From positions 1 to 64,000 of IMG/VR virus record IMGVR_UViG_3300008262_000014: a DNA stretch of 64,000 bases, one strand, 5' to 3'. How positions within the stretch are numbered: the first letter of the stretch is position 1; each line of letters opens with the position of its first letter. Positions 1 through 64,000 of the stretch are shown piece by piece. The stretch is from a virus. The notes beneath the pieces were generated by a model. That model was not told the origin of the DNA. It saw only the letters and a program-made list of their open reading frames with translations, and did no database searches. Both the position numbers and the translations under genes were made by a program.

Positions 1-141
1 CTCGTCATTGTAAATCTTTTCTTCATTAAACAAATTATCTTCTTCATTCTGTTTTTTTAATTTTTTATAAACTTGTACATCAAATACCATTTTGGTGATT
101 AATGTTACTAACACTAATAAAAAAATTGTTGCTCCAATCAT
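1..141 (-). CDS. small membrane protein, cut by window edge
   Basis: Reads from an ATG at 139-141 leftward off the window without a stop, 47 codons visible. It starts MIGATIFLLVLVTLITKM, a single hydrophobic segment of about 17 residues, and continues into a lysine- and acid-rich tail (KKLKKQNEEDN). This looks like a single-span inner-membrane anchor with a cytoplasmic charged tail. It lies 4 bases downstream of the CYTH gene, so the two are probably co-transcribed. Function unknown; the 3' end is not in the window. Confidence 0.6.
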   Translation of the reverse strand, partial: MIGATIFLLVLVTLITKMVFDVQVYKKLKKQNEEDNLFNEEKIYNDE

Positions 142-145
142 AGTT

Positions 146-601
146 TTAAAATTTTAATTTTTGTTTTGATAATGTTATATTTGAAAATTCCTTTTCTCCT
201 GTTATTTCTCTACCGAACCAATCAATCGGTGTAAATTTATCACAATCTTCCTGTGTTTTAAATTCAACCTCGGCAACTATTAATCCATTTGGATAGGTGT
301 CGATATCGACAACATATTCGTGATTAAGTGGTGATATTGTTGTTCTGATTTTTTCTAATTTATATTTACATTTACCCAAAAGTTCTAACCCATCTAATAA
401 TGGAATTTCATATTCGTATTCGTCACGAATTTTACCTTTTGTGTATTTTATACAAAGGAAACTTTGGTGATCAATTACTCTGACTCTAACTTGTTTTCCT
501 TTACCTTGAAAAAGGTATCCTTGTTTGATTAGTTTTTTTGGACCCAAGTCTTGTGAAAAAGAACTATCAATTAAAAATTTTCTTTCTATTTCTTTTGCCA
601 T
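146..601 (-). CDS. CYTH-domain protein (triphosphatase / adenylyl-cyclase IV-like)
   Basis: 151 residues. The N-terminus MAKEIERKFLI carries the ExExK signature that gives CYTH enzymes their acidic and lysine ligands for triphosphates and metal. Later charged strands (RVRVI, DEYEYEIPL, EKIRTTI, VDIDTYP, VAEVEFKT) follow the alternating pattern of the CYTH tunnel fold, and the length is typical of a single-domain family member. Known CYTH proteins hydrolyse inorganic triphosphate, thiamine triphosphate or RNA 5'-triphosphate, or make cAMP. Which of these applies cannot be told from sequence alone. It sits 9 bases after the 194-residue gene. Confidence 0.8.
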   Translation of the reverse strand: MAKEIERKFLIDSSFSQDLGPKKLIKQGYLFQGKGKQVRVRVIDHQSFLCIKYTKGKIRDEYEYEIPLLDGLELLGKCKYKLEKIRTTISPLNHEYVVDIDTYPNGLIVAEVEFKTQEDCDKFTPIDWFGREITGEKEFSNITLSKQKLKF

Positions 602-610
602 ATTTTATTT

Positions 611-1195
611 TTAAGGACAATATAATATTGTTGGATTATCTTTGTGTACATCAATTCCAGAAAATGTCTCTCTAAATTTTTTTAAATTAAACGGTCTTGT
701 AATTACATGTACACCATTTTTAGTTGGTATAATTTCCATCATTGGTTCTTTTTCAGTTTGTAATTGTAGATTAGTTAATTCAAATAATACATCATTTATA
801 TTATTATCAATAGAATCTATATCAACAATCCATTTTTTATCAGTATCAGAATGGTACTCTCCACAAATAGAATCAAATGCCGTTTTAATCGCTTTATTAT
901 TTCCACTTGAAATATGATCGGCAACTCTTCTAATCATTTGGAGACCAATTTTTTTATAATTTCTTTTATTTAAACGAAAATACGCTCTAGCATTTTCATA
1001 TTGACACAATAAAATTATTCTTGGTATAAGTTTAATATATTGATCCATAGATTCGACATAATAGTTTTTAATAACCACCATATCTTTTTCCATCTCAGGG
1101 TTGTCTTTTCTTCTTTTAAGAATTTGAAGAAAATAAAAATCATCTTTTTCAAAAGTAATCATTGTACCTATCTTGGCACTATTATTAACTTCCAT
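611..1195 (-). CDS. hypothetical protein, possible primase-polymerase (AEP)-like
   Basis: 194 residues, not firmly recognised. The central IVDIDSID and, about 35 residues later, TKNGVHVITRPF resemble in order and spacing the acidic DxD and sGxH motifs of the archaeo-eukaryotic primase/LigD polymerase fold. An Arg-rich stretch (NARAYFRLNKRNYKK) precedes them and a final DVHKDNPTILY follows. A third catalytic acidic residue cannot be assigned with certainty. The stop is directly followed at 1196 by the previous gene's boundary, so it is tightly packed in the operon. The AEP reading is inference. Confidence 0.4.
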   Translation of the reverse strand: MEVNNSAKIGTMITFEKDDFYFLQILKRRKDNPEMEKDMVVIKNYYVESMDQYIKLIPRIILLCQYENARAYFRLNKRNYKKIGLQMIRRVADHISSGNNKAIKTAFDSICGEYHSDTDKKWIVDIDSIDNNINDVLFELTNLQLQTEKEPMMEIIPTKNGVHVITRPFNLKKFRETFSGIDVHKDNPTILYCP

Positions 1196-1471
1196 TTATT
1201 TACCGAATTTAAAATTTTTCAAATCAATATAATCAGGAACAGAAATGTTTTTTATTCTTCTATACATCAACTCATTACGCATTAAATCTAATTGATCAGG
1301 TCCATATACAAGAATCCTTTCATCAATAAAATGAATGATGTTTTTGAGATGTTCATCTGATAAATCTTTAATATATCTTTCGGTTAGTGGTTCATCTCCA
1401 TTTCTACCAAAAGATCCCCATTGTTCAATTTCCCTAATTCGTTCATGTTTTTCAATATCAAACATAATCAT
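1196..1471 (-). CDS. hypothetical protein
   Basis: 91 residues with no recognised domain. It is mostly helical and charged (DIEKHERIREIEQWG, LSDEHLKNIIHFIDERI) and ends in a basic tail. The start ATG (1469-1471) overlaps the TGA of the upstream 57-residue membrane protein in an ATGA arrangement, which implies translational coupling. An alternative ATG two codons downstream would make little difference. Confidence 0.55.
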   Translation of the reverse strand: MIMFDIEKHERIREIEQWGSFGRNGDEPLTERYIKDLSDEHLKNIIHFIDERILVYGPDQLDLMRNELMYRRIKNISVPDYIDLKNFKFGK

Positions 1472-1641
1472 TTATTTTTACTGTTAATAATAAAATAAAC
1501 CATAAAATATGTTGTAAGATAAGATAACAAAAACCAATCAATTAAATTAATTGGTTGATTAAACATATACTGTCTAGCACTATATATACCAAGTGTATAA
1601 ACACCAAAAGTAAAAAATATAAAAGCCAAAAATCTTTTCAC
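1468..1641 (-). CDS. small two-span membrane protein, GTG start
   Basis: 57 residues, too short for most gene finders. It begins with GTG at 1639-1641, immediately after the TAA of the exonuclease gene (1642-1644), and ends with TGA overlapping the next ATG (ATGA at 1468-1471). This tight packing is the reason for choosing the GTG. The product, starting VKRFLAFIFFTFGVYTLGI, has two hydrophobic segments (about residues 4-20 and 35-52) joined by a short polar loop and a lysine-rich C-terminus. Function unknown. Confidence 0.6.
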   Translation of the reverse strand: MKRFLAFIFFTFGVYTLGIYSARQYMFNQPINLIDWFLLSYLTTYFMVYFIINSKNK

Positions 1642-2310
1642 TTAATAAAATTTTCTCAATATTTTAATCACATCCCAAGCATCCTCTAAAGCGTTATGTG
1701 TAACTATACCTTCAACATTTGCTCTTTTTTTACATTCAGTTAACGAAGGTAATGATTCATCTTCACTCCAATTACAAAATAATATAGATGGATCGATTAC
1801 TCTTTGTCTGGTTCTAATAAGTTTCTTCCACCAAGGTAATTGTTCCAGAAATAACTTATCAAATGTACCAAAATTTTTACCAGCAACATTTATTGTGATT
1901 GGTTTTGTGTGAGAACCAATCACAGGAAATGTTTTACCTCTAATAATCTGTACGGTGTTACCACCCTCAACTAAACTATAACCAAATCCATTTTCAAATA
2001 GAAACATAAAAAATGCTTTAACAACATTATCTTGTTCATGAAATTCATAACCTGTTGTTAGTTTTAAATGGTATCGTGTATTTTCATCACCTTCAAGATA
2101 TAAACCCATGTGGTTTATGATATCCTTATTCATTGTTAATGCCTTTGGTGATCCGACTATTTCATTTTGAAGGACTATAGCATTGAACTTGGGGAGTTCC
2201 TCAAATGGTAATTTTTTGGTGGTATCTTCTATTATTGCACCAATTGAGAGTACTTTGTGATTTCCCGAATCCAATCCGGATGTTTCAATGTCTATTGAAC
2301 AATATATCAT
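1642..2310 (-). CDS. DEDDh 3'-5' exonuclease (RNase T / DNA pol III epsilon-like)
   Basis: 222 residues. Motif Exo I is IDIETSG near residue 6, and the C-terminal HNALEDAWDVIK supplies the HxAxxD motif of DEDDh exonucleases. An internal acidic residue for Exo II is expected around KNFGTFDKLFLEQ. Length and fold fit a free-standing proofreading-type or RNase T-like exonuclease that removes nucleotides from single-stranded 3' ends. In a phage this could serve repair, nucleotide salvage or RNA turnover; the substrate is not visible. The start codon sits in a short 7-bp inverted repeat (2305-2311/2321-2327). Confidence 0.85.
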   Translation of the reverse strand: MIYCSIDIETSGLDSGNHKVLSIGAIIEDTTKKLPFEELPKFNAIVLQNEIVGSPKALTMNKDIINHMGLYLEGDENTRYHLKLTTGYEFHEQDNVVKAFFMFLFENGFGYSLVEGGNTVQIIRGKTFPVIGSHTKPITINVAGKNFGTFDKLFLEQLPWWKKLIRTRQRVIDPSILFCNWSEDESLPSLTECKKRANVEGIVTHNALEDAWDVIKILRKFY

Positions 2311-2352
2311 AATTTATATCTATGATACAAATATAAACAAATAATTTGGAAA

Positions 2353-2386
2353 TAAAAAAAATAATCCCCAAATCTTGGGGATTATT
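2353..2386 (-). terminator. rho-independent terminator
   Basis: A 12-bp perfect stem (2360-2371 with 2375-2386, CCCC/GGGG core, 3-base loop) is followed on the minus strand by a run of T. It lies just after the 98-residue gene and before the exonuclease gene, ending the upstream transcript. Confidence 0.85.
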
Positions 2387-2391
2387 ATGAC

Positions 2392-2688
2392 TTACTTAGG
2401 TGCCACAATTACTTTTCCCGTTTCAGTATCCGTAACAACTATATTACCATTTTGATCTTTACCTATTAGTGCTTTTGGTACATTCTTTTCTCCTTCAAAA
2501 TCGAGTTCTGATGGGTCAATACCATATTTTTCAAGATTCCCATACAATCCCATTTGTTCATCAGGTAATTCCTCAGGTTGAATTTGAGTATCAAAATCAT
2601 CAAATTCAGAATCTTTTTCGTTTTCTTTCAATATATTATTAACAATTCTTTCAATATCTGATTGTTTTAATTTTATTACTTTTGACAT
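2392..2688 (-). CDS. small acidic protein with capsid-targeting-like N-terminus
   Basis: 98 residues. The first 22 residues form a basic amphipathic helix (SKVIKLKQSDIERIVNNI) ending in Leu-Lys-Glu at 20-22. That matches the (L/I)xE rule of T4 prohead-protease (gp21) cleavage sites at the end of capsid-targeting peptides. The rest is acidic and low in hydrophobics, ending in a short beta-like part (NIVVTDTETGKVIV). I infer an internal or prohead-core protein. A promoter-like element sits upstream and a strong terminator follows, so it may be expressed on its own. Confidence 0.55.
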   Translation of the reverse strand: MSKVIKLKQSDIERIVNNILKENEKDSEFDDFDTQIQPEELPDEQMGLYGNLEKYGIDPSELDFEGEKNVPKALIGKDQNGNIVVTDTETGKVIVAPK

Positions 2689-2700
2689 AAAATTATTTTA

Positions 2701-2710
2701 TAATAAATAT
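2701..2710 (-). promoter_or_regulatory. candidate late promoter element
   Basis: The coding strand reads ATATTTATTA, one base off the recurring ATATTTATAA element, 12 bases upstream of the 98-residue gene's ATG. Confidence 0.35.
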
Positions 2711-2715
2711 CGCGA

Positions 2716-2904
2716 TTAATCAAAAAATGATTTTATTGTAAATACTATGATTGCAATAATTATTAAAATTGCAAATCCACCCCATAACGGAGCGGTTACC
2801 CACCACCAAGACCAATCAATTACTTTGGTTAATTTTAAGGTCATGAATATTAAAAACATTAAACCAAAAAAACCAATACCACCTGAACTTTTATTTTCTG
2901 ACAT
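2716..2904 (-). CDS. small membrane protein, Fragile-X-F-like
   Basis: 62 residues with two hydrophobic segments: GFFGLMFLIFMTLKL (about 11-25) and a tryptophan-rich second span (WSWWWVTAPLWGGFAILII). The motif TKVIDWSWWWVTAPLW is typical of the small phage proteins usually annotated as transmembrane Fragile-X-F protein. Role in phage unknown; insertion into the inner membrane is likely. A 214-bp non-coding stretch lies upstream. Confidence 0.75.
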   Translation of the reverse strand: MSENKSSGGIGFFGLMFLIFMTLKLTKVIDWSWWWVTAPLWGGFAILIIIAIIVFTIKSFFD

Positions 2905-3118
2905 AATTTTAATTTAAAAAGTTGGGTTCAAAGATCAAACAAAATAAATATGAAAAGAGTTTTAATGATTGACTTTTCTAATTTTGACTATTTGTGTGTT
3001 AAGTTTTGAATACATTAACATCATCTTATAATCGATATTGTGCTTATAGAATTGGTAACGGAGACCAACCGTTGTCTATTATTTATCAGTTATCACTTAT
3101 CCCCCAACTAAGAGTTTA

Positions 3119-3553
3119 TTAATCAATTAATGTGTTATGATTCCAAATATCCAATTCATCTTGGATCATTTCAATTTTAAGTTCCAAGTTTTTAACCATA
3201 TTATCTCTCTCAATAATATTTATTTCGGATTGTTTAACAACTATTTTATCGTCCCATCTACTTGCATTGACTTTTCCATTTGTACAGTCTAAACCCCTCA
3301 AAAGTTTAACTTGGTTTTTTAATTCAGCAAGTTCAAAAATTCTATTATACATTGGGACATTGGCCTTATGTATTTTAGTTTTTAACTTAATCAACTCATC
3401 AGTTAATTCAAACCATTTTTTGAGTGATTCTGTCGAGGAATATGGTCTTGTATTTCCTTCTTCAACCACATTGTATGTGTGTGCTTTAGTGTACTCTTCT
3501 TTAATTAATCCCACTAATTTGTTTTTTTGCTTTAACGCTTGTTTGATATTCAT
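3119..3553 (-). CDS. coiled-coil hypothetical protein (DIP1984-like)
   Basis: 144 residues, almost entirely charged helix. The pattern of an N-terminal helix (IKQALKQKNKLVGLIKEEY), a central NVVEEGNTRPYSS turn, a long helix with LIKLKTKIHKANVP, then NGKVNASRWDDKI resembles the DIP1984/septicolysin-like family (DUF6847). The assignment is by pattern only. It stands alone between two short spacers. Confidence 0.45.
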   Translation of the reverse strand: MNIKQALKQKNKLVGLIKEEYTKAHTYNVVEEGNTRPYSSTESLKKWFELTDELIKLKTKIHKANVPMYNRIFELAELKNQVKLLRGLDCTNGKVNASRWDDKIVVKQSEINIIERDNMVKNLELKIEMIQDELDIWNHNTLID

Positions 3554-3599
3554 ATCTATGTTTTTTATAAAAGTAATAAAATTATTTCAAATAAAAAAA

Positions 3600-4256
3600 T
3601 TAACCTACAACATTTTTCATATCATCGGTATGATGATCTAAAGATCCGAGTTCTGAACCTATTTGTACTTTCTTCATTGGGTTCATAACTTCTCTCAATA
3701 AATCATATGGTCTAAATTCAGGATGTCCATCCATACCAATATCCATTCTTCTACCTCCACTTATTCTTTTATCTGTTGGTAAATGACAATGTCCGTGTAG
3801 ATGTATTCTACCTTTTCTAAGGTTATTCCAAGAAGTTATTGGGTAGTGCATACATTCAAGTGTTTCACCCATGTAATTTACCTGTAAAAACCATTGGACA
3901 CTACTAAATAAACTCCTACAATTACCCCTGTTTAAATCAATGTGGTGGTCGTGGTTACCCAATACCAAATGAACTTCTTCACATATAATTCTTTTTCTGA
4001 ATATTTCTATATTCTCAAATCCTCCGAACGACCAATCACCTAAATGAATAAGTACATCATCTTGACCAACAACTTCATTGATGTTATCAACGATTCTTGA
4101 ATTCATTTTTTCAATGGTATCAAAATCTCTTGTCTGAGTAATGGGTATTGATCCATCGGACATACGCCAATTTGTTACTCCTCTACATATATTTGTGTGA
4201 CTGTAATGGGTATCAGATGTTATCCAAACTTTTCTATCTTTATCTATTTTCAACAT
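3600..4256 (-). CDS. calcineurin-like metallophosphoesterase
   Basis: 218 residues. The order of metal-binding motifs is complete: DTHYSH near residue 15, HLGDWSFGG, LVLGNHDHH in the middle and GHCHLP toward the C-terminus. Together they form the di-metal site of this superfamily. Members act on nucleotides, nucleic acids or phosphoproteins. The short, single-domain form and the absence of gp47-like capping regions separate it from the gp47 gene at 56,711. It may act as a phosphatase or nuclease in nucleotide metabolism. A terminator isolates it from the upstream virion-type gene. Confidence 0.85.
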   Translation of the reverse strand: MLKIDKDRKVWITSDTHYSHTNICRGVTNWRMSDGSIPITQTRDFDTIEKMNSRIVDNINEVVGQDDVLIHLGDWSFGGFENIEIFRKRIICEEVHLVLGNHDHHIDLNRGNCRSLFSSVQWFLQVNYMGETLECMHYPITSWNNLRKGRIHLHGHCHLPTDKRISGGRRMDIGMDGHPEFRPYDLLREVMNPMKKVQIGSELGSLDHHTDDMKNVVG

Positions 4257-4287
4257 ATAAACAAAGATAAGAATTTTAAAATAACAA

Positions 4288-4325
4288 TAAAAAAAAAATC
4301 TCCGTTTTTTTTCGGAGATTTTTTA
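4288..4325 (-). terminator. rho-independent terminator (usable on both strands)
   Basis: AATCTCCG (4297-4304) pairs with CGGAGATT (4313-4320) around an 8-base T loop (plus strand). A-rich left flank gives a U-run for minus-strand transcripts ending the 410-residue gene; the T-rich right flank would work for plus-strand transcripts. Confidence 0.85.
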
Positions 4326-4327
4326 AT

Positions 4328-5560
4328 TTATTTTAATTTTTTGATTATTCTATCAAATAATTTATCTACTTTATTTTCTCTCAATTCTAATCTACCTTTA
4401 ACTGCCTTCGGTAACATACTACTTGGTTTTATTGCCATAATTTGATTTTTTATATCATAAAAACATTCAATTAAACCTTGTTTTATTTGTGGATTATCCA
4501 ATACAGTATAATCATAATCAAATTTTGTATATGGTTTGTCTAATTCAAAATTAACTGTTTTATCACAAGATAATGTGTAATCTTTAACTAAACCTCCACC
4601 AATCGTAAATTCTTGTTCTAATTTTTTACCAAATTTTATCCCCAAATTAACATTCCAATTGTACGTATTATTATTATTTAACGTACCACTTATCCTAAAA
4701 TCTTGTCTAATTGCAACATCTAAATTATCACTATGTAAACCAAACTTATCTAAAAAATAAACAGGAGTTTTACCTTCATATTCTTTCTGATTTTTTTTAG
4801 TTTCAACCCAATTTCTATATATTTTATTGAACTGTCTGGCTAAGTGTAAACTTTCCATATTTGTGGGTAAATCATCTAATTTACCACTTTTATACATTGT
4901 TCTTTTGAGAATTAAATCCTTAAAATCATCAATATTTTTATAAAAATCAAAAGAGTGTGTACCCCATTCTATAGATTCATTTGATAATTCTGTATAATTA
5001 TCCGTGAATTTTTCATCAACAAATATTTTAGGTATACTTCTAATTTCTAAATCTTTGTTTGTTTCATCATTAGAAAAAAATGATTTAATAAGTGGATGTA
5101 ATCTTCTTTTCAATCTTTCTTGTGTTGATATACGATCTCCCGATGATTGATATTTATGACCAAGATAATCTAAAACGGGCCATTCTCCTGTAGATCTTTC
5201 ACACGCCTCAACTTGTGGTTCTAAATTATATTGTGTTCTCAACTGTTGTAACCAATCACTATGTTTCTCTAAAAATTCGTTTAATTCATCACAACCTAAT
5301 GGTACTATTATTCTTTCTTGACCTGCTATTTGTTCGGGATTTGCAATCCAAAAATCGGGTATTCCGACTTTACCACGTGGTGTTGGATTATCGGGATGCC
5401 ATCCGGAAACCATTTTAGGTATATTTAATTCGCCCGTTTTTTTATCTATTGTATATTTACCAATTACAGGATCTTTCATTTGTCTTCTGGCCATTTCTTC
5501 CACGTCCATACTATTGACTTCCTTAATGATTTTTATTAAACTATTTTTTTTGAATTCCAT
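4328..5560 (-). CDS. putative internal virion protein with capsid-targeting-like N-terminus
   Basis: 410 residues, no named family recognised. The N-terminus MEFKKNSLIKIIKEVNSM is basic and ends in Ile-Lys-Glu (12-14), matching a T4-type prohead cleavage site. The middle is helical and charged. Residues about 280-345 are rich in alternating polar strands (FRISGTLNNNNTYNWNVNLG, EFTIGGGLVKDYTLSCD). The C-terminus returns to basic helices. It lies directly downstream of the M23 muralytic protein, which carries the same kind of leader, so both may be packaged in the head. Function unknown. Confidence 0.5.
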   Translation of the reverse strand: MEFKKNSLIKIIKEVNSMDVEEMARRQMKDPVIGKYTIDKKTGELNIPKMVSGWHPDNPTPRGKVGIPDFWIANPEQIAGQERIIVPLGCDELNEFLEKHSDWLQQLRTQYNLEPQVEACERSTGEWPVLDYLGHKYQSSGDRISTQERLKRRLHPLIKSFFSNDETNKDLEIRSIPKIFVDEKFTDNYTELSNESIEWGTHSFDFYKNIDDFKDLILKRTMYKSGKLDDLPTNMESLHLARQFNKIYRNWVETKKNQKEYEGKTPVYFLDKFGLHSDNLDVAIRQDFRISGTLNNNNTYNWNVNLGIKFGKKLEQEFTIGGGLVKDYTLSCDKTVNFELDKPYTKFDYDYTVLDNPQIKQGLIECFYDIKNQIMAIKPSSMLPKAVKGRLELRENKVDKLFDRIIKKLK

Positions 5561-5569
5561 GATTTTATA

Positions 5570-5579
5570 TTATAAATAT
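5570..5579 (-). promoter_or_regulatory. candidate late promoter element
   Basis: Exact ATATTTATAA on the coding strand, 9 bases before the ATG of the 410-residue gene. It overlaps the stop region of the M23 gene. Confidence 0.4.
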
Positions 5580-7099
5580 TAAGAAACGTCTGATTTTCTT
5601 GTTTTATTATATGCGGCAATTAATGGTTGTGACATGGAATTAACTTGTGATGCGATTTTACGAACTAATTCTTCATATTCTATTCCGCTGGCATATCTTT
5701 GTTCTTTGTAGTTTACAAAGTTTTTAATTAAATCAGCAGCTGTTTTATTTGACTTACTTAAGTAATCCCTTGCAATATACTTAAAATAACTATTAATACC
5801 ATCTTGTTGTGTGGAGAAATATTTTTTTCTACCATCATCCCAGTTGCCAATGTTGTATGGATTATTTGTTTCGATAGGTACACTTTTTGTATAATCTTTA
5901 GGTTTTTGTCCTATTCTTACACCATGACCAACACCACCTTCGGCCGCTAATTGTCCTAAAGCTAATTCTGGTGGTACATATGCGATTTTGTATACTGATG
6001 CGGCACCATTCGCTAACATTTTTCCTGTGATATTTAATGGGTTTTCTCTTGTACTAATAAATCTATCACATATGTCTTCATATAACTTTAAACCTTCACT
6101 TGTATTTAAATCAATGTCGGTAAAAATATCACCACCGCCTGTTGTAATTACTTTATCGATGTGTTTACTTAAATCTTCAGGTTTTACTCCTCTGGCTTTT
6201 AATTTATCAACCATAACATTAACCATCTCAGCGGTAATAACTGATTTTTCAGTGGATTCATCTTCTTTACTAAAATCATAAGTACCGAGATCCTTATCAA
6301 CATATTTTAATGGATTAACCAACGATCCATTTTTCTTTAATTCAAAATGTAAATGTGCTCCTCTTGAATTTCCTCTACCAATATCATTGGATCCACCTCC
6401 CGTTAATCCAAGTACCTGTCCTTGTTTAACACTATCACCAATATTAACATCTATTCTTTTGGCGTGACAATATCTACTTATAAAACCATTTTGATGATCT
6501 ACTTGGATGGTCCCACCACAAGCACCTTTTTTAAATTTAGCATCAATAACTTTACCATCGGCTGGTGATTGTATTTTAGTACCTGATGGTACCCCGATAT
6601 CCACACCAGGATGTGTTTCATAACTTCTTTTTTTACCAAATGGTGATGTAACCCTATCAATATTAACAGGGGCCATTAAAATTTGTGATTCGTTTATGCT
6701 TTCTTTTATATTATTATCTAATTTAAATTTATCAACTGCCTCCCCTGTTTCCGGACCGAATAGTCCATCCACACCATGTCTAGGTAGTTCATACCCTAAA
6801 AGAATTAATCCAATTTGAACTGTTTCTACATTTTTTTGATATGTCATGCTACCAAAAGATTGTTGAAAAATTGGTTCATCGATTGATTCCAATGTATCGA
6901 AGAATTCTTTTACGTTATCAGAGACTAAATCCGCCTTTTCAGGTTCATCTATTTTAACCTCTTTTTCATTATCTGTCTTATTATCTTTTACTCCTATCTT
7001 ACTTAATAATCTATCTAGGAATCCATCATCTTCAGAAATAAGATTTTTATAAGTTAAACCGTGAATTCTTTCTAATTCTTCTTTTAAACTTCTTTTCAT
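5579..7099 (-). CDS. M23 endopeptidase plus glucosaminidase-like muralytic protein, likely virion-packaged
   Basis: 506 residues. A capsid-targeting-like leader ends in LISE at residues 20-23. A peptidoglycan-binding domain follows at about 78-135 (LGYELPRHGVDGLFGPETGE). An M23 LytM-type zinc peptidase spans about 146-260, with HPGVD and HLHFE holding the metal ligands. The C-terminal third (about 350-500: LALGQLAAEGGVGHGVR, NNPYNIGNW, DGINSYFKYI) resembles the FlgJ/glucosaminidase lysozyme fold. Two cutting activities against peptide stems and glycan strands in one chain with a packaging-type leader suggest an ejected or tail-associated entry enzyme, not a cytoplasmic endolysin. The packaging idea is inference. 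Confidence 0.85.
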   Translation of the reverse strand: MKRSLKEELERIHGLTYKNLISEDDGFLDRLLSKIGVKDNKTDNEKEVKIDEPEKADLVSDNVKEFFDTLESIDEPIFQQSFGSMTYQKNVETVQIGLILLGYELPRHGVDGLFGPETGEAVDKFKLDNNIKESINESQILMAPVNIDRVTSPFGKKRSYETHPGVDIGVPSGTKIQSPADGKVIDAKFKKGACGGTIQVDHQNGFISRYCHAKRIDVNIGDSVKQGQVLGLTGGGSNDIGRGNSRGAHLHFELKKNGSLVNPLKYVDKDLGTYDFSKEDESTEKSVITAEMVNVMVDKLKARGVKPEDLSKHIDKVITTGGGDIFTDIDLNTSEGLKLYEDICDRFISTRENPLNITGKMLANGAASVYKIAYVPPELALGQLAAEGGVGHGVRIGQKPKDYTKSVPIETNNPYNIGNWDDGRKKYFSTQQDGINSYFKYIARDYLSKSNKTAADLIKNFVNYKEQRYASGIEYEELVRKIASQVNSMSQPLIAAYNKTRKSDVS

Positions 7100-7105
7100 A
7101 TCTAA

Positions 7106-7115
7106 ATAAATATTA
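7106..7115 (-). promoter_or_regulatory. candidate late promoter element
   Basis: Coding strand AATATTTATT, a variant of the recurring ATATTTATAA element, 6 bases upstream of the M23 gene start. Confidence 0.3.
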
Positions 7116-7136
7116 TGTAAATATGGTTTTTTTATT

Positions 7137-7631
7137 TCACTCAGATAAGATTTTAATTATTTTTTCTTTTAAACCGGTTTGTTTTATACCTTCACTATCC
7201 TTTGTTTTTACAAATCTATCTAAACCATAAAAACCCATATCTAAATCATCAATAATTACATATGACCCAACGTCGTGATTTTTAATATAATTTTCTATTT
7301 CATTTATTCTATTTTTTTCTAAATTTGACATAGAAACGTGCATATTTTGAGTAAATCCGACAGGTGATTTAATTATTTGATTAAATTTAAATATTTGGTC
7401 GATTTCTTCTATGTCCCAATGTAACCTCCAATCTGACGATAGGATAATTTGAGAATCTGTTTCTTGTAAAATTTCATTTAATATCTTTACACATTCTGGG
7501 TTATATGGGTACGGTATGTGTAATTTTCTAGCTATTTCAAATTTTTTATGGAATTTAGTTCTATTTCTACTATATTCTTTATTTGTTGCCAGTACACCAT
7601 CAATATCTAAAAATATTGTTCTTTTTTTCAT
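7137..7631 (-). CDS. HAD-superfamily phosphatase
   Basis: 164 residues. FLDIDGVLAT near the N-terminus is HAD motif I with the nucleophilic Asp. SSDWRLHW supplies the motif II Ser and resembles HAD domains of Swiss-army-knife RNA-repair proteins. VIIDDLDMGF is the acidic motif IV. There is no obvious cap domain. It is likely a nucleotide or RNA 5'/3' phosphatase acting in the cytoplasm; substrate unknown. The next gene upstream ends one base away (7633), so they form one operon. Confidence 0.8.
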   Translation of the reverse strand: MKKRTIFLDIDGVLATNKEYSRNRTKFHKKFEIARKLHIPYPYNPECVKILNEILQETDSQIILSSDWRLHWDIEEIDQIFKFNQIIKSPVGFTQNMHVSMSNLEKNRINEIENYIKNHDVGSYVIIDDLDMGFYGLDRFVKTKDSEGIKQTGLKEKIIKILSE

Positions 7632-7632
7632 A

Positions 7633-7950
7633 TTACGTCATAAAATATTTAGTTTTCCAAAATTGCCACCATTTTCTTTTAATAATTGGTTTACATTCGG
7701 AAAAAGGATTTTGACCAAAATTAACTTTATTGAGATACTTTGATGTCATCATGTTCAAAAATATCTCATGATATTTTTCAGGTATGTTATTAAAATCGGC
7801 GGTTATATTTATTTCCAAGTCAATAACACCGTCAGTTGTTGTTGCGGATAAATGTTCTTTTAACTTAACTACAGTAGACGTTTTTATATCAAAATAACTT
7901 GGTCCTCCTATGTTAACTTCGTCATTAAATCTTTTGTTATTAGATTCCAT
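7633..7950 (-). CDS. hypothetical protein
   Basis: 105 residues, no recognised domain. The middle looks beta-rich (TTDGVIDLEINITADF), followed by a helix (PEKYHEIFLNMMTSKYL) and a basic, tryptophan-rich tail (KRKWWQFWKTKYF) that could sit on membrane or nucleic acid. It lies between the HAD gene and a small membrane-anchored protein. Confidence 0.5.
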   Translation of the reverse strand: MESNNKRFNDEVNIGGPSYFDIKTSTVVKLKEHLSATTTDGVIDLEINITADFNNIPEKYHEIFLNMMTSKYLNKVNFGQNPFSECKPIIKRKWWQFWKTKYFMT

Positions 7951-7961
7951 ATTTAATTTTT

Positions 7962-8225
7962 TTATTCTGTTTCTGATTCCATAATTACTTCAAATAACAT
8001 TGAACAAACTGAATCTTGTTCTCTCATTTTTTCAAGGGTTATTTGATACCTATTTAATTCTACTTCAATTGGAAACATTGATTGTTTAATAGAATCTGAA
8101 ATTCTTTTTTGATCTTTAATCTCATAATTTAATTGTTTATTTATATTAACCAACATGAAATATTTGTAAGTCACAATTAAACAAAACATAACACTTAAAA
8201 CCAAATAAATTTTAATTTTTTTCAT
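7962..8225 (-). CDS. membrane-anchored coiled-coil protein (spanin-like shape)
   Basis: 87 residues. KKIKIYLVLSVMFCLIVTYKYFML is a single N-terminal membrane anchor (about 4-22). The rest is a charged helix (QLNYEIKDQKRISDSIK, VELNRYQITLEKMREQD). This is the general shape of an inner-membrane spanin or a holin accessory, but no partner outer-membrane lipoprotein overlaps it, so the lysis role is only a guess. Confidence 0.5.
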   Translation of the reverse strand: MKKIKIYLVLSVMFCLIVTYKYFMLVNINKQLNYEIKDQKRISDSIKQSMFPIEVELNRYQITLEKMREQDSVCSMLFEVIMESETE

Positions 8226-8239
8226 AAACCGTGTGTTTT

Positions 8240-9649
8240 TTAATAATTATTTTTTTTTTCAATAAAATCATATTTTTCTTTCTTCCAAGTAATATTCGAC
8301 ATTTTTTTAAATCTACTTGTTAGTATTTCCACCGCACTATTAAAATTAGACGGGACCTCCGTATTGGCCTTACCATAAGATTGAATTAATAATCCTTTCT
8401 TATATTGTAAATTTATTCTTTTATTTCTATTTTTTAATGACACAAATAAATAAATAACTCCAGCCGAAAATTGTTTTGACATGCAATTTTTCATAACTTG
8501 CCCCTCAAATATAAAATCTTCTTCATTTAGTATTAATTTTGGTTTATATATTTCACCATCAATTAATATATCTTCTTCTATATGTTTTTTAAACGATTCA
8601 TCAATAACATATTTCAATCTATATCCCCTATTTAAATGTGTTTTATAACCATTCCACACCTCATATATACTATTTAATTCTTCAGTATTCCTTATCTTAA
8701 ATTTAAGATCAAAATTATATTTTTCTAAAAATTCTCTGATCGACAATAATCTGTTTAACGCATTAACTGCGGTCCCTTGAACAGAATCAACATCATTCCA
8801 TTTATTTAATAATTTAGTAAGATATATTTTTTCATTTTCATTTTTTAAAATATGTAATTTTTTATTTGTTACATCTCCATACGTTATCTTTTTCCATGGA
8901 AATTTTTTTAAATAATCAATATAATTTTCACCAAACAAATGACAGATATATTTCAATGATTTTAATTTTACACCCATTTCACTTGACTTATTTAGTTCTC
9001 CTATCAAGTATTTTGATTTTATCCCATATTCTTCAAGTATTGCGGGTAAAAATTTATGATCATTTTTAATAAGATATTTCTTTTTGGGGTAATCATTTTT
9101 TATGTCCTCGTAAATGTTATCATGTGATTTTATCCCTTTACAATCCAAATGAAAATCCACAATAAGTTCATAAAATTTATCATTTAAATTTAAACCCAAA
9201 TATTCTTTATTTTTATAATACTCATTTTTAATTTTTTTTGATATAACATCAAAAAAAATTTCATAAATTTTATTGATTGCCCTGTTATATTTAACCCCCC
9301 AATAGTTTACTTTTTTTTCACCTCTAAAATATCCGTTAATCAATAAATCGTCTAATGATTTAAAATTATTTTTATTATTTTTTAATGTATTTTTTAATAA
9401 AGGTCTGGAGATCCTACCTTCGTTATTTAATTTGTAATGAATAAAAAAATCGCCACTATTTAAGTCAATATCTAATGAGTGATCAAAAGTTAAAGTTCTT
9501 TTTGTACCATGTTTCAAATATTCGGAATAAAAAGTAGATTGATACCTTATAACTTCAGAATTTTCTGCACTAAATAACTTTAAGTTACAAGAAGAATATA
9601 AATCAGATCTATCTCTCTTTTCTTGATTATATGAAAATAATAATTCCAT
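8240..9649 (-). CDS. PcfJ-like protein, copy 2
   Basis: 469 residues. The C-terminal quarter has the PcfJ pattern: EDFIFEGQVMKNCMSKQF, then LFVSLKNRNKRINLQYKKG, then IQSYGKANTEVP, matching the family's Cys-containing strand, Arg strand and Q..G..N motif. The long N-terminal region has conserved blocks in common with the upstream 646-residue gene (HFL-type helices, KYLIGELNK/KKTIKILHEN, FGENYIDYLKK/FGEKDFHKYI), so the two are paralogues. PcfJ was named on conjugative plasmid pCF10 and has no settled biochemical role. The start ATG lies inside an 11-bp inverted repeat. Confidence 0.65.
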   Translation of the reverse strand: MELLFSYNQEKRDRSDLYSSCNLKLFSAENSEVIRYQSTFYSEYLKHGTKRTLTFDHSLDIDLNSGDFFIHYKLNNEGRISRPLLKNTLKNNKNNFKSLDDLLINGYFRGEKKVNYWGVKYNRAINKIYEIFFDVISKKIKNEYYKNKEYLGLNLNDKFYELIVDFHLDCKGIKSHDNIYEDIKNDYPKKKYLIKNDHKFLPAILEEYGIKSKYLIGELNKSSEMGVKLKSLKYICHLFGENYIDYLKKFPWKKITYGDVTNKKLHILKNENEKIYLTKLLNKWNDVDSVQGTAVNALNRLLSIREFLEKYNFDLKFKIRNTEELNSIYEVWNGYKTHLNRGYRLKYVIDESFKKHIEEDILIDGEIYKPKLILNEEDFIFEGQVMKNCMSKQFSAGVIYLFVSLKNRNKRINLQYKKGLLIQSYGKANTEVPSNFNSAVEILTSRFKKMSNITWKKEKYDFIEKKNNY

Positions 9650-9673
9650 CTATATAAAATAAATGGAATTATT
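9639..9673. repeat. inverted repeat enclosing a start codon
   Basis: Perfect 11-bp arms (9639-9649 and 9663-9673) with a 13-base loop. The arm nearer the gene holds the ATG (9647-9649) of the downstream PcfJ-like gene, so an RNA hairpin would cover the start codon. Confidence 0.8.
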
Positions 9674-9686
9674 GAAAATTTGTAGT

Positions 9687-11627
9687 TTAAAATAAATCTA
9701 GGTTTTGGACATTATTTATCAGATCTAATAGTCGTTGTGCTTCGGTTTTTTCAGGTTCCAAAATTTTACCATTCTTTAAAATTAATGGTGTTTTAATTTT
9801 CTCTTTAGATTTTATAGGATATTTGTAATTTTTTATTTTTTCTTTGATTGTCAATAATGCTGAATTAAAATGATCAGGTGGGGTGGCGTTACAAAAATGT
9901 CTAGCTTGTACACAATTTTTATCAAATGTGCTGAACTCACAAGTAATTCTTTCTTTACCAATTCTATCATTCATTCTTAAAGAAACAATTAAAGAATTTT
10001 CATTTTCAGCGTATCCACCAACACAATGATGCATATGTGCACCTTCATCGGTATAATCACAATCCCTTTTTAATATCACTGGATGGAATATCCCATTACC
10101 ATTTATAATCGGTTCTTCAATATATTCAATCATTCTTTCATCAAAAACAAATTCAACATTATAACCTCTACCGATAATTCTTTCCAATCTAGCAAATTGT
10201 AAATGTTCTTCGTGAAAAGACATTTGAGTGGTTGCATTAATTTTAGTGTCGGGAAAATATATCCTCACCTTATCTAACATTCTTATGTGGTCTCTTATTT
10301 CTCTAAAAAGATCATCAATCATTTTTAGAAGATTCTGATTAGTTTTCTTTACATCAAGTGTGGATGTTGATAAACTATCATTTAAAAATTTAAATAAATT
10401 TGATTTTTCGGTATCTGTTAAAATTACGGAATTTTGATTATTAACAAAGGGATTCCTATCAGGATAGAACATCACATTATTGTAATCTATTGTAAGTTTA
10501 TCACTTGTTAATACTCCAAATAAGTTAGGGTTTATATTTCCAATGTATTTGTGAAAATCTTTTTCACCGAAAATGTATTTTAAATCATTAAAATAATTTA
10601 ATGGGAATTTTGGGTTTTCATGTAAAATTTTAATCGTTTTTTTGGACTTAACACCGAATCTATCAAGTATAGAAGCAATTAACTTATTATCATTTTTCTT
10701 AAGATATTCTTTGGTCGGGTACCAATGAAAAATTAATCCTTCATAATTGTTGTTTGGTACTTTTATTTTTTTCAAGTGTACAAATAGACGGATCAATGTT
10801 TCCATAAACCATTCTTTGTTGTCTTTTATACCTTGTTCGGGACAACTAAAACCTTCTACACCTGAAAACACATTCATCAATTCTTTTATAAACCCATGAT
10901 CATTTATTACTTCCAAACATTCCTTTTTTAAATTTAGAGTACCTTTTCTATCACCATAAAATTTTCTACCGACCCTATCCCCGAAATTCAAAATTTCAGA
11001 AGACAATATACTATTGTGTATTTCTTTAAAACAATTTCTTCTAATTTTATTCGCCCCCGATTTAGTTGTGTGGTATGATGTTATATTTCCTGTTTTTAAA
11101 TCAATGGTCAATCCATATCTAAACCAATTTTTTTTGAAATACTTTGAATTAACAAATCTTGATTTTGTAAATATTGATGTCTTTATCGTTATTTTATTAT
11201 CTTTAATATAGATTGTTCTTTCAAAGACATTGGTTCCAATTGACGAAAGGGGTCTACCATAGTGGTTTTTTATGTGTCTATCTTTTGTGGTAAAAAAAGT
11301 GTTATCTTTTTTGAAGAATGGTTGAATATGAACAATCACCCCAACACCATTTTCACCAGAATAAAAATATTTTGTTTTATTATTTTTTCTTATTGAATCG
11401 TTCTCATCCAATCTTAGGGTGTAAAAACCTTTATTGTTATAAATAGATCTTTGAACCTCATTGGGTATTGTGGACATTACTTTATGGAATTCATCCTCAT
11501 CTGGTGATTCACCGATCTCATTTATATCAAAACTAAAAGAATTACGTGGTTTATTCAATTTTGAGTAATTTCTAAATGGTTGGATTTCCGAAAATTCAAA
11601 TCTTTGGTGTAGTATCTGTTTTTCCAT
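9687..11627 (-). CDS. PcfJ-like protein, copy 1
   Basis: 646 residues. The region near residues 530-610 reads TDEGAHMHHCVGGYAENENS, LIVSLRMNDRIGKERITCEF and CVQARHFCNATPPDHF, close to the PcfJ consensus (E..hhHCVg.Y, iR, TlE, Q..g..N). The N-terminal 500 residues are less familiar and include many aromatic and basic residues. Its tandem partner at 8,240 shares the architecture. PcfJ-like proteins occur on plasmids, in phages and near restriction or conjugation loci; function unknown. It is upstream of its partner with a 37-base spacer containing an inverted repeat. Confidence 0.75.
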   Translation of the reverse strand: MEKQILHQRFEFSEIQPFRNYSKLNKPRNSFSFDINEIGESPDEDEFHKVMSTIPNEVQRSIYNNKGFYTLRLDENDSIRKNNKTKYFYSGENGVGVIVHIQPFFKKDNTFFTTKDRHIKNHYGRPLSSIGTNVFERTIYIKDNKITIKTSIFTKSRFVNSKYFKKNWFRYGLTIDLKTGNITSYHTTKSGANKIRRNCFKEIHNSILSSEILNFGDRVGRKFYGDRKGTLNLKKECLEVINDHGFIKELMNVFSGVEGFSCPEQGIKDNKEWFMETLIRLFVHLKKIKVPNNNYEGLIFHWYPTKEYLKKNDNKLIASILDRFGVKSKKTIKILHENPKFPLNYFNDLKYIFGEKDFHKYIGNINPNLFGVLTSDKLTIDYNNVMFYPDRNPFVNNQNSVILTDTEKSNLFKFLNDSLSTSTLDVKKTNQNLLKMIDDLFREIRDHIRMLDKVRIYFPDTKINATTQMSFHEEHLQFARLERIIGRGYNVEFVFDERMIEYIEEPIINGNGIFHPVILKRDCDYTDEGAHMHHCVGGYAENENSLIVSLRMNDRIGKERITCEFSTFDKNCVQARHFCNATPPDHFNSALLTIKEKIKNYKYPIKSKEKIKTPLILKNGKILEPEKTEAQRLLDLINNVQNLDLF

Positions 11628-11673
11628 TAAAAATAATTTTCAACAAAAATAATAAAAAATTATAAAATACCGC

Positions 11674-11683
11674 GTATTTATAA
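11674..11683 (+). promoter_or_regulatory. candidate late promoter element
   Basis: Plus strand GTATTTATAA, one base off the ATATTTATAA element, 9 bases upstream of the 42-residue plus-strand gene. It is one of the few examples on the plus strand, in the correct orientation. Confidence 0.4.
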
Positions 11684-11692
11684 AAAAAAATT

Positions 11693-11821
11693 ATGGCAAA
11701 AGGAAAAGGTTCGTCAGATAGTAGAAAAATATCATTTGGTAAGAGAAAAAAGGGTAAATCTCAAAAATCTCATAACAAACATGATAGAAAGGCTAGAAAA
11801 TATGTTGGTCAAGGAAGATAA
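11693..11821 (+). CDS. very small, strongly basic protein
   Basis: 42 residues: MAKGKGSSDSRKISFGKRKK followed by GKSQKSHNKHDRKARKYVGQGR. About 40% are Lys, Arg or His, with no hydrophobic core, so it is probably disordered and binds nucleic acid or acidic protein. It is a plus-strand gene facing the DUF3445 gene, with its stop 5 bases from that gene's end. The good promoter-like element and ATG context support it despite its size. Confidence 0.6.
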   Translation: MAKGKGSSDSRKISFGKRKKGKSQKSHNKHDRKARKYVGQGR

Positions 11822-11826
11822 AAATT

Positions 11827-12549
11827 TTATAAATTTATACTGTGGTCCAATATTTTTTTGATCTCAACTAAACTTTTATAATTTAAGACATTTTCGGACA
11901 TAGAATCGATACTTTCTTTTATTGTAACTATTTGATTCGTTGATAATAGTGTTAATTTAACCATATTTAATTTGACAAGAAAAAGTACTGTTTGATTATC
12001 TAGTCCGATAGTTGTTTGTGTTTCTGTCCTGAAATATAAATCCTCAATTGAATTAGGTTTAGGTCTATCGTATATTGGTAATTGACTCAACTTATTTAAT
12101 GTTGTTAATGTCCAAACATATCTCCTAAAGACCGAATCTTTTTTAGATATCACTTTTACTAAATTATCATTCGATTTTAGTAATTTTTCATTATCAGCAA
12201 CAGGACTATGTATATTGAATAATGGTAAATTTAATTTATCTGTTGGGTTAAATCCACTTGGAAAACAAAAACAAATACTCTTTAATATTCCATTTTCCAA
12301 AACTGCAATATCTTCTTCTATTTCTAAAGAAATATCTTTTATGGTATAACTTTCGGGGAGGTTACAGAACTTATTAATTAATGGGTTATATTCAATTCCT
12401 CCACATAATAAATTTCCATGTTTATCTAACTCATTTTTTTTAAGTTCAGAATAATTTGAACCAAAAGTTGGTGGTAATTCACCATCATATTTTGTAATAT
12501 CAGAAGATATTGTGTATGGAACTTTAACTGAAAATATGATATTATTCAT
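11827..12549 (-). CDS. DUF3445 family protein (heme-dependent oxidative N-demethylase-like)
   Basis: 240 residues from the ATG at 12547-12549, five bases after the stop of the DUF2452 gene. A longer in-frame start at 12,621 would overlap that gene by 67 bases and is less likely. FCFPSGFNPTDKLNLPLFNIHSPVA, split here as FPSGFNP, K, and IHSPV, then RRYVWTLTTL, LYFRTETQTTIGL and TVLFLVKLNMVKL match the DUF3445 order (PSGW.P..K, IH.PVP, R.NW, R.E.Q.L.rLP, F.Ir). Characterised members are heme proteins that oxidatively demethylate amines. Several signature positions are changed (W to F, NW to VW), so activity is uncertain. Confidence 0.65.
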   Translation of the reverse strand: MNNIIFSVKVPYTISSDITKYDGELPPTFGSNYSELKKNELDKHGNLLCGGIEYNPLINKFCNLPESYTIKDISLEIEEDIAVLENGILKSICFCFPSGFNPTDKLNLPLFNIHSPVADNEKLLKSNDNLVKVISKKDSVFRRYVWTLTTLNKLSQLPIYDRPKPNSIEDLYFRTETQTTIGLDNQTVLFLVKLNMVKLTLLSTNQIVTIKESIDSMSENVLNYKSLVEIKKILDHSINL

Positions 12550-12554
12550 ATATT

Positions 12555-12953
12555 TTATTTTACTTTTATCCATTTTTGATTCGAATCTAATTGAAATGAT
12601 CCGATGTGTTTTTGATTCCAACTAGTGGGTTCAATTAGTGATAAAAACATTGTGTCGTTATTCCTAATGTATAAGTGATATATGTCACCAACCACCGGTA
12701 TAAAATTGTATTCTGATTTATAAACTATCTCATTCCAGTTCACCTCATCGACAAGTTTTTCAAATTCGTTTTTTAATTCATCATATCTTTTTGAAAAATG
12801 TTTGTTGAGTGTATTGGCTTGATTTTTTTTCCATCCACCAACATCATCTAATTTAATTGCAGGTGCACCGATATTACTACCATAAGTTAATTCATTGGCA
12901 TAGTAACCACGTTCTTCATCCCAAACAACCAAATCAGGTTTCTTTTTTTCCAT
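12555..12953 (-). CDS. DUF2452 domain protein
   Basis: 132 residues. LTYGSNIGAPAIKLDDVGGW, LNKHFSKRYDELKNEFEKL, NEIVYKSEYNFIPVVGDIYHL and SLIEPTSWNQKHIGSFQL match the DUF2452 family along nearly its whole length. This family is common in Bacteroidota and has no known biochemical function. It is a likely host-derived gene. It shares one base with the next gene upstream (12,953) and is closely followed by the DUF3445 gene. Confidence 0.75.
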   Translation of the reverse strand: MEKKKPDLVVWDEERGYYANELTYGSNIGAPAIKLDDVGGWKKNQANTLNKHFSKRYDELKNEFEKLVDEVNWNEIVYKSEYNFIPVVGDIYHLYIRNNDTMFLSLIEPTSWNQKHIGSFQLDSNQKWIKVK

Positions 12954-13156
12954 TACATTTCAAATTTAAATTCAGAAGATTTTTTAATTAACTTCATAAT
13001 CTCTTCAAATGTTTCTGATGGTCTAATCATCTTACCATCAAAAGTATAAACAGTTACAGAATCGGTTTGTTTATCTTTTTTAATAATACTAATCATCAAT
13101 GGATTAATATGATATTCTTCTGTTCTTGTGTTTAGTTTTATAAAATTTTGTGACAT
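12953..13156 (-). CDS. small hypothetical protein (FlbD-like pattern)
   Basis: 67 residues. FIKLNTRTEEYHINPLMIS, then TVYTFDGKMIRPSETFEEIM resembles the small FlbD-type beta proteins (IkL..nG..i.iNpd.I, T.I.l..Gk...V.Es.eEv). The same pattern is common in unannotated phage proteins, so the link may be only structural. It overlaps DUF2452 by one base. Confidence 0.4.
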   Translation of the reverse strand: MSQNFIKLNTRTEEYHINPLMISIIKKDKQTDSVTVYTFDGKMIRPSETFEEIMKLIKKSSEFKFEM

Positions 13157-13164
13157 ATATTTTA

Positions 13165-13365
13165 TTATTTTTCTTCGTAAGGTAAATCGTCCAAACCATC
13201 GATTAACGTATTATCCCAATCTTTTAAATCCTCTTCATCGAGAGATGATCTAACAAAACTTTCAAGCATCGGATGAAATACTTTTTCTTTCCATTCATCA
13301 AATGTATATGTTGATTCGGGGTGATCTTTTAAATAATATTTGTATTGTTGTTCTAGTGTTGACAT
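13165..13365 (-). CDS. small acidic hypothetical protein
   Basis: 66 residues, helical and acidic (SSLDEEDLKDWDNTLIDGLDD). No known domain. The N-terminus has tyrosine- and proline-containing turns (YYLKDHPESTYTFDEWK). Packed between small neighbours with 4-8 base spacers, consistent with a real gene in an operon. Confidence 0.5.
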   Translation of the reverse strand: MSTLEQQYKYYLKDHPESTYTFDEWKEKVFHPMLESFVRSSLDEEDLKDWDNTLIDGLDDLPYEEK

Positions 13366-13369
13366 AAAA

Positions 13370-13762
13370 TCATTTTAAAAAATATCTTAAGTTTATTCCT
13401 TCCGAAAACCATACTATTGAGATCATTGTTTGTCCATCGTTATCATCCACAATATGTATTTCACATTTTGATTCTGTAACAAATTCATATGCTTTGTAAG
13501 AAAAACCTTTGAAACTCTGACCTGATATATCTTCTGAAGTTTCTTCTAATAAGAAATATGCATTATCTTTTGCTTGAATATGTATAAATCTTGTAAAAAT
13601 ATAAATAGGAATCTCAGTATTTTTGTTAGAAGAACTAAACTCCCATTTTTCTTTATATTTATTCCACTTGTAGATCTCAGTATTTTTTGCTATTACCGTT
13701 CTTTGTGAAAACGAAGCGATTGCGATTAGTAAGCCGACGATTAGTGTTGTGATTTTTTTCAT
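13370..13762 (-). CDS. exported hypothetical protein
   Basis: 130 residues. MKKITTLIVGLLIAIASFSQ is a signal peptide of the kind common in Bacteroidota, with cleavage likely after SFS or just before RTV. The mature part is mixed beta (FIHIQAKDNAYFLLEETSE, TMISIVWFSEGINLRYFLK). It probably acts in the periplasm or outer membrane. Function unknown; it could be a host-derived gene that alters the envelope. Confidence 0.6.
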   Translation of the reverse strand: MKKITTLIVGLLIAIASFSQRTVIAKNTEIYKWNKYKEKWEFSSSNKNTEIPIYIFTRFIHIQAKDNAYFLLEETSEDISGQSFKGFSYKAYEFVTESKCEIHIVDDNDGQTMISIVWFSEGINLRYFLK

Positions 13763-13764
13763 TT

Positions 13765-14013
13765 TTAATTTTTATTTTTATTTGTTTCAATTATATAATC
13801 ACCAACGATATGGATATTCTTTCCTGTATGATCAATAAAATTGATACCTCCATTTGTTGTATCTATTTTATCGGTTGCATACTTTGAATTACCTTGTCTG
13901 ATGATAATGTTGTATTTTCTCATTTTCCTTTCATCTTTTACATTCAAAATAATTAATAGAGTTAAACAGGAAACTAAGATTAAAAGGAGTATAAATTTTT
14001 GTATGTTTGACAT
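13765..14013 (-). CDS. small membrane-anchored protein
   Basis: 82 residues with one N-terminal hydrophobic segment (FILLLILVSCLTLLIIL), then a basic linker (KDERKMRKYNII) and a soluble beta-like part (GGINFIDHTGKNIHIVGDYI). The Cys in LVSC raises the chance of a lipoprotein, but the hydrophobic stretch continues past it, so a plain anchor is more likely. Adjacent to the exported 130-residue protein. Confidence 0.5.
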   Translation of the reverse strand: MSNIQKFILLLILVSCLTLLIILNVKDERKMRKYNIIIRQGNSKYATDKIDTTNGGINFIDHTGKNIHIVGDYIIETNKNKN

Positions 14014-14030
14014 ATTTTTTGAAATTTATT

Positions 14031-14276
14031 TTAAACTTGTTTATAAAGTTGATAAATGAGTCCATCCTTACAGACAAACGAATTTAATGTAAGTGAAACA
14101 GGATCATCTTTTTTTATTTCCTGCGGTTGTTTACCATATATATTGGCATAATTAACATTAAAACCCCAAACAATGGTATCACCAACTTTTAATTCACTAC
14201 CACCACCATAGTGTTTCTTTTCTGTCTTTGACAAAAATTCTTCTGTGACTTCGGTAAAAATTGTTTCTTTATTCAT
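14031..14276 (-). CDS. hypothetical protein
   Basis: 81 residues with no clear family. An N-terminal helix (KETIFTEVTEEFLSKTEKKH) precedes a small beta domain (LKVGDTIVWGFNVNYANIYG, VSLTLNSFVCKDGLIYQLYK) that could be an SH3-like barrel. It lies 3 bases from the stop-side of thyA's upstream neighbour and is part of the same run. Confidence 0.45.
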   Translation of the reverse strand: MNKETIFTEVTEEFLSKTEKKHYGGGSELKVGDTIVWGFNVNYANIYGKQPQEIKKDDPVSLTLNSFVCKDGLIYQLYKQV

Positions 14277-14279
14277 AAC

Positions 14280-15431
14280 TCAATTACTTAATGGGGCTTT
14301 AATTGCTGAGTGTGATTGATAGTTTTCAATTGTAAAATCAGTTGTATCTAAATGATTAAACAAACTAACATCAAATCCTTTCCAAAATTCATCTGTTTTA
14401 TTTATTACTAAATTAGGTAAATCATATGCACTTCTTGTTAATTGTTCTTTTGCCTGTTCAATATGATTACTATATAAATGTACATCACCTAAATTACCAA
14501 TCAAGTCTTCAGGAACCATATTAACTGCTTTAGCTATGATTTCAAGTAACAAACCATAAGATGCTATATTGAACGGCAAACCGAGGAATGTATCTACGCT
14601 GCGTTGATTCCACATTAAAGAGATTGCTCTACGAGGGACATTGGATTCGTCACATACTTTATGAACTTCATCATCTAAATCCATAGTAACATTACTTTTT
14701 ATAAAATCAAACAATTCATTTGAATCCAATAAATTAATTTGTTTAGTGTTTTTATAAGTAATTCTTTCACTGGCGGTCAACTCTCTTGTATAAACTTGCC
14801 AACTATAATGACAAGGTGGAAGTACCATTTGGTCTAAATCACCTACATTCCAAGCATTAACCATCAAACGTCTGCTATCAGGATTTGTTTTGAGTTCGTT
14901 GATTAAACACGATATTTGGTCAATAACTGTTTGGTCGGCTTCATCATAAATGTTTTCATATGAACCGTCAGTTGAAAAGTACATTTTCTTTTTAGTCCAT
15001 TTTCTCCATTGCTTACCATAAATCGGTCCTAATTCACTTAAATCGGCATCTACATTTCCTAATTTTATTTGCTCTACGTATTGCTCCTTTGTCCATGGGT
15101 CTCTAACTATTCCTTGTTCTTTGAAGAATTTAGATTGTTCATCAAACCACTTCAAATAATTTTTATAAGCATCACCATCCCATATATGACATCCATTATC
15201 AACAAGGTATTTGATATTAGTATCACCACGTAAGAACCATAGTAGTTCTGTTACGATTGACTTCCAAGCCATCTTCTTTGTTGTTAATAGTGGAAATCCT
15301 TCTTCCATTCGATGTCTGATTTGCCAACCGAATAATGATTTAGTTCCGGTTCCTGTTCTATCTTTCTTTTCAACTCCGAAATGAAGTATATGTTCAAGTA
15401 GTTCTTTGTATTGGCGGTCTATATTGTTCAT
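14280..15431 (-). CDS. thyA: thymidylate synthase
   Basis: 383 residues. It makes dTMP from dUMP using methylene-tetrahydrofolate. Signature parts are DRTGTGTKSLFGWQ near residue 24, PLLTTKK, ELLWFLRGDTNIKYL, the catalytic cysteine in LPPCHYSWQVY, RSVDTFLGLPFNIASYG and GDVHLYSNHIEQ. It is longer than the 264-residue E. coli enzyme because of insertions after DGDAYKNYL and around the KWTKKKMYF and SNELFDFIKSN segments; longer forms are usual in Bacteroidota and phages. Its start overlaps the upstream gene in ATGA form. It supplies thymidylate for phage DNA replication. Confidence 0.97.
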   Translation of the reverse strand: MNNIDRQYKELLEHILHFGVEKKDRTGTGTKSLFGWQIRHRMEEGFPLLTTKKMAWKSIVTELLWFLRGDTNIKYLVDNGCHIWDGDAYKNYLKWFDEQSKFFKEQGIVRDPWTKEQYVEQIKLGNVDADLSELGPIYGKQWRKWTKKKMYFSTDGSYENIYDEADQTVIDQISCLINELKTNPDSRRLMVNAWNVGDLDQMVLPPCHYSWQVYTRELTASERITYKNTKQINLLDSNELFDFIKSNVTMDLDDEVHKVCDESNVPRRAISLMWNQRSVDTFLGLPFNIASYGLLLEIIAKAVNMVPEDLIGNLGDVHLYSNHIEQAKEQLTRSAYDLPNLVINKTDEFWKGFDVSLFNHLDTTDFTIENYQSHSAIKAPLSN

Positions 15432-15865
15432 TTTTTATCTCTTAATTTTTTGAAGACATATTGGTAAGAGTCGTAAAATCTTTTACCATATTCTTTCTTA
15501 TAATCAGTCTCACCGTTGACCTTATTTAATAGTTCATTAAACTTCATAAAATTATCGACTTCTCCATTTTCTTCAACAAATTTATCATAAACCGCATCCA
15601 TTCTAAGATACATATTTTTTTCTACCTCGTTTTCAAGTTCCCACTCTTGATCAGAAAATTCATCACTATCAAGATATTCAAGGATGTCATCATCCTCAAT
15701 TTCATTCCATCCACCGCCGCCTTCAATCCACATCAATCTTTCGTAGTGTTTAGGACTCTCAGATATTTGAATGGAAATTTCTTTTCCATCATCATCAATA
15801 ATGTCAAATTGTTTGTTTTCAGACCAATAGGAAATTTCAGGTAATTCTTTTAATTTGTAACCCAT
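15428..15865 (-). CDS. acidic hypothetical protein upstream of thyA
   Basis: 145 residues from the ATG at 15863-15865. An in-frame ATG at 15,904 exists but would overlap the 68-residue gene by 29 bases and lacks the A-rich leader seen before the inner start. Sequence: MGYKLKELPEISYWSENK, then a beta part (FDIIDDDGKEISIQISE), a tryptophan-glycine loop (MWIEGGGGWNEIEDDD) and a charged helical C-terminus. No known domain. Its TGA overlaps the thyA ATG, so it is translated together with thyA. Confidence 0.5.
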   Translation of the reverse strand: MGYKLKELPEISYWSENKQFDIIDDDGKEISIQISESPKHYERLMWIEGGGGWNEIEDDDILEYLDSDEFSDQEWELENEVEKNMYLRMDAVYDKFVEENGEVDNFMKFNELLNKVNGETDYKKEYGKRFYDSYQYVFKKLRDKK

Positions 15866-15875
15866 AGTTTTAATT

Positions 15876-16082
15876 TTAATAAGATTGTTGTATTTGAAAT
15901 CCAATCATATATGTTAACCACCTAATTGTGATACCCCAAGATGGTGTGTAAACCCCAGTTTCTAAAAATGTATTTTTATTATAAAAAAAAATTATTGTTG
16001 GTACTATAAACCAATGATGATTTTTTTTATATACAAAAAAATCTTTTATATATTGGTTTTTAATTTTCACTTTTTGGTTCAT
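15876..16082 (-). CDS. small hypothetical, possibly membrane-associated
   Basis: 68 residues, rich in aromatic and basic residues (FFVYKKNHHWFIVPTIIFFY) with two weak hydrophobic stretches. It overlaps the 3' end of the next gene upstream by 23 bases. No family recognised. A real gene is plausible from spacing, but composition alone does not prove it. Confidence 0.4.
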   Translation of the reverse strand: MNQKVKIKNQYIKDFFVYKKNHHWFIVPTIIFFYNKNTFLETGVYTPSWGITIRWLTYMIGFQIQQSY

Positions 16083-16269
16083 ACTTTATTTTTTTCAAAC
16101 ATTCATAAATTATATGTGATTCCTCAAAAGAAAAAAGACCATTTTTTTGTGAAAAAAGTAATGCCATCTCAATAATTTTTAATGATCCATTAGTGTCAAT
16201 TGAGTTCATAAAACTTTCTATTTGTTCTTTATCATTAAACTGTATTAGACCTCCAAATATCGATTCCAT
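16060..16269 (-). CDS. small hypothetical protein
   Basis: 69 residues, mainly helical (NDKEQIESFMNSID, SLKIIEMALLFSQ, ESHIIYECLKKIKYEPK). No recognised domain. It is the first minus-strand gene after the divergent junction with the plus-strand DUF192 gene, separated by 59 AT-rich bases that probably hold promoters for both directions. Confidence 0.5.
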   Translation of the reverse strand: MESIFGGLIQFNDKEQIESFMNSIDTNGSLKIIEMALLFSQKNGLFSFEESHIIYECLKKIKYEPKSEN

Positions 16270-16328
16270 AATTTTAAATTTAAATCAAAATACAAAAAAT
16301 ATTTCAAAAAACAAAATAATTATATTAT

Positions 16329-16688
16329 ATGTCAGTAAGAATTAATGGTAAAATTTATCCAGCAGAATATATGGAAACACCTGAACAAATATCAAAAGGT
16401 ATGATGGGTCGTGAAAAATTAGACGGTTGTATGGTTTTTAAGATGGACAAGGGGTACCATAGTTTTTGGATGAAAAATTGTATAATACCTTTAGACATAG
16501 TATTTGTAATGAACAACAGAATAAGTAAAATACATCAAAATTGTGAACCTTGTGATGATAACTGTAAAGAAAGATATTCGGGACTTGGTGACCATGTAAT
16601 TGAGTTTCCGGCGGGGAATTCTCAAAATTTCAAAATAGGTGATCGAGTTTCAATGTACCTTGGTACACCTAAAAATCCTGTAAAGTAA
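16329..16688 (+). CDS. DUF192 family protein
   Basis: 119 residues. Along the chain: AEYMETPEQISKGMMGREKL, then KGYHSFWMKNCIIPLDIVFV and the C-terminal DHVIEFPAGNSQNFKIGDRV. These match DUF192 (..T..er..GLM.R..L, fwMknt.ipLDiiFid, .vlEl.aG....gi..Gd.v). The insertion CEPCDDNCKERYSGLG carries three Cys and is typical of the family's loop in phage copies. Function unknown, though DUF192 proteins are common in large phages. First gene of the plus-strand island. Confidence 0.8.
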   Translation: MSVRINGKIYPAEYMETPEQISKGMMGREKLDGCMVFKMDKGYHSFWMKNCIIPLDIVFVMNNRISKIHQNCEPCDDNCKERYSGLGDHVIEFPAGNSQNFKIGDRVSMYLGTPKNPVK

Positions 16689-16693
16689 TATTC

Positions 16694-17347
16694 TCACCAT
16701 TTGTAAGATACTTTTGGTTTTATTTTTTGTAATATAATAAAATAACTATGATATTTTCTAGCGTGATATTGCTTTGTCCATTTAGTACCATTGAAAGCAT
16801 TGACCCTAACATTAGATGTTAGAATAAACAGATCCCTTGGATAAAATCCAATCTCCTGAGCCATATTCATAACCATAACATGACTAAAATATTGTTTACC
16901 TCCCGATACTGTATCTTGACATTTCATTACCACGTATCCTTCATTTTTTGTGAGTCTATATAATTCTTTTAAGGTATTAAAATAATTTTTAGTCAAATCT
17001 TCATATGTACCATACCCCTCAAATCTTTTTGCGATGATTGAACTACCAGTTTTATTATTTTTATGTCCCATTCCACTACCGACAATTACAAAAGGGGGGT
17101 CGTACATTATACTAGACATTGATCCGTCATCAAATGGAAGATTTTCAGAATTTGCCTCAATTACAGTATCATTTATTGGATATAAATCAGTTTTAAATTT
17201 AGGTTGTGGTAAATCTTTCCAAAAATTTCCTTTTGAATATGTACAATCTAAATCAAATTGATCTATTTCATATAAATGCATCACGTTTTTTATTACTTCA
17301 AAATTTGATCCATATACACTTTTAACAAGTTTAAATTCTTTTTCCAT
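16694..17347 (-). CDS. DNA methyltransferase (N4/N6-type, DPPF motif)
   Basis: 217 residues. IMYDPPFVIVG near residue 80 is the DPP[F/Y] catalytic motif of amino methyltransferases, preceded by an FDDGSMSS segment and followed by TYEDLTKNYFNTLKELYRL and GYVVMKCQD, which are usual in phage N6_N4-type enzymes. The C-terminal YHARKYHSYFIILQK is the family's last strand. A FxGxG SAM-binding motif is not obvious, so the order may be permuted. It lies on the minus strand between two plus-strand genes, and could protect phage DNA from host restriction. Confidence 0.7.
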   Translation of the reverse strand: MEKEFKLVKSVYGSNFEVIKNVMHLYEIDQFDLDCTYSKGNFWKDLPQPKFKTDLYPINDTVIEANSENLPFDDGSMSSIMYDPPFVIVGSGMGHKNNKTGSSIIAKRFEGYGTYEDLTKNYFNTLKELYRLTKNEGYVVMKCQDTVSGGKQYFSHVMVMNMAQEIGFYPRDLFILTSNVRVNAFNGTKWTKQYHARKYHSYFIILQKIKPKVSYKW

Positions 17348-17407
17348 TTACTTTTTTATTTTTTTTATATATTGTTACAATATAATCATTTAAAAACAAT
17401 AAACCAA

Positions 17408-17417
17408 ATATTTATAA
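17408..17417 (+). promoter_or_regulatory. candidate late promoter element
   Basis: Exact ATATTTATAA on the plus strand, 15 bases upstream of the Cys-rich 58-residue gene, in the coding orientation. Confidence 0.4.
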
Positions 17418-17432
17418 AAAAACATTACAACT

Positions 17433-17609
17433 ATGGGATGCGGATGTAAAAAAAACAGAACTACACAACCAGTTCAACAACCTCAAGTACAAGTTCAAGT
17501 ACAAGAATCTACAACTAATCAACCAAATCAATCTGGTGTTCAATTAACAGAAGAACAGCAAAAACAAGTTGATTTAATCATGGATAAATTAAAACAATTA
17601 AATCCATAA
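17433..17609 (+). CDS. small Cys- and Gln-rich protein
   Basis: 58 residues beginning MGCGCKKNRTTQPVQQ and then a Gln/Val-rich linker (PQVQVQVQESTT), ending in a short helix (LTEEQQKQVDLIMDKLKQLN). Short proteins with an MGCGCKKN-type start are common in large marine phages and may bind metal or be lipid-modified. The plus-strand promoter-like element upstream and terminator right after the stop make it a single-gene unit. Function unknown. Confidence 0.6.
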   Translation: MGCGCKKNRTTQPVQQPQVQVQVQESTTNQPNQSGVQLTEEQQKQVDLIMDKLKQLNP

Positions 17610-17643
17610 TCGGACACATCAATAATGTGTCCGATACTTTTTT
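17609..17643 (+). terminator. rho-independent terminator
   Basis: 11-bp perfect stem (17609-17619 with 17625-17635, CGGACACAT core) with a 5-base loop, followed by six T. It begins at the last base of the stop codon of the Cys-rich gene. Confidence 0.9.
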
Positions 17644-17670
17644 AAATAAATAGTATATAAATATATAAAT

Positions 17671-17868
17671 ATGATAGAGAAAGTTAAATTAACCAGTGTC
17701 AATATCATTGATGAGGTGTATAAAAAATTTAAAACGGTAACAGTTAATGATGAAATTAACTTACAAAAGTTGGTTAATAGATCATTGGACCTTTATAATA
17801 ATGACGATCAATTCAGAGAAAAAATAAATAATTACACAAATTTAAAAAATAGAAGTTCAAAATTTTAG
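17671..17868 (+). CDS. small hypothetical protein, ribbon-helix-helix-like
   Basis: 65 residues: MIEKVKLTSVNIIDEVYKKF, then TVNDEINLQKLVNRSLDLYN and a polar tail. The N-terminal strand followed by two helices and LQKLVNRSL fits the ribbon-helix-helix pattern of small DNA binders, but the match is loose. Similar short proteins occur in marine phages. The sequence just upstream holds TATAAATA-type AT-rich repeats that could serve as its promoter. Confidence 0.5.
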   Translation: MIEKVKLTSVNIIDEVYKKFKTVTVNDEINLQKLVNRSLDLYNNDDQFREKINNYTNLKNRSSKF

Positions 17869-17908
17869 ATTTAATTTTTTTTTTCTTATTTTTAATAAAA
17901 AAATAAAA

Positions 17909-19435
17909 ATGATCACAGTAATTTATTCTACACACAAAGACGAAGAATATAATAAAAATTTTAAAGAACATATTCAAAAAACAATAGGTATTAAAGAATT
18001 TGAAATTCTTGAATACAAGAATAATAATGAATTTAGTTTATCTCAAATTTATAATAAAGGAATTTTAGAATCTAAAAATAATATTATTGTTTGTTGTCAT
18101 AATGATATAAAATTAGAGAACAATTGGGGTAAGAGATTGATTAAAGATTTCGAAGAAAACTCTGATTATGCAATAATAGGTAAAGCAGGTTCTTGTTACT
18201 TTCCACAATCAGGTGTTTATTGGGAAAGAATGAATGAAACTATGGTTGGTCAAGTTTATCATCATCCAGATGGTCAAAATAAATGGTTAAGTAAATATTC
18301 TGATAAATTACCATTTTTGATCCCTGTTGTCACAATTGATGGTTTATTTATTTCATTTGACAAAACAAAAATCAAACATAATTTTGATGAATCAATTGGT
18401 AAATTCCATTTTTACGATCATGGTTTTTGTTTGCCGAATTATTTAGATAGTGTTAAAATTGGTGTAACATCATCTTTTGAAATTACACATAAATCAGTTG
18501 GTCAACCAAATAATGAGTTTTACGAATCTAAAGAATTGTTTGTAGAAAAATACAAAGATAAGTTACCAATAGATTTTAAACCACAAAATGTTTATGTTCC
18601 TGAATTAAATATAAAACCAATTAAAAATATCGGTGGTAAGGTTGCCGTAATTATACCAACCAAAAATAAAACTGATTTACTATTTAATTGTTTAAATTCT
18701 TTTATTGATAATTGTGATAGTTCATTATACGAAGTTTTTATTGCCGATACCGGTTCAAACGAAGAAGAAAAAAATAAAATAAAAGATTATATTGAAACAA
18801 ACTCAAGTAAAATAAAAATAAATTTAATAGAATATAATTACTATAATTTCGCAAAAATTAATAATGATGTTGTTAAAAATCACGTAAACGACAATTTTAA
18901 ATTTTTATTGTTCTGTAATAACGACATAGTTTTATTAAATGATGCAATAACAGGTATGTTAGATGTATTTAAACAAAATCCTAAGACGGGAACAGTTGGG
19001 GCTAGACTTCACTTTGGTGACAATACATTACAACATGAGGGAATTGTAAGTATTATAAGTAATAGTAGAAAGTCGTATGATGTCACACATCTAGGGTTAA
19101 GAAGTTATTATTCTAAGCAAACTAAATTAGTAAGAGTATGTGGCAGTACTGGTGCTCTATTAATGATTAGAAAGAATGTTTTTGAAAAATGTGGTTACTT
19201 TAATGAAAATTATATATCCTGTTTTGAGGATGTTGAATTAAATTATAAATCATTGATAAGTGGTTATGAAAATTTTTATAATGGAAATGTCGTTGCATAT
19301 CATTTAGAAAGTCAAACGAGAAATGACGACAGTAGATCATTAGATAAATTACAAATGGATTATAGAGATAATCTTTTGCCATTTGTGCAAGAAAATATAT
19401 CTAAATTAAATAACTGGATAGTTTACGTTCAATAA
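17909..19435 (+). CDS. two-domain glycosyltransferase (GT2-like)
   Basis: 508 residues with two nucleotide-sugar domains. The first (about 1-230) has IVCCHNDIKLENNWG, a DxD-like site, and a disordered linker. The second (about 245-500) begins VAVIIPTKNKTDLLFNCLNS and has FLLFCNNDIVLLNDA (NND site) and RVCGSTGALLMIRKNVFEKC, typical GT2. It probably transfers sugars to a phage or host glycan. It is the last plus-strand gene of this island and converges on the GT10 gene, overlapping it by 30 bases. It belongs functionally with the glycan cluster that follows on the other strand. Confidence 0.85.
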   Translation: MITVIYSTHKDEEYNKNFKEHIQKTIGIKEFEILEYKNNNEFSLSQIYNKGILESKNNIIVCCHNDIKLENNWGKRLIKDFEENSDYAIIGKAGSCYFPQSGVYWERMNETMVGQVYHHPDGQNKWLSKYSDKLPFLIPVVTIDGLFISFDKTKIKHNFDESIGKFHFYDHGFCLPNYLDSVKIGVTSSFEITHKSVGQPNNEFYESKELFVEKYKDKLPIDFKPQNVYVPELNIKPIKNIGGKVAVIIPTKNKTDLLFNCLNSFIDNCDSSLYEVFIADTGSNEEEKNKIKDYIETNSSKIKINLIEYNYYNFAKINNDVVKNHVNDNFKFLLFCNNDIVLLNDAITGMLDVFKQNPKTGTVGARLHFGDNTLQHEGIVSIISNSRKSYDVTHLGLRSYYSKQTKLVRVCGSTGALLMIRKNVFEKCGYFNENYISCFEDVELNYKSLISGYENFYNGNVVAYHLESQTRNDDSRSLDKLQMDYRDNLLPFVQENISKLNNWIVYVQ

Positions 19436-20293
19436 AACTATTTCCTTAACTTTATTATATAAATTGTACTTAGTAAAGTACAATTTTTTATTTTCAATAA
19501 TTTTATCTATATCATAATTATCATTTCTAATTATGTCTGATAAGATATCTAAAGTTTCTTCTATATTATTTGGATTGATTGGTATATGATTTTTATAAAT
19601 ATCGGAAATATTAGGGGCACCATAATATATTGGATAGGAATTACATAGTGGAATATCAAAAAACTTTTCAGTAATATAATTTTTCTCACAAGAATTTTCT
19701 ATCCCTATCGAATATTGGTAATTAACAAGTGCATCGTATTTATCTCCGACTGTTCCTTTAATATTTTTATGATTTAATGACCAACCATTTCCGTAGATAT
19801 CGATATCTAAATTATGTTCTAAAATTTTTAATGCTAATTTTGTTCTTAATTCATAGTTATATCCACCACCAGGTGTATATGAAACAACCATTGATATTTT
19901 TTTCTTATGTTCATATAAATTATTATTCAATAGTTTACCTATGTTGTTTATTTCTGAATTCATATGATAAAACATAAAAGATGGGGACTCTATTATATTT
20001 TCATGGTTACCAAATAAATTTTTATCATGTACAAATACTTTATTAGAGTAATTAAAACAATTACGATCCCAGTTAGGTGACCATGAAGGTTCCATTATAA
20101 AAGTATAGATTTTTTCTTTAGTGACTGTAGGTTGTGTTGTTAATCTATTAAACACGAACAAAAAATCGTAATCATCACCATCTGTTATAATTATATTTGA
20201 ATTATAATTTTCTTCAGTGATAAAATTTGATTTAACTCTTCTATTAATATCTTTATCTGATGTCCAGTTACAATTAAATTTTATTTTAAACAC
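19406..20293 (-). CDS. GT10-family (fucosyltransferase-like) glycosyltransferase
   Basis: 295 residues. The C-terminal YSIGIENSCEKNYITEKFFD and SYPIYYGAPNISDIY are the GT10 signature: the acceptor/donor loop (ENS...YITEK) and the PIYYGAPN turn. GT10 enzymes move fucose, or a related sugar, from GDP-fucose onto glycans, as in LPS-borne Lewis-type structures. The N-terminal half is the less conserved acceptor domain (FMEPSWSPNWDRNC). First gene on the minus side of the glycan cluster; its end overlaps the plus-strand GT2 gene tail to tail. Confidence 0.8.
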   Translation of the reverse strand: MFKIKFNCNWTSDKDINRRVKSNFITEENYNSNIIITDGDDYDFLFVFNRLTTQPTVTKEKIYTFIMEPSWSPNWDRNCFNYSNKVFVHDKNLFGNHENIIESPSFMFYHMNSEINNIGKLLNNNLYEHKKKISMVVSYTPGGGYNYELRTKLALKILEHNLDIDIYGNGWSLNHKNIKGTVGDKYDALVNYQYSIGIENSCEKNYITEKFFDIPLCNSYPIYYGAPNISDIYKNHIPINPNNIEETLDILSDIIRNDNYDIDKIIENKKLYFTKYNLYNKVKEIVLLNVNYPVI

Positions 20294-20304
20294 GTCACAC
20301 TTAA

Positions 20305-20919
20305 TTATTTATTTTTTATAAAAAAATTATCCGCACCAACATTTCTTAAAAATTTAAATCCAAAATTATTTAAATAATTTTCAACTTCATTTGTGCCGTA
20401 ATTATTTTCAACAGATATGCAAAATATGTTATGTTTATCAAAATCTATTGATTTAATTACATTTAATTCAGATCCTTCTACATCTATAGAGATGTAATCT
20501 ATTTCTTTTTCATTTACTAAATCAGAAAATCTAACGGAATCAACATCTATTATTTTTTTCGTACCTCCATACGTATTTAACTCGCGATTAATTCTTTCTA
20601 AATGTCTTGGATCATATGTTTCAAATAACCCACTTAACATTTCAGAGTATCCATCAATTTGTAAAAATTGTAATTTTCCGTTAACTTCACTAACCGCTAA
20701 ATTATGTTTTATACATTTTCTATTACTCAATAATTTATTAAAAGACAGTGGTAAGGGTTCCACACATATACCGTTCCATCCAATATCTTCTAATATTTTG
20801 GTATTACTTAAACTAATACCGTCATTTGCACCTATGTCCACATAGAATCCATTTTTTTTGTCTTTAAATAATTCTTCAACTAAGAATTTATCTTGACCGT
20901 CTTGACTGTAATATTTCAT
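20305..20919 (-). CDS. FkbM-family SAM methyltransferase
   Basis: 204 residues. SQDGQDKFLVEELF, GFYVDIGANDGISLSNTKIL and WNGICVEPLP form the FkbM N-terminal SAM-binding set; later SDLVNEKEIDYISIDVEGSE and LNVIKSI complete it. FkbM enzymes methylate sugar or polyketide oxygens. In this cluster it probably O-methylates a sugar added by the neighbouring glycosyltransferases. Confidence 0.9.
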   Translation of the reverse strand: MKYYSQDGQDKFLVEELFKDKKNGFYVDIGANDGISLSNTKILEDIGWNGICVEPLPLSFNKLLSNRKCIKHNLAVSEVNGKLQFLQIDGYSEMLSGLFETYDPRHLERINRELNTYGGTKKIIDVDSVRFSDLVNEKEIDYISIDVEGSELNVIKSIDFDKHNIFCISVENNYGTNEVENYLNNFGFKFLRNVGADNFFIKNK

Positions 20920-20933
20920 ATATTAAAATTTTA

Positions 20934-21746
20934 TTAAATAAAAAAATCTAGTCCAGCAAAATATGCATTATTTGCAAAATTACCATTATGTAGATTAAAT
21001 AATTCTTTATTTTCTAAAAAACATATTGTGTAAATATTTTGATCGTCCGAAATGACTGATTCACTTATTGAATCATCGATAACTTTTTTTATTATTTCTG
21101 AATATTTTAAAATTGCCGACTTCGTTCCACCGAACCAAGCACCAACAATTCTAACATCATCTGATTCACAATAGTATTTTAGTTTATTTTTATCACTATC
21201 TTTAGGGTGTTGTCTATAAAATTGGTGAATTTTATTATCATACAATATATCTATGTTTTTTGAGGGGTATTTTTTAAATTTAAAAACCTCGGGAAACATG
21301 TGATGATATATACCACTATCCATCCAACAATGTAATTCAGAATCAAAAAAATTATTTTTTATTGTATTTTCAATAAATTTAGATTTTGCGAACTGTATTA
21401 TATTGTATATTGGGTAATTGGATTCCGGTCTTAATTTATCATGGTGTTTATTTTTTATGTTTTCAATAAAAAATTGACTATTCATTAAATTTGTTATTCT
21501 ATCTAAATAATCATAATAAGGAATTTCTTCTAAATTCATCGTTACAATAATAGTATTATTTAAATTTGGGTCAATTAATTTTCTATTTTCAATAAAATGT
21601 TCTTCTAGATTCGGTGTTGTATATATAACCATTTTACAATCTAATGATAACATATTCTTACTGTAATTTTTGTAATCATCTATACTCCGTTGGTAACCAA
21701 CCCAATTACCTCTATCTAAATCAAAAAGTGCCGTTGTTATAACCAT
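20934..21746 (-). CDS. HtrL/YibB-like glycosyltransferase
   Basis: 270 residues. TALFDLDRGNWVGYQRS near the N-terminus, CKMVIYTTPN, NIIQFAKSKFIENTIKNNFF and LHCWMDSGIYHH follow the HtrL/YibB (WlaTC) pattern: fDi.R..W..y.RS, K...i..a...n.f, f.WiD.G. The family sits in LPS or capsule loci and is thought to transfer sugars. No signal peptide, so it acts in the cytoplasm. Confidence 0.65.
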   Translation of the reverse strand: MVITTALFDLDRGNWVGYQRSIDDYKNYSKNMLSLDCKMVIYTTPNLEEHFIENRKLIDPNLNNTIIVTMNLEEIPYYDYLDRITNLMNSQFFIENIKNKHHDKLRPESNYPIYNIIQFAKSKFIENTIKNNFFDSELHCWMDSGIYHHMFPEVFKFKKYPSKNIDILYDNKIHQFYRQHPKDSDKNKLKYYCESDDVRIVGAWFGGTKSAILKYSEIIKKVIDDSISESVISDDQNIYTICFLENKELFNLHNGNFANNAYFAGLDFFI

Positions 21747-21762
21747 ATATAAAAAAATAATA

Positions 21763-22398
21763 CTATTTTATCACTAAAATTATGTTATTATCTCCATCAT
21801 TTCTACTATTTGGAATTTTAACTAAATCAATAAATTTATATCTATTTTTTACTTGATTAATAAAATTATTAAAATCAGAGTGATATCTTTTGTCAATATC
21901 TTCAATTATAAAGATACCACCATCTTTTAAAATATTAATAGAATTTTCAAAAAATATTTTGTTGGCGTTAAATGTGTGTAAACCATCTTCTATTATTACA
22001 TCAAACTGGAAATCAAAATTTTTCCATAATTGTTCAATTGAATTTGTGTTTGTTTGATCACATTTAAATGTCTTAATTCTTTCTTCATTTATTAAAATTT
22101 TTTCGTCGATGTCCGCACCATATATATTTGCGTTATTAAAATATTCTCTCCATCCTCTTAGTGATCCGCAAGGTGTTCCTAAACCACTCATATTAGAAGG
22201 TATGGACATATCATTTGTACCCAAACCCAATTCAAATACATTTTTAATCTCATCTTTTATGTCTTTAAAAATAAAATGATAAAATGTCGTATAATTATGG
22301 TGACCGGAACCTTTATCACTACCCCATTTATTCATAATATCACATAAATCTGTTTTTGTTTCATGTAAGTTGTTGTTAAAAAAATTTGTTAAATTCAT
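21763..22398 (-). CDS. class I SAM methyltransferase (sugar O-methyltransferase-like)
   Basis: 211 residues. MNKWGSDKGSGHHNYTTFYH, VFELGLGTNDMS, NIYGADIDEKIL and FDVIIEDGLHTFNA, then GGIFIIEDIDKRYHSDF match class I methyltransferases of the tetracenomycin/mycinamicin sugar-OMT type. ELGLGT is the SAM-binding motif. The run of TTTTA units at 22,408-22,437 lies in its leader. A relative of this gene is at 23,379 (same KYGTDK/ELGILN style). Confidence 0.75.
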   Translation of the reverse strand: MNLTNFFNNNLHETKTDLCDIMNKWGSDKGSGHHNYTTFYHFIFKDIKDEIKNVFELGLGTNDMSIPSNMSGLGTPCGSLRGWREYFNNANIYGADIDEKILINEERIKTFKCDQTNTNSIEQLWKNFDFQFDVIIEDGLHTFNANKIFFENSINILKDGGIFIIEDIDKRYHSDFNNFINQVKNRYKFIDLVKIPNSRNDGDNNIILVIK

Positions 22399-22407
22399 AT
22401 TTGTTAT

Positions 22408-22437
22408 TTTTATTTTATTTTATTTTATTTTATTTTA
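22408..22437. repeat. (TTTTA)6 tandem repeat
   Basis: Six perfect TTTTA units on the plus strand (TAAAA on the transcript of the methyltransferase gene). The last unit includes the TAA stop of the upstream GT4 gene. It lies 10 bases before the next start codon, so copy-number change could alter leader length and translation. Confidence 0.9.
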
Positions 22438-23379
22438 TTGTAAAAATACTTTTTTAAATTTATCCATTACGTTGCATGGTGAAAACATCTCATTTAAATA
22501 ACACGTATTGTATGGATTCTTTTTATTTATATTATTTAGGATTTGATCTAAATTATTTTGGTTATAATATACACTACAGTTATCTTTTAAATACATTATA
22601 TGTGATTTTTCAGGTGATAATCCATAGGTTATTATATGTTTATTTTTACACGCAAATTCAAGTACTGATAACCCAAAGCTCTCACCTTGCATCCTAGCAT
22701 GTAACATTGCATCACAAGTATTTATAAATTTTGTTTTAAAATACATATCGGATGTTGAATCTAAATATATGACTCTAGGATGTGTTATAAATTTATATGT
22801 ATTTAAAAATAAAAAAACAATATCGGATCTAGAATTTAAAATATTAACTATTGAATTTTTAACAAAGGGTATATCAAATGTTTCTAAACCACCATATCTA
22901 CCAACAACAACAGTGTCTTCAGGTATATTTAATTCATTACGTAAATTTTCTTCAATAATTGGTAAACTTATCATATGAGGAACAAATGGTATTTTATAAT
23001 TAGATGTTGATGATAACCATTCGGAGACCGTGGCATATACGTCGCCATGTACTTGTGTTGGATTGGTACAAAATACTGAATGTACACAATTTTTAACATC
23101 TGAAACTATCATTCCATCATTTTCACCACTTTTTATGATATAAAATAAATCAACTTTTTCTTTTTTTATATGATCATTAATTTCATTAAAAAGATTATAA
23201 TGTAAAACGTTAAAATATTTTTTAAATTTTTCTAAAACTTCAGAATCATTAGGTAAATTTTTATTAGTGATAATTATTGATTCGTTATTTAATATTTCTT
23301 GATTATAGTACGCATAGTCAAACAGGGCAACTGAGGTACCTCTCTTATTTAAAAAATTTTCATGAAACAATATCTTCAT
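22435..23379 (-). CDS. GT4-like glycosyltransferase
   Basis: 314 residues. KILFHENFLNKRGTSVALFD at the N-terminus and VVGRYGGLETFDIPFVKNSI, then HARMQGESFGLSVLEFACK and YYNQNNLDQILNNI are typical of GT4 enzymes (GESFGlsvlEa, EX7E motif region). It is a GT-B fold enzyme adding a nucleotide-linked sugar. It shares its first base with the stop of the preceding gene (23,379), so it is translationally coupled. Confidence 0.85.
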   Translation of the reverse strand: MKILFHENFLNKRGTSVALFDYAYYNQEILNNESIIITNKNLPNDSEVLEKFKKYFNVLHYNLFNEINDHIKKEKVDLFYIIKSGENDGMIVSDVKNCVHSVFCTNPTQVHGDVYATVSEWLSSTSNYKIPFVPHMISLPIIEENLRNELNIPEDTVVVGRYGGLETFDIPFVKNSIVNILNSRSDIVFLFLNTYKFITHPRVIYLDSTSDMYFKTKFINTCDAMLHARMQGESFGLSVLEFACKNKHIITYGLSPEKSHIMYLKDNCSVYYNQNNLDQILNNINKKNPYNTCYLNEMFSPCNVMDKFKKVFLQ

Positions 23380-24029
23380 TATCTTATTTTTTCGATAAGT
23401 ATAGTTTCTGAATGTATATGAATAGAAAAAATGTTACCCTTCTTTTTATCTAACATCTCAATTTTTTCTGATAGAAAACTATCAAAGTCGGATCTATTAT
23501 TATTAAAATTAACGTCAGAGTCATTATAAGACATACCTGGCCAATCTTTAACAATGTTACTAAAATTATTAAACCATTTATCACCATAAGTGCAGTGTGT
23601 ATCTTCTATAACATAGAAACCACCAGGTTTAACAGAATCGTATAATAAATTAAAAGATTCAAACGATAATTGATTTATGTGACTAGCATCATCAATTATT
23701 ATGTCAAACCCGCTTGGATAGGATTTTTTAATATCATTAATTAATTGACTGTTATTTTGTGACCCTATAAAAATTTTAGTTCTTTCTGTGTTATATATAG
23801 TCTTGGACGGATCGATGTCTAAACCAACTATATTGCCATTTATAAAGTACTCTTCCCATGTTTTTAAAGAACCCCCGTTTAATATACCCAACTCTAATAA
23901 TGTTATATTTAAGTTTTTATATTGTTCAAAATATCTTTCATAAACATCTAAAAAAGACCTACCATTAAATGAATGTACTAATGACTTATCAGTACCATAC
24001 TTTAAACCAATTTGTTGCAGTATACCCAT
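23379..24029 (-). CDS. class I SAM methyltransferase (sugar O-methyltransferase-like)
   Basis: 216 residues. IGLKYGTDKSLVHSF, LLELGILNGGSLKTWEEYF, IVGLDIDPSKTIYNTERTK, FDIIIDDASHINQLS and GGFYVIEDTHCTY give a complete class I methyltransferase layout, closest in style to the gene at 21,763. Its stop and the GT4 start coincide. It probably methylates a sugar hydroxyl. Confidence 0.75.
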   Translation of the reverse strand: MGILQQIGLKYGTDKSLVHSFNGRSFLDVYERYFEQYKNLNITLLELGILNGGSLKTWEEYFINGNIVGLDIDPSKTIYNTERTKIFIGSQNNSQLINDIKKSYPSGFDIIIDDASHINQLSFESFNLLYDSVKPGGFYVIEDTHCTYGDKWFNNFSNIVKDWPGMSYNDSDVNFNNNRSDFDSFLSEKIEMLDKKKGNIFSIHIHSETILIEKIR

Positions 24030-24032
24030 ATG

Positions 24033-24737
24033 TTAATATTTTTTTCTGTGATGATTTAATATAACACCATAATGTGAATTAGTAAACAATTCATTATGTT
24101 TATCACCCCACTGTGTAGGGTCCTTATATAATTCTATTTGGTTTTTTATTGATAAAATAGAAAGAATAGATTGGTCGTGTCTATGATCAATAAAATCACT
24201 AAAATTAATACCATTAGTATTTGGTTCGTCCGATATTATTTTAAAATTTTTACAAAAATTTAAATACTCCTCAACAAAAATAAGACTATTTACTGTTTTT
24301 TTAATTAAAATTACGGCAGCATTAACATGTTTACCATTTGTAAACTTTTCATCTAACGCATCTAATTCGTGGAAAGTATCATATTTTGTGAATTGACTAT
24401 TTTTATATTCATTAGAAAACAATATAATATCCTTATTAGCCAATAAGTTAAAAAGTGATAATGGATTATTAACAAAATTTATGGTAGCGTCGGTATACAT
24501 TATTATATCATCATCTTTTATATTATTTAATGTTTTTAAAATTAAATAAGGTTTCCATAACCAATAACCAAAACCTCTACCTCCTTCAAAGTGTTTAGGA
24601 TATAAATCCTTTAGTTCGGTTATATTATTTTCGTTATATAAAATAATTTCATCAAAAAAAGGTGATGCACTATTCCTTAAATTTGTTAACGTATTTTCAT
24701 AACCTTTAGATCCAAATGATATTAAATATTTTTTCAT
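24033..24737 (-). CDS. putative glycosyltransferase (GT-A-like)
   Basis: 234 residues. KYLISFGSKGYENTLTNL, GGRGFGYWLWKPYLIL and DDIIMYTDATINFVNNP give the nucleotide-binding start and a DxD-like turn (YTDA) seen in small capsule/LPS glycosyltransferases. RHDQSILSIL is a further family-like segment. The sugar and bond are unknown. It overlaps the next gene by four bases. Confidence 0.6.
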   Translation of the reverse strand: MKKYLISFGSKGYENTLTNLRNSASPFFDEIILYNENNITELKDLYPKHFEGGRGFGYWLWKPYLILKTLNNIKDDDIIMYTDATINFVNNPLSLFNLLANKDIILFSNEYKNSQFTKYDTFHELDALDEKFTNGKHVNAAVILIKKTVNSLIFVEEYLNFCKNFKIISDEPNTNGINFSDFIDHRHDQSILSILSIKNQIELYKDPTQWGDKHNELFTNSHYGVILNHHRKKY

Positions 24738-25432
24738 AGTATTTGTATTTCATTATTTTTAATTACTGAGGGTCTGTAACCAACCATACTACTAATTTTA
24801 GGAAAATATGATTCAAAAAAATACCTATTAAATCCCATTGTTTCTAAATTTTTATTAAAAAAATCTCTATTCATGTTTTTTAATAAAAATTCTATCACCG
24901 CTCCTTTAATCATATAAAATGTATTGGGATAAAAACCTGAAAATGGTGTTTTTATTGGAAAATTACATATTTCATTCAAATTGATATAATCTGGACTACC
25001 CTCATGATCAAAAATATAATCGACACCGACTATACCTACATTAGGGTTAACATTTAATAAATCTATCATATTATCTATCTGACCCCAAAAAAACGTTTCA
25101 TTATATATTCGATATTTTAATGAGTATTCTATAGTATGATAAGAAGATCCTTTAGTGTGTCCAAAAACCACATAATCATATTTTTTGTTTAATATACTTA
25201 AAGCCATTTGATAACCAGATGCGTCACTATTAATACATAAATTTTCAGGAACAATAATAAAATTTGGATAGTTAATTCTAATCTTATTAATTAAATTCTC
25301 ACTAGTACCACAATTTATACCGATGTATATATCATCTTTTTTAAAAATACCATCTATTAAATTTAAATAATAATCACCTAAAATATCCATGTTTTTAGGT
25401 ACCCAAAACGAAAATATTAAACATTTATTCAT
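24734..25432 (-). CDS. putative rhamnan/RgpF-like glycosyltransferase
   Basis: 232 residues. The pattern of an N-terminal KCLIFSFWVPKNMDILGDYY, DYVVFGHTKGSSYHTIEYSL and GIVGVDYIFDHEGSPDY recalls domains of rhamnan-synthesis (RgpF) enzymes, where h-K is followed by a GT-like region. Match is by general features only. Overlaps its neighbours by 4 bases on each side, so it belongs to one polycistron. Confidence 0.5.
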   Translation of the reverse strand: MNKCLIFSFWVPKNMDILGDYYLNLIDGIFKKDDIYIGINCGTSENLINKIRINYPNFIIVPENLCINSDASGYQMALSILNKKYDYVVFGHTKGSSYHTIEYSLKYRIYNETFFWGQIDNMIDLLNVNPNVGIVGVDYIFDHEGSPDYINLNEICNFPIKTPFSGFYPNTFYMIKGAVIEFLLKNMNRDFFNKNLETMGFNRYFFESYFPKISSMVGYRPSVIKNNEIQIL

Positions 25433-26010
25433 TTGCTAAAAATAACACCAATACCTCCCCAATCTGAATTATCGGAATCTTTTATCTCTAAAGTTTTGTA
25501 AGTATTTTTAACTTCATCCCAAAATTTAGATACATAACAATTAACACTTCTGTGATATTCGGAGTCGACAATATCGTGAAAGAAAACTATTCCACCCTTA
25601 TTTAACATTGGGAAATAATTTTCAAAATCTTTTTTAACACCTTCATACGTATGGTCACCATCAATAAAGATTAAATCATATCCATTTGGTGAAAAATTTT
25701 TAACATGATTTATTGTTTCAATATTAAAAGAATTTGCACTGATTCCCTCGTAATTTGTTATTTGTTTTAATCTATTAACATCAAATCTGAGTGGATTATT
25801 ACCATCAACAGTAATAAAATTTTCACAGAAATGTGTTAATGAAATTGAAGAACCACCATCGTATGCCCCAACTTCTAAACCATATTTAAATTTTTCATTT
25901 CTATCATTTAATATTTTTAACAACTCAAACCATTCATATTTTTTTTGTTGTATTTTGAATTCTTTTGATAGATCCCAAATCTTTTCTAAAAATTCTTGTT
26001 CGTATATCAT
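25429..26010 (-). CDS. class I SAM methyltransferase
   Basis: 193 residues. KYGLEVGAYDGGSSISLTHF, NFITVDGNN, YDLIFIDGDHTYEGVKKDF and GGIVFFHDIVDSEYH form the Methyltransf_24-type layout, with GAYDGGSS binding SAM and IDGDHTY near the metal/substrate. Probably a sugar or small-molecule O-methyltransferase acting in the glycan pathway. Confidence 0.8.
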   Translation of the reverse strand: MIYEQEFLEKIWDLSKEFKIQQKKYEWFELLKILNDRNEKFKYGLEVGAYDGGSSISLTHFCENFITVDGNNPLRFDVNRLKQITNYEGISANSFNIETINHVKNFSPNGYDLIFIDGDHTYEGVKKDFENYFPMLNKGGIVFFHDIVDSEYHRSVNCYVSKFWDEVKNTYKTLEIKDSDNSDWGGIGVIFSK

Positions 26011-26639
26011 AATTTAACTTTTATTAATTCAGTTATTTCATTTATTTTTTCAATACTAACTAATTCATATTTTAATGTACTCAATCCATCATTTTCATAT
26101 TCATATTCTTCAGATAGTTTTTTAACATTATTTTGATAGTTTGAGTGATTTGGCCCGTTTGGTATGTGTCTTAAAGATATATAGTGTCCCGTTCTTCTAT
26201 ACAAATCAAATCCATTCTTTTTAATTCTGTTTAACAAATCGTCATCTTCACCTCCCCATCCCCAAAAGTCATTACTGTATCCGTTAATTTTAAAAAAATC
26301 TTCTTTATTGAATAAATTAACACCACCATAATATGTTGGATAAGCAACACTACCACCAAATTGACCAACATTTGTTGCCATATGATATGGTTTATCTGGA
26401 TAACTATAATCTGCATTCGTTGGTATCATGTCAACATCATGAAAACAAAAATAATCTGAAGTGTTTTTTTTATAATCAAAACCAACATTCAAAAGTTTTG
26501 CGCGATTAAATAATTTCTCGTCAAATTGTTCAACAATTATAATACCAAAATCGATACCAACTATGTTTTTAGGTATTTCTGAAATAAATGTTTTCAAATG
26601 TTCTTCCCTATTTCTATATGGTACAATGATACTTAACAT
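26007..26639 (-). CDS. GT7-family beta-1,4-galactosyltransferase-like enzyme
   Basis: 210 residues. IIVPYRNREEHLKTF starts the domain, YFCFHDVDMIP is the metal-binding DxD, YYGGVNLFNKEDFFKINGYS follows, and WGWGGEDDDLLNRI is the GT7 hallmark. All occur in family order. In animals these enzymes transfer galactose or N-acetylgalactosamine from UDP-sugars with Mn2+; bacterial and phage forms are shorter. No membrane anchor, so it acts in the cytoplasm on a phage or host glycan. Confidence 0.9.
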   Translation of the reverse strand: MLSIIVPYRNREEHLKTFISEIPKNIVGIDFGIIIVEQFDEKLFNRAKLLNVGFDYKKNTSDYFCFHDVDMIPTNADYSYPDKPYHMATNVGQFGGSVAYPTYYGGVNLFNKEDFFKINGYSNDFWGWGGEDDDLLNRIKKNGFDLYRRTGHYISLRHIPNGPNHSNYQNNVKKLSEEYEYENDGLSTLKYELVSIEKINEITELIKVKL

Positions 26640-26644
26640 ATAAT

Positions 26645-27415
26645 TTAAAATAATGATTTTATTTTTGTTAGTTTATGGAAACTACTAGGTAATCCTGCTA
26701 AAAATGCGTCATTCGGATATTCCCAAACATTATAAAAATCAACAAGTTTATCTATATCATTTCTAAAATTTACAGATGCTGAACTATTTTCAAATTTTGT
26801 TCTAATATCATTTCTAATGTACGATCCATGGTGCATTTCTATTTGATCTCTATTAAAAATAATAGGGGTTGTTATTTCGGACATTCTTCTTGTTGGATCA
26901 ACAACAACTGGAGAAGGATGTGCATGTACGTATTTAGAATCTTTTTTAATTTTAAAAATTAATGAAACATAATATTCCTCTGGTGTGGATAATTTATATT
27001 CCCAACTTTTATAATAGGTCTGCATTTGACAATAAGATGAATCGTAATCATTTTCAACGATTATATTTTTAATCTTTTCAAATTCAGATTCAATATAATA
27101 TTCGTCACAGTCCATTGACATATGATGTGTACATCCTTCCATTTCAGATAAGATTAATCCAACATTTCTTTTTGAAACTTCATTGTACGCGGGACCGTTT
27201 TGTAAAATAGGTGTGAAAGAATATAATTTATCGATTAAACCATCTGATTTTAATTTATTTAAATTATCAATTAAATTCTCGTTGCATTCTTTACCAAAAT
27301 TAGATACCTTTTGATAAACAACACTAACATAATCAACTTGGTTTCGTATTTGTCTGATAGAACTTTCTAATAGTTCTTCTCCATCAAATACATTATAACT
27401 TATACCTAATTTCAT
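26645..27415 (-). CDS. putative glycosyltransferase, first gene of minus-strand glycan operon
   Basis: 256 residues from the ATG at 27413-27415. An in-frame ATG at 27,454 is rejected because it would put the terminator hairpin (27,421-27,448) inside the coding region. KLGISYNVFDGEELLESSI, VVYQKVSNFGKECNEN, THHMSMDCDEYYI (DCDEYY, a DxD-like site) and SYIRNDIRTKF give a GT2-like or related GT-A reading. The gene begins right after the terminator, so the glycan run probably has its own promoter or read-through from upstream. Confidence 0.65.
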   Translation of the reverse strand: MKLGISYNVFDGEELLESSIRQIRNQVDYVSVVYQKVSNFGKECNENLIDNLNKLKSDGLIDKLYSFTPILQNGPAYNEVSKRNVGLILSEMEGCTHHMSMDCDEYYIESEFEKIKNIIVENDYDSSYCQMQTYYKSWEYKLSTPEEYYVSLIFKIKKDSKYVHAHPSPVVVDPTRRMSEITTPIIFNRDQIEMHHGSYIRNDIRTKFENSSASVNFRNDIDKLVDFYNVWEYPNDAFLAGLPSSFHKLTKIKSLF

Positions 27416-27448
27416 AAAAAAAATATTCACTAAAATATAGTGAATATT
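27416..27448 (-). terminator. hairpin-plus-T terminator before the glycan operon
   Basis: 12-bp perfect AT-rich stem (27421-27432 with 27437-27448, ATTCACT core, loop about 4-5 bases) followed by T residues on the minus strand, ending at the ATG of the next gene. It closes the transcript of the 81-residue gene. Confidence 0.7.
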
Positions 27449-27478
27449 TCTCAAAATAAAAAGTTATTTTACTTTTTT

Positions 27479-27724
27479 TTAATCGGTTAAATCTGTAAAG
27501 AAACTTTTACTTGTTAAATCTTCGGAATTCTTTTTAGATCTGTCTTCCGCTCTGGCGATTTCCTTTTCGGTGAATAAAAGACATCTTTCGTTTTTACCGT
27601 CAGCGTCTTCTACCCATACAGAAACGTACTTTGCAGATGCATTTGAAAACTTCTTTTTTTCAGTGTTCCAAACCCTGATTAATCTTCCTGATTTAACTTT
27701 TACTTTGTCAATTAAACTAGCCAT
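27479..27724 (-). CDS. hypothetical protein
   Basis: 81 residues, basic at first (IDKVKVKSGRLIRVW) then with KYVSVWVEDADGKNERCLLF and a charged helix (EKEIARAEDRSKKNSED). The beta-rich centre resembles a small nucleic-acid- or protein-binding fold but no family is assigned. It has a clear late-promoter-like element upstream and a terminator downstream, making a single-gene transcript. Confidence 0.55.
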   Translation of the reverse strand: MASLIDKVKVKSGRLIRVWNTEKKKFSNASAKYVSVWVEDADGKNERCLLFTEKEIARAEDRSKKNSEDLTSKSFFTDLTD

Positions 27725-27734
27725 ATCTTTTTAT

Positions 27735-27744
27735 TTATAAATAT
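27735..27744 (-). promoter_or_regulatory. candidate late promoter element
   Basis: Exact ATATTTATAA on the coding strand (also contains TATAAATA, the T4 late consensus), 10 bases upstream of the 81-residue gene. Confidence 0.45.
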
Positions 27745-28034
27745 TAGGGTTTTGAATAGTAATAAATAATATCAAAAATAATAAACATTATCGTTGGTAT
27801 TATACCTCCAATCAGTGTCCATTTAACATCTCTCCAATCAAACTTAGTTTTTTTGATGTGTTTATCATAAAATTCTTTCCCTATTGCAGATATTAATGAT
27901 CCACCGAAACCAAGTAAAGATGAAACAGATTGGTTGAACCAAAAATTAGAAATAAAGAACACTAAAAACCAAATTAATATCCCAGCCCAAAAGTGCATTT
28001 CGTCGTCTAATTTTTTAAATCTAATATTAATCAT
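27744..28034 (-). CDS. integral membrane protein (YfiM/DUF2279-like motif)
   Basis: 96 residues with three hydrophobic segments (HFWAGILIWFLVFFI, SSLLGFGGSLIS, WTLIGGIIPTIMFIIFDII). The motif AIGKEFYDKHIKKTKFDWRD matches the GKE.yDk...g..dw.D pattern of YfiM/DUF2279-like membrane proteins. It lies between the small protein and the T9SS protease, and the endolysin is nearby, so a holin role is possible but unproven. Confidence 0.6.
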   Translation of the reverse strand: MINIRFKKLDDEMHFWAGILIWFLVFFISNFWFNQSVSSLLGFGGSLISAIGKEFYDKHIKKTKFDWRDVKWTLIGGIIPTIMFIIFDIIYYYSKP

Positions 28035-28036
28035 AA

Positions 28037-29476
28037 TTATTGTTTCACTATTTTAAATGATTTTACATTATCTATATTCACTATATAAATACCTGAAGAA
28101 TATTTACTAATATCAATTGTATTTATCTTTTGAAGATTTCTTATTGATTTTAACAGAGTTCCCGTTATTGAATATATTCTTATTTCTGTAAAATTATTTC
28201 TATTAGGAAGATTAACAAAATAAATACCATTATTTGTATCTCCATTTACTGTAATTGAATTTATTATAGTCTGTGAATTTGTTACCCATTCACTAGGTTC
28301 AAAATTAAGAGCTGTTTGACCATCGAATACCCCTGTTATATTATAACTCCCTAACATACCATAATTGTAGATGTTAGAATTCTCTGTGTTACTTACAGCT
28401 AAGTAATAAATTCCAGGATTTAAAGTAGTGTCTATTAAAACATCAACTTTTGTTAGTGGGTTATACTCACCTATGAGAATATCGTTTCTATATAGTTGTA
28501 GTTTAATATCTATATTAGCACCTTGATTAGGTGTGTTATCTTTTGGTTCAAAAGCGTCAAAAAATATTTTAGGACCAGGACTATAAGGTTTGGTATCTAC
28601 TTTAAATTGTCCTGTTTTTGTATAATCAAATCGGTAATAATCTACATCATCAGTTGTATTGATTATTCCACTAATTGTGTAGTTTTTATCTAACATTAAC
28701 TTAGCATTTGTTCTATCATTCCCAACATCATCAGTTCTATATTTCACAAAGTTTGCCGTGTTAGTTATTATTGATAAATCATTTTGAAATGTTGTACATG
28801 TTAATGTTCGGTCATTATGCCAAAGACTTAAATTTCTAAAATACGAAACACCCATTATAGGTGCCCAACTAGTTTCACTTTTTGCTGTCCCTCTACCTGA
28901 ATGATATTCGGTATTAAACCTACAAGTATCTGTGTTTACAAAGTTATATTGTGATTGATGATAAAGTCCTAATGTATGTCCTACTTCATGTGAAACGGCT
29001 TCTGCAACATCTTTATCATCACCCCTTAGTAAACTTGAGAAAACAAAACAAGGAACAGTTCCGAAACCGGCTGGTCCATATCTCCATGATTCAATATAGG
29101 CAACCCCACCAACATTACCGTACCATTGCCAACTTTGAGTAATTATAACTCTCATCCTTCTTGTTACAGGTGTTGCCAAAAACACAGATGAATCTGTTGT
29201 TACATTTATTGTAAACGGTCTAAAATCTTCAGATACAAGATTGAAGACTCGTAACATCTGTGCAGTGGTAAGAGATGTATCAGGTAAACAAACAAATGGT
29301 TGATTATTTGTGAAAAATGTCCAATATGGGTCTGTTACAGTTTGACCATCAAAATCAAGTAAAATGGTTCCTGTGTTTGGTGCTGTATAACTATTTAAAC
29401 CGTAAGGTATTTGTGCTTTTATTCCAAGAATAAAACATAAAAGTATTAAAAATAAAAGTAATATTCGTTTCTTCAT
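28037..29476 (-). CDS. secreted metzincin metalloprotease with T9SS C-terminal sorting domain
   Basis: 479 residues. A Sec signal peptide (KRILLLFLILLCFILGIKAQ) starts the chain. The zinc site is HEVGHTLGLYH near residue 170, as in M12/M43-type metzincins, with a distal part from about 235 that looks like a bacterial pre-peptidase C-terminal domain (YYRFDYTKTGQFKVDTKPY). The last 70 residues (INSITVNGDTNNGIYFVNLP, IRIYSITGTLLKSI, IDISKYSSGIYIVNI) are a type A T9SS sorting domain. The enzyme is expected to leave the host through its type IX system and be attached at the surface or released. Such a tag in a phage gene is unusual. Confidence 0.9.
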   Translation of the reverse strand: MKKRILLLFLILLCFILGIKAQIPYGLNSYTAPNTGTILLDFDGQTVTDPYWTFFTNNQPFVCLPDTSLTTAQMLRVFNLVSEDFRPFTINVTTDSSVFLATPVTRRMRVIITQSWQWYGNVGGVAYIESWRYGPAGFGTVPCFVFSSLLRGDDKDVAEAVSHEVGHTLGLYHQSQYNFVNTDTCRFNTEYHSGRGTAKSETSWAPIMGVSYFRNLSLWHNDRTLTCTTFQNDLSIITNTANFVKYRTDDVGNDRTNAKLMLDKNYTISGIINTTDDVDYYRFDYTKTGQFKVDTKPYSPGPKIFFDAFEPKDNTPNQGANIDIKLQLYRNDILIGEYNPLTKVDVLIDTTLNPGIYYLAVSNTENSNIYNYGMLGSYNITGVFDGQTALNFEPSEWVTNSQTIINSITVNGDTNNGIYFVNLPNRNNFTEIRIYSITGTLLKSIRNLQKINTIDISKYSSGIYIVNIDNVKSFKIVKQ

Positions 29477-29479
29477 AAA

Positions 29480-29914
29480 TTAATCGGGTATTAAATCGGA
29501 CATTTCTTTTTTATACCAATAATTATTTTCCAATATTAAAACGTCTTTATGTTCTTTACTCATTAGAATTGCTTTGTAAACGTGTTCTCCTGTTTCTGTT
29601 GTAATATCAGTATAAATTAATATTAAATTTTGTACTTCAAGAGAATTTACAGTTAATGAGATTAATTTATCTGTTTTAATAAATCTTGTAATTATACCCT
29701 CAAATTTAGTATGTGTTGTAACACGTAAACTAACAATATCATGTCTTTCCACTTTTGATAATTGTTCAATAAAAATAGGTTGTAATTTTGATATAAGAGA
29801 ATCTTTAATAAAAAAATAGGGTTTATTTTTATCTCTTTCTTTTCTTGTTTGAAATTCTTGTGCAAATGAAAAAGATGATAAAAGAATAAATAAAATTGTT
29901 ACTATTTTTTTCAT
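29480..29914 (-). CDS. exported hypothetical protein
   Basis: 144 residues. KKIVTILFILLSSFSFAQEF is a Bacteroidota-like signal peptide, probably cleaved after SFA. The mature part is beta-rich (TTHTKFEGIITRFIKTDKL, VYKAILMSKEHKDVLI). It sits between the two paralogous proteases and may be an inhibitor, chaperone or partner of one of them; that role is inference from position only. Confidence 0.55.
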   Translation of the reverse strand: MKKIVTILFILLSSFSFAQEFQTRKERDKNKPYFFIKDSLISKLQPIFIEQLSKVERHDIVSLRVTTHTKFEGIITRFIKTDKLISLTVNSLEVQNLILIYTDITTETGEHVYKAILMSKEHKDVLILENNYWYKKEMSDLIPD

Positions 29915-29925
29915 ATAATTTTTTT

Positions 29926-30897
29926 TTAAAAACCTACCAATTGTCTAATTACCAAACTATCATTTTGAAAATTTGTACAACTTAAAGAAGTAGGACCAAT
30001 CCACCAATATCCTATTCTTGCATATGAATTACCCATAATAGGGGCTCTTGATGTTGATCCTGTACCAAATCCAGAATTATATTCAGATAAAAATACACAC
30101 ATGTCACTATAAGATGATTGATGATAAAGACCCAATGTGTGCCCTACTTCATGAGAACACGCTTCAAATATATTTTTTTGTTTATATCCGAGTGCTTTAC
30201 TAAATACAAAACATGGAACGTCTAATCCCCATTTAATAGATTCTATATAAGCCACCCCTCCAGCACAAGCAGTTGGCCCACAATAGAACTCAAAGTTTTC
30301 TGTTATTATCACTCTCTGTCTTCTTACAAGAGAAGCCGCATTGTAAACATTTGAATCTGTTGTTACGGCTATTGATGTAAATTGACTAAAATCTTTTCTA
30401 ACAGAGTCTACGATATTATTTATTTCAACTGTACTAAGACCTGAAGGAGTCGCATAAAAAGGCTGTCCTCCGTTTTGAGGAGTCCAATACGGATTTGTAA
30501 CATACTGCCCATCAAAATCTAAAAATATAACCCAATTCCCGAATGATGGGGGAGGAGGAAAAGGTGTAGCATCACAAGCATCTCCTATCCCATCTTTATC
30601 ACTATCTAGTTGGTCGGGGTTAAAAGTTACCGAACAATTATCTTGTGCGTCAGTTATACCGTCTTTATCCGTGTCTCTTGTTTTTCCACCACCTCTCCTA
30701 AGGGCAATTTGCCGATCTTTAGGTGACATCCTTGCAACAGTATTAAATTGAGTAATACCAAAATCACAGGTTTCAGGTGATTTTTTCTTTAATAGAAATT
30801 GATTTTTTTCTTGGTTTTCAGATATCAAAGATAAGTCATCTGTCATTTTATGACAAGAAAAGATAAAAACAATCAACAAAAGTAATAGTTTTTTCAT
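29926..30897 (-). CDS. metzincin metalloprotease lipoprotein with TSP3-like calcium repeats
   Basis: 323 residues. KLLLLLIVFIFSCHK is a lipoprotein signal peptide with the Cys at about 15. Residues about 75-110 hold thrombospondin type 3 repeats (DTDKDGITDAQDNC, DSDKDGIGDACD) that bind calcium. The protease part ends in HEVGHTLGLYHQSSY, and the whole domain aligns with the T9SS protease at 28,037 (FLDFDGQYVTNPYW/LLDFDGQTVTDPYW). It lacks the T9SS domain, so it should be anchored in a membrane. The ATG lies inside a 15-bp inverted repeat. Confidence 0.85.
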   Translation of the reverse strand: MKKLLLLLIVFIFSCHKMTDDLSLISENQEKNQFLLKKKSPETCDFGITQFNTVARMSPKDRQIALRRGGGKTRDTDKDGITDAQDNCSVTFNPDQLDSDKDGIGDACDATPFPPPPSFGNWVIFLDFDGQYVTNPYWTPQNGGQPFYATPSGLSTVEINNIVDSVRKDFSQFTSIAVTTDSNVYNAASLVRRQRVIITENFEFYCGPTACAGGVAYIESIKWGLDVPCFVFSKALGYKQKNIFEACSHEVGHTLGLYHQSSYSDMCVFLSEYNSGFGTGSTSRAPIMGNSYARIGYWWIGPTSLSCTNFQNDSLVIRQLVGF

Positions 30898-30930
30898 GTG
30901 ATATTGTTTATTATAAATATCACATGAAAA
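30891..30930. repeat. 15-bp inverted repeat enclosing a start codon
   Basis: Perfect 15-bp arms (30891-30905 and 30916-30930) with a 10-base loop. The gene-side arm holds the ATG of the lipoprotein protease; the loop and outer arm contain the ATATTTATAA element. An RNA hairpin here would hide the start codon. Confidence 0.9.
30911..30920 (-). promoter_or_regulatory. candidate late promoter element
   Basis: Exact ATATTTATAA on the coding strand, 13 bases before the ATG of the lipoprotein protease and embedded in its inverted repeat. Confidence 0.4.
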
Positions 30931-30935
30931 TTAAT

Positions 30936-31352
30936 TTATATGTTAGATAATTGAAAGTGCATACCATCTTTACGATTCCATGTACCACCCCAATCAAAAC
31001 CTGCATCAGTAAAACATTTTACAAACCCCGCAGATAATGTTGGTTCTTTACCCAATCCATTCCAAGCCGCATTTACATCAATGGCAATACCCCAAGAGTG
31101 AAGAGACATAGAACTTAATCCTCTTTTCTTACGAATGTTAAAACATCCATCCCAAGTTCTTAGTTCATTTATGTGTCCTCTTGAAATTAGATTAGTAAAG
31201 GCATGTGTTAATGGTTGTACTAGATCTCTATTACAATAAATCTTTTTAGGGATCACACCAATTTCTAAATTAGATGGTACATCCCATACTACCATTCCTC
31301 TTTCTAATGTCGGATCACCGTACTTTTTTAATGCTTTTTGACTTGTTACCAT
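30936..31352 (-). CDS. M15 peptidase endolysin
   Basis: 138 residues. RGHINELRTWDGCFN, LSSMSLHSWGIAIDVNAAWN (the SxHxxGxAxD zinc site) and AGFDWGGTWNRKDGMHFQL (final zinc histidine) form the complete M15 DD-/L-alanyl-D-glutamate carboxypeptidase set used by phage endolysins such as T5 Lys. It cuts the peptide stems of peptidoglycan. No signal peptide, so a holin is needed for release. Confidence 0.85.
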   Translation of the reverse strand: MVTSQKALKKYGDPTLERGMVVWDVPSNLEIGVIPKKIYCNRDLVQPLTHAFTNLISRGHINELRTWDGCFNIRKKRGLSSMSLHSWGIAIDVNAAWNGLGKEPTLSAGFVKCFTDAGFDWGGTWNRKDGMHFQLSNI

Positions 31353-31364
31353 AATTTTTAAATT

Positions 31365-31784
31365 TTATATTATTTTATACCACCATAACCACCCAAATAA
31401 TCTTACAACATAATATCTTAGATAGTTATCGAATTTATTTGAATTTGTTAAATTTGTCCAAAATAACATTTCTTTATCCACCTCTTTTCTATTCATATTG
31501 TGATTTCTATTAACATATAATACATCGTGTACTAAATAACCAAAAAGACCATCATTGTATGGTCTTACGATTGACCATAACCATTTAGGTACGGTTGACA
31601 TATCATAATAAAATCCCTTACCAATATTTATGATTTTTCCATTACTCAAGTTTACTGTAATAGGTTCTGATATTTTCCAATATTTTGAACTTTTATCAGA
31701 ATAAACATAGGATTGGATGATTAGTTCATCTGTCATTAATTTCTCAACGACATTGTCTTTAGTTATATAACCTCGACTTACCAC
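31365..31784 (-). CDS. DUF1353 phage protein
   Basis: 139 residues from the long start; an inner ATG at 31734-31736 (MTDELIIQS) would leave 123 and avoid the 26-base overlap with the gene upstream. GFYYDMSTVPKWLWSIV, DGLFGYLVHDVLYVNRN and DKEMLFWTNLTNS match the DUF1353 family (.fDGaS.P...., HD.lY, AD..F...l). The family is found in tailed phages next to lysis or tail genes; its role is unknown. It is followed by the M15 endolysin. Confidence 0.7.
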   Translation of the reverse strand: MVSRGYITKDNVVEKLMTDELIIQSYVYSDKSSKYWKISEPITVNLSNGKIINIGKGFYYDMSTVPKWLWSIVRPYNDGLFGYLVHDVLYVNRNHNMNRKEVDKEMLFWTNLTNSNKFDNYLRYYVVRLFGWLWWYKII

Positions 31785-32142
31785 TTGAAATAGATGATTC
31801 GATTATTGATAAATTATTTGATCTAATTTCGTTAATGTTAACATTTAATTGTATCCATTCATCATTACCAGCACTTACACCGGCAGTAATTTGTGGTACC
31901 AATAAATCTAACATTTCCGTATTAATCATATTAAAACTACCCTCAGGTTTCTGTGATAAAATTTGGAATACTGTTGTAATTGTATTCACATCGGATTCTA
32001 CGGTAACCATATCATCGTCACCAACACCAGAACACGCATTTTGTATTTTGTGTAATGTTGAAAATGATGAGTATGCTGCAAACCCAAATAATATTTCTGC
32101 GATTAAGTAATAATGTTTAGCTTTTAATTCTACTTGTATCAT
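31759..32142 (-). CDS. hypothetical protein
   Basis: 127 residues. Helical throughout (KAKHYYLIAEILFGFAAYSS, VNTITTVFQILSQKPEG), with an acidic middle (VGDDDMVTVESDV). The short N-terminus lacks a signal peptide. It has a late-promoter-like element upstream and ends inside the DUF1353 reading frame by 26 bases if the long DUF1353 start is used. Function unknown, probably virion-related from position. Confidence 0.5.
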   Translation of the reverse strand: MIQVELKAKHYYLIAEILFGFAAYSSFSTLHKIQNACSGVGDDDMVTVESDVNTITTVFQILSQKPEGSFNMINTEMLDLLVPQITAGVSAGNDEWIQLNVNINEIRSNNLSIIESSISSGKSRLYN

Positions 32143-32153
32143 GATATTTTTAT

Positions 32154-32163
32154 TTATAAATAT
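32154..32163 (-). promoter_or_regulatory. candidate late promoter element
   Basis: Exact ATATTTATAA on the coding strand (contains TATAAATA), 11 bases upstream of the 127-residue gene. Confidence 0.45.
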
Positions 32164-32197
32164 TCGATTAATTTAATTTTACAAAAATTGACTTTTA

Positions 32198-33433
32198 TTA
32201 TCTACTTATTTCTTCCCAATCCATTGATCCGAGAACATTACCTCCACCACCTCCAGCATCAGAAGCAACCACAACAGTAAGTTCAAATGGAGTTGATGTT
32301 AATCCATTTCTTTCAAGCTGTGTTTTGAAAAGTGCCTCTTTAAGAATATCAACCTGAGTTGACCCTTGGTTTGACACACTAAAAAACCCACTTGCAAGTA
32401 TTCTTCCTCCCGCAAAAGCAGTTCCTGATATGTTGTATTCTACAGAAGCACTATCTCCTGCACTAACCCAAGTACCACCTGTTGTAGTTCCACCTGCCAC
32501 TACCTGCCAATTATAATTTCCTGTACTAGTTGCCATTATAGAAATTGCTGTACATATTACTATTGCATCTAAACGATTAGGAGATGTTTTAAGACGTAAA
32601 CTTACGATGGGATAAAATGTTCCAGCAACCGTTAATGTTCTTGGAGTAGTTACAGGAATACCCACAGCCTGTTGTAATCCATTAAGTTGGTATCCTCCTT
32701 CAGATAGTACAGTGGAACATATTTGTTTCAATGTACTAGCACCACTTGTATCACCTGTATTTGTTATTTCATATCTAAGTGGTAAAGAAGCAGTTGTGAT
32801 ATAGGTAGAATCAATAAAATTAGCATGATGAAACTTATGACAAACATAATAATTTCCATCTATAACAAATCCCATTCTAACTGTTCCAAGACCTAACCAC
32901 TCAATATCCATAAATAATATTTGAGCTTTTGTAATATCTAATACCACACCAGAAGGTCCAGTACCGTCCATTTTATCAACATTCCATGCTGATTGATTTA
33001 CTACAGATTCAGTAACTACTCCAGTAACCAAACTTCTTTCAACAAAGCTAAGAGTAGAATTATTTAATTGAAGATATAAACCATTTTGAGCCCCATAATA
33101 TCCAACTCTTTGTCTGAGGTTAGTCTTAGCAGGACTCATTACAAACGTACTGAGTATCAACAAACTCTTACCTGGTTGATATGAAAATACTTTTATGGTT
33201 TCTCTTACAACAGATGATCCAGAAGCCGCTGTAACATTTAATTCAACAAGTCCTTGGTTCTCATTAAATACAACTGTAGCACTAGTGCCCGTAGCTGTAG
33301 ACCACAATGCATTATCATCAAATCTATGACTAGAATCAAATAATGTAAAAGGTGTACTAACTCTCAACCTACCAAATGCATCTATGTTGGGAGAGTTTGC
33401 ATATTTTATTGAATTATTAAAGATATATGACAT
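32198..33433 (-). CDS. virion structural protein (tail-associated, beta-rich)
   Basis: 411 residues, almost all beta strand and small polar residues. SPNIDAFGRLRVSTPFTLFD near the N-terminus is the start seen in a class of structural proteins of T4-like marine phages. The middle carries GTVRMGFVIDGNYYVCHKFH and a glycine-rich tail (ASDAGGGGGNVLGS). It lies directly downstream of the giant fibre, so a fibre tip, cap or attachment protein is plausible. It could contribute to receptor binding. Confidence 0.7.
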   Translation of the reverse strand: MSYIFNNSIKYANSPNIDAFGRLRVSTPFTLFDSSHRFDDNALWSTATGTSATVVFNENQGLVELNVTAASGSSVVRETIKVFSYQPGKSLLILSTFVMSPAKTNLRQRVGYYGAQNGLYLQLNNSTLSFVERSLVTGVVTESVVNQSAWNVDKMDGTGPSGVVLDITKAQILFMDIEWLGLGTVRMGFVIDGNYYVCHKFHHANFIDSTYITTASLPLRYEITNTGDTSGASTLKQICSTVLSEGGYQLNGLQQAVGIPVTTPRTLTVAGTFYPIVSLRLKTSPNRLDAIVICTAISIMATSTGNYNWQVVAGGTTTGGTWVSAGDSASVEYNISGTAFAGGRILASGFFSVSNQGSTQVDILKEALFKTQLERNGLTSTPFELTVVVASDAGGGGGNVLGSMDWEEISR

Positions 33434-33444
33434 ATGTTAAAATT

Positions 33445-36400
33445 TTATATTATCCACCAATTATTATTTCTTGCTATTAATGTTAATGATATATAGTTTA
33501 TGTTCATATCGGCATATGAACCACCATCTATTGTTCCCGTTGGTGGTATTAATCTTATTCTGTAAGTACCACTATAACCACCTTCATCTTTTATTATTAT
33601 ACTTGCACCATCATTATTAACCGGTGATGGTAATGTTAAATTTACATTTCCACTATAACTAACACCATAATAACTAATTGATGTTGTTAACGTTTGTGAT
33701 GACACTGTGATTCCTGTTGTTGTGTATGTATTTATACCTGTAATACTATCTAAATTTCTGTATCTAATAACACCATTAGAGTCACTTGTTAATATTCTAG
33801 TATCGGTATTTCCACTCTGTAATCCTCCAAATCTAACAGGATTTGTAGAACCTGATACAAATAATTTATTCCCACTATCAACTGTTGTACCTATCAAGGT
33901 ATTTCCTGAAACACTATTTAAAATATTTGTACCTGTTGTATTTTGATATGCGATGTGTGTTACACCAGTCATACCAGACAATGTAGGGTTATAATATATA
34001 CCTCTAATTGTTGTAGTATAAATACTAGTATTATTTATAACAGGATCAATCAATAATGTATTGGCATCCCATCCATTTGTATTTGGACTTTCCCAACCTA
34101 AATTTATATTTACTATTGATGAATTTCCTTGAAAATAACTTCTAGTTAAACCATATCCACCTCTTCTAACAAACGCCCATTTATCTTTTGCACCACCTTG
34201 TTCATCTTCAATGATAAAAGTAACATTATTATTTCCTGGTCTTCTCCACAATCCAACATAGGCGGTTGGTTGTGTGGTTGATGTCGTATTTATTTCAAAT
34301 CCACCTACTCTTAAATTTTGTGTTACTACACCATTTCCATTTACATGTAAATTACCTGTAGAACTTATATTTGTTCTCAATGTTTGATTAAGTGAAGGAG
34401 GATTACAACCAGAACCATCACAAGACGGAGATAAGCCGGTGTCGGTATAAGACAGAGTTGTTGTACTAAATTCAGTAGTGAATGTTGTATAATATCTATT
34501 TGTACCGTTCCATGGGTTTGTTCTATATATTCTATATTGTGATACCCCATAAATTGCGGTCCAAGTAAGTTGTACCGAATTAGTTGTTCCACCAGAGATT
34601 GTTACAGATGTTGCAGTACCTGCTGGTGTGGTATAATTTAAGTTATCAACCGCAACAATTCTATATGAATATGTTGTTCCTGTTGTGTCTCCCGTGAGTG
34701 AACCCCCAATTGCAGATACTGTTGCAGATGGTTGTGATGGTGTTGATATAGTACCAACACCAAAATTACTTTGTATTCTTGTTACACCATAACTGTCAAA
34801 CTTATGACCGGAATCTGTTGTTGAACCGATGATTATGTTTCCATTATTTCTAAAATACGCACCAAATGTTGAGGTATTGTCAGAAGGTCCACCAACCAAC
34901 CATTCACCACTTAATTGACCTGTTGTGAAATTTCCTGCGTATATTCTAAATTTATACCCTTCTTGTTCCATCCAACTCCACCAGTTACCGTTAAAACCAC
35001 CAGTATTGCCTGCTGGTCTAAATGTTAATCTAGTCCTAAAAGGATTTAGTGTAGTACTCTCATCAGAAATTTCAACAATACCGTCGTTTGAGTTCCCATA
35101 TATGGAACCATACCCATAACTAGAACCAATGACGACACCCGCATTTTTGGTTCTTAAATCAATATATGTCCTATTAGAAGTCGAACCAGTATATGTTGGG
35201 GATATATCCACACCCACATAGGTACTAGTTCCTGTTGTTGTTGCACCTATTATGGGTGAAAACAAAGTACCAATTGTTGTGCCGGTAGGTGCGTTTATCG
35301 TTGGAGAAAAAGTTGTTTGTGGATTAATAGTTAGTGTATAACCACTTGTTGTTGATAATGTCCTATCACTGTTTAGTGTCCCATTACTATTGTATATGTT
35401 AGCAAAATCGGATATATTTCTATATTTAATAACACCATTATCATCACTAGATAATATCCTAGTATCCGTTGTACCACTTTGTAAACCGACTAATCTAATT
35501 GGGTCTGATGTGTCTTCTACATGTAATCTATTTAATGGTGATACGACACCAATACCTATTTTACCATTTGAGGTTGGAGAATCACTTGGACTTCCACCAG
35601 AAGTATCAAAATTAGTATTAGTACCAAATAAAACACCACCAATGTTAATAGAATCTGTAGTTCCATTTGGTAATGTAATAGAATTACCAATAATAATATT
35701 ATTTTTACCTATTTTACTAAAACCAAATCTAGGTGTACCAACATTAAAACCTATTAATGTTGAATATGATGCATTAGTTGAATTGTTACCAGCCAAATAA
35801 CCAATAAAATTAGAAAAACTGGCATTAGTGGCGTTTGAACCTGCACCAGTCCCCATAAATGTTGATCCCGATGCATACACCGCATTACTACCTGCAGAAT
35901 TACCTATAAAATTTGAATCAAACCCCTTTACTTGTCTATCAAAACCAATGTAAGTAACACCTGTAACACCATAACCCGCATTCGCACCGATAAAATTTGA
36001 AAATCCCGCATTCAATGAATTATAACCAGCAGAATTACCTATAAAGTTTGATTTATAGGCATTTTTAGCACTACTACCGGCAACCTCACCAATAAAATTT
36101 GAATTATCATTATCATTACCATTACTACCTGCACTGTAACCGATAAATGTTGACCTTGAAGCACCGGTAGTGCTTCTACCGGCATATGAACCAAATGATA
36201 TTTGGTCAAAACTTAACGACTCTGTGTTCTGCCCCAAAGCAAAGGAACCACTACCACTACTACCTGTTACAACAACTGGTTTAAGGTAAGGTAAAACTCC
36301 TGGAGTTTCACTACTTTCTGAATACCATTTAGGAACACCTTCTAAGTTTCTTCCATCACCATAAAAGGTACCGCCACTTATTGTTGTTGCACTTATCGTA

Positions 36401-39228
36401 TTAGACGTTAATCCACTTTGGAATAAAACATTTCCTGTTACGGTACCACCAGATAGTGGTAAATAATCATTGACTACTGAAGATATTGTATTTGCAGTTA
36501 AACCTGTTATGTTTAAAAATATTCTAAATCCACCACCGGTATTATAACCAAAATAAAGTACGTTGTATCTATTATCAAAACTACCACCTGAAATAAATTT
36601 ATCCGCCGTTAATTTTTCAATATCGGCATACTTTAAAACACCATCATCTTCAACTATGATAACCGTATTTCCTGTTGATGGTTGTAACCCTTGTATTCTA
36701 ACTGGATTTGTTGCACCTGTAATATGTAACAAATTTGTTGGTGATGTTGTACCAATACCAACATTTGTACCGTCATATGTAAATCCACTACTACCTGTTA
36801 ATATTCCGTTACTATTGTATATTACTTGTTTATTCGATCCAACACCATAAAATGTTCCACCACTTATTGTTGTTGCGGATATTGTATTTGCACTTAAATT
36901 ATTTAAATTTAAACCATTTAGGTTTGTGTTTCCTGTAACAGTTAAATCCCCATTAACAGTTAATCCTGTCATCACATCAATACTTGTGTTAAATGTGTTT
37001 CCAGAATTATCTTTTATTGTGAGTGTATTATTAAGATATGTGAATCCAGTTACGTATGTATCTGCGGTTACAGTATTCAAAACATCTGATATGTTTCTAT
37101 ATTGTATAGTATTTCCTGTATTTAATGTTAATATTTTAACATCATTTAAACCTAAATTAACAGTATCTAACTGAACAGTATTACTGAACCTACTAGTTCC
37201 ATTAACATCAAATTGATACGTACTATTTAATACATTCACACCAACTTTAGCATTAAATCTTAAGTAATCATTCGTGAAATCACCCCATATTAATGGTGTT
37301 GATGTGTCGGTATTATCGATATATAATAAATTCGATCCTGTTTCTAATCTACCACTATTTGTACCAATAAAGACATTACCACTACTTGTGGTTCCGTTTC
37401 TACCTGATCTATATCCAATGTAAACATTATCACTACCTGATTGATTTAACGCACCCGCACTTTTACCATATATAGTATTATTGTCACCTGTCTTATTAAA
37501 TTGAAACGAATTTGTTCCAGTAATTACGTTAAATCTTCCAGTTGTCTTATCTAAAGCAGCACCATTCCCTATGAAAATGTTGTCATCACCTGTTGTACCT
37601 GTTCCCCCCGTAAAACTTGTTGCAACATTTTCGCCGATAGCTATATTAAATTTTCCATTAATTAAAGACATTAGAGCCCTATCACCTATTGCCGTGTTTC
37701 TAAACCCTATTGTTACGGCAGAAAGGGCATTACTACCAAAAGCTGTATTTGCATATGTTGCAATTGCATTTTTACCACTATTTAATCCAAAATATAGTGA
37801 AGGTGATATTGGTACCTCAACTGTACTATAAGTCCCTCTAATTTCAAATATAGTATTACCCGAAGAGTCTATTCCATTTAAAAAAGAATCATTTATATTA
37901 GACCCTAATTTTAAAGATAGGGTATTTCCACTTAAATCAACAACCCTATTTGATTGTAAAGAACCATCAACGGTATATATATTGTCTATATTAGTTAAAT
38001 TAGATCCATCACCATAAAATGTTCCACCACTTATTGTTGTTGCAGACAATGTACCATTAACAGTTAATCCGGTAAATTGATCAATCGTAACATTGAAAGT
38101 GTTACCTGAATTATCACTTAAAGAAAGTTTATTATCATTATATGTGAAACCTGTTAGGTACGTATTGGGATCTATGGGTAAATTTTCGTAGGTTGTTGCA
38201 TATATTGTATTTGCAGTTAAACCACTTTGAAATATAACGTCACCAGTTACAGTACCTCCACTTGTTTGGAGATACGGAAAGTTTGTTTGTCCTGTAAAAT
38301 TAATACCAAAATTAGGATATGAACCTGTAATTTCTAATCCAGTTCCACCAGATATTGTGACAGTCCGGTCAGGTAAAGTATTTGTAATTGTGAAGTTAGG
38401 GTATGTACCACCCGTCAATATTCCAGTACCACCACTAATAGTCACCACCTGATCTGGTAATGTGTTTATTAAAACAACATTTCCGGTTGTACTATTCCCT
38501 GAAAGTCCTGTACCACCACTAACAGACAATACGATATTTGTTAAATTACCACCATTACCATAAAATGTTGACCCACTTATTGTTGTTGCGGATATTGTGT
38601 TGGCATTTAATTTATTTAAATTTAACACATTAAGATTTGTATCACCTGTAACTGTCAAATTACCATTAACAGTTAAACCAGTTACTTTATTAATTATTGC
38701 GTTAAATGTTCCACCTGTATTATCAGATATTGTAAACGTATTTGTGTCGTTATATCCAAAATTTGTAACATAAGTATCGGGATCTATTGGAAGGTTTTGA
38801 TAAGTTGTTGCCGATATTGTTGTTGCGGTAAATCCACCAAAGAGATTTGTATTCCCATTAACGGTTAGATTACCATTAATTGTTAACCCTGTTAATATAT
38901 TAAACGATGCGGTTAAAGTATAACCAGATCTATCAACAATTGTGAATGTATTTGCATTATTATATGTAAATCCGGTGGTATATCTATCAAAATCATATTC
39001 AAAACCACTAATTGTAATGGTATTACCACTATTACTAGTTAATGTTAGTACTCCCTGACTAAAAGATCCTCCATTTAAGTACAAGTCACTTATAGATACA
39101 CCTGATAAAAATATATTTTCAGAATAAATTGCATTTATAGGTCCATCAATTTTACCTATATCAACCGTATATCCTGAAGGTACGGTTATTGTGTCTATTT
39201 GGGACCAATTTATTTTTTGTAGTGCCAT
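33445..39228 (-). CDS. giant repetitive tail-fibre protein
   Basis: 1,927 residues. The chain is built of repeated modules. One is the TVNGNLTVTGDTNLNGLNLN / NTISATTISGGTFYG unit seen at least four times; a second is a YadA-head-like run of SNFIGYLAGNNSTNASYST / AGSNAVYASGSTFMGT repeats around residues 1,000-1,150. The C-terminus (SYSGNVNLTLPSPVNNDGAS, DGGSYADMNINYISL) is a compact beta end and no S74 endosialidase chaperone is visible. Such proteins form trimeric adhesive fibres. Its repeats make recombination and length change likely. The start ATG is inside an imperfect inverted repeat. Confidence 0.85.
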   Translation of the reverse strand: MALQKINWSQIDTITVPSGYTVDIGKIDGPINAIYSENIFLSGVSISDLYLNGGSFSQGVLTLTSNSGNTITISGFEYDFDRYTTGFTYNNANTFTIVDRSGYTLTASFNILTGLTINGNLTVNGNTNLFGGFTATTISATTYQNLPIDPDTYVTNFGYNDTNTFTISDNTGGTFNAIINKVTGLTVNGNLTVTGDTNLNVLNLNKLNANTISATTISGSTFYGNGGNLTNIVLSVSGGTGLSGNSTTGNVVLINTLPDQVVTISGGTGILTGGTYPNFTITNTLPDRTVTISGGTGLEITGSYPNFGINFTGQTNFPYLQTSGGTVTGDVIFQSGLTANTIYATTYENLPIDPNTYLTGFTYNDNKLSLSDNSGNTFNVTIDQFTGLTVNGTLSATTISGGTFYGDGSNLTNIDNIYTVDGSLQSNRVVDLSGNTLSLKLGSNINDSFLNGIDSSGNTIFEIRGTYSTVEVPISPSLYFGLNSGKNAIATYANTAFGSNALSAVTIGFRNTAIGDRALMSLINGKFNIAIGENVATSFTGGTGTTGDDNIFIGNGAALDKTTGRFNVITGTNSFQFNKTGDNNTIYGKSAGALNQSGSDNVYIGYRSGRNGTTSSGNVFIGTNSGRLETGSNLLYIDNTDTSTPLIWGDFTNDYLRFNAKVGVNVLNSTYQFDVNGTSRFSNTVQLDTVNLGLNDVKILTLNTGNTIQYRNISDVLNTVTADTYVTGFTYLNNTLTIKDNSGNTFNTSIDVMTGLTVNGDLTVTGNTNLNGLNLNNLSANTISATTISGGTFYGVGSNKQVIYNSNGILTGSSGFTYDGTNVGIGTTSPTNLLHITGATNPVRIQGLQPSTGNTVIIVEDDGVLKYADIEKLTADKFISGGSFDNRYNVLYFGYNTGGGFRIFLNITGLTANTISSVVNDYLPLSGGTVTGNVLFQSGLTSNTISATTISGGTFYGDGRNLEGVPKWYSESSETPGVLPYLKPVVVTGSSGSGSFALGQNTESLSFDQISFGSYAGRSTTGASRSTFIGYSAGSNGNDNDNSNFIGEVAGSSAKNAYKSNFIGNSAGYNSLNAGFSNFIGANAGYGVTGVTYIGFDRQVKGFDSNFIGNSAGSNAVYASGSTFMGTGAGSNATNASFSNFIGYLAGNNSTNASYSTLIGFNVGTPRFGFSKIGKNNIIIGNSITLPNGTTDSINIGGVLFGTNTNFDTSGGSPSDSPTSNGKIGIGVVSPLNRLHVEDTSDPIRLVGLQSGTTDTRILSSDDNGVIKYRNISDFANIYNSNGTLNSDRTLSTTSGYTLTINPQTTFSPTINAPTGTTIGTLFSPIIGATTTGTSTYVGVDISPTYTGSTSNRTYIDLRTKNAGVVIGSSYGYGSIYGNSNDGIVEISDESTTLNPFRTRLTFRPAGNTGGFNGNWWSWMEQEGYKFRIYAGNFTTGQLSGEWLVGGPSDNTSTFGAYFRNNGNIIIGSTTDSGHKFDSYGVTRIQSNFGVGTISTPSQPSATVSAIGGSLTGDTTGTTYSYRIVAVDNLNYTTPAGTATSVTISGGTTNSVQLTWTAIYGVSQYRIYRTNPWNGTNRYYTTFTTEFSTTTLSYTDTGLSPSCDGSGCNPPSLNQTLRTNISSTGNLHVNGNGVVTQNLRVGGFEINTTSTTQPTAYVGLWRRPGNNNVTFIIEDEQGGAKDKWAFVRRGGYGLTRSYFQGNSSIVNINLGWESPNTNGWDANTLLIDPVINNTSIYTTTIRGIYYNPTLSGMTGVTHIAYQNTTGTNILNSVSGNTLIGTTVDSGNKLFVSGSTNPVRFGGLQSGNTDTRILTSDSNGVIRYRNLDSITGINTYTTTGITVSSQTLTTSISYYGVSYSGNVNLTLPSPVNNDGASIIIKDEGGYSGTYRIRLIPPTGTIDGGSYADMNINYISLTLIARNNNWWII
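36375..38589. repeat. direct repeats inside the fibre gene
   Basis: Four exact copies of a 16-base unit (CACTTATTGTTGTTGC) at 36,375-36,390, 36,861-36,876, 38,028-38,043 and 38,574-38,589, each inside a longer similar segment that encodes the ISATTISGGTFYG module. These favour recombination within the gene. Confidence 0.8.
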
Positions 39229-39266
39229 ATAAAAAGTAAAGTCTTTATATAAATACTTTTATATGG
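39225..39266. repeat. imperfect inverted repeat enclosing the fibre start codon
   Basis: CCATATAAAAAGTA (39,225-39,238) pairs with TACTTTTATATGG (39,254-39,266) with one bulged base and a 15-base loop. The gene-side arm holds the ATG (39,226-39,228) of the 1,927-residue fibre, and the loop contains the promoter-like element. Confidence 0.75.
39246..39255 (-). promoter_or_regulatory. candidate late promoter element
   Basis: Coding strand GTATTTATAT, a two-base variant of ATATTTATAA, in the loop of the inverted repeat before the fibre gene. Confidence 0.3.
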
Positions 39267-39276
39267 TTTAATTAAT

Positions 39277-39302
39277 AAAAAAAGGAGGAAAAACCTCCTT
39301 TT
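39277..39302 (-). terminator. rho-independent terminator
   Basis: AAAAGGAGG (39,280-39,288) pairs with CCTCCTTTT (39,294-39,302) with a 5-base loop; the A-rich left flank gives a U-run on minus-strand RNA. It follows the glutaredoxin gene. Confidence 0.75.
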
Positions 39303-39576
39303 ATTTAAAAAAATATCTTGATATTATATCTACAATCTCATCTTCAGTTTCATAATCTATGCTTGGAATATATATGTCTCCCGTATCCGATCCTTCTGGT
39401 GTGATAAATGTAGTGGGTAAAAATTCATGTTTTATTTGTTTAACCACCTCATCCCATAAATCTTTATTATCTGTAATTTCAAGATCAATATAAGGAATTG
39501 AAATTCTATCTAATCTATTTTTAAGACTTGAACAGTGTATACACCCATTTAGGGTAAAAATAAACACTTTAGGCAT
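39301..39576 (-). CDS. glutaredoxin-like protein
   Basis: 91 residues. FTLNGCIHCSSLKNRL carries the CxxC redox centre near residue 12; LPTTFITPEG holds the cis-proline of the thioredoxin fold. It reduces disulphides or delivers electrons, for example to a ribonucleotide reductase elsewhere in the genome. It overlaps the thioredoxin gene by 8 bases, so the two are made together. Confidence 0.85.
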   Translation of the reverse strand: MPKVFIFTLNGCIHCSSLKNRLDRISIPYIDLEITDNKDLWDEVVKQIKHEFLPTTFITPEGSDTGDIYIPSIDYETEDEIVDIISRYFFK

Positions 39577-39886
39577 TATTTTTAATTTTATCTAGAAATT
39601 CTTTATAATAAGAATCCATCTTCGCACCATTCGATCTATCTATTAGATTTTGTCCATCGTAAATGAAAACAGTTGGAACAGAATTTATACCTAATTCCAT
39701 TGTGGCTTCTCTATTTTCATCAACATCAACTTTTAAAAATTTAAAATCAGGATAATCTTTTGATATATTTTCTAATCTCGGTGTTAATGATTTACATGGT
39801 CCACACCATTTAGCGGAGTAACTTACCAAAATTTTATTACCTTCAGATTGTAGTTGTTTAACAACACTTGCATTTACATTTTCCAT
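39569..39886 (-). CDS. trxA: thioredoxin
   Basis: 105 residues. SYSAKWCGPCKSLTPRLENI is the thioredoxin active site (WCGPC); FLKVDVDENREATMELGINS and VPTVFIYDGQN complete the fold with the cis-proline. It reduces protein disulphides in the cytoplasm; in phages it may serve ribonucleotide reductase or act as a polymerase processivity factor. The neighbours are glutaredoxin downstream and an AAA ATPase upstream. Confidence 0.95.
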   Translation of the reverse strand: MENVNASVVKQLQSEGNKILVSYSAKWCGPCKSLTPRLENISKDYPDFKFLKVDVDENREATMELGINSVPTVFIYDGQNLIDRSNGAKMDSYYKEFLDKIKNNA

Positions 39887-39888
39887 AA

Positions 39889-40959
39889 TTAATTTATATT
39901 AAATCCTATTTTATTTTCTTTTTGTGTTTTATGAACTTCTATGTCAATATTATATATATCAGCTAAAATCATTGGTTGATTAACAACATGATTTTTATTC
40001 AATGATTTTAATAATTTATTAGTTTCATCTACAGACAAAGGTGAAAATTTGTGTTCAGCAATTAATCTTCCCTTTCTAAGTAAAGCGTTATCAATTTTTT
40101 CTCTTTTCATATTAAATGTCGCTATTACTTGTATATTTAAACAATCTCCAAGTATTCCATCTGTTAAATTTAAAATATTAGATACACCTGCCGGTGATCC
40201 GTTACCTTCTCTATCTGATATAACTCGTTCAGCATCTTCAATTATTAGTACAGAATTTCTATGTTCCATCAAAAATGGGATAATTGATGGTTCCGATATT
40301 GCCTCCGCCATTGATGGTGGAATAAATAAAATTTCTTTTGAATCAATTAATTTGGTAAGGTATTTTAGATATGATGTTTTACCGGTACCGGGATCACCGT
40401 GTAATAAAATAATACCCTTATCGTTGTCGTTGTTTAGTCTATTGATAATTGTCTCATGTATTTTAACAAAAGATTTCCCATAATTCAATTCTAAATCAAT
40501 TTCAGGTATAGTTAAATCATATTCTTCTGTATCTAAATGACCCATTTCACTTTTAACTAAACTAATATTAAGTTTCTTTTTAGATTTTTCATATTTTTTT
40601 AATTTTTCAAAATCTACTTGTTCAGTTATTTCGCCATTTTTTATATCATAAAAAATTTCAAATTGGTAATATCCATCTAATTTACCTTCATTTATCATTT
40701 TTGCAATTATATTATTCTTCTTATTGATGAATATAAACTGTATACTTTGTCTATTAGATTTCCCAATTGAGTTATTTTTATACTCGAGAACAAATCCATT
40801 TGTGACTAAAAAGGTAGATAACGTAATGTCATAAAAAATAGAGTAATTGGAATGCTTAGAAGGAATTGAATCAAATTGATTTATAAATAATTGTTCAAGA
40901 GGAAAATCGTTTCCGTATACAGTGTCGTATAAAGGATAATTTATTGGTAATTTAGGCAT
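39889..40959 (-). CDS. AAA+ ATPase
   Basis: 356 residues. The ATPase domain is C-terminal: LLHGDPGTGKTSYLKYL (Walker A), SVLIIEDAERVISD (Walker B), VIATFNM (sensor 1) and NALLRKGRLIAE (arginine finger region). The N-terminal 170 residues are a family-specific part with no match recognised. The style is BCS1-like. Its target is unknown; it lies next to thioredoxin and three genes from NusG. Confidence 0.85.
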   Translation of the reverse strand: MPKLPINYPLYDTVYGNDFPLEQLFINQFDSIPSKHSNYSIFYDITLSTFLVTNGFVLEYKNNSIGKSNRQSIQFIFINKKNNIIAKMINEGKLDGYYQFEIFYDIKNGEITEQVDFEKLKKYEKSKKKLNISLVKSEMGHLDTEEYDLTIPEIDLELNYGKSFVKIHETIINRLNNDNDKGIILLHGDPGTGKTSYLKYLTKLIDSKEILFIPPSMAEAISEPSIIPFLMEHRNSVLIIEDAERVISDREGNGSPAGVSNILNLTDGILGDCLNIQVIATFNMKREKIDNALLRKGRLIAEHKFSPLSVDETNKLLKSLNKNHVVNQPMILADIYNIDIEVHKTQKENKIGFNIN

Positions 40960-40995
40960 GTTACAATAATATGTAAAATATTTTATTTAAAAAAA

Positions 40996-41325
40996 TTAAT
41001 TCAAACAAATTTTACCAAAATTTTTTAAATCAATAAAAATATTTTTTTCCTTTTCATAAGATTCTATCTTATCATCTTCGTAAGATGGAGATTTTCTTTT
41101 AGTGACATTAATATTGATAATCAATAATCTTTTCCTTATTGACTCAAACTGTTCTTTAGTTAAAATTGGTTCACCTTCCTTTTCGAAATTTTTTTGTGAT
41201 ATCTCTGTGAGATATTTAAAAAATAATTCCTCATCAATTTCATTTAAAAAATAATTTCGTGCTTCGATATCATTCTTGAAAAATTTTTTTACATTTTGCA
41301 CATAAATTAAAACTTCAGGTGACAT
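40996..41325 (-). CDS. hypothetical protein
   Basis: 109 residues, charged and helical (VQNVKKFFKNDIEARNYFLN, EELFFKYLTEISQKNFEK). No domain recognised. It sits five bases from NusG and is followed by the AAA gene after a 36-base AT-rich spacer. Confidence 0.45.
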   Translation of the reverse strand: MSPEVLIYVQNVKKFFKNDIEARNYFLNEIDEELFFKYLTEISQKNFEKEGEPILTKEQFESIRKRLLIININVTKRKSPSYEDDKIESYEKEKNIFIDLKNFGKICLN

Positions 41326-41330
41326 TTTAT

Positions 41331-41852
41331 TTATTTTTTAATTTGTGTTATTAATAAAGAAACTGGTGTATTCCTACCAAAAATTTTTACATCAACATCT
41401 ACTTTATCATCTTTAATTGAAGAAATGACACCAATGAAACCAAGAAACGGGCCATCAATAACGGTAATTGTCTCACCGATTTCATATTTTAGTTTTTTAT
41501 TAACTTTATGTTCGACTAATAAATCATCTTTAATTATTCTATCAACATCGTTCTTTCTCATTAATAATGGTTTTTTATCACCCATCATACCCATAATATT
41601 TGGTATTGAAGATATTTCTTTTAATTCATCCTCATTCATTTCCTTTTTTGCCTCAAAATACAAGTAACCATTATATATTACTTTTTCTCTTAACACTTTC
41701 TTGTCCTTAACAGTCACCAATTCACTATCTGTTGGACAGATAAACCTTATAATATTTTTAATATTACCTAGTGATATTTGTATATTGTATTGTTCATTCA
41801 ATTGTCTTTCTTTACCGGGTAATACTTTAATAACATACCAAAATGTATCCAT
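41331..41852 (-). CDS. nusG: NusG/RfaH-like transcription factor
   Basis: 173 residues. FWYVIKVLPGKERQLNEQY begins the NGN domain (about 1-110) that contacts the RNA polymerase clamp; GETITVIDGPFLGFIGVISS (about 125-150) is the KOW motif of the C-terminal barrel. This is the full two-domain form. It may bind host RNA polymerase and alter elongation or pausing for phage genes. It carries its own promoter-like element. Confidence 0.9.
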   Translation of the reverse strand: MDTFWYVIKVLPGKERQLNEQYNIQISLGNIKNIIRFICPTDSELVTVKDKKVLREKVIYNGYLYFEAKKEMNEDELKEISSIPNIMGMMGDKKPLLMRKNDVDRIIKDDLLVEHKVNKKLKYEIGETITVIDGPFLGFIGVISSIKDDKVDVDVKIFGRNTPVSLLITQIKK

Positions 41853-41862
41853 ATTCTTTATT

Positions 41863-41872
41863 TTATAAATAT
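41863..41872 (-). promoter_or_regulatory. candidate late promoter element
   Basis: Exact ATATTTATAA on the coding strand, 10 bases upstream of the NusG gene, in the spacer after the Dam gene. Confidence 0.4.
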
Positions 41873-41873
41873 T

Positions 41874-42719
41874 TCAAAAATAGTTCATTATGAGCAATTC
41901 AGTACCTTCATTTTGAGTACCGTCTTTTTTAGCCGCCGCGGCTTTTTTAAAATTTTTACTTTCCCATCTGTATTGATTTTGTGGGAACCATGTGTGTAAC
42001 AATTCAAAATCATAATACGAAAGTGAGAATTTACCTTCTATATTTTTTAAAGTGTTAGCCAATCTTTCGTGATCGTTTCTATCGAAATCATGATTGGAAT
42101 AATAATTTTCGGTTTTCCAATATGGTGGATCCATATAAAAATATGTTGTTGGTGAATCATATTTCTTAACAACATCTTCAAAATCCATATTTTCAATAAA
42201 TGTTATTTTATCAAAATGTTCTCTATATTTAGGATTTTTTAATTTATCCATGAATATAAGAACTTTACAACGATATTTTCCTTTATAATCAGTATACGAT
42301 GAAGTTTCTGGTTTTGATCCTGAAAAAACTTGTGTTAAAACATATACATATTTACACGCAATTTCAAATTTATTTTCTTCAGTAATAATTAATTCGGGAT
42401 TAAAAACTTCTTTTTGATATTGATCAAACATTTGTGAATATTCGGGTGGAGTATCAACAACACCTAATTGTTGACATGGATATTTTGAAAGTTCATCCCA
42501 AAGTCTATCATATTCTTTTGTACATTTTAATAGATTACTATTTAACTTATTAAAATCATTATAAACTACTGTTTTTAAATTTGGATATTGATTTAAATCC
42601 ATGTTATAAAATACCCAAAACATACCTGAAAACCCCTCCACATATGTTTCGATATCTTTAGGAATGAATGGTACTATCCATTTACCAATTCTAGCTTTAC
42701 CACCAATGTAAGAAATCAT
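41874..42719 (-). CDS. dam: DNA adenine methyltransferase (Dam, D12 class)
   Basis: 281 residues. SYIGGKARIGKWIVPFIP is the D12-class FxGGK SAM motif; VEGFSGMFWVFYN follows, and TYFYMDPPYWKTENYY is the DPPY catalytic motif. These fit an N6-adenine methyltransferase of the T4 Dam/DpnM kind that acts on GATC-like sites, here likely to protect phage DNA from restriction or mark it. First gene after the divergent region with the plus-strand insertion. Confidence 0.9.
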   Translation of the reverse strand: MISYIGGKARIGKWIVPFIPKDIETYVEGFSGMFWVFYNMDLNQYPNLKTVVYNDFNKLNSNLLKCTKEYDRLWDELSKYPCQQLGVVDTPPEYSQMFDQYQKEVFNPELIITEENKFEIACKYVYVLTQVFSGSKPETSSYTDYKGKYRCKVLIFMDKLKNPKYREHFDKITFIENMDFEDVVKKYDSPTTYFYMDPPYWKTENYYSNHDFDRNDHERLANTLKNIEGKFSLSYYDFELLHTWFPQNQYRWESKNFKKAAAAKKDGTQNEGTELLIMNYF

Positions 42720-42773
42720 ATCTTTTTTTATTTAAAATAATATAAGAAAAAAAAATTAAAATAAGAAATCTGT

Positions 42774-42804
42774 TTTGAAATTAGTTAAAAATTGTGTATA
42801 TTTG
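42774..42804 (+). promoter_or_regulatory. Bacteroidota-type promoter (-33 TTTG / -7 TATATTTG)
   Basis: TTTG at 42,774-42,777, then 19 bases, then TATATTTG at 42,797-42,804, matching the TTTG / TAnnTTTG consensus of the Bacteroidota primary sigma factor. It points into the plus-strand gene pair. The distance to the ATG at 42,808 is very short, so the transcript may be nearly leaderless. Confidence 0.45.
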
Positions 42805-42807
42805 AGT

Positions 42808-42960
42808 ATGGCATGTAATGAATGTAAAAAGAAAAAAGAAGAAAGAATAAAGGCAGAAAAACAATTAGATATTGTTGAGAACTGGGTAATCTTGTTTATG
42901 GTTATTTGGTCGGCACTTGCAGTGTATGGTCTTATTTCTTTAATAGGGAAATTTTTATGA
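42808..42960 (+). CDS. small Cys-motif membrane protein
   Basis: 50 residues: MACNECKKKKEERIKAEKQL, then NWVILFMVIWSALAVYGLIS as one membrane span, and a basic tail. An in-frame upstream ATG at 42,775 exists but overlaps the promoter, so the later start is preferred. The CxxC plus lysine head recalls the other Cys-start peptide at 17,433. Function unknown. Confidence 0.55.
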   Translation: MACNECKKKKEERIKAEKQLDIVENWVILFMVIWSALAVYGLISLIGKFL

Positions 42961-43595
42961 AAAATGGTAAATATTTTATAGTTCTTTTTTGTAATAAAAA
43001 AAGAGTTAAAATACTTTATCGTTGTATGAAAAGAACTAAGGTTTATGAATATTGGCGCGAATATAAAACACAAAAAAAACCTAGGTTCATAAAACTACAA
43101 GGAAATAAACGAAAGTTAGAACTCGTTTATGAATTAGCTCTTATTTTTCCAAACAACAGATGGGCCACTAAAACATATATTAAAGACAGTTTAGGTAGAA
43201 ATATTGAAGCTAAAATAGAGGATAATAAATTTAGGATAAAAGAAATTATACCATATTGGGAAGAAGAACTAGTATATGATTTTCAGATAAAAAAAAGAAT
43301 AAGATATGGGGAAATGATCGATCAAATAAAATCCATAAAAGATATTGCACAAATTTTCACATTAAATAATAAATTATTTGTTCAAATAGATAATGATGTT
43401 AAATTTTTTGGGAATAAAAATATTCCTGACACAAATAGATTATTTGAATTAGTTAAAGAAGACATTGTAAAATCAAAAAAAGGTAATTATATTTTTGTTA
43501 AAGATATCACAACTCACCAGAGAAAGCAATTATATAATTTATTGGAATCTAAGGGATATAAACGAAGTGAATTATTTAGACATTATTCATATTGA
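42957..43595 (+). CDS. hypothetical protein of plus-strand insert
   Basis: 212 residues from the ATG at 42,957 that overlaps the previous TGA (ATGA), so it is translated with it; the longer open frame to 42,906 is not needed. It is basic (KKRVKILYRCMKRTKVYEYW, KPRFIKLQGNKRKLELVYEL) with a Trp-Ala-Thr-Lys segment (NNRWATKTYI). No family recognised. It converges on a minus-strand gene, overlapping its end by 20 bases. Confidence 0.55.
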   Translation: MKNGKYFIVLFCNKKRVKILYRCMKRTKVYEYWREYKTQKKPRFIKLQGNKRKLELVYELALIFPNNRWATKTYIKDSLGRNIEAKIEDNKFRIKEIIPYWEEELVYDFQIKKRIRYGEMIDQIKSIKDIAQIFTLNNKLFVQIDNDVKFFGNKNIPDTNRLFELVKEDIVKSKKGNYIFVKDITTHQRKQLYNLLESKGYKRSELFRHYSY

Positions 43596-43815
43596 ATATA
43601 ATTTCAACCATACCAATATTAATTTTAAATGTGTCTTTTGGTTTATCTGTTTTTCTATTGAGTTTTTTTTCAACTAAATTAAAAATTCTATAAAATTCCT
43701 CTTGAGATAAATTAAAAATAATTGTTGACGATTTAATATCGGCATTTACTTTTTCAATTAAATCAGAAATAATTGCTAATTGATTTAATAATTCACCCTT
43801 TTTCTCCATATCCAA
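43576..43815 (-). CDS. hypothetical protein
   Basis: 79 residues, helical (KKGELLNQLAIISDLIEKVN, EEFYRIFNLVEKKLNRK) with a basic middle. Overlaps its neighbours at both ends by about 20 bases. No domain recognised. Confidence 0.45.
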   Translation of the reverse strand: MDMEKKGELLNQLAIISDLIEKVNADIKSSTIIFNLSQEEFYRIFNLVEKKLNRKTDKPKDTFKINIGMVEIIFNMNNV

Positions 43816-43996
43816 AAATCTTTAAAATTTTTTTAAAAAAAGTAAGTTTTTCTTTTGGTTCAGATTTGAACATTTCAGTTTTATTCAAATTTTTTATATC
43901 GTTAATTGTCTTCGTCTTGTGTTTCGAGATTTCTATATTGTCCTTCTTTATCTCCTTGTTCAACCATTCTAATCCCTGTTGAATTTTCTTGTCCAT
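43793..43996 (-). CDS. hypothetical protein in long overlap
   Basis: 67 residues, very basic and helical (KKIQQGLEWLNKEIKKDNIE, KLTFFKKILKIFGYGEKG). It overlaps the 151-residue gene by 95 bases (43,902-43,996) in another frame, an unusual length. A shorter form from the internal ATG at 43,873 would remove the overlap but would keep only 26 residues. Confidence 0.35.
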   Translation of the reverse strand: MDKKIQQGLEWLNKEIKKDNIEISKHKTKTINDIKNLNKTEMFKSEPKEKLTFFKKILKIFGYGEKG

Positions 43997-44357
43997 ATTC
44001 TTCTATTAATTTAATGTCTTTAAGTTTATCTAATGAACTATTTTGAAATAACAATTTCAATTCATTTACTTTTTGTTCAAATAATCTTCTTTTTTCCTCT
44101 TCTTCTTTATTTACAAGTATTATTTCATTTGCACAACCAATAACAACATCATACCCTTCTTTTGTTGCAACAGATATTAATGATATTAAATTAAATTTAT
44201 CACTTTTATCTTGAATTTTAAATTTAATTGATTTATAAGGTGAAATTATCTCTTCATATTTCCAAGAAGATGGTAACTTAAGATCTAAGCTAACATTATT
44301 TTCTAATTCTCTTAAAGAGAAGAAATATGGTTTAAGGGTTTTAATTATATCAAACAT
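43902..44357 (-). CDS. hypothetical protein
   Basis: 151 residues. FDIIKTLKPYFFSLRELENN, then SLDLKLPSSWKYEEIISPYK, a beta-rich centre (NLISLISVATKEGYDVVIGC) and an acidic helix (NKEEEEKRRLFEQKVNELKL). No family known to me. Similar proteins seem common in large AT-rich phages. It shares its 3' end with a second frame (see the overlap gene). Confidence 0.5.
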   Translation of the reverse strand: MFDIIKTLKPYFFSLRELENNVSLDLKLPSSWKYEEIISPYKSIKFKIQDKSDKFNLISLISVATKEGYDVVIGCANEIILVNKEEEEKRRLFEQKVNELKLLFQNSSLDKLKDIKLIEEYGQENSTGIRMVEQGDKEGQYRNLETQDEDN

Positions 44358-44360
44358 ATA

Positions 44361-44543
44361 TTAATTAATAAAAAAATAAGTTATAAAATAAGATATTGAA
44401 AAATATAAAAAAACTTGATCTATTTTTGATATCTTTAGTATAGTCGGGTTTTCCTGAAAAAGTTTTACTACAAACTCTATTATAAATCTAAAATTATAGA
44501 TTAAACTTAATATAAATAAAAATAATTTAATTTGTTCCATCAT
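44361..44543 (-). CDS. small membrane protein
   Basis: 60 residues with two hydrophobic stretches (LFLFILSLIYNFRFIIEFVV and VFLYFSISYFITYFFIN). No soluble domain. Overlaps the Hc1 gene's stop by 17 bases. Function unknown. Confidence 0.45.
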   Translation of the reverse strand: MMEQIKLFLFILSLIYNFRFIIEFVVKLFQENPTILKISKIDQVFLYFSISYFITYFFIN

Positions 44544-44724
44544 TTTTTTTATGTTTTTTTATTTCTTCTAATATTTCTTTACGAAATATTTTTGTTAGAT
44601 CTTTTAATTCCTGAGCATATTTTCTGGCTCTTATTGACGCACTGTGGTTACCCTTTTTGAATACCTTATATGTGTCAACTGACATCTTTTCAACAATATC
44701 CTTTATGGTATTTAATGTTTCCAT
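44527..44724 (-). CDS. histone H1-like Hc1 protein
   Basis: 65 residues from the ATG at 44,722-44,724; a longer frame to 44,766 would add 14 hydrophobic residues not seen in the family. KKGNHSASIRARKYAQELKD followed by LTKIFRKEILEEIKKHKKND matches the Hc1 histone H1-like family of Bacteroidota and chlamydiae (KGNkaAgtRaRKal.el..l....R.ei.). The N-terminal ETLNTIKDIVEKMSVDTYKV fits its helix. It should bind and compact DNA. Unusual in a phage. Confidence 0.75.
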   Translation of the reverse strand: METLNTIKDIVEKMSVDTYKVFKKGNHSASIRARKYAQELKDLTKIFRKEILEEIKKHKKNDGTN

Positions 44725-44762
44725 AATTATTATGTTTTTAATATCAAAATAAGGAAAAAAAA

Positions 44763-45224
44763 TCACTTTTTCAAGTTTTGATCCATTATTCTATAAACAT
44801 CTTTTACCATGTCTAATTCGGATCTTGTTTTTATATGATCAAAATTGAATAATTTGTTTAAATATTCTTCTATACGAATTTCTTTATTCTCTATTTTATT
44901 AAAATAGAAAGCTTCTAAAAAAAAATTCCAAAAATATTCATGGTAATTTCCTCTTTCTTTAAAATAAATCCTTTCTTTACTAAAATCTTTAATTATTTTG
45001 TCCCAACACCAATTAAAATGACCTTTTATTTGATCTTCAGTTATTACAACATCCGACCCTAAATATGTTTTTTCTATTAAATCGTATAATGAAAATAAAA
45101 AGTCGTGAAATAGTTGCATTTTTTCACGACTTATATTATATGCCTTGTACCAAATTTCTATTTGGTATTTATAATTTTCAAATGAAGATAAATCAACAAA
45201 TTCTTTTTTATTTTCCATAATCAT
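44763..45224 (-). CDS. hypothetical protein
   Basis: 153 residues. Aromatic and acidic (NYKYQIEIWYKAYNISREKM, HDFLFSLYDLIEKTYLGSDV, GHFNWCWDKIIKDFSKE). No recognised domain. Lies just upstream of Hc1 with an overlap of its stop. Confidence 0.45.
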   Translation of the reverse strand: MIMENKKEFVDLSSFENYKYQIEIWYKAYNISREKMQLFHDFLFSLYDLIEKTYLGSDVVITEDQIKGHFNWCWDKIIKDFSKERIYFKERGNYHEYFWNFFLEAFYFNKIENKEIRIEEYLNKLFNFDHIKTRSELDMVKDVYRIMDQNLKK

Positions 45225-45267
45225 TATATTTTATAATATAAGAATAAAAGAAAATAAAAAAAAGAAA

Positions 45268-46668
45268 TTAATTTGTTTTTTTATTGTAAAATGCTAGTTT
45301 ATTTATTTTTTTAATTTCTTCATTAAGTAAATTATTGACCTCAGATTTAGATTCCGCAACAATATCAACATCTGTTGGTATAATTCCTCTGTGACCCCAA
45401 CTAACATCTTTTTTCTTTTTCTTATCTTCTACTTTTCTTTTTTTCTTATCAACAATTTGTTTACCAACTTTATCTTTAACAACGTTTCCGGCATCTGAAG
45501 AATTACCCATTGTACTATCACCTTCTAAAGATTTTTTAATTCTTTTTATATAATCTTTAGATGGTTCGTGATCAAAAGTTAAATCACTATTTGTCTCACC
45601 TCTATTATCTTCTATTTTTTTATCTTTTGATGATGTATTTCTATATGCCATTTTATCCCCTTTACCTATTGGTTTTGGAAATTCGGGATTGTCGTTTCCT
45701 TCAAAACTTAAATATTTTTTTAATTTATCCGCAACTTCTTTAGCGTATTTACGACTATTTTTTTCTGATGTTGATTGTGCTCTTTTAGTTACAGTTACAC
45801 CAGGGATACCAGGAATACCAGGTTGACCTTTAGCGGCCTCATTAACCATATTATTTATCAATGAAACTAATTCAGATTCTTTTAATCTTAATTTTGTTTT
45901 GGTAGACTCTTTCATATAACCACATTCCATACACATACCTTCTTTCATGTCACCACCACATTCAGAACACATTGTCTTGTCTTCAGACAAATAATCCATA
46001 TCTTCTTCAATATCTTTAGATATTGTAACTTTATGCATTTTCCCACTTCCTTTAGGGAATTCAAATTCTTTTTTACCATCATCCTTAGCGGCATCTGCGG
46101 CCAAAACAAACGCGTTTGATTCACCAATGTCATCAACTTTAGCAGATATTACTGGTGGTTTCATAAATTTTTTCACATCATCTTCAACATATTCCAAAAC
46201 TTCAATATCTTCATATTTATCCCCACATTCATCACATTGTGATTCTTCTTCTTTCATTTTGTCCCACATTTCATTAACATTAATGACTCTCTCATTAACG
46301 ATTATTTTATTTTTATTACCTAATTTAGCATCTAATATTGCTTCGGCTAAACTACCCATTGTTTTCTTTTTCATATCTATATTTTGTTTTTCTTCTAATT
46401 CTTGACCCATTTTATCTAATTCATCAATCATTTTTTCATATGATTCATATGAATCTTTTTCTATAATAAATTGTTTTCCGGGAATATCTTTTTTTAATTT
46501 GTCCACAATTTCATTTGCTTCCGATTCACTATTACAAATTTGTATGGGTTCTCCGTCACACATTACTTTATAAACCTCAAGTTTTTCTTCAGATTCTTTT
46601 AAAATCATTCTTTTCGCTACACTAAACAATGATTTTTCGATAATTTGGTTTAAATCAGTTACTTTCAT
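45268..46668 (-). CDS. putative prohead-core / internal protein with zinc-ribbon-like segment
   Basis: 466 residues. The N-terminus KVTDLNQIIEKSLFSVAKRM continues to ILKE (22-25), matching the (L/I)xE cleavage rule. A second leader-like stretch (LRLKESELVSLINNMVNEA) lies near residue 260. In between, CDECGDKYEDIEV (about 140) and CSECGGDMKEGMCMECG (about 238) give CxxC pairs of zinc-ribbon type. The rest is lysine- and acid-rich and probably disordered. It resembles scaffold or internal proteins of T4-like heads. The zinc pairs are unusual for one. Confidence 0.5.
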   Translation of the reverse strand: MKVTDLNQIIEKSLFSVAKRMILKESEEKLEVYKVMCDGEPIQICNSESEANEIVDKLKKDIPGKQFIIEKDSYESYEKMIDELDKMGQELEEKQNIDMKKKTMGSLAEAILDAKLGNKNKIIVNERVINVNEMWDKMKEEESQCDECGDKYEDIEVLEYVEDDVKKFMKPPVISAKVDDIGESNAFVLAADAAKDDGKKEFEFPKGSGKMHKVTISKDIEEDMDYLSEDKTMCSECGGDMKEGMCMECGYMKESTKTKLRLKESELVSLINNMVNEAAKGQPGIPGIPGVTVTKRAQSTSEKNSRKYAKEVADKLKKYLSFEGNDNPEFPKPIGKGDKMAYRNTSSKDKKIEDNRGETNSDLTFDHEPSKDYIKRIKKSLEGDSTMGNSSDAGNVVKDKVGKQIVDKKKRKVEDKKKKKDVSWGHRGIIPTDVDIVAESKSEVNNLLNEEIKKINKLAFYNKKTN

Positions 46669-46669
46669 A

Positions 46670-47548
46670 CTAAATAAATATCTTCTTTATCTCATTTAAT
46701 ACAATATTTTCAATTTCATTTACAGGTATACCATATTTTTTTGATGTTTCATCTATTGCCTCTTTTAGAATCTCTAAAGCGTTTATATCACCTTGATTAC
46801 AATATGGAAATTTTTTACACTTATCCTTTATTTTTATAAAAATCCCACCAGGACCACCCCATTTTGGAAAATTTTTATCTTTTACCGCTCTACTTTTTTT
46901 AATGGTTTCAGGACCACCAATAGCCAATGGGTTTTTACGACCTCTAGTTGTTGTCCCAAATAAAGGAACATCAAAAGATGCGGATGATGAGACTGATGAG
47001 TCTAACGCTTCATTAAACTCTTGTTTATCCCCATACTCTTTTGAATTATTTATGTTTCCTATTTTTCTTTTAATCATTGGTGCACCTAGCGCTGGTTCAG
47101 AAGATCCTGCGGCATCTGCCCCCATACTTTCCTTTGTTTCAATTTTCTTTAATTTGGTATAATATTTTGGATCTTCATACAAATGATCCATAGCAATTTC
47201 CTTTGCTTTTGATTTATCCTTTGTATGTTCCATTTCAACTTTTATACCTTTTTCCAATTGTTTACTTAGGAACATTTTCATCTTTGTTATTTTTTCAGGT
47301 GATACTGAATCGGTAGAATCATTATACGAATGTTTCTTAGCTATTTGTACTAATGTTTTTTTATCTGAAAGACCACCTTTTAATTTATTTGTTTCAGAAA
47401 TCTCATCTTTTTTAAGGTGATCATCAATCCATTTCTGTAGTTCATGTACATCAGGAGAATAGTCTTTACCTTTAACTCTTGATATATTCTTGTGTGCCAA
47501 TTTAATTAATTTACCAACATCCTCTTTAGAGTATTCTTTCTTTTCCAT
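46670..47548 (-). CDS. structural / core-associated protein (DUF5661-like segment)
   Basis: 292 residues. KKEYSKEDVGKLIKLAHKNI begins the chain; GIKVEMEHTKDKSKAKEIAM, then DHLYEDPKYYTKLKKIE matches the DUF5661 pattern (vE..HT....A..Ia.dHL.E.p.YY..L). The middle is low complexity (SSVSSSASFDVPLFG), then WGGPGGIFIKIKDKCKKFPY and a C-terminal helix. It shares one base with the next gene. Likely a virion or core component. Confidence 0.55.
   Translation of the reverse strand: MEKKEYSKEDVGKLIKLAHKNISRVKGKDYSPDVHELQKWIDDHLKKDEISETNKLKGGLSDKKTLVQIAKKHSYNDSTDSVSPEKITKMKMFLSKQLEKGIKVEMEHTKDKSKAKEIAMDHLYEDPKYYTKLKKIETKESMGADAAGSSEPALGAPMIKRKIGNINNSKEYGDKQEFNEALDSSVSSSASFDVPLFGTTTRGRKNPLAIGGPETIKKSRAVKDKNFPKWGGPGGIFIKIKDKCKKFPYCNQGDINALEILKEAIDETSKKYGIPVNEIENIVLNEIKKIFI
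46672..46681 (-). promoter_or_regulatory. candidate late promoter element
   Basis: Coding strand ATATTTATTT, two bases off the shared element, 3 bases upstream of the 466-residue gene. Confidence 0.25.
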
Positions 47549-47787
47549 TATTTAACTGATTTTAAAGCCCCTTCCCAAAATGACTTTCTTTGCCATAATG
47601 TTTTAAATAATTCAACAACCACTTTAGTTGATAGATCGACTATTTTATCATCTATATTTTTTGTACCTAATTCTTTTTGAATAATTTTAATGACAACATT
47701 ATGTGCATTCGTTGAATCTAAGAAATCTTTCATCTCTTTTTGTGCTATTTTCTGTATCTCCTTCTTATCGTCATTAGTTAACGCCAT
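47548..47787 (-). CDS. hypothetical protein
   Basis: 79 residues, helical (TNDDKKEIQKIAQKEMKDFL, AHNVVIKIIQKELGTKNIDD), ending FWEGALKSVK. Repeated charged heptads suggest a coiled coil. It lies between the DUF5661-like and the core-like genes, sharing one base with the former. No named family. Confidence 0.5.
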   Translation of the reverse strand: MALTNDDKKEIQKIAQKEMKDFLDSTNAHNVVIKIIQKELGTKNIDDKIVDLSTKVVVELFKTLWQRKSFWEGALKSVK

Positions 47788-47789
47788 TA

Positions 47790-48329
47790 TTAATTATTTT
47801 TTCTATTGTCGATTATTTTATTCATTGTTGTTGAAAATGTATCATTAAATTTATTTAGTTTACTTATGAGATCAATAACTTCTGTCTTTATTTCTAACAT
47901 ATCGGCATTTAAATAAATTCCATTATCTTCACCAGCAATAAAAACAAAGCTAATATCATCATCAGTTAGGGTGCCATCTAACCTAATCTGATCTTTTGAG
48001 ATAGTAAAACCAGGATCAAATTCCGATAAATTTGAAACTTGAGATTTGAACCCGTCGATTAATTGAGAAATTGAATTTTTATCTTCTTCAGATATTTCCA
48101 AATCTTTAAAATCAGAAGATACTATTTTAACATCTACATCATTTATAACGGTAATATCGTCACCACTTTTTGTTTCTTCGTCATCTTTAAATACATCAAC
48201 ACCTTTTGCTTCATCTCCGTCGTCTTCTCTTAGAATTTTATTAATATTTATTTTTGATTCATTAAGTCTCCTTAACGTATTCAACATTCTTTTAGTTTGG
48301 TCATAATTCGTCAACGTTTTCTTTTGCAT
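47790..48329 (-). CDS. putative prohead-core protein with capsid-targeting-like N-terminus
   Basis: 179 residues. The N-terminal helix (KKTLTNYDQTKRMLNTLRRL) ends in Leu-Asn-Glu at 22-24, with a further Leu-Arg-Glu at 33-35, both (L/I)xE-type sites. The rest is strongly acidic (EDDGDEAKGVDVFKDDEETK, then DISFVFIAGEDNGIYLNAD). It fits an acidic internal or scaffold protein in the head. It overlaps the next gene by 29 bases. Confidence 0.5.
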   Translation of the reverse strand: MQKKTLTNYDQTKRMLNTLRRLNESKININKILREDDGDEAKGVDVFKDDEETKSGDDITVINDVDVKIVSSDFKDLEISEEDKNSISQLIDGFKSQVSNLSEFDPGFTISKDQIRLDGTLTDDDISFVFIAGEDNGIYLNADMLEIKTEVIDLISKLNKFNDTFSTTMNKIIDNRKNN

Positions 48330-48948
48330 CTTTAAAAAAGTTTTTAAAATTAAATGAAAGGTTTATATCTGTATAAATATCTGAAAAATTTGATTTACAT
48401 ACAACCCCATTAAATTTAGATGCATTTTTGAAAAAAGCTTGAGATGGGACAATTTGTCTCTTTATTTTGTGTTTTTCACATAAAAATTCACATAATTTAT
48501 GTACTGAATTTATTTGGTCCTGATTATATTTGTCCCAAAAATAATGATTTCTCCAACTTTTTATGAATGGTTCCGTTCTATATGGATCACCAATCCAATT
48601 GTTTAAAAACCCATTTATTGTGTTTTTACTCAACCAACCTAAATTTTCTATAGCAATTTTGATTTGTTTTTTGTCAATTTCGGGATTTTTGAATGTAACT
48701 GAACTGTAATTAGTGTCGAAAATTTGATATATGTTACCAAGTTTACTAATAATAAAATGGGGGATATCTTCATATTCCCCATTTTTACGATATTTTATTT
48801 TACTTACAAAATCATCAAATCTTCTTGTAGTATCGTACAAAAGTATTTGATTTTTTTTTGATTTTTTTCTTAATATTTTTAGACTTTCATCATCTAATTC
48901 TTCTACGTTGTGAGTTACCAACATTTCTTGATACTTTTTTTGAAACAT
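48301..48948 (-). CDS. amidase_2-like protein, catalytic residues changed
   Basis: 215 residues. LLYDTTRRFDDFVSKIKYRK, DIPHFIISKLGNIYQIFDTN and KIAIENLGWLS follow the amidase_2/PGRP order (HFvI...G.iyQl.d, I.ien). A later KFNGVVCKSNFSDIYTDINL corresponds to the segment where a zinc His is expected, but a Cys-Lys is present here. The first His (PHF) is kept. It may bind peptidoglycan without cutting, or use altered chemistry. Start could be 48,948 or 48,924; both overlap the upstream gene. Confidence 0.5.
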   Translation of the reverse strand: MFQKKYQEMLVTHNVEELDDESLKILRKKSKKNQILLYDTTRRFDDFVSKIKYRKNGEYEDIPHFIISKLGNIYQIFDTNYSSVTFKNPEIDKKQIKIAIENLGWLSKNTINGFLNNWIGDPYRTEPFIKSWRNHYFWDKYNQDQINSVHKLCEFLCEKHKIKRQIVPSQAFFKNASKFNGVVCKSNFSDIYTDINLSFNFKNFFKDAKENVDEL

Positions 48949-50473
48949 TAGAGTTTTTACTAATTAGTTCTTCATTTACTAAATTTTGTCCTATAGTATA
49001 GGAATAATGATCTTTTGAATTTTCATTAATTGTTGAACTTTCTTCATCAGATGATATCTGTGAATCTAATACTTGTATTTGGTCTTCTATTTCTTTTTTT
49101 TTTAATTCTTCAATCTGTTCTATGTCTTCTTCTGTGGCAAATGGTTCCGGAACAAATCCATCAAAATCATCTTCTTTTTGGAAAATATTTTCTTTTTCTG
49201 ATTCTATAGTGGAAAATTCTTGTGAGTTATTTTCAAATTCTGATTCTATAGTGGAAAATTCTTGTGCGATATCTTTATTATCATCTTCGGGTTTTGTTAG
49301 TATAGTTTCTTCAATAATGTTTTCCTTTTCAATGATTTTTTCTTCAACATGTTCATTACCGATTGGTTGGGTAACTTCTTCTTTAACTATTTCTTTTTGA
49401 TCAATGATTTGATGATGTTCATTAAATATAGGTTGGGTAACTTCTTCTTTAACTACCTCTTCCTTATGATGTTTATTAACAATAGATTCTTCAGACTCTT
49501 CTTTAACTACCTCTCCTTCAATATATTGATTATCAATTTGTTCTACGGTATTTTGATTTGATTCATTTTTTATCAAATCTTCTTTATTGTTAACAGTTTC
49601 GTAATTTTTATATTCTTCTATTTTATTTTCATTTTCTGATACGATTATATCATTTTTTTTTTCTTCTGATGTTTTATTAATTTGTTCATCATCTATACTA
49701 TCATATTTCCCACTATTATTAATGCTTTCATTATCATTTTCTTCTATTTCTTGATAGTCTTTATTGTGTGAATAATTCTCGTGTTCAATATCATCCTTAT
49801 TATAATTTACTTTTTCTTCATTTTTTTGATCTAAATTATTATTTTTTTTATTTAAAATTTTCTCTATCTTTTCTAATTCTTCTTCCGTTGGTGTGTACTT
49901 TTCATTTCTTTCTCTTTCCGCTTCAATTATTGCAGCCTCTCTACTAATTTTTTCCACATCAACAACAGGTTGGGGTAATGATTGTTTTTTCCTATCTTCT
50001 TCAGTAAACTTAACTAACATATGTAGAAATGATAATGAAATTATGGGTAACATACCTCCAGCAAAAAATGCTAAAAATCTTTTGTGACCAATCAAATCTG
50101 TATTATCAACACCCATAAATTCAACCATCGGAGAAACTAAATCAATCCAATCTTTAAATGATTTACTGTCAATATCAATATAAGAATAAGCAAAGTATAT
50201 ATTACCAATAAATTGTACCAATGTAACTAAACCAAATGGAAAATAAACTTTCTTACCCATATCCGCAGAAATGGCGGCCAATGTAGATAGTGCCGCTATT
50301 TCAATACCTATAGATAGGTAAATTGCCCAACTTACCGGATTTGAAATACCATACCATTTAGTTACATGTGATATTGAAACCAATGCCACTGTGAATATTG
50401 GTACTAAAAATGCACTAATAATTAATGTCCTGTAATTTCTACTAAACCAATCCTTACTAATAAATTTGCCCAT
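48890..50473 (-). CDS. membrane protein with long acidic repetitive tail
   Basis: 527 residues. The first 165 hold about four membrane spans (TLIISAFLVPIFTVALVSI, AIYLSIGIEIAALSTLAAI, PFGLVTLVQFIGNIYFAYS, FLAFFAGGMLPIISLSFLH). From about 175 the chain is charged and disordered, with tandem repeats: EEVVKEEVTQPI...NEHH (22-residue period) and AQEFSTIESE (14-residue period). The tail ends in arginines (NSQRRRIR). The tail could tether or recruit proteins at the membrane. Function unknown. Confidence 0.65.
   Translation of the reverse strand: MGKFISKDWFSRNYRTLIISAFLVPIFTVALVSISHVTKWYGISNPVSWAIYLSIGIEIAALSTLAAISADMGKKVYFPFGLVTLVQFIGNIYFAYSYIDIDSKSFKDWIDLVSPMVEFMGVDNTDLIGHKRFLAFFAGGMLPIISLSFLHMLVKFTEEDRKKQSLPQPVVDVEKISREAAIIEAERERNEKYTPTEEELEKIEKILNKKNNNLDQKNEEKVNYNKDDIEHENYSHNKDYQEIEENDNESINNSGKYDSIDDEQINKTSEEKKNDIIVSENENKIEEYKNYETVNNKEDLIKNESNQNTVEQIDNQYIEGEVVKEESEESIVNKHHKEEVVKEEVTQPIFNEHHQIIDQKEIVKEEVTQPIGNEHVEEKIIEKENIIEETILTKPEDDNKDIAQEFSTIESEFENNSQEFSTIESEKENIFQKEDDFDGFVPEPFATEEDIEQIEELKKKEIEDQIQVLDSQISSDEESSTINENSKDHYSYTIGQNLVNEELISKNSNVSKKVSRNVGNSQRRRIR
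49197..49266. repeat. 42-bp period direct repeat
   Basis: A 28-base unit occurs at 49,197-49,224 and 49,239-49,266, giving the FSTIESE repeat (14 residues) in the acidic membrane protein. Confidence 0.9.
49365..49455. repeat. 66-bp period direct repeat
   Basis: A 25-base unit occurs at 49,365-49,389 and 49,431-49,455 and encodes the VVKEEVTQPI repeat (22-residue period) in the acidic membrane protein. A degenerate third copy lies nearby. Confidence 0.9.
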
Positions 50474-50476
50474 AAA

Positions 50477-50764
50477 TTATTTTAATTTTGATTCAAGATT
50501 TGAAATTTCCCCATCGATGGTGGTTTGTCTACTAACATCCAACATTTTTCTGTCAGTAGACTGTATCATTCTTTTTTCAGATTTCAACCCTTCTATTTGT
50601 AATCTCAAATCTAATTCCTTTTTATTATATGTTGAATCCTTAAGTTGTGTCAATTCTTTTCTTATTTTCGAAATTTCTCTACTATCACCACAACTTTTAA
50701 AGAATGATAGTAATGTGATTACTAAAACGATAATTGTGAATTTTTCTTCAATAAACTTTTTCAT
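50477..50764 (-). CDS. membrane-anchored coiled-coil protein
   Basis: 95 residues. FTIIVLVITLLSFFKSC is one membrane segment, followed by long helices (SREISKIRKELTQLKDSTYN, KKELDLRLQIEGLKSEKRM). A spanin-like or scaffold-like shape, with no named family. Overlaps nothing and lies next to the sigma factor gene. Confidence 0.5.
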   Translation of the reverse strand: MKKFIEEKFTIIVLVITLLSFFKSCGDSREISKIRKELTQLKDSTYNKKELDLRLQIEGLKSEKRMIQSTDRKMLDVSRQTTIDGEISNLESKLK

Positions 50765-50775
50765 AATATTTTTTT

Positions 50776-50785
50776 TTATAAATAG
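50776..50785 (-). promoter_or_regulatory. candidate late promoter element
   Basis: Coding strand CTATTTATAA, one base off the shared element, 11 bases upstream of the 95-residue coiled-coil gene. Confidence 0.35.
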
Positions 50786-51591
50786 TTCAACAGACTGTAA
50801 CTTTCGTTTCTTAATTTTTTTATTGCTTTATCTCTTAACTGTCTTATTCTTTCCTTAGTACATCCAAAGTATTCCCCCAAATCATCAAGATTTGATTCGA
50901 TACCTGTTAAACCATAATATCTTTCAATTATTAATTTTTCTCTATCATCTAAAACACTTAACATTAAAGAAACCCTTTTTTTAATTTCATCTTTTGTATT
51001 TAGAGAATTTTCAGGGTTATCTGCATTCTTATTTGGTATAATATCGATAATTTGATCCCCGTCCTCATTTATTTCTTGACCAAGACTAATACAATATGGT
51101 ATACTCACATCGATAAAACTATCATTTTTGTTAATTAGATGTATATCTTCATCCATTTCGACATTTTTTATTTGTTTTTGTGTCTCTTGGATAACATTTG
51201 ATGGAATTCTTATTGTTCTTGAGTTCTCATTTAATGATGCCAATATCGATTGTTTAACCCACCATACGGCGTATGAAATAAATTTAAATCCACTTGATGG
51301 ATCAAATCTTTCAGCCGCCTTTATTAATCCAATATTACCTTCAGATATTAAATCAAGTAATTCCAATCCTTGATTTTGATACATTTTAGCGACCGAGATA
51401 ACAAATCTTAAATTACCTAATACTAATTCATTAAGTAACTTTTCTTTATCGTTTTTGGTTAATAATTCTTTTTTTAATTCTAAAAAAATTTCTTCTTGTC
51501 TTTCATGACTAATTACGGGAATCTTTTTTAAATCTTTAATGTAAGATTGTAATTCATCAGTGTTTGGTGTGATAGACTTTTTTAATTGCAT
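50776..51591 (-). CDS. rpoD: sigma-70 family factor (Bacteroidota primary-sigma-like)
   Basis: 271 residues from the ATG at 51,589-51,591 (MQLKKSITPNTDELQSYI, like the host MRQLKITKSIT start); a longer frame to 51,633 adds 14 residues of no family content. Region 2 is NLRFVISVAKMYQNQGLELL and FKFISYAVWWVKQSILASLN; region 4 is LDDLGEYFGCTKERIRQLRD. Region 1.1 is short. It should bind host RNA polymerase and select promoters, probably the phage's own. It overlaps the promoter element of the neighbouring 95-residue gene at its stop. Confidence 0.92.
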   Translation of the reverse strand: MQLKKSITPNTDELQSYIKDLKKIPVISHERQEEIFLELKKELLTKNDKEKLLNELVLGNLRFVISVAKMYQNQGLELLDLISEGNIGLIKAAERFDPSSGFKFISYAVWWVKQSILASLNENSRTIRIPSNVIQETQKQIKNVEMDEDIHLINKNDSFIDVSIPYCISLGQEINEDGDQIIDIIPNKNADNPENSLNTKDEIKKRVSLMLSVLDDREKLIIERYYGLTGIESNLDDLGEYFGCTKERIRQLRDKAIKKLRNESYSLLNYL

Positions 51592-51660
51592 AAAAATTAT
51601 ACGCGTTTTATCGGTTAAAAATAAAATAAACAAAAATTTTTAAAAATGGAAATATTTCAG

Positions 51661-52290
51661 TTATTTTTTTAACTTTATTTTCCAGTAGATGCCAGCTTGT
51701 ATAGATGTGGTAAAGTTATTATTTAAACCAATACCTATACTATACATGTTTTCGGATTTTGTTTTCAAAACTAGAGTAGGTCCGAAATAATTAAAACCAA
51801 CTTTTCTGTCTGCCCCAATTATTCCTCCAACATATATTTGATTTTTAGGTAATTCTTTAATAAAAATACTATCCTTTATTGTAATTTGGTTTATTTCGGA
51901 CTTAAACTTTCTACCAATAATTTTATTTTTTTGGATAGTATCTGTTAAGGTTACCATACCTAAACTATCTTCTAATTTTATCGTGTCTTTGTATACATAC
52001 TTAGCATAGTAATCTCTTAATATTTCCGTAGTATCTACGTCCTGCGGTACGTCAACATATATTGGTCTGTCGACGTAAATTGTTTCACCTGGTTTGTATA
52101 ATGTTTTTGTTTTGGTAATGTACTGTGTATCAGTAATTCTTTTAATTACCTCGTATTTTTTACCATCGACCTTTATAACCTCACCCGGTACTGGATTAGG
52201 TTTAGGTGTACACATTTTAAGTAGGAGAATAACAATAAGTAAGACAGCAATCAATAGTGTTTTAAAGTCTAATTTAAGTATACCTTTCAT
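51661..52290 (-). CDS. membrane-anchored protein with beta-rich tail
   Basis: 209 residues. TLLIAVLLIVILLLKMCTPK is a single anchor (about 9-27; the Cys may be a lipobox but the segment runs past it). A central beta part (YVDRPIYVDVPQDVDTTEIL) leads to a C-terminal barrel-like domain (NQIYVGGIIGADRKVGFNYF, SIQAGIYWKIKLK). Similar proteins occur in marine T4-like phages. Its start ATG lies inside an 11-bp inverted repeat. Confidence 0.6.
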   Translation of the reverse strand: MKGILKLDFKTLLIAVLLIVILLLKMCTPKPNPVPGEVIKVDGKKYEVIKRITDTQYITKTKTLYKPGETIYVDRPIYVDVPQDVDTTEILRDYYAKYVYKDTIKLEDSLGMVTLTDTIQKNKIIGRKFKSEINQITIKDSIFIKELPKNQIYVGGIIGADRKVGFNYFGPTLVLKTKSENMYSIGIGLNNNFTTSIQAGIYWKIKLKK

Positions 52291-52318
52291 ATATTTTTTT
52301 ATAATAAATATATGAAAG
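52284..52318. repeat. inverted repeat enclosing a start codon
   Basis: Perfect 11-bp arms (52,284-52,294 and 52,308-52,318) with a 13-base loop. The gene-side arm contains the ATG (52,288-52,290) of the 209-residue gene, the fourth case of this layout in the window. Confidence 0.85.
52302..52311 (-). promoter_or_regulatory. candidate late promoter element
   Basis: Coding strand ATATTTATTA, one base off the shared element, 11 bases before the 209-residue gene and inside its inverted repeat. Confidence 0.3.
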
Positions 52319-52327
52319 ATAAATTCT

Positions 52328-53002
52328 CTATTTCTTTTTATTTATGATTTCATCGATTATACCATATTTTAATGATTCTTCAGCGGATAACCAAAGATCT
52401 CTACTGGCATCCTTTAATACTTGTTTTGGTGATTTGTTACAATATTGACCCAATAAATCAAATAAAACTTGATTTATTTTTTTCCATTCATTCATATCTA
52501 TTTCAGCATCTTGAATATTTCCACGAAATCCCCCACTAGATTGATGTAACATAGTTCTAGAAAATCTTAATGACCCTCTTTTACCCTTAGTTCCCGCACC
52601 AAGTAGAACAGACCCCATGGATGCTGCCATACCTGTGTTTATTGTTCTAATTTCGGATTTAATGTAATCCATCACATCAACCATAGATAAACCTGATTTT
52701 ACACTACCGCCAGGACTATCTATATGCATTGTAATGTCATTATTGTCAATACTATCCAAGAACATAAGTTGTGCTTGTACAACCGTGGACATATGGTCAT
52801 TGACTTCACCTGCAACCCATATAATACGTTCCATCATTAATCTTGAAAATACGTCCATCGCGGTTACATTCATTTGTCTTTCCTCAAGAATGTATGGGGT
52901 TAGACTGTTCTCAATTTTTTTGTTGTAATAGTGTAAATTCAAGGAACTTACACCGTGGTCTTTAGCGTAAAGACCAAAACTTTTGTGATCTTTTGGGGTC
53001 AT
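52328..53002 (-). CDS. clpP: ClpP-type serine protease
   Basis: 224 residues. The catalytic triad is in place: Ser in TGMAASMGSVLLGAG, His in RTMLHQSSGGFRG and Asp in ASRDLWLSAEESL. DSPGGSVKSGL is the oxyanion region. The N-terminal 60 residues (SLTPYILEERQMNVTAMDVF) resemble Bacteroidota ClpP. It could degrade host proteins with a ClpX-like ATPase or act in head maturation. It lies next to the gp46 gene. Confidence 0.92.
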   Translation of the reverse strand: MTPKDHKSFGLYAKDHGVSSLNLHYYNKKIENSLTPYILEERQMNVTAMDVFSRLMMERIIWVAGEVNDHMSTVVQAQLMFLDSIDNNDITMHIDSPGGSVKSGLSMVDVMDYIKSEIRTINTGMAASMGSVLLGAGTKGKRGSLRFSRTMLHQSSGGFRGNIQDAEIDMNEWKKINQVLFDLLGQYCNKSPKQVLKDASRDLWLSAEESLKYGIIDEIINKKK

Positions 53003-53051
53003 AATTATATTTTTTCAAATTTAAAAACTAAAATGAGATAAACAAAAAATG

Positions 53052-55385
53052 TTAAGAAATTTTTGTTGTTACATATTCAATCGAGGATATGTTTTCCTCT
53101 TTTTTGATCATAACAATATTGTCTGACCAATTTCTAATCAGGGGATTATGTGATATAACAAAAATATGTTGAAAATAATTTTTTATTTTTTTGAAAAATT
53201 CCCCTACCATTTCTAAATTATCATCCGCAATTTTACCAAAAACTTCATCCATTACGACTATATTTGGTTTTGGTAAAGAAGATACTTTAGTTAACACACT
53301 TCTTATCGCTAAAGAAGATACTGTTTTTTCATAACCAGATCCACTTGATAATGGTTTAACTACCCTTGTTTCATTGTCGATCATTAAAAATTCTAATTCA
53401 TTTTTATCATTAATGTTTAATTCCAATGTGAAATGACAGCTATCCGATAATAACCTATGTAATTCTTGGTTTAATAATGGAATCATATTTTTAATAATAA
53501 CTTTTGATATACCATTTTTCCCATATATTGCCAAATATATTTTAAAAACAGAAATTAATTCTTCTTCTGATTTTATTTTTAATATTAAATCATTATTTAT
53601 TACTATTTTTTCTTCTAAATTTTTAATGTTATTTGTTTCTCTCTCAATATTAGTGGTGATTTGCCTTATATCACCATTGGTAGTTTCTATTTGTGTTTTG
53701 AAAAAAATAACCTCAGAATCTATTTTTTTATTTTCCTCCAGTTTATTTTTATTACTCTCGTATATTGATAATTTATTTTCTTTAGAGTCTATTTCTAATT
53801 GTTTTTGTCCGACATCTAATTCGTGCTTTGCTTTACGTAATTTATTCCTTTCATATTCGTCGTATTCTTTTTTTAAATCACTAAAAACAATTTCTTCTTT
53901 TTGTAATTCACTTAATTTTATTTGATATTGATCTTCTTTTTCTTTTAATTCTTCAATTAACTTTTTCAAGTTATTAATTTCATCTGTATGATCAACTTCT
54001 TCTAATTGTCTTTTACATGTTGGACAAATACTACCTTCTTCAAACTGTTTTATTAAATTTTCATTTCTTTTTATATTGTCAATATTTAATTTTTTTTCTA
54101 CTTTTAAATCATTTATTTCTGAAACCAATTTTTCATGATCTTCTTCTAAATAATATTTATAGGGTTCTGTCACATTTATACTTTCCGTTAATTTTTCGAA
54201 CTCTTCTTTTTTCTTTTTTAATTCATTTATTTCTTTATTTAAGACATCTGGGTTAATCTTAATTAAATCTTGATCTATATCGTTATTTCTTTTCTTTAAA
54301 AGATTTTCTCTATCATCTTCTAATTTTTTTAATTTTTTCTCTATTTTTTTTAATTCATTTTTTAAACGAATAATTTCAGATTTTGATTTTTCAATATCAT
54401 CATTATGTGATATATTTTTATTTTCAAGATCAATAATATTATTCGTGTTTGAAATTAATTTTTTGGACCAATCATTGTAAATTGTTTTACATATTTCTTC
54501 TTTTTGTTTTAAATTTTCAAGTCCTAAAAATTTTGTAAGTATTTGACCTCTAGCAGTTGGTTTAGATTCGATTAATTCTTCTAAGTTATTTCCTGTAGTT
54601 AGAATTGTGGATAAAAAGTCCTCTTCTGTACCAATTGCGGATACGATAATTTGTTCTGTTTCTCTTCTTTGTTCACCAGACAAATTTTTTATTGTACCGT
54701 CTTCAGATATTTTAGAAAAATCTAAATCATTTTTTACAGTATATTCCCCCGATTTATTCTTTTTTCTTGATACAGTTCTGGTTATGACATATTCGTCACC
54801 ATCAATAACGACATGTCCTTTTACTTTAACATCATCAACATCACTAAATTTATTAAAAACTTCGATATTTGTTTTTGTTTTAGTTGTTGAATTGAAAAAC
54901 AAAAACATTAATAAATCAACTGTTGCAGTAGTTTTACCACCAAAATTTCTCGGGGTAGATTCAATGACAGTGATACCATTTAATTCTTTAAAATCAATAA
55001 CATTGTTTTCACCAAATGAAAGAAAATTAGAAAATTCAATTTTTTTAATAAACCATTTATTGTATCTTACTTTGTCTTGATTTAATTTATCAATTTGAGA
55101 ATTTACTTTATTGTCTAATCTATCAATTAATTCCCATTTAATATTAATATTATTTTCTTTAATAAAATCTTTTACTATTTTTTTTTGGTATTCAAAATCT
55201 AAAATATTATCAGATACTTCTAATGATTTTAATTTAGTTTTAGAATCACTTATTGCAATTTTAGTAACAATTTTTACATTTGTTGAGTTATATTTTTTTT
55301 CAAAATATGACTTAACTCTTTTAATTCTTTCTTGTGTTAAATTTTCGGGAGTATCTTCCCAATCGACCTTTATAAATGGATTCAT
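53052..55385 (-). CDS. 46: recombination endonuclease subunit gp46 (SbcC/Rad50-like)
   Basis: 777 residues. FGGKTTATVDLLMFLFFNS near residue 145 is the Walker A, a variant of GKST; CPTCKRQLEEVD (about 455) is the zinc hook between two long coiled coils; and NIVVMDEVFGKIADDNLEM (about 725) is Walker B. This is the SMC-type partner of gp47 in end resection during recombination-dependent replication and repair. gp47 (56,711) is three genes upstream. Confidence 0.95.
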   Translation of the reverse strand: MNPFIKVDWEDTPENLTQERIKRVKSYFEKKYNSTNVKIVTKIAISDSKTKLKSLEVSDNILDFEYQKKIVKDFIKENNINIKWELIDRLDNKVNSQIDKLNQDKVRYNKWFIKKIEFSNFLSFGENNVIDFKELNGITVIESTPRNFGGKTTATVDLLMFLFFNSTTKTKTNIEVFNKFSDVDDVKVKGHVVIDGDEYVITRTVSRKKNKSGEYTVKNDLDFSKISEDGTIKNLSGEQRRETEQIIVSAIGTEEDFLSTILTTGNNLEELIESKPTARGQILTKFLGLENLKQKEEICKTIYNDWSKKLISNTNNIIDLENKNISHNDDIEKSKSEIIRLKNELKKIEKKLKKLEDDRENLLKKRNNDIDQDLIKINPDVLNKEINELKKKKEEFEKLTESINVTEPYKYYLEEDHEKLVSEINDLKVEKKLNIDNIKRNENLIKQFEEGSICPTCKRQLEEVDHTDEINNLKKLIEELKEKEDQYQIKLSELQKEEIVFSDLKKEYDEYERNKLRKAKHELDVGQKQLEIDSKENKLSIYESNKNKLEENKKIDSEVIFFKTQIETTNGDIRQITTNIERETNNIKNLEEKIVINNDLILKIKSEEELISVFKIYLAIYGKNGISKVIIKNMIPLLNQELHRLLSDSCHFTLELNINDKNELEFLMIDNETRVVKPLSSGSGYEKTVSSLAIRSVLTKVSSLPKPNIVVMDEVFGKIADDNLEMVGEFFKKIKNYFQHIFVISHNPLIRNWSDNIVMIKKEENISSIEYVTTKIS

Positions 55386-56041
55386 TTTTTCTTATTTAAG
55401 AAATTTTCTCTTTTTTTTGTATAGTTTTGAACAAATTCTTCGTAAAATTTTGGATCTTCAAATGTAGTATTTTTAATCCAAATACCATCAACTAATGTGT
55501 AAAAATGTACATCTTTTAATTCCCAACACATCCAATCTTCTGGAGTTTTATTTCCATTATTGTCTACTTTAAAAATAGTATCAGGACTCCATCGACATAA
55601 ATCAGATATTTTTTTCTTATATACCTCATAATCAACAAAGAAAAATTCGGTAAAATCAAAATTAAATCTCAATAGTGAATTATATTCATAATCAGGGTGG
55701 TGGTATGTTTTTAAATTCCCAGTATCGGTTACCCAATCAAAATATTTATTAAAATATTTTTCTTTTCTTGCGGGGAAATTTGCGGTTGGATATGGTAAAG
55801 TATATTTATTAAAATTAGACGGATCTTGGTCTCTATATGATCCCTTCCATTTACCTTCTTCAACATCACACCCACCACGTCGATTTACATGTAGTAAATC
55901 TATTTTAAATTTTTTTGTATTAGATATTAAATCCCAATTAAAAATTTGTTTTAATGCACGTATTCCGTTTTCTCGACCAATATCATCAATAGTACTAACT
56001 TTTTCATTTGTATGGCGACAAGCACCAACTAAATTACCCAT
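55382..56041 (-). CDS. hypothetical protein of recombination cluster
   Basis: 219 residues; the TGA of this gene overlaps the gp46 ATG. GNLVGACRHTNEKVSTIDDI, RRGGCDVEEGKWKGSYRDQD and YEYNSLLRFNFDFTEFFFVD show a mixed fold with several aromatic clusters. No family recognised. Position between gp46 and the membrane gene suggests a role with DNA metabolism, but this is only context. Confidence 0.5.
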   Translation of the reverse strand: MGNLVGACRHTNEKVSTIDDIGRENGIRALKQIFNWDLISNTKKFKIDLLHVNRRGGCDVEEGKWKGSYRDQDPSNFNKYTLPYPTANFPARKEKYFNKYFDWVTDTGNLKTYHHPDYEYNSLLRFNFDFTEFFFVDYEVYKKKISDLCRWSPDTIFKVDNNGNKTPEDWMCWELKDVHFYTLVDGIWIKNTTFEDPKFYEEFVQNYTKKRENFLNKKK

Positions 56042-56042
56042 T

Positions 56043-56360
56043 TTAATTATTATTTAATCTACTCTCCTCGAAAAATTCTACGATGGAGTTTATTGCCCAA
56101 ACTGAGCCAGCGGTAAACATACCGTCAAAAAATATACATGGTAATGTACTAATTTCAAAAAATTTATTTGTTAATCCACCCAAACATAGTGAAAGAAAAA
56201 ATCCAACCCACGTTGATGTACAAAGAGTGCAACTTATCAGATCACCAAAAAATTTTGATATTCTTTTAATAAAATTTCTTGTTCCTTCAAAAATCGATCC
56301 CCAAACTAATATGGAAGTCATACCATAAGCCATTAATGTCCAAAAAAATAAGTATGTCAT
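56043..56360 (-). CDS. small membrane protein with paired Cys motif
   Basis: 105 residues with about three hydrophobic segments (YLFFWTLMAYGMTSILVWGS, STWVGFFLSLCLGGL, DGMFTAGSVWAIN). DLISCTLCTSTWVG (CxxC next to the membrane) is conserved in phage DUF1360-like proteins. Function unknown. Confidence 0.6.
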   Translation of the reverse strand: MTYLFFWTLMAYGMTSILVWGSIFEGTRNFIKRISKFFGDLISCTLCTSTWVGFFLSLCLGGLTNKFFEISTLPCIFFDGMFTAGSVWAINSIVEFFEESRLNNN

Positions 56361-56421
56361 AATTTTATTGTTTTTTTAATTATAAAATAAAAAAATGATA
56401 AAAAAAAATATTTTGCCGAAT

Positions 56422-56748
56422 TTATTCGTCATAAATATCTTTTTCTTTTTTTACTATTTGTTCAGTATTAGGTTTAATTATATTTTCAATTTTTTCTTCT
56501 TGTTCTTTTTCTATTGGTTTTAACCCACTCAAAACCCCGGCATCTTCCCATTTTTTTATTAATTCTTCCTTTGAAAGTATTTCTGGTGGTTCAATTTTTA
56601 TATTCGGTTTATCACCATATTTTAAATATGTAAAACCTTTATTAAAAACTTCTTTAGCAAATTTTTCGATATTAGTAATATTATTCAATTTACAATATTG
56701 AATAAATTCATCATCCAATATTAACGTGTTCTTCTGTTTCATTTTCAA
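56422..56748 (-). CDS. hypothetical protein
   Basis: 108 residues. TLILDDEFIQYCKLNNITNI and KFAKEVFNKGFTYLKYGDKP give a helical start; the tail is lysine- and glutamate-rich and probably disordered. It overlaps gp47 by 38 bases at its start. Known only from its position in the recombination cluster. Confidence 0.5.
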   Translation of the reverse strand: MKMKQKNTLILDDEFIQYCKLNNITNIEKFAKEVFNKGFTYLKYGDKPNIKIEPPEILSKEELIKKWEDAGVLSGLKPIEKEQEEKIENIIKPNTEQIVKKEKDIYDE

Positions 56749-57529
56749 TATCTTTAATATCTTTTATTTTGAAATGTAAAAATGGTTGTTCATTTGGTAA
56801 ATCAAAAAAATCATATTTATCTTTTTTTATATCGTAGACTCCATACCCGTGATGTTTAACTGTTTCACCAAAGTTTTGTTGTATTAAACTACCAATCATA
56901 ACCGCCTTACCACCGTTAGGTAATTTAAATTGTTGTCTTTTATGAATATCACCACATAACAATAAATCAAGATCAACAAAATTCAATCTATCATAGGCAT
57001 CTTCAAATTCAAATCCCAAATCTGTTGATAACCCCTGTATTGGTCCATGAAATAATCCTACCGTTAATTTATTGTCATCTTTTGTAAATTTTGGTTTTTG
57101 ATTATGTTGATATAATGAATATACAACCCAATCAATATTATCATCATAATATACTCCACTATCTTTATAGTATGTTATCCAATCATTATTAAGTAATTCA
57201 ACTACAGGAGAGATACTATCTAATCTTTGTACATTGTTTTCTAAAAAATCATGATTACCTGGTATGATAACTACTTTACCAAAACGAGTTAATTCTTTTA
57301 AAAACCAACTTGTTAACATTAATTGTTCGTTTGAAATGTTAATCTTTTGATGTGCAATATCACCTGTGATGACTACTCTTACATCTAAAGGACCAATGTT
57401 ATCATCATACCAATCCACGACTTTTTTTTGTAAATCTTCTAACAATATTTCAAATTGTTTTTTATATAAATCATGTAATTGAAATGTTCTAATATGTAAA
57501 TCAGAAATGTGTATAATCTTTTTTATCAT
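56711..57529 (-). CDS. 47: recombination endonuclease subunit gp47 (SbcD/Mre11-like)
   Basis: 272 residues. ISDLHIRTFQLHDL near residue 8, VVITGDIAHQKI, VIIPGNHDFLENN and LLLCGDIHKRQQF form the metallophosphatase motifs of gp47/SbcD. With gp46 it makes the Mre11-Rad50-like complex that resects DNA ends. It overlaps the PD-(D/E)XK gene by 4 bases. Confidence 0.92.
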   Translation of the reverse strand: MIKKIIHISDLHIRTFQLHDLYKKQFEILLEDLQKKVVDWYDDNIGPLDVRVVITGDIAHQKINISNEQLMLTSWFLKELTRFGKVVIIPGNHDFLENNVQRLDSISPVVELLNNDWITYYKDSGVYYDDNIDWVVYSLYQHNQKPKFTKDDNKLTVGLFHGPIQGLSTDLGFEFEDAYDRLNFVDLDLLLCGDIHKRQQFKLPNGGKAVMIGSLIQQNFGETVKHHGYGVYDIKKDKYDFFDLPNEQPFLHFKIKDIKDIENETEEHVNIG

Positions 57530-58383
57530 CTTTTAATATATTTTGTTAAATCCAAATCAAATACTTTTTTATTTACATCTTGAGGTACTTTATACTCTAC
57601 AAATGTACCGTCATCTTTCAATAAAACAACAACACATCCAAGTAGTCTTAAGTTTTCATATTTACTACCTTTTAACATTTTAAGGAAAAGTCTAGCATAT
57701 AAAGGTAATTGTAAATAATAATGTCCCAATGCCGTATCGTGGTAATCTTGGAATGGTGAGTACAATTTACCTGTGTAATGTTGTACTTCAAAATTTTTAG
57801 GCTGATTGGTTTTCCAATCGGTGACCACCAACCCATAATCTGTTTTATCTTTATTTAACATTAACCAAAATTTATCTGGTTGTCCTGTGTAACCTAATTC
57901 ATTATCACCTAAAACCATCTCAGTATCTAAAAGTACCGCACCTCTTTCGTGCATTAAATCTAAAAAATTTTTACCAGCCGAAATCATATTATCTCCCTTT
58001 TGAATTTGACTATCGTCACACTCGAATATTGGTTGTCTAACTTCTTTATAATTTCCATATCTTTCGACAAGTTCACTCTCTAACATATAATGAACTCTAC
58101 TACCCATATTAGTTGAGTAATTACCAGTTTCTCTCCATTGTTCTTGTAATTGTTTAGCCGATTCAGGATCACCATTAGACATACGTAACGCGGTACCTTC
58201 GGCATCAAATGGTTTATAGAATTTTTTTATTAATTTAGATACTGAAGGAAAATTACTTCTAATTTTACCTTCGGTGTCCATCATATAATATATGTGTTTT
58301 TCTTCAACAAAAGTTAATTGTATTTCTTTTTGTCTGTTTGAAATAATTTGTTTTATTTCATCAGAAATTTTTTTTAATTCCAT
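57526..58383 (-). CDS. PD-(D/E)XK nuclease
   Basis: 285 residues. NFPSVSKLIKKFYKPFD and NMGSRVHYMLESELVERYGN begin the domain; ELGYTGQPDKFWLM holds the Asp, VVTDWKTNQPKN the DxK, and YYLQLPLYARLFLKM the conserved Q..LY. This is the RecB/Cas4-like layout of exonucleases that process DNA ends. Phage copies often act in recombination. Overlaps gp47 by 4 bases. Confidence 0.85.
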   Translation of the reverse strand: MELKKISDEIKQIISNRQKEIQLTFVEEKHIYYMMDTEGKIRSNFPSVSKLIKKFYKPFDAEGTALRMSNGDPESAKQLQEQWRETGNYSTNMGSRVHYMLESELVERYGNYKEVRQPIFECDDSQIQKGDNMISAGKNFLDLMHERGAVLLDTEMVLGDNELGYTGQPDKFWLMLNKDKTDYGLVVTDWKTNQPKNFEVQHYTGKLYSPFQDYHDTALGHYYLQLPLYARLFLKMLKGSKYENLRLLGCVVVLLKDDGTFVEYKVPQDVNKKVFDLDLTKYIKR

Positions 58384-58384
58384 T

Positions 58385-59326
58385 TTAATCTAATTGATAT
58401 GTTTTATAATCATCTAATTTACCTTCTAAATCTGCAATATCTTTATCCCCGTTAAGTTTTATTACCCAAATTTTACCAAATAATTTTCCACAATTTAATT
58501 TATGATACAACTTTTCGGTATCTAACCAAGCATCTGGATCTAAAACAATTATTATTTTTTTTGCCTTTTCGTATAATAAATTAAATAATCTTTGACTCAT
58601 AAATTTACCTAACATGGGAATTGAATTAGGTAGAAATAAACTATCAAAAACACCCTCAACAATATATACGGGTTCTTCCCAATTTATCAAGTGTTCGTTC
58701 CATATTATTGTTTCTTTTTGTGCACTTGGATTTTTATATTTTAATTTAGTATTAGATAGATATGATCTGGCAATAAAATAATTAACCATATCATTTTCAT
58801 CATAAGATGGTATTATTATTCTATTTGAATATGGACCATCTTTACAAAATCCTATATTATATTTTGAAATTATTTCATCAGTAACATTTCTCTTTTTTAA
58901 ATAATTTATCGCCTGTTTATAATCTGGAGTTAATTTAAATCCTTTAGATACGTTTTTTATCGTAATAAATTCTTTAGGTAATTTTACTCTTTTATGTACA
59001 ACGTTTTTAAAATTTTCAACCTCGTCTGGTTTTAATAAAAGGTATTTTTTTAATTGTTTGGGTGTACCAAATTTTTTTATTAATTTATATATTGATCCAT
59101 GCGTTTCATTTGTTTCACTACAAACCCAACATTTATAAACTGAATATTTGTAATTTACCTCAAAATTACCTTTACCATCCCCTTCATCTAAACCTTTTAT
59201 CTCATAAGAGCAAACAGGACAATCAAATGTCATTTGACATTTATAATCATTATGTGATCGATATTCACCAAGAATATCCTCAAGAATTTCTACTATTGGT
59301 TCATATTGAACATCGACACTAATCAT
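58385..59326 (-). CDS. DnaG-type primase
   Basis: 313 residues from the ATG at 59,324-59,326; the longer frame to 59,398 would run into a terminator hairpin and is rejected. A zinc-binding pair (CPVC about residue 36, CWVC about 68) starts the chain. The TOPRIM domain holds PVYIVEGVFDSLFLPNSI (Glu) and KKIIIVLDPDAWLDTEKL (DPDAW). It synthesises RNA primers with a phage helicase (not seen). Similar in layout to T4 gp61. Confidence 0.9.
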   Translation of the reverse strand: MISVDVQYEPIVEILEDILGEYRSHNDYKCQMTFDCPVCSYEIKGLDEGDGKGNFEVNYKYSVYKCWVCSETNETHGSIYKLIKKFGTPKQLKKYLLLKPDEVENFKNVVHKRVKLPKEFITIKNVSKGFKLTPDYKQAINYLKKRNVTDEIISKYNIGFCKDGPYSNRIIIPSYDENDMVNYFIARSYLSNTKLKYKNPSAQKETIIWNEHLINWEEPVYIVEGVFDSLFLPNSIPMLGKFMSQRLFNLLYEKAKKIIIVLDPDAWLDTEKLYHKLNCGKLFGKIWVIKLNGDKDIADLEGKLDDYKTYQLD

Positions 59327-59353
59327 TTTATAATGATAAGAAAAAAAAATGAT

Positions 59354-59390
59354 AAAAAAAAATCCCCCAGATACACCACATCTGAGGGAT
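59354..59390 (-). terminator. rho-independent terminator
   Basis: 11-bp stem (59,362-59,372 with 59,380-59,390, one mismatch) around a 7-base loop, followed on the minus strand by eight or more T. It lies between the resolvase gene and the primase. Confidence 0.85.
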
Positions 59391-59428
59391 AACACCAACC
59401 AACGTATATTTCTATACGTCCCGTCTTA
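59354..59428 (-). ncRNA. candidate small RNA
   Basis: A non-coding block of about 75 bases on the minus strand contains a 7-bp hairpin closed by a GAAA tetraloop (59,402-59,419) followed by the terminator hairpin. The stretch upstream has an AT-rich region (TATTTATG, TATATATTTTAAT) that could hold a promoter. No open frame is seen. It may be a separate RNA or only the trailer of the resolvase mRNA. Confidence 0.4.
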
Positions 59429-59481
59429 ATATTAAAATATATAAAAAAACATAAATAGTAAAATATATTTTGCCGGATTTT

Positions 59482-60087
59482 TTATTTACCCTGTGATTTA
59501 ATCATATTGACATAACCAATTACTGCAGTTGCGGCATCGCTCATATCGTAATTTTCTTTTTTTAGTTTACCATTTTTGTCATAAATCCATTTAACATCAT
59601 GACATACGGCATTTACATGATCCCAAATAACTTGTTTTTTATCAATATCTTTAGGATATCCACCAAATAAAACTTTATTACCTTTAGTATTTTTACCAAC
59701 TAGATCAGGAAACGCAAATTTTCTTGCATTATATGTTGATATAAATGTTGGTACAATTTCTAAAGTATCGTAAACAATTTTACAAATCATTGTATTATAT
59801 CTTAATAAAGTTTGTACGGTATAGATGTTATTAGAATTTAATAATGGTTCTTCAATAATAACTCGAAGAATTCCCATATTTTTATATGCTTCCAAATGTT
59901 TTTTGAAGGCGTCAGATTTTTTTAACAATTCCTCTAATTTATCATCAGGTTGTGGTTTTATTTTGGGTGAAAAATGTGTTAATTCTAATAATTTAGAACC
60001 TGTTAAATCAAACAATGCCCATCCAATTGTTTTTGTTGAAATATCTAACCCTAATATTTTGGGTGTATTTTTTAATTTTACATTCAT
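59482..60087 (-). CDS. RuvC-like Holliday-junction resolvase
   Basis: 201 residues. KILGLDISTKTIGWALFDLT (first acidic residue of the RNase H fold), RVIIEEPLLNSNNI (second) and DMSDAATAVIGYVN (final Asp) are in RuvC/resolvase order. It cuts four-way DNA junctions before packaging. The stop is followed by a GC-marked element also found after the 56,422 gene. Confidence 0.85.
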   Translation of the reverse strand: MNVKLKNTPKILGLDISTKTIGWALFDLTGSKLLELTHFSPKIKPQPDDKLEELLKKSDAFKKHLEAYKNMGILRVIIEEPLLNSNNIYTVQTLLRYNTMICKIVYDTLEIVPTFISTYNARKFAFPDLVGKNTKGNKVLFGGYPKDIDKKQVIWDHVNAVCHDVKWIYDKNGKLKKENYDMSDAATAVIGYVNMIKSQGK

Positions 60088-60126
60088 AGAACAATATATA
60101 CGTGATATTTTTAGAAATGTAAATAG

Positions 60127-62235
60127 TTAAAAATCAATTTTAACCGCAAAAACTTGTGTTCCTAATCTATCGACGGGTTTAGCTGTTTTGGCCACAACTA
60201 ATGGTTCTTTATTTTTATCTAATAAAGCAATTTCAGTTATTTTTTTAGTTTTACCGATAGAATATGTTGGGTTCTGTGTCTCAGTGAATTGTGTACTTGG
60301 TAAGTTAACTAAAAAATTCATCACTTCAATATCACTTGCTCTAACAAGTCTAATGCTTCCAGGAAATGGTTGTTCTTCACCAAATTTAGGATCATTAGAA
60401 GGTTCTCTAACTATATAATTAGGTTTTAAATAATTTTCAATGTTGAATTGTGTACCTCCAGTGTTGAATTTTGCGAAATTTAATATAAAAGATTTATCTT
60501 TTATATTATTCTTATCTAAGAAACTTATTCCATCACCACCAGCTTCAGATGTAAAATCAACTTCAACCCAATCATCTGGTACAGGGTACTGTCCTGTGTT
60601 TGTGATTTGTACTAAAATTTTAAATTCGGTTGCTAAATATCCATTAACAATATCGGTTAATGATGTTTTCATGTATCTAAATGAATTAGTACCAAATTTA
60701 ACAACTAAGCTTGTTGGAATTGTGGTGCCCTGTATTTTAGAATAGTAATTACATGGCATAGAATTCAAAGCCAAATCAGAATTTGTAAATGTATAACTAA
60801 CCCAAATTGTTTGATTTGTGGAACCAGTTAAAAGAGAATTTGCCGGTGTGTCGTCACTTGGAACTAAATATAATTTAGGTGCATCTAATGTGTGTCTTCT
60901 ATTACTTCTATAATCTAATAATGCAACTAATTCTTGATCATCAAATACTATTGTTTTCTTTGTATAAAATACTTTACCTACTTTATAATTTTGTTCATCT
61001 AACAAATATCTAAATGGTATTGATGAATTACCATTTAATATTGGTGACGGTGTGTTTATTTGATAATCAGTTGTATCCATTCTAAATAACGCACCAACAA
61101 CATTACTTGTATTTCTGTGATAACAAATAAATGGTATAAAAACTTCAAAATATTCCGTATCTGTGATTGGGATACCATCTTCATCATCAATTATTGAATC
61201 TGATAAATTAGTATTATTACTTATGTAATCATCATATTTAAAAAATCTTTCGGGATTAAAAATTATATCACCTAATTCTGAATAATGTATAACGGCAAGA
61301 ATTCTTTGTTCTTCTGGTTGGACAACAATTTCTTCGTCAAATGAATTATAGTATGTTGCCCTATTGTTAATTGTTTGTCCCGATGATGTTGTATATCCTA
61401 AAAATTGTTTTGTAGAAATATATTTATTACTTTCAAATCCCAATAAGTTACTATTTGTTATACCAGTATAACCTATTGGGTTTTCATTCCATATTACATT
61501 TAATGACCAAGGATCGTGTTGATCCATTGGATCTGGTGATTGTGGTAAACAAACAGGGGCGATACTTGTTGGGGATGAAAATTCAATTTCACATTTATTA
61601 CAAACAACTTGTGCGAATCCTGTTAATGTTGATAGATCGGGTGTTGGTCTATCCAAATAAATCGTGTTACCACTAATACTAAGTACTTTATATATTAAAC
61701 TATTTGATTGTCCTGTTACAATTGGGACATTAGGATCGGTACCCCCGAATTGATCAAAAACTAAAGTAATATATTCACAAGTTTGAAATGAATTTCCCGA
61801 TACTACTGTTAATGTATTTGTACCATTTACGGTAGATATGTCAATTCTTTCTGTTGTACAAATTACTTTTGTTCCAGTACAATCATCTTCATTATATTCA
61901 ATATATTGTGAAACAAATCCAGCTGGACCCATCGGATTTCTTAAGGTTTGTGTATATGAGTTTTGAACAGGTACCCCATATGTTGTTGTAGTTTGAGTAG
62001 AATCAATTTTATAGGGATATTTTACTACAGTATCTTTATCATTTGGTGAAAATACTTTTTGATACGGAGTATTATTTAATCCAGTTAATTGATTAAAAGG
62101 ACTATTATAATCAAACTCCGAATCACCAATTTGAAAATACGAAATAACAAAATTACCTTTTGCAATAGAATTTCTACCCTTTTTGGTAACTCTAGCTGTT
62201 AAAAAATCTGAATTAAACTCACTTAAAAAACTCAT
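60127..62235 (-). CDS. virion structural protein (tail/baseplate)
   Basis: 702 residues. SEFNSDFLTARVTKKGRNSI, then AKGNFVISYFQIGDSEFDYN is the start seen in phage fibre or baseplate proteins (L.TK.Gr..ia.g.f....f.iGDs). The rest is beta-rich with many Thr and Asn. The C-terminus is TEIALLDKNKEPLVVAKTAK. It probably belongs to a baseplate or side-fibre assembly. Promoter-like element upstream. Confidence 0.75.
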   Translation of the reverse strand: MSFLSEFNSDFLTARVTKKGRNSIAKGNFVISYFQIGDSEFDYNSPFNQLTGLNNTPYQKVFSPNDKDTVVKYPYKIDSTQTTTTYGVPVQNSYTQTLRNPMGPAGFVSQYIEYNEDDCTGTKVICTTERIDISTVNGTNTLTVVSGNSFQTCEYITLVFDQFGGTDPNVPIVTGQSNSLIYKVLSISGNTIYLDRPTPDLSTLTGFAQVVCNKCEIEFSSPTSIAPVCLPQSPDPMDQHDPWSLNVIWNENPIGYTGITNSNLLGFESNKYISTKQFLGYTTSSGQTINNRATYYNSFDEEIVVQPEEQRILAVIHYSELGDIIFNPERFFKYDDYISNNTNLSDSIIDDEDGIPITDTEYFEVFIPFICYHRNTSNVVGALFRMDTTDYQINTPSPILNGNSSIPFRYLLDEQNYKVGKVFYTKKTIVFDDQELVALLDYRSNRRHTLDAPKLYLVPSDDTPANSLLTGSTNQTIWVSYTFTNSDLALNSMPCNYYSKIQGTTIPTSLVVKFGTNSFRYMKTSLTDIVNGYLATEFKILVQITNTGQYPVPDDWVEVDFTSEAGGDGISFLDKNNIKDKSFILNFAKFNTGGTQFNIENYLKPNYIVREPSNDPKFGEEQPFPGSIRLVRASDIEVMNFLVNLPSTQFTETQNPTYSIGKTKKITEIALLDKNKEPLVVAKTAKPVDRLGTQVFAVKIDF

Positions 62236-62240
62236 ATACT

Positions 62241-62250
62241 TTATAAATAT
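62241..62250 (-). promoter_or_regulatory. candidate late promoter element
   Basis: Exact ATATTTATAA on the coding strand, 5 bases upstream of the 702-residue gene. Confidence 0.4.
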
Positions 62251-62266
62251 TTAATAAATAAAATTT

Positions 62267-63235
62267 TTAATCTGGTATTATATTAAAATTAAGATCACAA
62301 GGTATTACTATTTCAATGTCACATGGAGGTGGACATTTTTCAAAATTAGTAAAGAATATATTCCCTTCAGTAACAGTTACCGCGGACCACATTTTTGTGG
62401 GTGGGTCACTAATTGGGTAATTGTTATCATAATCTAAATATGAATATAATGTTCCACTACCTAAACTATCCCTAATCTCCCATCTATTACTTGTACTTGA
62501 CCAATAAGCAACATAATCATCACAACATATTTTATAATATGGTCTATCATTATAAACTCCGACAGGACTGTAAAGAGTATGTGTAAAACCCGTATCCCCA
62601 CTACTACATTTATGATTAAAACAAACAGGACAACCAATAAAAACTACCTTAACTTGAAATCCTCCTTGTTTTTTAGGATCAATATTTGTGTTATTTTGTA
62701 TACTTCCATCACCATGTTCTAGAAAAATATATACCGGTCTATGTGTTGGGGTAAAATTTTCAAATTCGTATACTATACCTGTTGTCGGATTTGTTGTTGC
62801 TGTTGTTACAAAAGTAGATGCCGATATTTCATATGTTAAACCTGTATATACTCTATATGAGTTTGGTGTATTATTAATTACAGAGGAATGATTACCGTAA
62901 TTAGTATTACCTGAATATGAATCATAAATTGTTACTGTTTTACCAGTACAAGTACCGCCAGTACTAACATTAAGGAAAAAATCTACAGTATCGTAACATT
63001 CAAAAATTTTACTTTCGTGAGTGTAGACGATAGTTACGGCGGATTTATTATCTACAATATCTGTTATTCTTATATAGTACGTTGTGTTAAATTCTAAATT
63101 TGTAATTACAACTGATGTGGTCGCACTGGAATATGTTCCACCAAAATATAAATAATTAGTATTATCGTTTTTACTATATTCAACTGTGAAGTTGTTCGGT
63201 ACATTTAAATTATTTAGTCTAACATTCAAACCCAT
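62267..63235 (-). CDS. virion structural protein with FnIII-like domain
   Basis: 322 residues. NLEFNTTYYIRITDIVDNKS and the preceding strands look like a fibronectin type III fold. The middle has Cys-rich strands (KVVFIGCPVCFNHKCSSGD, YYKICCDDYVAYW), and the C-terminus is PPPCDIEIVIPCDLNF. Probably part of a tail tip or fibre. A promoter-like element lies upstream. Confidence 0.6.
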   Translation of the reverse strand: MGLNVRLNNLNVPNNFTVEYSKNDNTNYLYFGGTYSSATTSVVITNLEFNTTYYIRITDIVDNKSAVTIVYTHESKIFECYDTVDFFLNVSTGGTCTGKTVTIYDSYSGNTNYGNHSSVINNTPNSYRVYTGLTYEISASTFVTTATTNPTTGIVYEFENFTPTHRPVYIFLEHGDGSIQNNTNIDPKKQGGFQVKVVFIGCPVCFNHKCSSGDTGFTHTLYSPVGVYNDRPYYKICCDDYVAYWSSTSNRWEIRDSLGSGTLYSYLDYDNNYPISDPPTKMWSAVTVTEGNIFFTNFEKCPPPCDIEIVIPCDLNFNIIPD

Positions 63236-63240
63236 GATAC

Positions 63241-63250
63241 TATAAATATA
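63241..63250 (-). promoter_or_regulatory. candidate late promoter element
   Basis: Coding strand TATATTTATA, matching ATATTTATA with a one-base shift, 5 bases upstream of the FnIII-like structural gene. Confidence 0.3.
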
Positions 63251-63286
63251 AAATATTAATTTTTTTAAATAAAGATTATAATATTA

Positions 63287-63613
63287 TTATGGTACTTCCG
63301 CTGGTGTTGTTAACCCAACAGCTTCCGCGTATTTTAGATATGTTTCAACACATGACGGTGTTGTAAAATCTTCTATATTAAGTCCCTTAACTTTCACTAT
63401 TAGATCTTCGCAGTGTTCTGAAACAAATCTCAAATAAAAATATTGTGTAAATGCACTTATTGACGTATCATATAATTCAAATGGATTTATATTAAATTGA
63501 AAATTAGTTGTTACACCAGACGCCACTAAAGTAGTTGTTGTTGCTGATGTTATACCATAATAAACATTAAATGGAACGTTAGAAGGTACTAATTGTATAT
63601 TTGTTATTATCAT
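63287..63613 (-). CDS. small virion-type protein
   Basis: 108 residues, beta-rich with Thr repeats (VPFNVYYGITSATTTTLVAS, FTQYFYLRFVSEHCEDLIVK) and a helical end. Similar in composition to its structural neighbours; no named family. Confidence 0.5.
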   Translation of the reverse strand: MIITNIQLVPSNVPFNVYYGITSATTTTLVASGVTTNFQFNINPFELYDTSISAFTQYFYLRFVSEHCEDLIVKVKGLNIEDFTTPSCVETYLKYAEAVGLTTPAEVP

Positions 63614-63623
63614 ATATTATTAA

Positions 63624-64000
63624 TTTTTATAGTCCACCACATTGATTAAATCTTTTTATTAAATATGTATTCGATCCCACTGTTATTGTTTGTGGATTTG
63701 ATATTATTGATATTGAGTTAACTTGTATTTGTGTTACTCTTAGAGTGGCGGTACCCGATGTTCTAGTTCCGAATGTAGTATTAGTACTAGTTGAACCAGA
63801 ATTAAGTGTTAATGTACCAACTTGAGATAGTGTACCATTAGTTGTTGAACAAATTCCATCATTATATTGTGTTATTACGCCAGATGAAAATGTTAAATTA
63901 TCTAATGTTGTACCAGATATTACATTTATAAGTAAATTAATTTGATTAGATATAACCGCATCTTCTTCAGGTATTAATTCAATTTCCGCTGTTGGTGTTG
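63624..64000 (-). CDS. structural protein, cut by window edge
   Basis: 125 codons visible, reading from beyond the right edge to the TAA at 63,624-63,626. The end is TITVGSNTYLIKRFNQCGGL; upstream, strands such as VISGTTLDNLTFSSGVITQY and STNTTFGTRTSGTATLRV repeat the Thr/Ser-rich beta style of fibre proteins. N-terminus and start not seen. Confidence 0.6.

Follow-up and report, generated by a model that had tools for sequence, protein, structure and literature searches.

The window, the whole 64,000-nt stretch of DNA that was analysed, lies in a 127,871-bp virus contig (record G000) and encodes at 28037–29476 on the minus strand a 479-aa protein with matches to Pfam, NCBIfam, and PDB-based profiles. 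A preliminary description made from the sequence had presented this open reading frame, without a strand, as a phage-encoded metalloprotease with a Sec signal peptide, a complete metzincin site, and a type A sorting domain of the type IX secretion system (T9SS), and all of these elements were recovered. The protein is predicted to consist of the Sec signal peptide (aa 1–21, 29414–29476), a catalytic domain (aa ~35–245), a PPC-like (pre-peptidase) domain (aa ~265–385), and a T9SS type A tail (aa ~425–479), all on the minus strand. The predicted signal peptide (MKKRILLLFLILLCFILGIKA/Q), read from the sequence, has a hydrophobic N-terminus with probable cleavage at A/Q, and the same N-terminal form occurs in relatives from the Chitinophagaceae. 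The zinc site HEVGHTLGLYH (aa 163–173, 28958–28990, minus strand) and the Met-turn IMG (aa 207–209, 28850–28858, minus strand) are kept in relatives and, through the HExxHxxGxxH pattern with its Met-turn, identify the product as a predicted metzincin zinc protease.

Profile searches, which the preliminary description had named as a check, placed both ends of the protein in known families. The catalytic domain passed the Reprolysin_3 model narrowly (22.7 against a cut-off of 22.4) and resembles the serralysins and the snake-venom (adamalysin-like) metzincins by profile search. The sorting domain (aa 425–479, 28040–28204, minus strand) was above cut-off for both Pfam Por_Secre_tail (PF18962; E = 1.9e-7, 31.7 bits, cut-off 27) and NCBIfam TIGR04183 (E = 1.7e-6, 27.9 bits, cut-off 23), was found again at the genome level, and gave a match that runs to the last residues. 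The family profile also matched solved T9SS tails, those of mirolase (8qb1, E = 6.8e-4) and endonuclease I (8glk, E = 0.02). An AlphaFold model of moderate confidence (pLDDT 65 overall), the other computational check that had been suggested, contained approximately seven strands past residue 405, as expected for a T9SS tail. Fold matches of the full protease model were mostly to the PPC/collagen-binding-like domain and said little on catalysis.

The next gene upstream with respect to transcription, 3 bp away, encodes a 144-aa Sec protein (29480–29914, minus strand). This protein gave nothing convincing against Pfam and NCBIfam, only chance matches in a profile search against PDB sequences, and no match among viral predicted structures; PHROGs contains no family for it or for either metzincin of the window. 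Its AlphaFold model was confident (pLDDT 89.8), and a Foldseek search against the PDB returned six chains of 6O38 (E = 1.2e-3 to 3.7e-3, probability 1.00) at a modest TM of 0.44–0.58, with nothing beyond 6O38 better than E = 0.23. The 6O38 structure shows CpaA, a secreted metzincin, bound to its chaperone CpaB. CpaB is encoded beside CpaA, which depends on it to be stable and secreted, and the C-terminal tail of CpaB blocks the active site (PMC7542363). By their short lengths (117–130), the matched chains would be CpaB. A protein first singled out by its position next to a metzincin therefore resembles a metzincin chaperone in its predicted fold, a likeness drawn from one fold search, and this fold similarity is what suggests a chaperone or plug function. 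The phage partners share a conserved C-terminus (WxKKExxDxxPD), which we guess could be the plug.

The genes on either side appear to form one block with this pair. Upstream of the partner lies a second metzincin (29926–30897, minus strand), a 323-aa tandem copy with 53% identity to the T9SS-tailed protein over ~209 aa of the catalytic part, a lipoprotein-type signal, thrombospondin-3 repeats (TSP_3, E = 2.1e-6), and no T9SS tail. It is preceded by a predicted M15 peptidase endolysin (30936–31352, minus strand; PF13539, E = 6.4e-15, and PHROG lysis families) and by a DUF1353 protein (31365–31784, minus strand; PF07087, E = 4.8e-11). Downstream of the T9SS metzincin, a small membrane protein (27744–28034, minus strand) with weak family matches is a holin candidate at most; it recurs beside phage metzincins in 11 of 30 dereplicated loci. 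The order of transcription is thus endolysin, lipoprotein metzincin, partner, T9SS metzincin, and small membrane protein, and the gaps within the metzincin block of 2–38 bp suggest that it is co-transcribed. The preliminary description had brought up neither the lipoprotein copy nor the partner, and likewise neither the capture of a host operon nor the earlier reports of phage T9SS cargo that are taken up below.

The surrounding genes of the record include a tail sheath (E = 9e-63), a tail tube, a baseplate wedge, DnaB, and a DNA polymerase of T4-like type, by which the record is assigned to a T4-like myophage, in agreement with the earlier attribution of the protease to a phage. No end repeats were found in the 127,871-bp record, which is possibly incomplete for that reason, and a nucleotide search against named phages gave no match.

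A profile scan identified 45 viral contigs with relatives of the metzincin, some in records of 150–287 kb, and three kinds of protein could be distinguished among them. The full arrangement of Sec signal, metzincin, PPC-like domain, and T9SS tail was found only in G000, L003/L004, L010/L011, and L012, which represent four lineages; the tail was above cut-off in G000, L003, and L004 and below cut-off in L010 to L012. A second kind, with 24 dereplicated copies, consists of tail-less lipoprotein-type metzincins, mostly of ~300 aa, with a lipobox-like pattern in 20/24, TSP3-type repeats in 22/24, and the zinc site and Met-turn in 24/24. The third kind, from Synechococcus phage S-CRM01 and three others, comprises cyanophage-type proteins lacking a signal or tail; the metzincin-PPC gene of S-CRM01 (L009:8797–10707) lies between the head genes gp21 and gp22, and its product, with no signal peptide, may act elsewhere. 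The partner adjoins the tailed protease in all six virus records with that form, and a scan of the virus contigs with the partner returned exactly five contigs, those with the T9SS-tailed protease. Among viruses the partner occurs only with the T9SS-tailed form, which argues that it serves that form, and the 144-aa protein is on this distribution the predicted dedicated partner of the T9SS protease.

The distribution of the pair also bears on whether the protease is a phage gene at all. The nearest cellular relatives are bacterial, as would be expected if host DNA or an assembly chimera had entered the virus record, but in four distinct lineages the protease and partner occur together with phage genes around them, identity to bacterial copies reaches ~44% at most, and the phage copies form a clade of their own. 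A host or chimeric source for the pair was rejected on the strength of the independent phage contigs that carry it, and its probability is negligible.

Many freshwater phages have a lipoprotein form, in some cases at the locus where others have the T9SS form. L019 has the flanking genes of the window with the lipoprotein form alone, L013 and L010 have a lysis-side flank in common but hold the lipoprotein form and the T9SS pair, respectively, and the window and L003 hold both. Because phages differ in what this locus contains, with some having the T9SS pair, some the lipoprotein form, and some both, location outside the cell would seem to be what is selected. One enzyme with two tags at the same locus amounts to a natural experiment, through which the importance of surface location is directly testable. 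GIY-YIG homing-endonuclease-like genes lie between the M15 endolysin and the metzincin in L010 (3825–4424) and L013 (1405–2061) and may drive the swapping of forms at this locus. Two lipoprotein loci have a second protease, a papain-family (C1) cysteine peptidase encoded directly upstream of the metzincin (L015:4756–5640 and L025:4292–5170).

Among genome contigs, a scan with the window protein alone as a single sequence found no relative, while the profile scan returned 73 cellular loci. The metzincin family is widespread in free-living bacteria, and the nearest cellular relatives belong to the Chitinophagaceae and close Chitinophagales and have T9SS-like tails. The partner gene lies immediately upstream in 16/16 Chitinophagaceae-type loci, most of them in the same chromosomal neighbourhood. 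When 80 family genomes were scanned, 24 had a full protease, the same 24 had the partner (E < 1e-10), and the two genes were adjacent in every one; a further genome had part of a partner gene where a contig ended, and another gave a marginal match. SprA, the T9SS translocon protein, was detected in 7/7 donor-type Chitinophagaceae genomes tested and in 0/14 controls, which points to a T9SS in the nearest donor-type genomes and may extend to the presumed host of the phage. The protease and partner apparently derive from the family of that host.

In a tree of catalytic domains, the Bacteroidota-type phage copies formed one clade (96/95) inside a group with the Chitinophagaceae (100/99), within which the T9SS-tailed copies (98/81) and the lipoprotein copies (100/99), including the second metzincin of the window, each formed a clade. 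As the phage copies form a single clade beside the Chitinophagaceae, the captured unit was probably a two-gene host operon from bacteria of this type, and the fixed chromosomal place in bacteria, together with the outgroups, points to transfer from host to phage. The simplest reading of the tree would be a single capture of the host pair with lipoprotein re-tagging within phages; a test of the T9SS and lipoprotein forms as products of two captures disfavoured this alternative without rejecting it (p-AU = 0.086). Copies of the cyanophage type cluster with proteins of cyanobacteria at two points of the tree (support 100 and 89), so the protease family was captured independently there. Somewhat short of an even chance is given to a broader proposal, in which phages, having captured the operon, rewrote the metzincin at the same locus from a chaperone-plus-T9SS route to a lipoprotein route, and outer-surface proteolysis is a step that Bacteroidota phages have acquired repeatedly and use generally during infection.

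This descent also makes it conceivable that the protease keeps the role that the host enzyme presumably has, and that once secreted it digests surrounding proteins (matrix, prey, or competitors) and so feeds the infected cell or its kin. The bacterial pair is a normal secreted protease of the Chitinophagaceae, and the family is common in free-living bacteria. The phage lipoprotein clade, by contrast, has lost the PPC domain and carries a membrane anchor in place of the free secretion tag, which better fits a local target, and an auxiliary nutritional or community role is considered improbable.

The phage copies are, as far as substitution patterns indicate, under purifying selection. Between the window metzincin and an independent phage copy, dN/dS was 0.109 overall, 0.094 for the catalytic part, and 0.31 for the tail, which evolves faster than the remainder; the partner had a dN/dS of ~0.1 between two phages, as did the protease. 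The zinc site and Met-turn were intact in 28/28 Bacteroidota-type phage copies examined. Acquisition of a host gene pair by chance, as neutral or transient cargo with no function for the phage, would agree with the small number of virus records, six, in which the tailed form was recovered, but low dN/dS in both genes, intact catalytic sites in all copies, a long-lived phage clade, and the separate captures by cyanophages make it highly improbable.

Several known systems resemble parts of this arrangement. Phage-encoded T9SS cargo as such is already published: Cryophage cargo includes an endoglucanase, a GH39 enzyme, and a PA14 protein, with the same idea of hijacked host secretion (PMC7468147), and crAss-like cluster 2 phages have T9SS-domain proteins that are BACON-associated (PMC6949934). 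The window protein shares with them the phage-encoded T9SS type A tail and the proposed use of host secretion, but the accessible text of these reports describes no protease, partner, or lipoprotein counterpart for their cargo. The chromosomal pair of the Chitinophagaceae agrees with that of the window in domain order, tail, zinc site, and a partner gene upstream, yet identity to the window protein is at most ~44%, and the latter is ~50 aa shorter, with most of the region between PPC and tail absent. The SCRM01_042 protein of S-CRM01 is likewise phage-borne and belongs to the same metzincin-PPC family but has no signal peptide or T9SS tail and groups with a Synechococcus protein as a separate capture.

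CpaA/CpaB of Acinetobacter (6O38; PMC7542363, PMC6299215), like the pair in the window, combines a secreted metzincin with a small partner from an adjacent gene, and the predicted fold of the window partner bears a modest resemblance to CpaB. CpaA exits by the T2SS, whereas the window metzincin carries a T9SS tail, so the window pair would be similar in working and not a member of the CpaA/CpaB class. Further, CpaB retains a membrane anchor while the window partner has an apparently cleavable signal, and the gene order differs in that the partner comes first in the window. The Mtz/Tim pair of Listeria, of phage origin, raises phage lysis and virion release ~five-fold (PMC8235301). It offers an analogy as another phage-associated secreted metzincin with a partner, though from a Gram-positive host with no T9SS, and Tim is a TIMP-like lipoprotein that is cleaved by Mtz. 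In the open-access literature no report was found of a phage T9SS metalloprotease, of its partner, or of a phage lipoprotein metzincin family; new here are the metzincin as phage T9SS cargo, the chaperone-like partner, and the re-tagging among relatives. The partner is a candidate dedicated chaperone for T9SS cargo, in hosts and phages alike.

To our knowledge, how Bacteroidota phages handle the outer surface of their hosts has been little studied. The natural reading of the signal peptide and tail is that the protease would be exported to the cell surface or the medium, and surface export assisted by a dedicated partner is regarded as likely. From sequence and gene setting we infer export, timing, substrate, and purpose along the following lines. 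The partner and protease would be made from the tail and lysis gene region of the phage, probably late, and brought into the periplasm by Sec, where the partner would fold the protease and hold it quiet. The host T9SS would move the protease out and its tail would be removed; T9SS export requires an energised membrane, so the protease would have to exit before lysis begins. The active protease and the lipoprotein-anchored copy may then cut surface proteins of the infected cell, and a loosened or cleared surface would allow virions to be released and not re-bound. In this way phages appear to borrow an export machine, a cargo, and a helper from the host to place a protease outside the infected cell.

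The complete proposal is modestly favoured: with the help of a chaperone, the protease would pass through the host T9SS, cut proteins at the surface, and probably aid release. Support of lysis and release is preferred for three reasons: an endolysin adjoins the metzincin locus in three lineages (window, L010, and L013), the gene region is one of tail and lysis genes, and the phage-derived metzincin pair of Listeria has its ~five-fold effect on lysis and virion release (PMC8235301). The notion that all metzincin phages keep the gene in a lysis cassette held only partly in the neighbour scan, where a lysis enzyme was recognised in a minority of the loci with the lipoprotein form, and release as the purpose is for this reason proposed tentatively, at close to an even chance. 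A surface address reached through two different tags would also suit a protease that strips receptors, blocking other phages and preventing the loss of progeny on the cell or its debris, and the Cryophage authors suggested that phage T9SS cargo acts in superinfection or competition (PMC7468147). No receptor is known, however, and the gene has an endolysin and tail genes as neighbours and no recognisable early region around it, which leaves superinfection exclusion or receptor clearing unlikely, if the least so of the alternatives to aiding release.

Several other genes of the record are of separate interest. Glycosyltransferase-like and methyltransferase genes (GT2, GT10 fucosyltransferase-like, and FkbM), numbering more than a dozen next to the tail region, form long blocks at window positions 16694–27454 and record positions 118819–126063 and could serve glycan decoration of virions or of the host surface. 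A 1927-aa repetitive protein (33445–39228, minus strand) with recurring GLTVNG and ATTISGGTFYG-like units, for which PHROG and Pfam searches gave no significant match, is a probable tail fibre. A NusG-like protein with a KOW motif (41331–41852, minus strand; PF02357, E = 1.4e-10; PF00467, E = 6.9e-6) is a possible phage transcription or antitermination factor. The thymidylate synthase (14280–15431, minus strand) is, at 383 aa, longer than usual and its 266-position profile matches in two stretches, perhaps owing to an insertion or an extra domain. Glutaredoxin-like and thioredoxin genes (PF00462, PF00085) lie side by side at 39301–39886 on the minus strand.

What the first reader, a model, noticed from the sequence alone, without database searches (positions are those of the whole stretch)
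44527..44724. Histone H1-like Hc1 protein encoded by the phage
The KKGNHSASIRARK core matches Hc1, used by chlamydiae and Bacteroidota to compact DNA. A phage copy may compact phage DNA or rearrange the host nucleoid. It is short (65 residues) and lacks a lysine/alanine tail.
Basis: partly seen in the sequence, partly recalled or inferred. Interest (0 to 1): 0.62.

Follow-up and report, generated by a model that had tools for sequence, protein, structure and literature searches.

The report
Phage-borne Hc1 (histone H1-like) protein
A large phage carries a short protein of the Hc1 "histone H1-like" family; it is a strongly conserved gene of its phage lineage, always beside a tiny membrane-protein gene, so it is a real working gene, but phage Hc1 genes were already reported and what this one does is untested.

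Summary
Confirmed, with corrections. The gene lies on the minus strand (window 44527-44724, 65 aa) and matches Pfam Hc1 PF07432 well above its cut-off (55.1 bits against 23.5). It is not chance: against a profile of bacterial copies only it scores 55.6 bits, the best of 20,000 shuffles 12.6. Its shortness is normal: the bacterial copies read were 57-63 aa and also lack the lysine-rich tail. It is not the chlamydial HctA equivalog (23.1 against 100 bits). In Chlamydia trachomatis the tail binds DNA and this N-terminal domain dimerises (PMC2848022), so DNA compaction by the domain alone is unproven. The phage family is an old clade of its own, under strong purifying selection. It sits in a four-gene order (153 aa, Hc1, two-helix membrane protein overlapping the hc1 end, 151 aa) in 80 of 80 Hc1-found relatives and all 92 loci found through the neighbours, 17 of them with new sequence. 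Phage Hc1 is already in print for "moraphages" (PMC12619734), probably this lineage or kin. Best guess: a dimeric, weakly basic DNA-organising protein. The membrane pairing, not met in my paper searches, is the new point.

The parts
44527..44724 (-). hc1: 65-aa Hc1-domain (PF07432) protein; predicted helical hairpin H2-24 / H27-62; A29, R32, R34, K35 and R48 constant in all 110 representative phage and bacterial copies tabulated
44361..44543 (-). T: 60-aa small membrane protein with two hydrophobic segments; its ATG overlaps the 3' end of hc1 by 17 nt
43902..44357 (-). Z: 151-aa protein of unknown function; sheet plus long helix predicted for residues 1-113, disordered tail; downstream of T
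44763..45224 (-). X: 153-aa protein of unknown function, upstream neighbour in all sampled relatives
44734..44781 (-). 48-bp conserved promoter-like element (CTTGAAA ... TATATT-like) between X and hc1; single copy in the record; missing only in L081 among the 80 relatives and the window

Best explanation
hc1 is a long-resident, functional gene of a lineage of large myovirus-like phages (hosts inferred to be Bacteroidota), not a recent host pick-up. Inferred mechanism: the protein folds as a helical hairpin, pairs with itself through the hairpin as the chlamydial N-terminal domain is reported to do, and shows the constant RxRK...R residues of helix 2 as a weakly basic surface that binds or bridges DNA without sequence preference; made from its own upstream promoter-like element together with the small membrane protein T and protein Z, it organises DNA (phage DNA more likely than host DNA) during infection. 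Shown: family, conservation, selection, gene order, predicted fold. Inferred: dimerisation, DNA binding, which DNA, timing, and any contact with T.
For: PF07432 match. Constant A29, R32, R34, K35, R48 across 30 own-lineage, 39 other phage and 41 chromosomal representatives. Median net charge +5 in the phage family against +3 in chromosomal copies. dN/dS 0.02-0.13 in 10 of 11 pairs, the 11th saturated. Confident helical hairpin, pLDDT 94.9, pTM 0.75. Own clade: 98/90 support, one change in 99% of 200 bootstrap trees. Never absent: 80 of 80 X-found and 12 of 12 Z-found loci carry it, 17 of them with sequence not in the Hc1-found set. N-terminal dimerisation, and nucleoid condensation by full-length Hc1 in E. 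coli, are reported in PMC2848022 (passages).
Against: The part that binds DNA in C. trachomatis Hc1 is absent. Net charge is modest (+6). No significant structural match (no Foldseek hit at E<=0.001 in either library). No experiment on any 58-65 aa Hc1 was found in my paper searches. The whole block around hc1 is syntenic, so its neighbours need not share its function. A generic scan for this promoter type across the record gave no more hits than chance (289 against 276), so transcription from the element is inferred from conservation alone.
Confidence: 0.42

Rival explanations
1. Host take-over factor: made early, Hc1 coats or relocates the host nucleoid and shuts down host transcription, comparable in outcome to T4 Ndd, which sends E. 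coli DNA to the cell periphery.
For: T4 Ndd precedent (PMC3040692 passages). Hc1 genes are common in the phylum of likely hosts (87 of 148 genomes), so a phage variant could compete with the host's own. The overlapping membrane-protein gene would fit a shift of DNA to the membrane.
Against: No timing data. No sequence link to Ndd was tested. Outside this lineage, 72 of 80 phage Hc1 loci lack the membrane partner.
Confidence: 0.2
2. Virion-associated DNA condensing protein that helps packaging, as suggested in print for the moraphage Hc1.
For: Proposed by the authors of PMC12619734 (passage). Large genomes: contigs of this lineage reach 335,630 bases.
Against: The record's tail sheath and a baseplate wedge gene lie tens of kb away; the nearest genes have no structural annotation. 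No virion proteomics. The protein is only weakly basic.
Confidence: 0.13
3. Protein-protein adaptor: the domain keeps only its dimerisation role and serves the membrane protein T or protein Z, with no DNA role.
For: In C. trachomatis this domain is the dimerising one. T overlaps hc1 in 80 of 81 own-lineage loci and is there in 81 of 81, and persists in 8 more distant contigs.
Against: The constant basic residues are shared with stand-alone Hc1 of bacterial chromosomes and of phages that have no T, so they are not kept for T.
Confidence: 0.2
4. Recent capture from the host or bacterial contamination, with no phage function.
For: Hc1 is a common gene in Bacteroidota.
Against: Best chromosomal matches are only 35-47% identical; the phage family is one clade with its own motif GN[RH]SASIRARKYAQE against GNKAAGTRARK; synteny and dN/dS.
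Confidence: 0.02

Closest known systems
Hc1 of 'moraphages' (PF07432 in the four complete genomes; PMC12619734)
   Same: Large aquatic tailed phages with predicted Bacteroidota hosts; same Pfam family; overlapping gene repertoire (family B DNA polymerase, tail sheath, baseplate wedge, sigma factor, glutaredoxin).
   Different: Their sequences were not at hand, so whether this phage is a moraphage was not tested; in the passages I read (not the whole text) the paper names no conserved gene order or membrane partner.
Stand-alone Hc1 of Bacteroidota/Balneolota chromosomes (57-63 aa)
   Same: Same length, no tail, same constant basic residues.
   Different: 35-47% identity for the best ones; different core motif; no X, T or Z genes nearby (0 of 80).
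Chlamydial Hc1/HctA
   Same: N-terminal domain family.
   Different: HctA carries a lysine-rich DNA-binding C-terminus; the phage protein scores 23.1 against a cut-off of 100 bits for the HctA equivalog.
Hc1 in Flavobacterium phage immuto, Synechococcus phage S-SRM01 ('histone H1') and Prevotella Lak phages
   Same: Phage-encoded Hc1-like proteins.
   Different: Other gene contexts (immuto: beside GroES/GroEL; S-SRM01: next gene not hydrophobic); none of the cassette profiles X, T, Z hits the three stretches read.
T4 Ndd
   Same: Possible analogue in outcome only: phage protein acting on DNA position in the cell.
   Different: No sequence relation was tested; mechanism of Ndd recorded as unknown in PMC3040692.

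Membership tests
Pfam Hc1 (PF07432) | Score above the curated gathering cut-off over the domain | tested here: met
   55.1 bits against 23.5, profile positions 1-56 of 57; only hit in the record
Pfam Hc1 (PF07432) | Conserved residues of the family core | tested here: met
   A29, R32, R34, K35, R48 constant in 30 + 39 + 41 representatives
Chlamydial HctA (NCBIfam NF051889 equivalog) | Score above the curated cut-off | tested here: not met
   23.1 bits against 100
Chlamydial HctA (NCBIfam NF051889 equivalog) | Lysine-rich C-terminal nucleic-acid-binding region | tested here: not met
   The protein ends at residue 65, right after the Hc1 domain; role of the tail from PMC2848022
DNA-binding nucleoid-associated protein | DNA binding or compaction | not testable with these tools
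   No assay possible; no solved relative (best PDB sequence hit E 0.4)
Eukaryotic linker histone H1 | Winged-helix globular domain (recalled) | tested here: not met
   Model is a two-helix hairpin, pLDDT 94.9; no direct comparison with an H1 structure was made
Moraphage lineage | Clustering with moraphages in TerL/MCP/PolB trees | not tested
   Reference genomes not available here; gene content only similar

The most novel reading that the evidence does not exclude
Hc1 and the overlapping two-helix membrane protein T form one machine: dimeric Hc1 grips phage (or host) DNA and T anchors it to the inner membrane, so that this phage lineage moves or holds DNA at the membrane during infection, a membrane-tethering phage chromatin module.
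Probability: 0.12. Interest if true: 0.72.

Novelty: new member of a known kind. Interest (0 to 1): 0.4.

Why it matters
Bacterial Hc1 without a tail is common in Bacteroidota (87 of 148 genomes sampled), and I found no experiment on it. A phage lineage that never loses its copy, keeps it under strong selection and always next to a small membrane protein gives a compact, testable system for what the bare Hc1 domain does, and for whether phages of this phylum reshape DNA with it.

Tried and rejected
Chance or artefact: rejected. Host contamination or recent capture: rejected. PHROGs: no meaningful hit for Hc1 (best E 0.033), for T, or for its neighbours X and Z. Pfam: no family for X in 13 members, none for T in three sequences, none meaningful for Z. 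INPHARED with the window's own protein or with X: no match.

Structure: Foldseek gave no match at E<=0.001 for Hc1 in PDB or BFVD, nor for Z in PDB. VIA-align second looks gave only middling Z (Hc1 up to 8.4 on assorted helical hairpins; protein Z up to 7.2, with pterin dehydratase, YbjN/AmyR and RNA-polymerase-L-like rows close together); no function is read from them.

Promoter: a generic TTGAAA-N16/18-TATATT scan of the record gave 289 hits against 276 expected, that is noise; only the aligned 48-bp element stands out (57.6 bits; shuffles at most 7.7).

ORF caller: my greedy caller dropped hc1 in 28 of 80 loci and T in 11 of 80 because overlapping or opposite-strand ORFs won; direct tests replaced it. 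L081 lacks the 48-bp motif and is the non-match. PMC1403754 (passages) states in 2006 that Hc1 is found only in Chlamydiales; the present Pfam matches in Bacteroidota contradict that for the N-terminal domain.

Papers. Read: PMC12619734 abstract, passages and section 12; passages only of PMC2848022, PMC3469542, PMC1403754, PMC3040692. All other papers were seen as search listings only. 'Not met in print' for the membrane pairing rests on the searches, on the open-access library only, and I did not read PMC12619734 in full.

Full report
What is there. The ORF is on the minus strand, 44527-44724, 65 aa. It matches Pfam PF07432 (Hc1) over residues 1-56 with 55.1 bits against a cut-off of 23.5, and it is the only match in the record, a 127,871-base viral record. 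A profile built only from chromosomal copies gives 55.6 bits, the best of 20,000 shuffles 12.6, and the next best of 1,489 six-frame fragments of the record 7.8. It is not an HctA equivalog (23.1 against 100 bits).

Relatives in phages. In IMG/VR, 82 of 119 candidate stretches encode close relatives and the best 80 were kept (L002-L081, 62-85% identity over the matched segment). X (153 aa, upstream) and Z (151 aa, downstream) are beside it in 80 of 80. To avoid selecting on hc1 itself I searched with X (alignment A2; best 80 of 174 confirmed loci kept) and with Z (12 loci): 80 of 80 and 12 of 12 hold hc1. Most of these contigs overlap the first set; the 17 whose sequence is not in it also all hold hc1. 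With profile searches X, Hc1, T and Z are found together in 80 of 80 own-family loci, 80 of 80 X-found, 12 of 12 Z-found, 8 of 80 loci found with a Bacteroides-like bait, 0 of 3 isolate stretches and 0 of 80 bacterial contigs. In seven of the 8 distant contigs read, X is 40-43% and Z 27-37% identical to its best own-family match among the few compared, and most have extra small genes between X and hc1 or between T and Z. Other genes of the block are also syntenic (for example 80 of 80 for the convergent 229-aa gene), so the order alone does not prove a shared function.

The membrane partner. T is a 56-73 aa protein with two hydrophobic segments and a shared pattern across the near and distant groups. 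It lies directly downstream in 81 of 81 own-lineage loci and overlaps the hc1 end in 80 of them (17 nt in the window). In the other phage loci read (83 in all, the 8 distant contigs included) 11 have a hydrophobic downstream ORF and 10 an overlapping ORF of any kind; for chromosomal loci these are 18 of 80 and 0 of 80. Background in the record: 18 of 129 ORFs are hydrophobic by the same rule.

Selection and age. dN/dS is 0.02-0.13 in 10 of 11 pairs, the 11th being saturated. In a tree of 113 copies the own family is one clade (98/90, 99% of 200 bootstrap trees), but the tree rests on 61 columns and many forks are unresolved. Phage copies as a whole fall in several groups: at least 6 changes of label are forced by starred branches for the other phages, so phages acquired Hc1 more than once or exchanged it. 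Hc1 is present in 87 of 148 genomes drawn from the phylum of a Flavobacterium bin.

Regulation. The 48-bp element upstream of hc1 holds the most conserved 20-nt bin of the 1.26-kb alignment (0.92 at -60 to -40), is single copy in the record (57.6 bits against at most 7.7 in shuffles), and is missing only in L081. It looks like a promoter; that is inference. A general scan for such promoters in the record was noise.

Fold and residues. AlphaFold2 gives a hairpin of two helices, pLDDT 94.9, pTM 0.75, without significant matches (second look). A29, R32, R34, K35 and R48 do not vary in 30 own, 39 other phage and 41 chromosomal representatives. Z is modelled as a sheet with a long helix and a disordered tail (pLDDT 80.1), again without a significant match.

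How it may work. In C. [quoted passage not shown] the DNA-binding C-terminus is also stated in PMC3469542). The phage and bacterial short forms keep only the first. My best reading is a dimer whose constant basic residues still contact DNA and organise it during infection; confidence 0.42. Packaging, host take-over and a pure adaptor role are open rivals.

Known or new. PF07432 in large aquatic phages with predicted Bacteroidota hosts is in print (PMC12619734, passage), and S-SRM01 carries an annotated 'histone H1'; immuto and the Lak-B5 stretch carry a match too. So the finding is a new member of a known kind. The strict pairing with an overlapping membrane protein and the lineage-wide retention were not met in my searches.

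Noticed in passing
window 44734-44781 (minus strand): 48-bp single-copy element before hc1, holding the most conserved bin of the 1.26-kb alignment of relatives, promoter-like (CTTGAAA...TATATT).
   Followed up: partly
window 17909-27454: Run of about a dozen ORFs that look by eye like glycosyltransferases and methyltransferases; not searched against a library.
   Followed up: no
window 41331-41852 and 50776-51633: Phage-encoded NusG-like protein (PF02357, E 1.4e-10) and a sigma factor (phrog_351, E 1.3e-52), suggesting its own transcription control.
   Followed up: no
window 46670-47548: DUF5661 protein (PF18905, E 6e-12) of very variable length across relatives (167-763 aa among those printed) in the same syntenic block.
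   Followed up: no
L168 (Lak-B5, MK250024.1 near 339845-340018): The Lak phage Hc1 pairs with a Bacteroidaceae chromosomal copy in the tree (94/85), which suggests a separate, host-derived acquisition.
   Followed up: partly
L169 (RXKF01000034.1): Hc1 in a contig binned as Rickettsiales groups with phage copies (99/97) and may be a phage contig in the bin.
   Followed up: no
L170, L171, L175, L187, L208, L225, L228: Chromosomal hc1 of Balneolaceae and kin is followed at 80-140 nt by a 159-169 aa hydrophobic protein, unlike the phage T.
   Followed up: no
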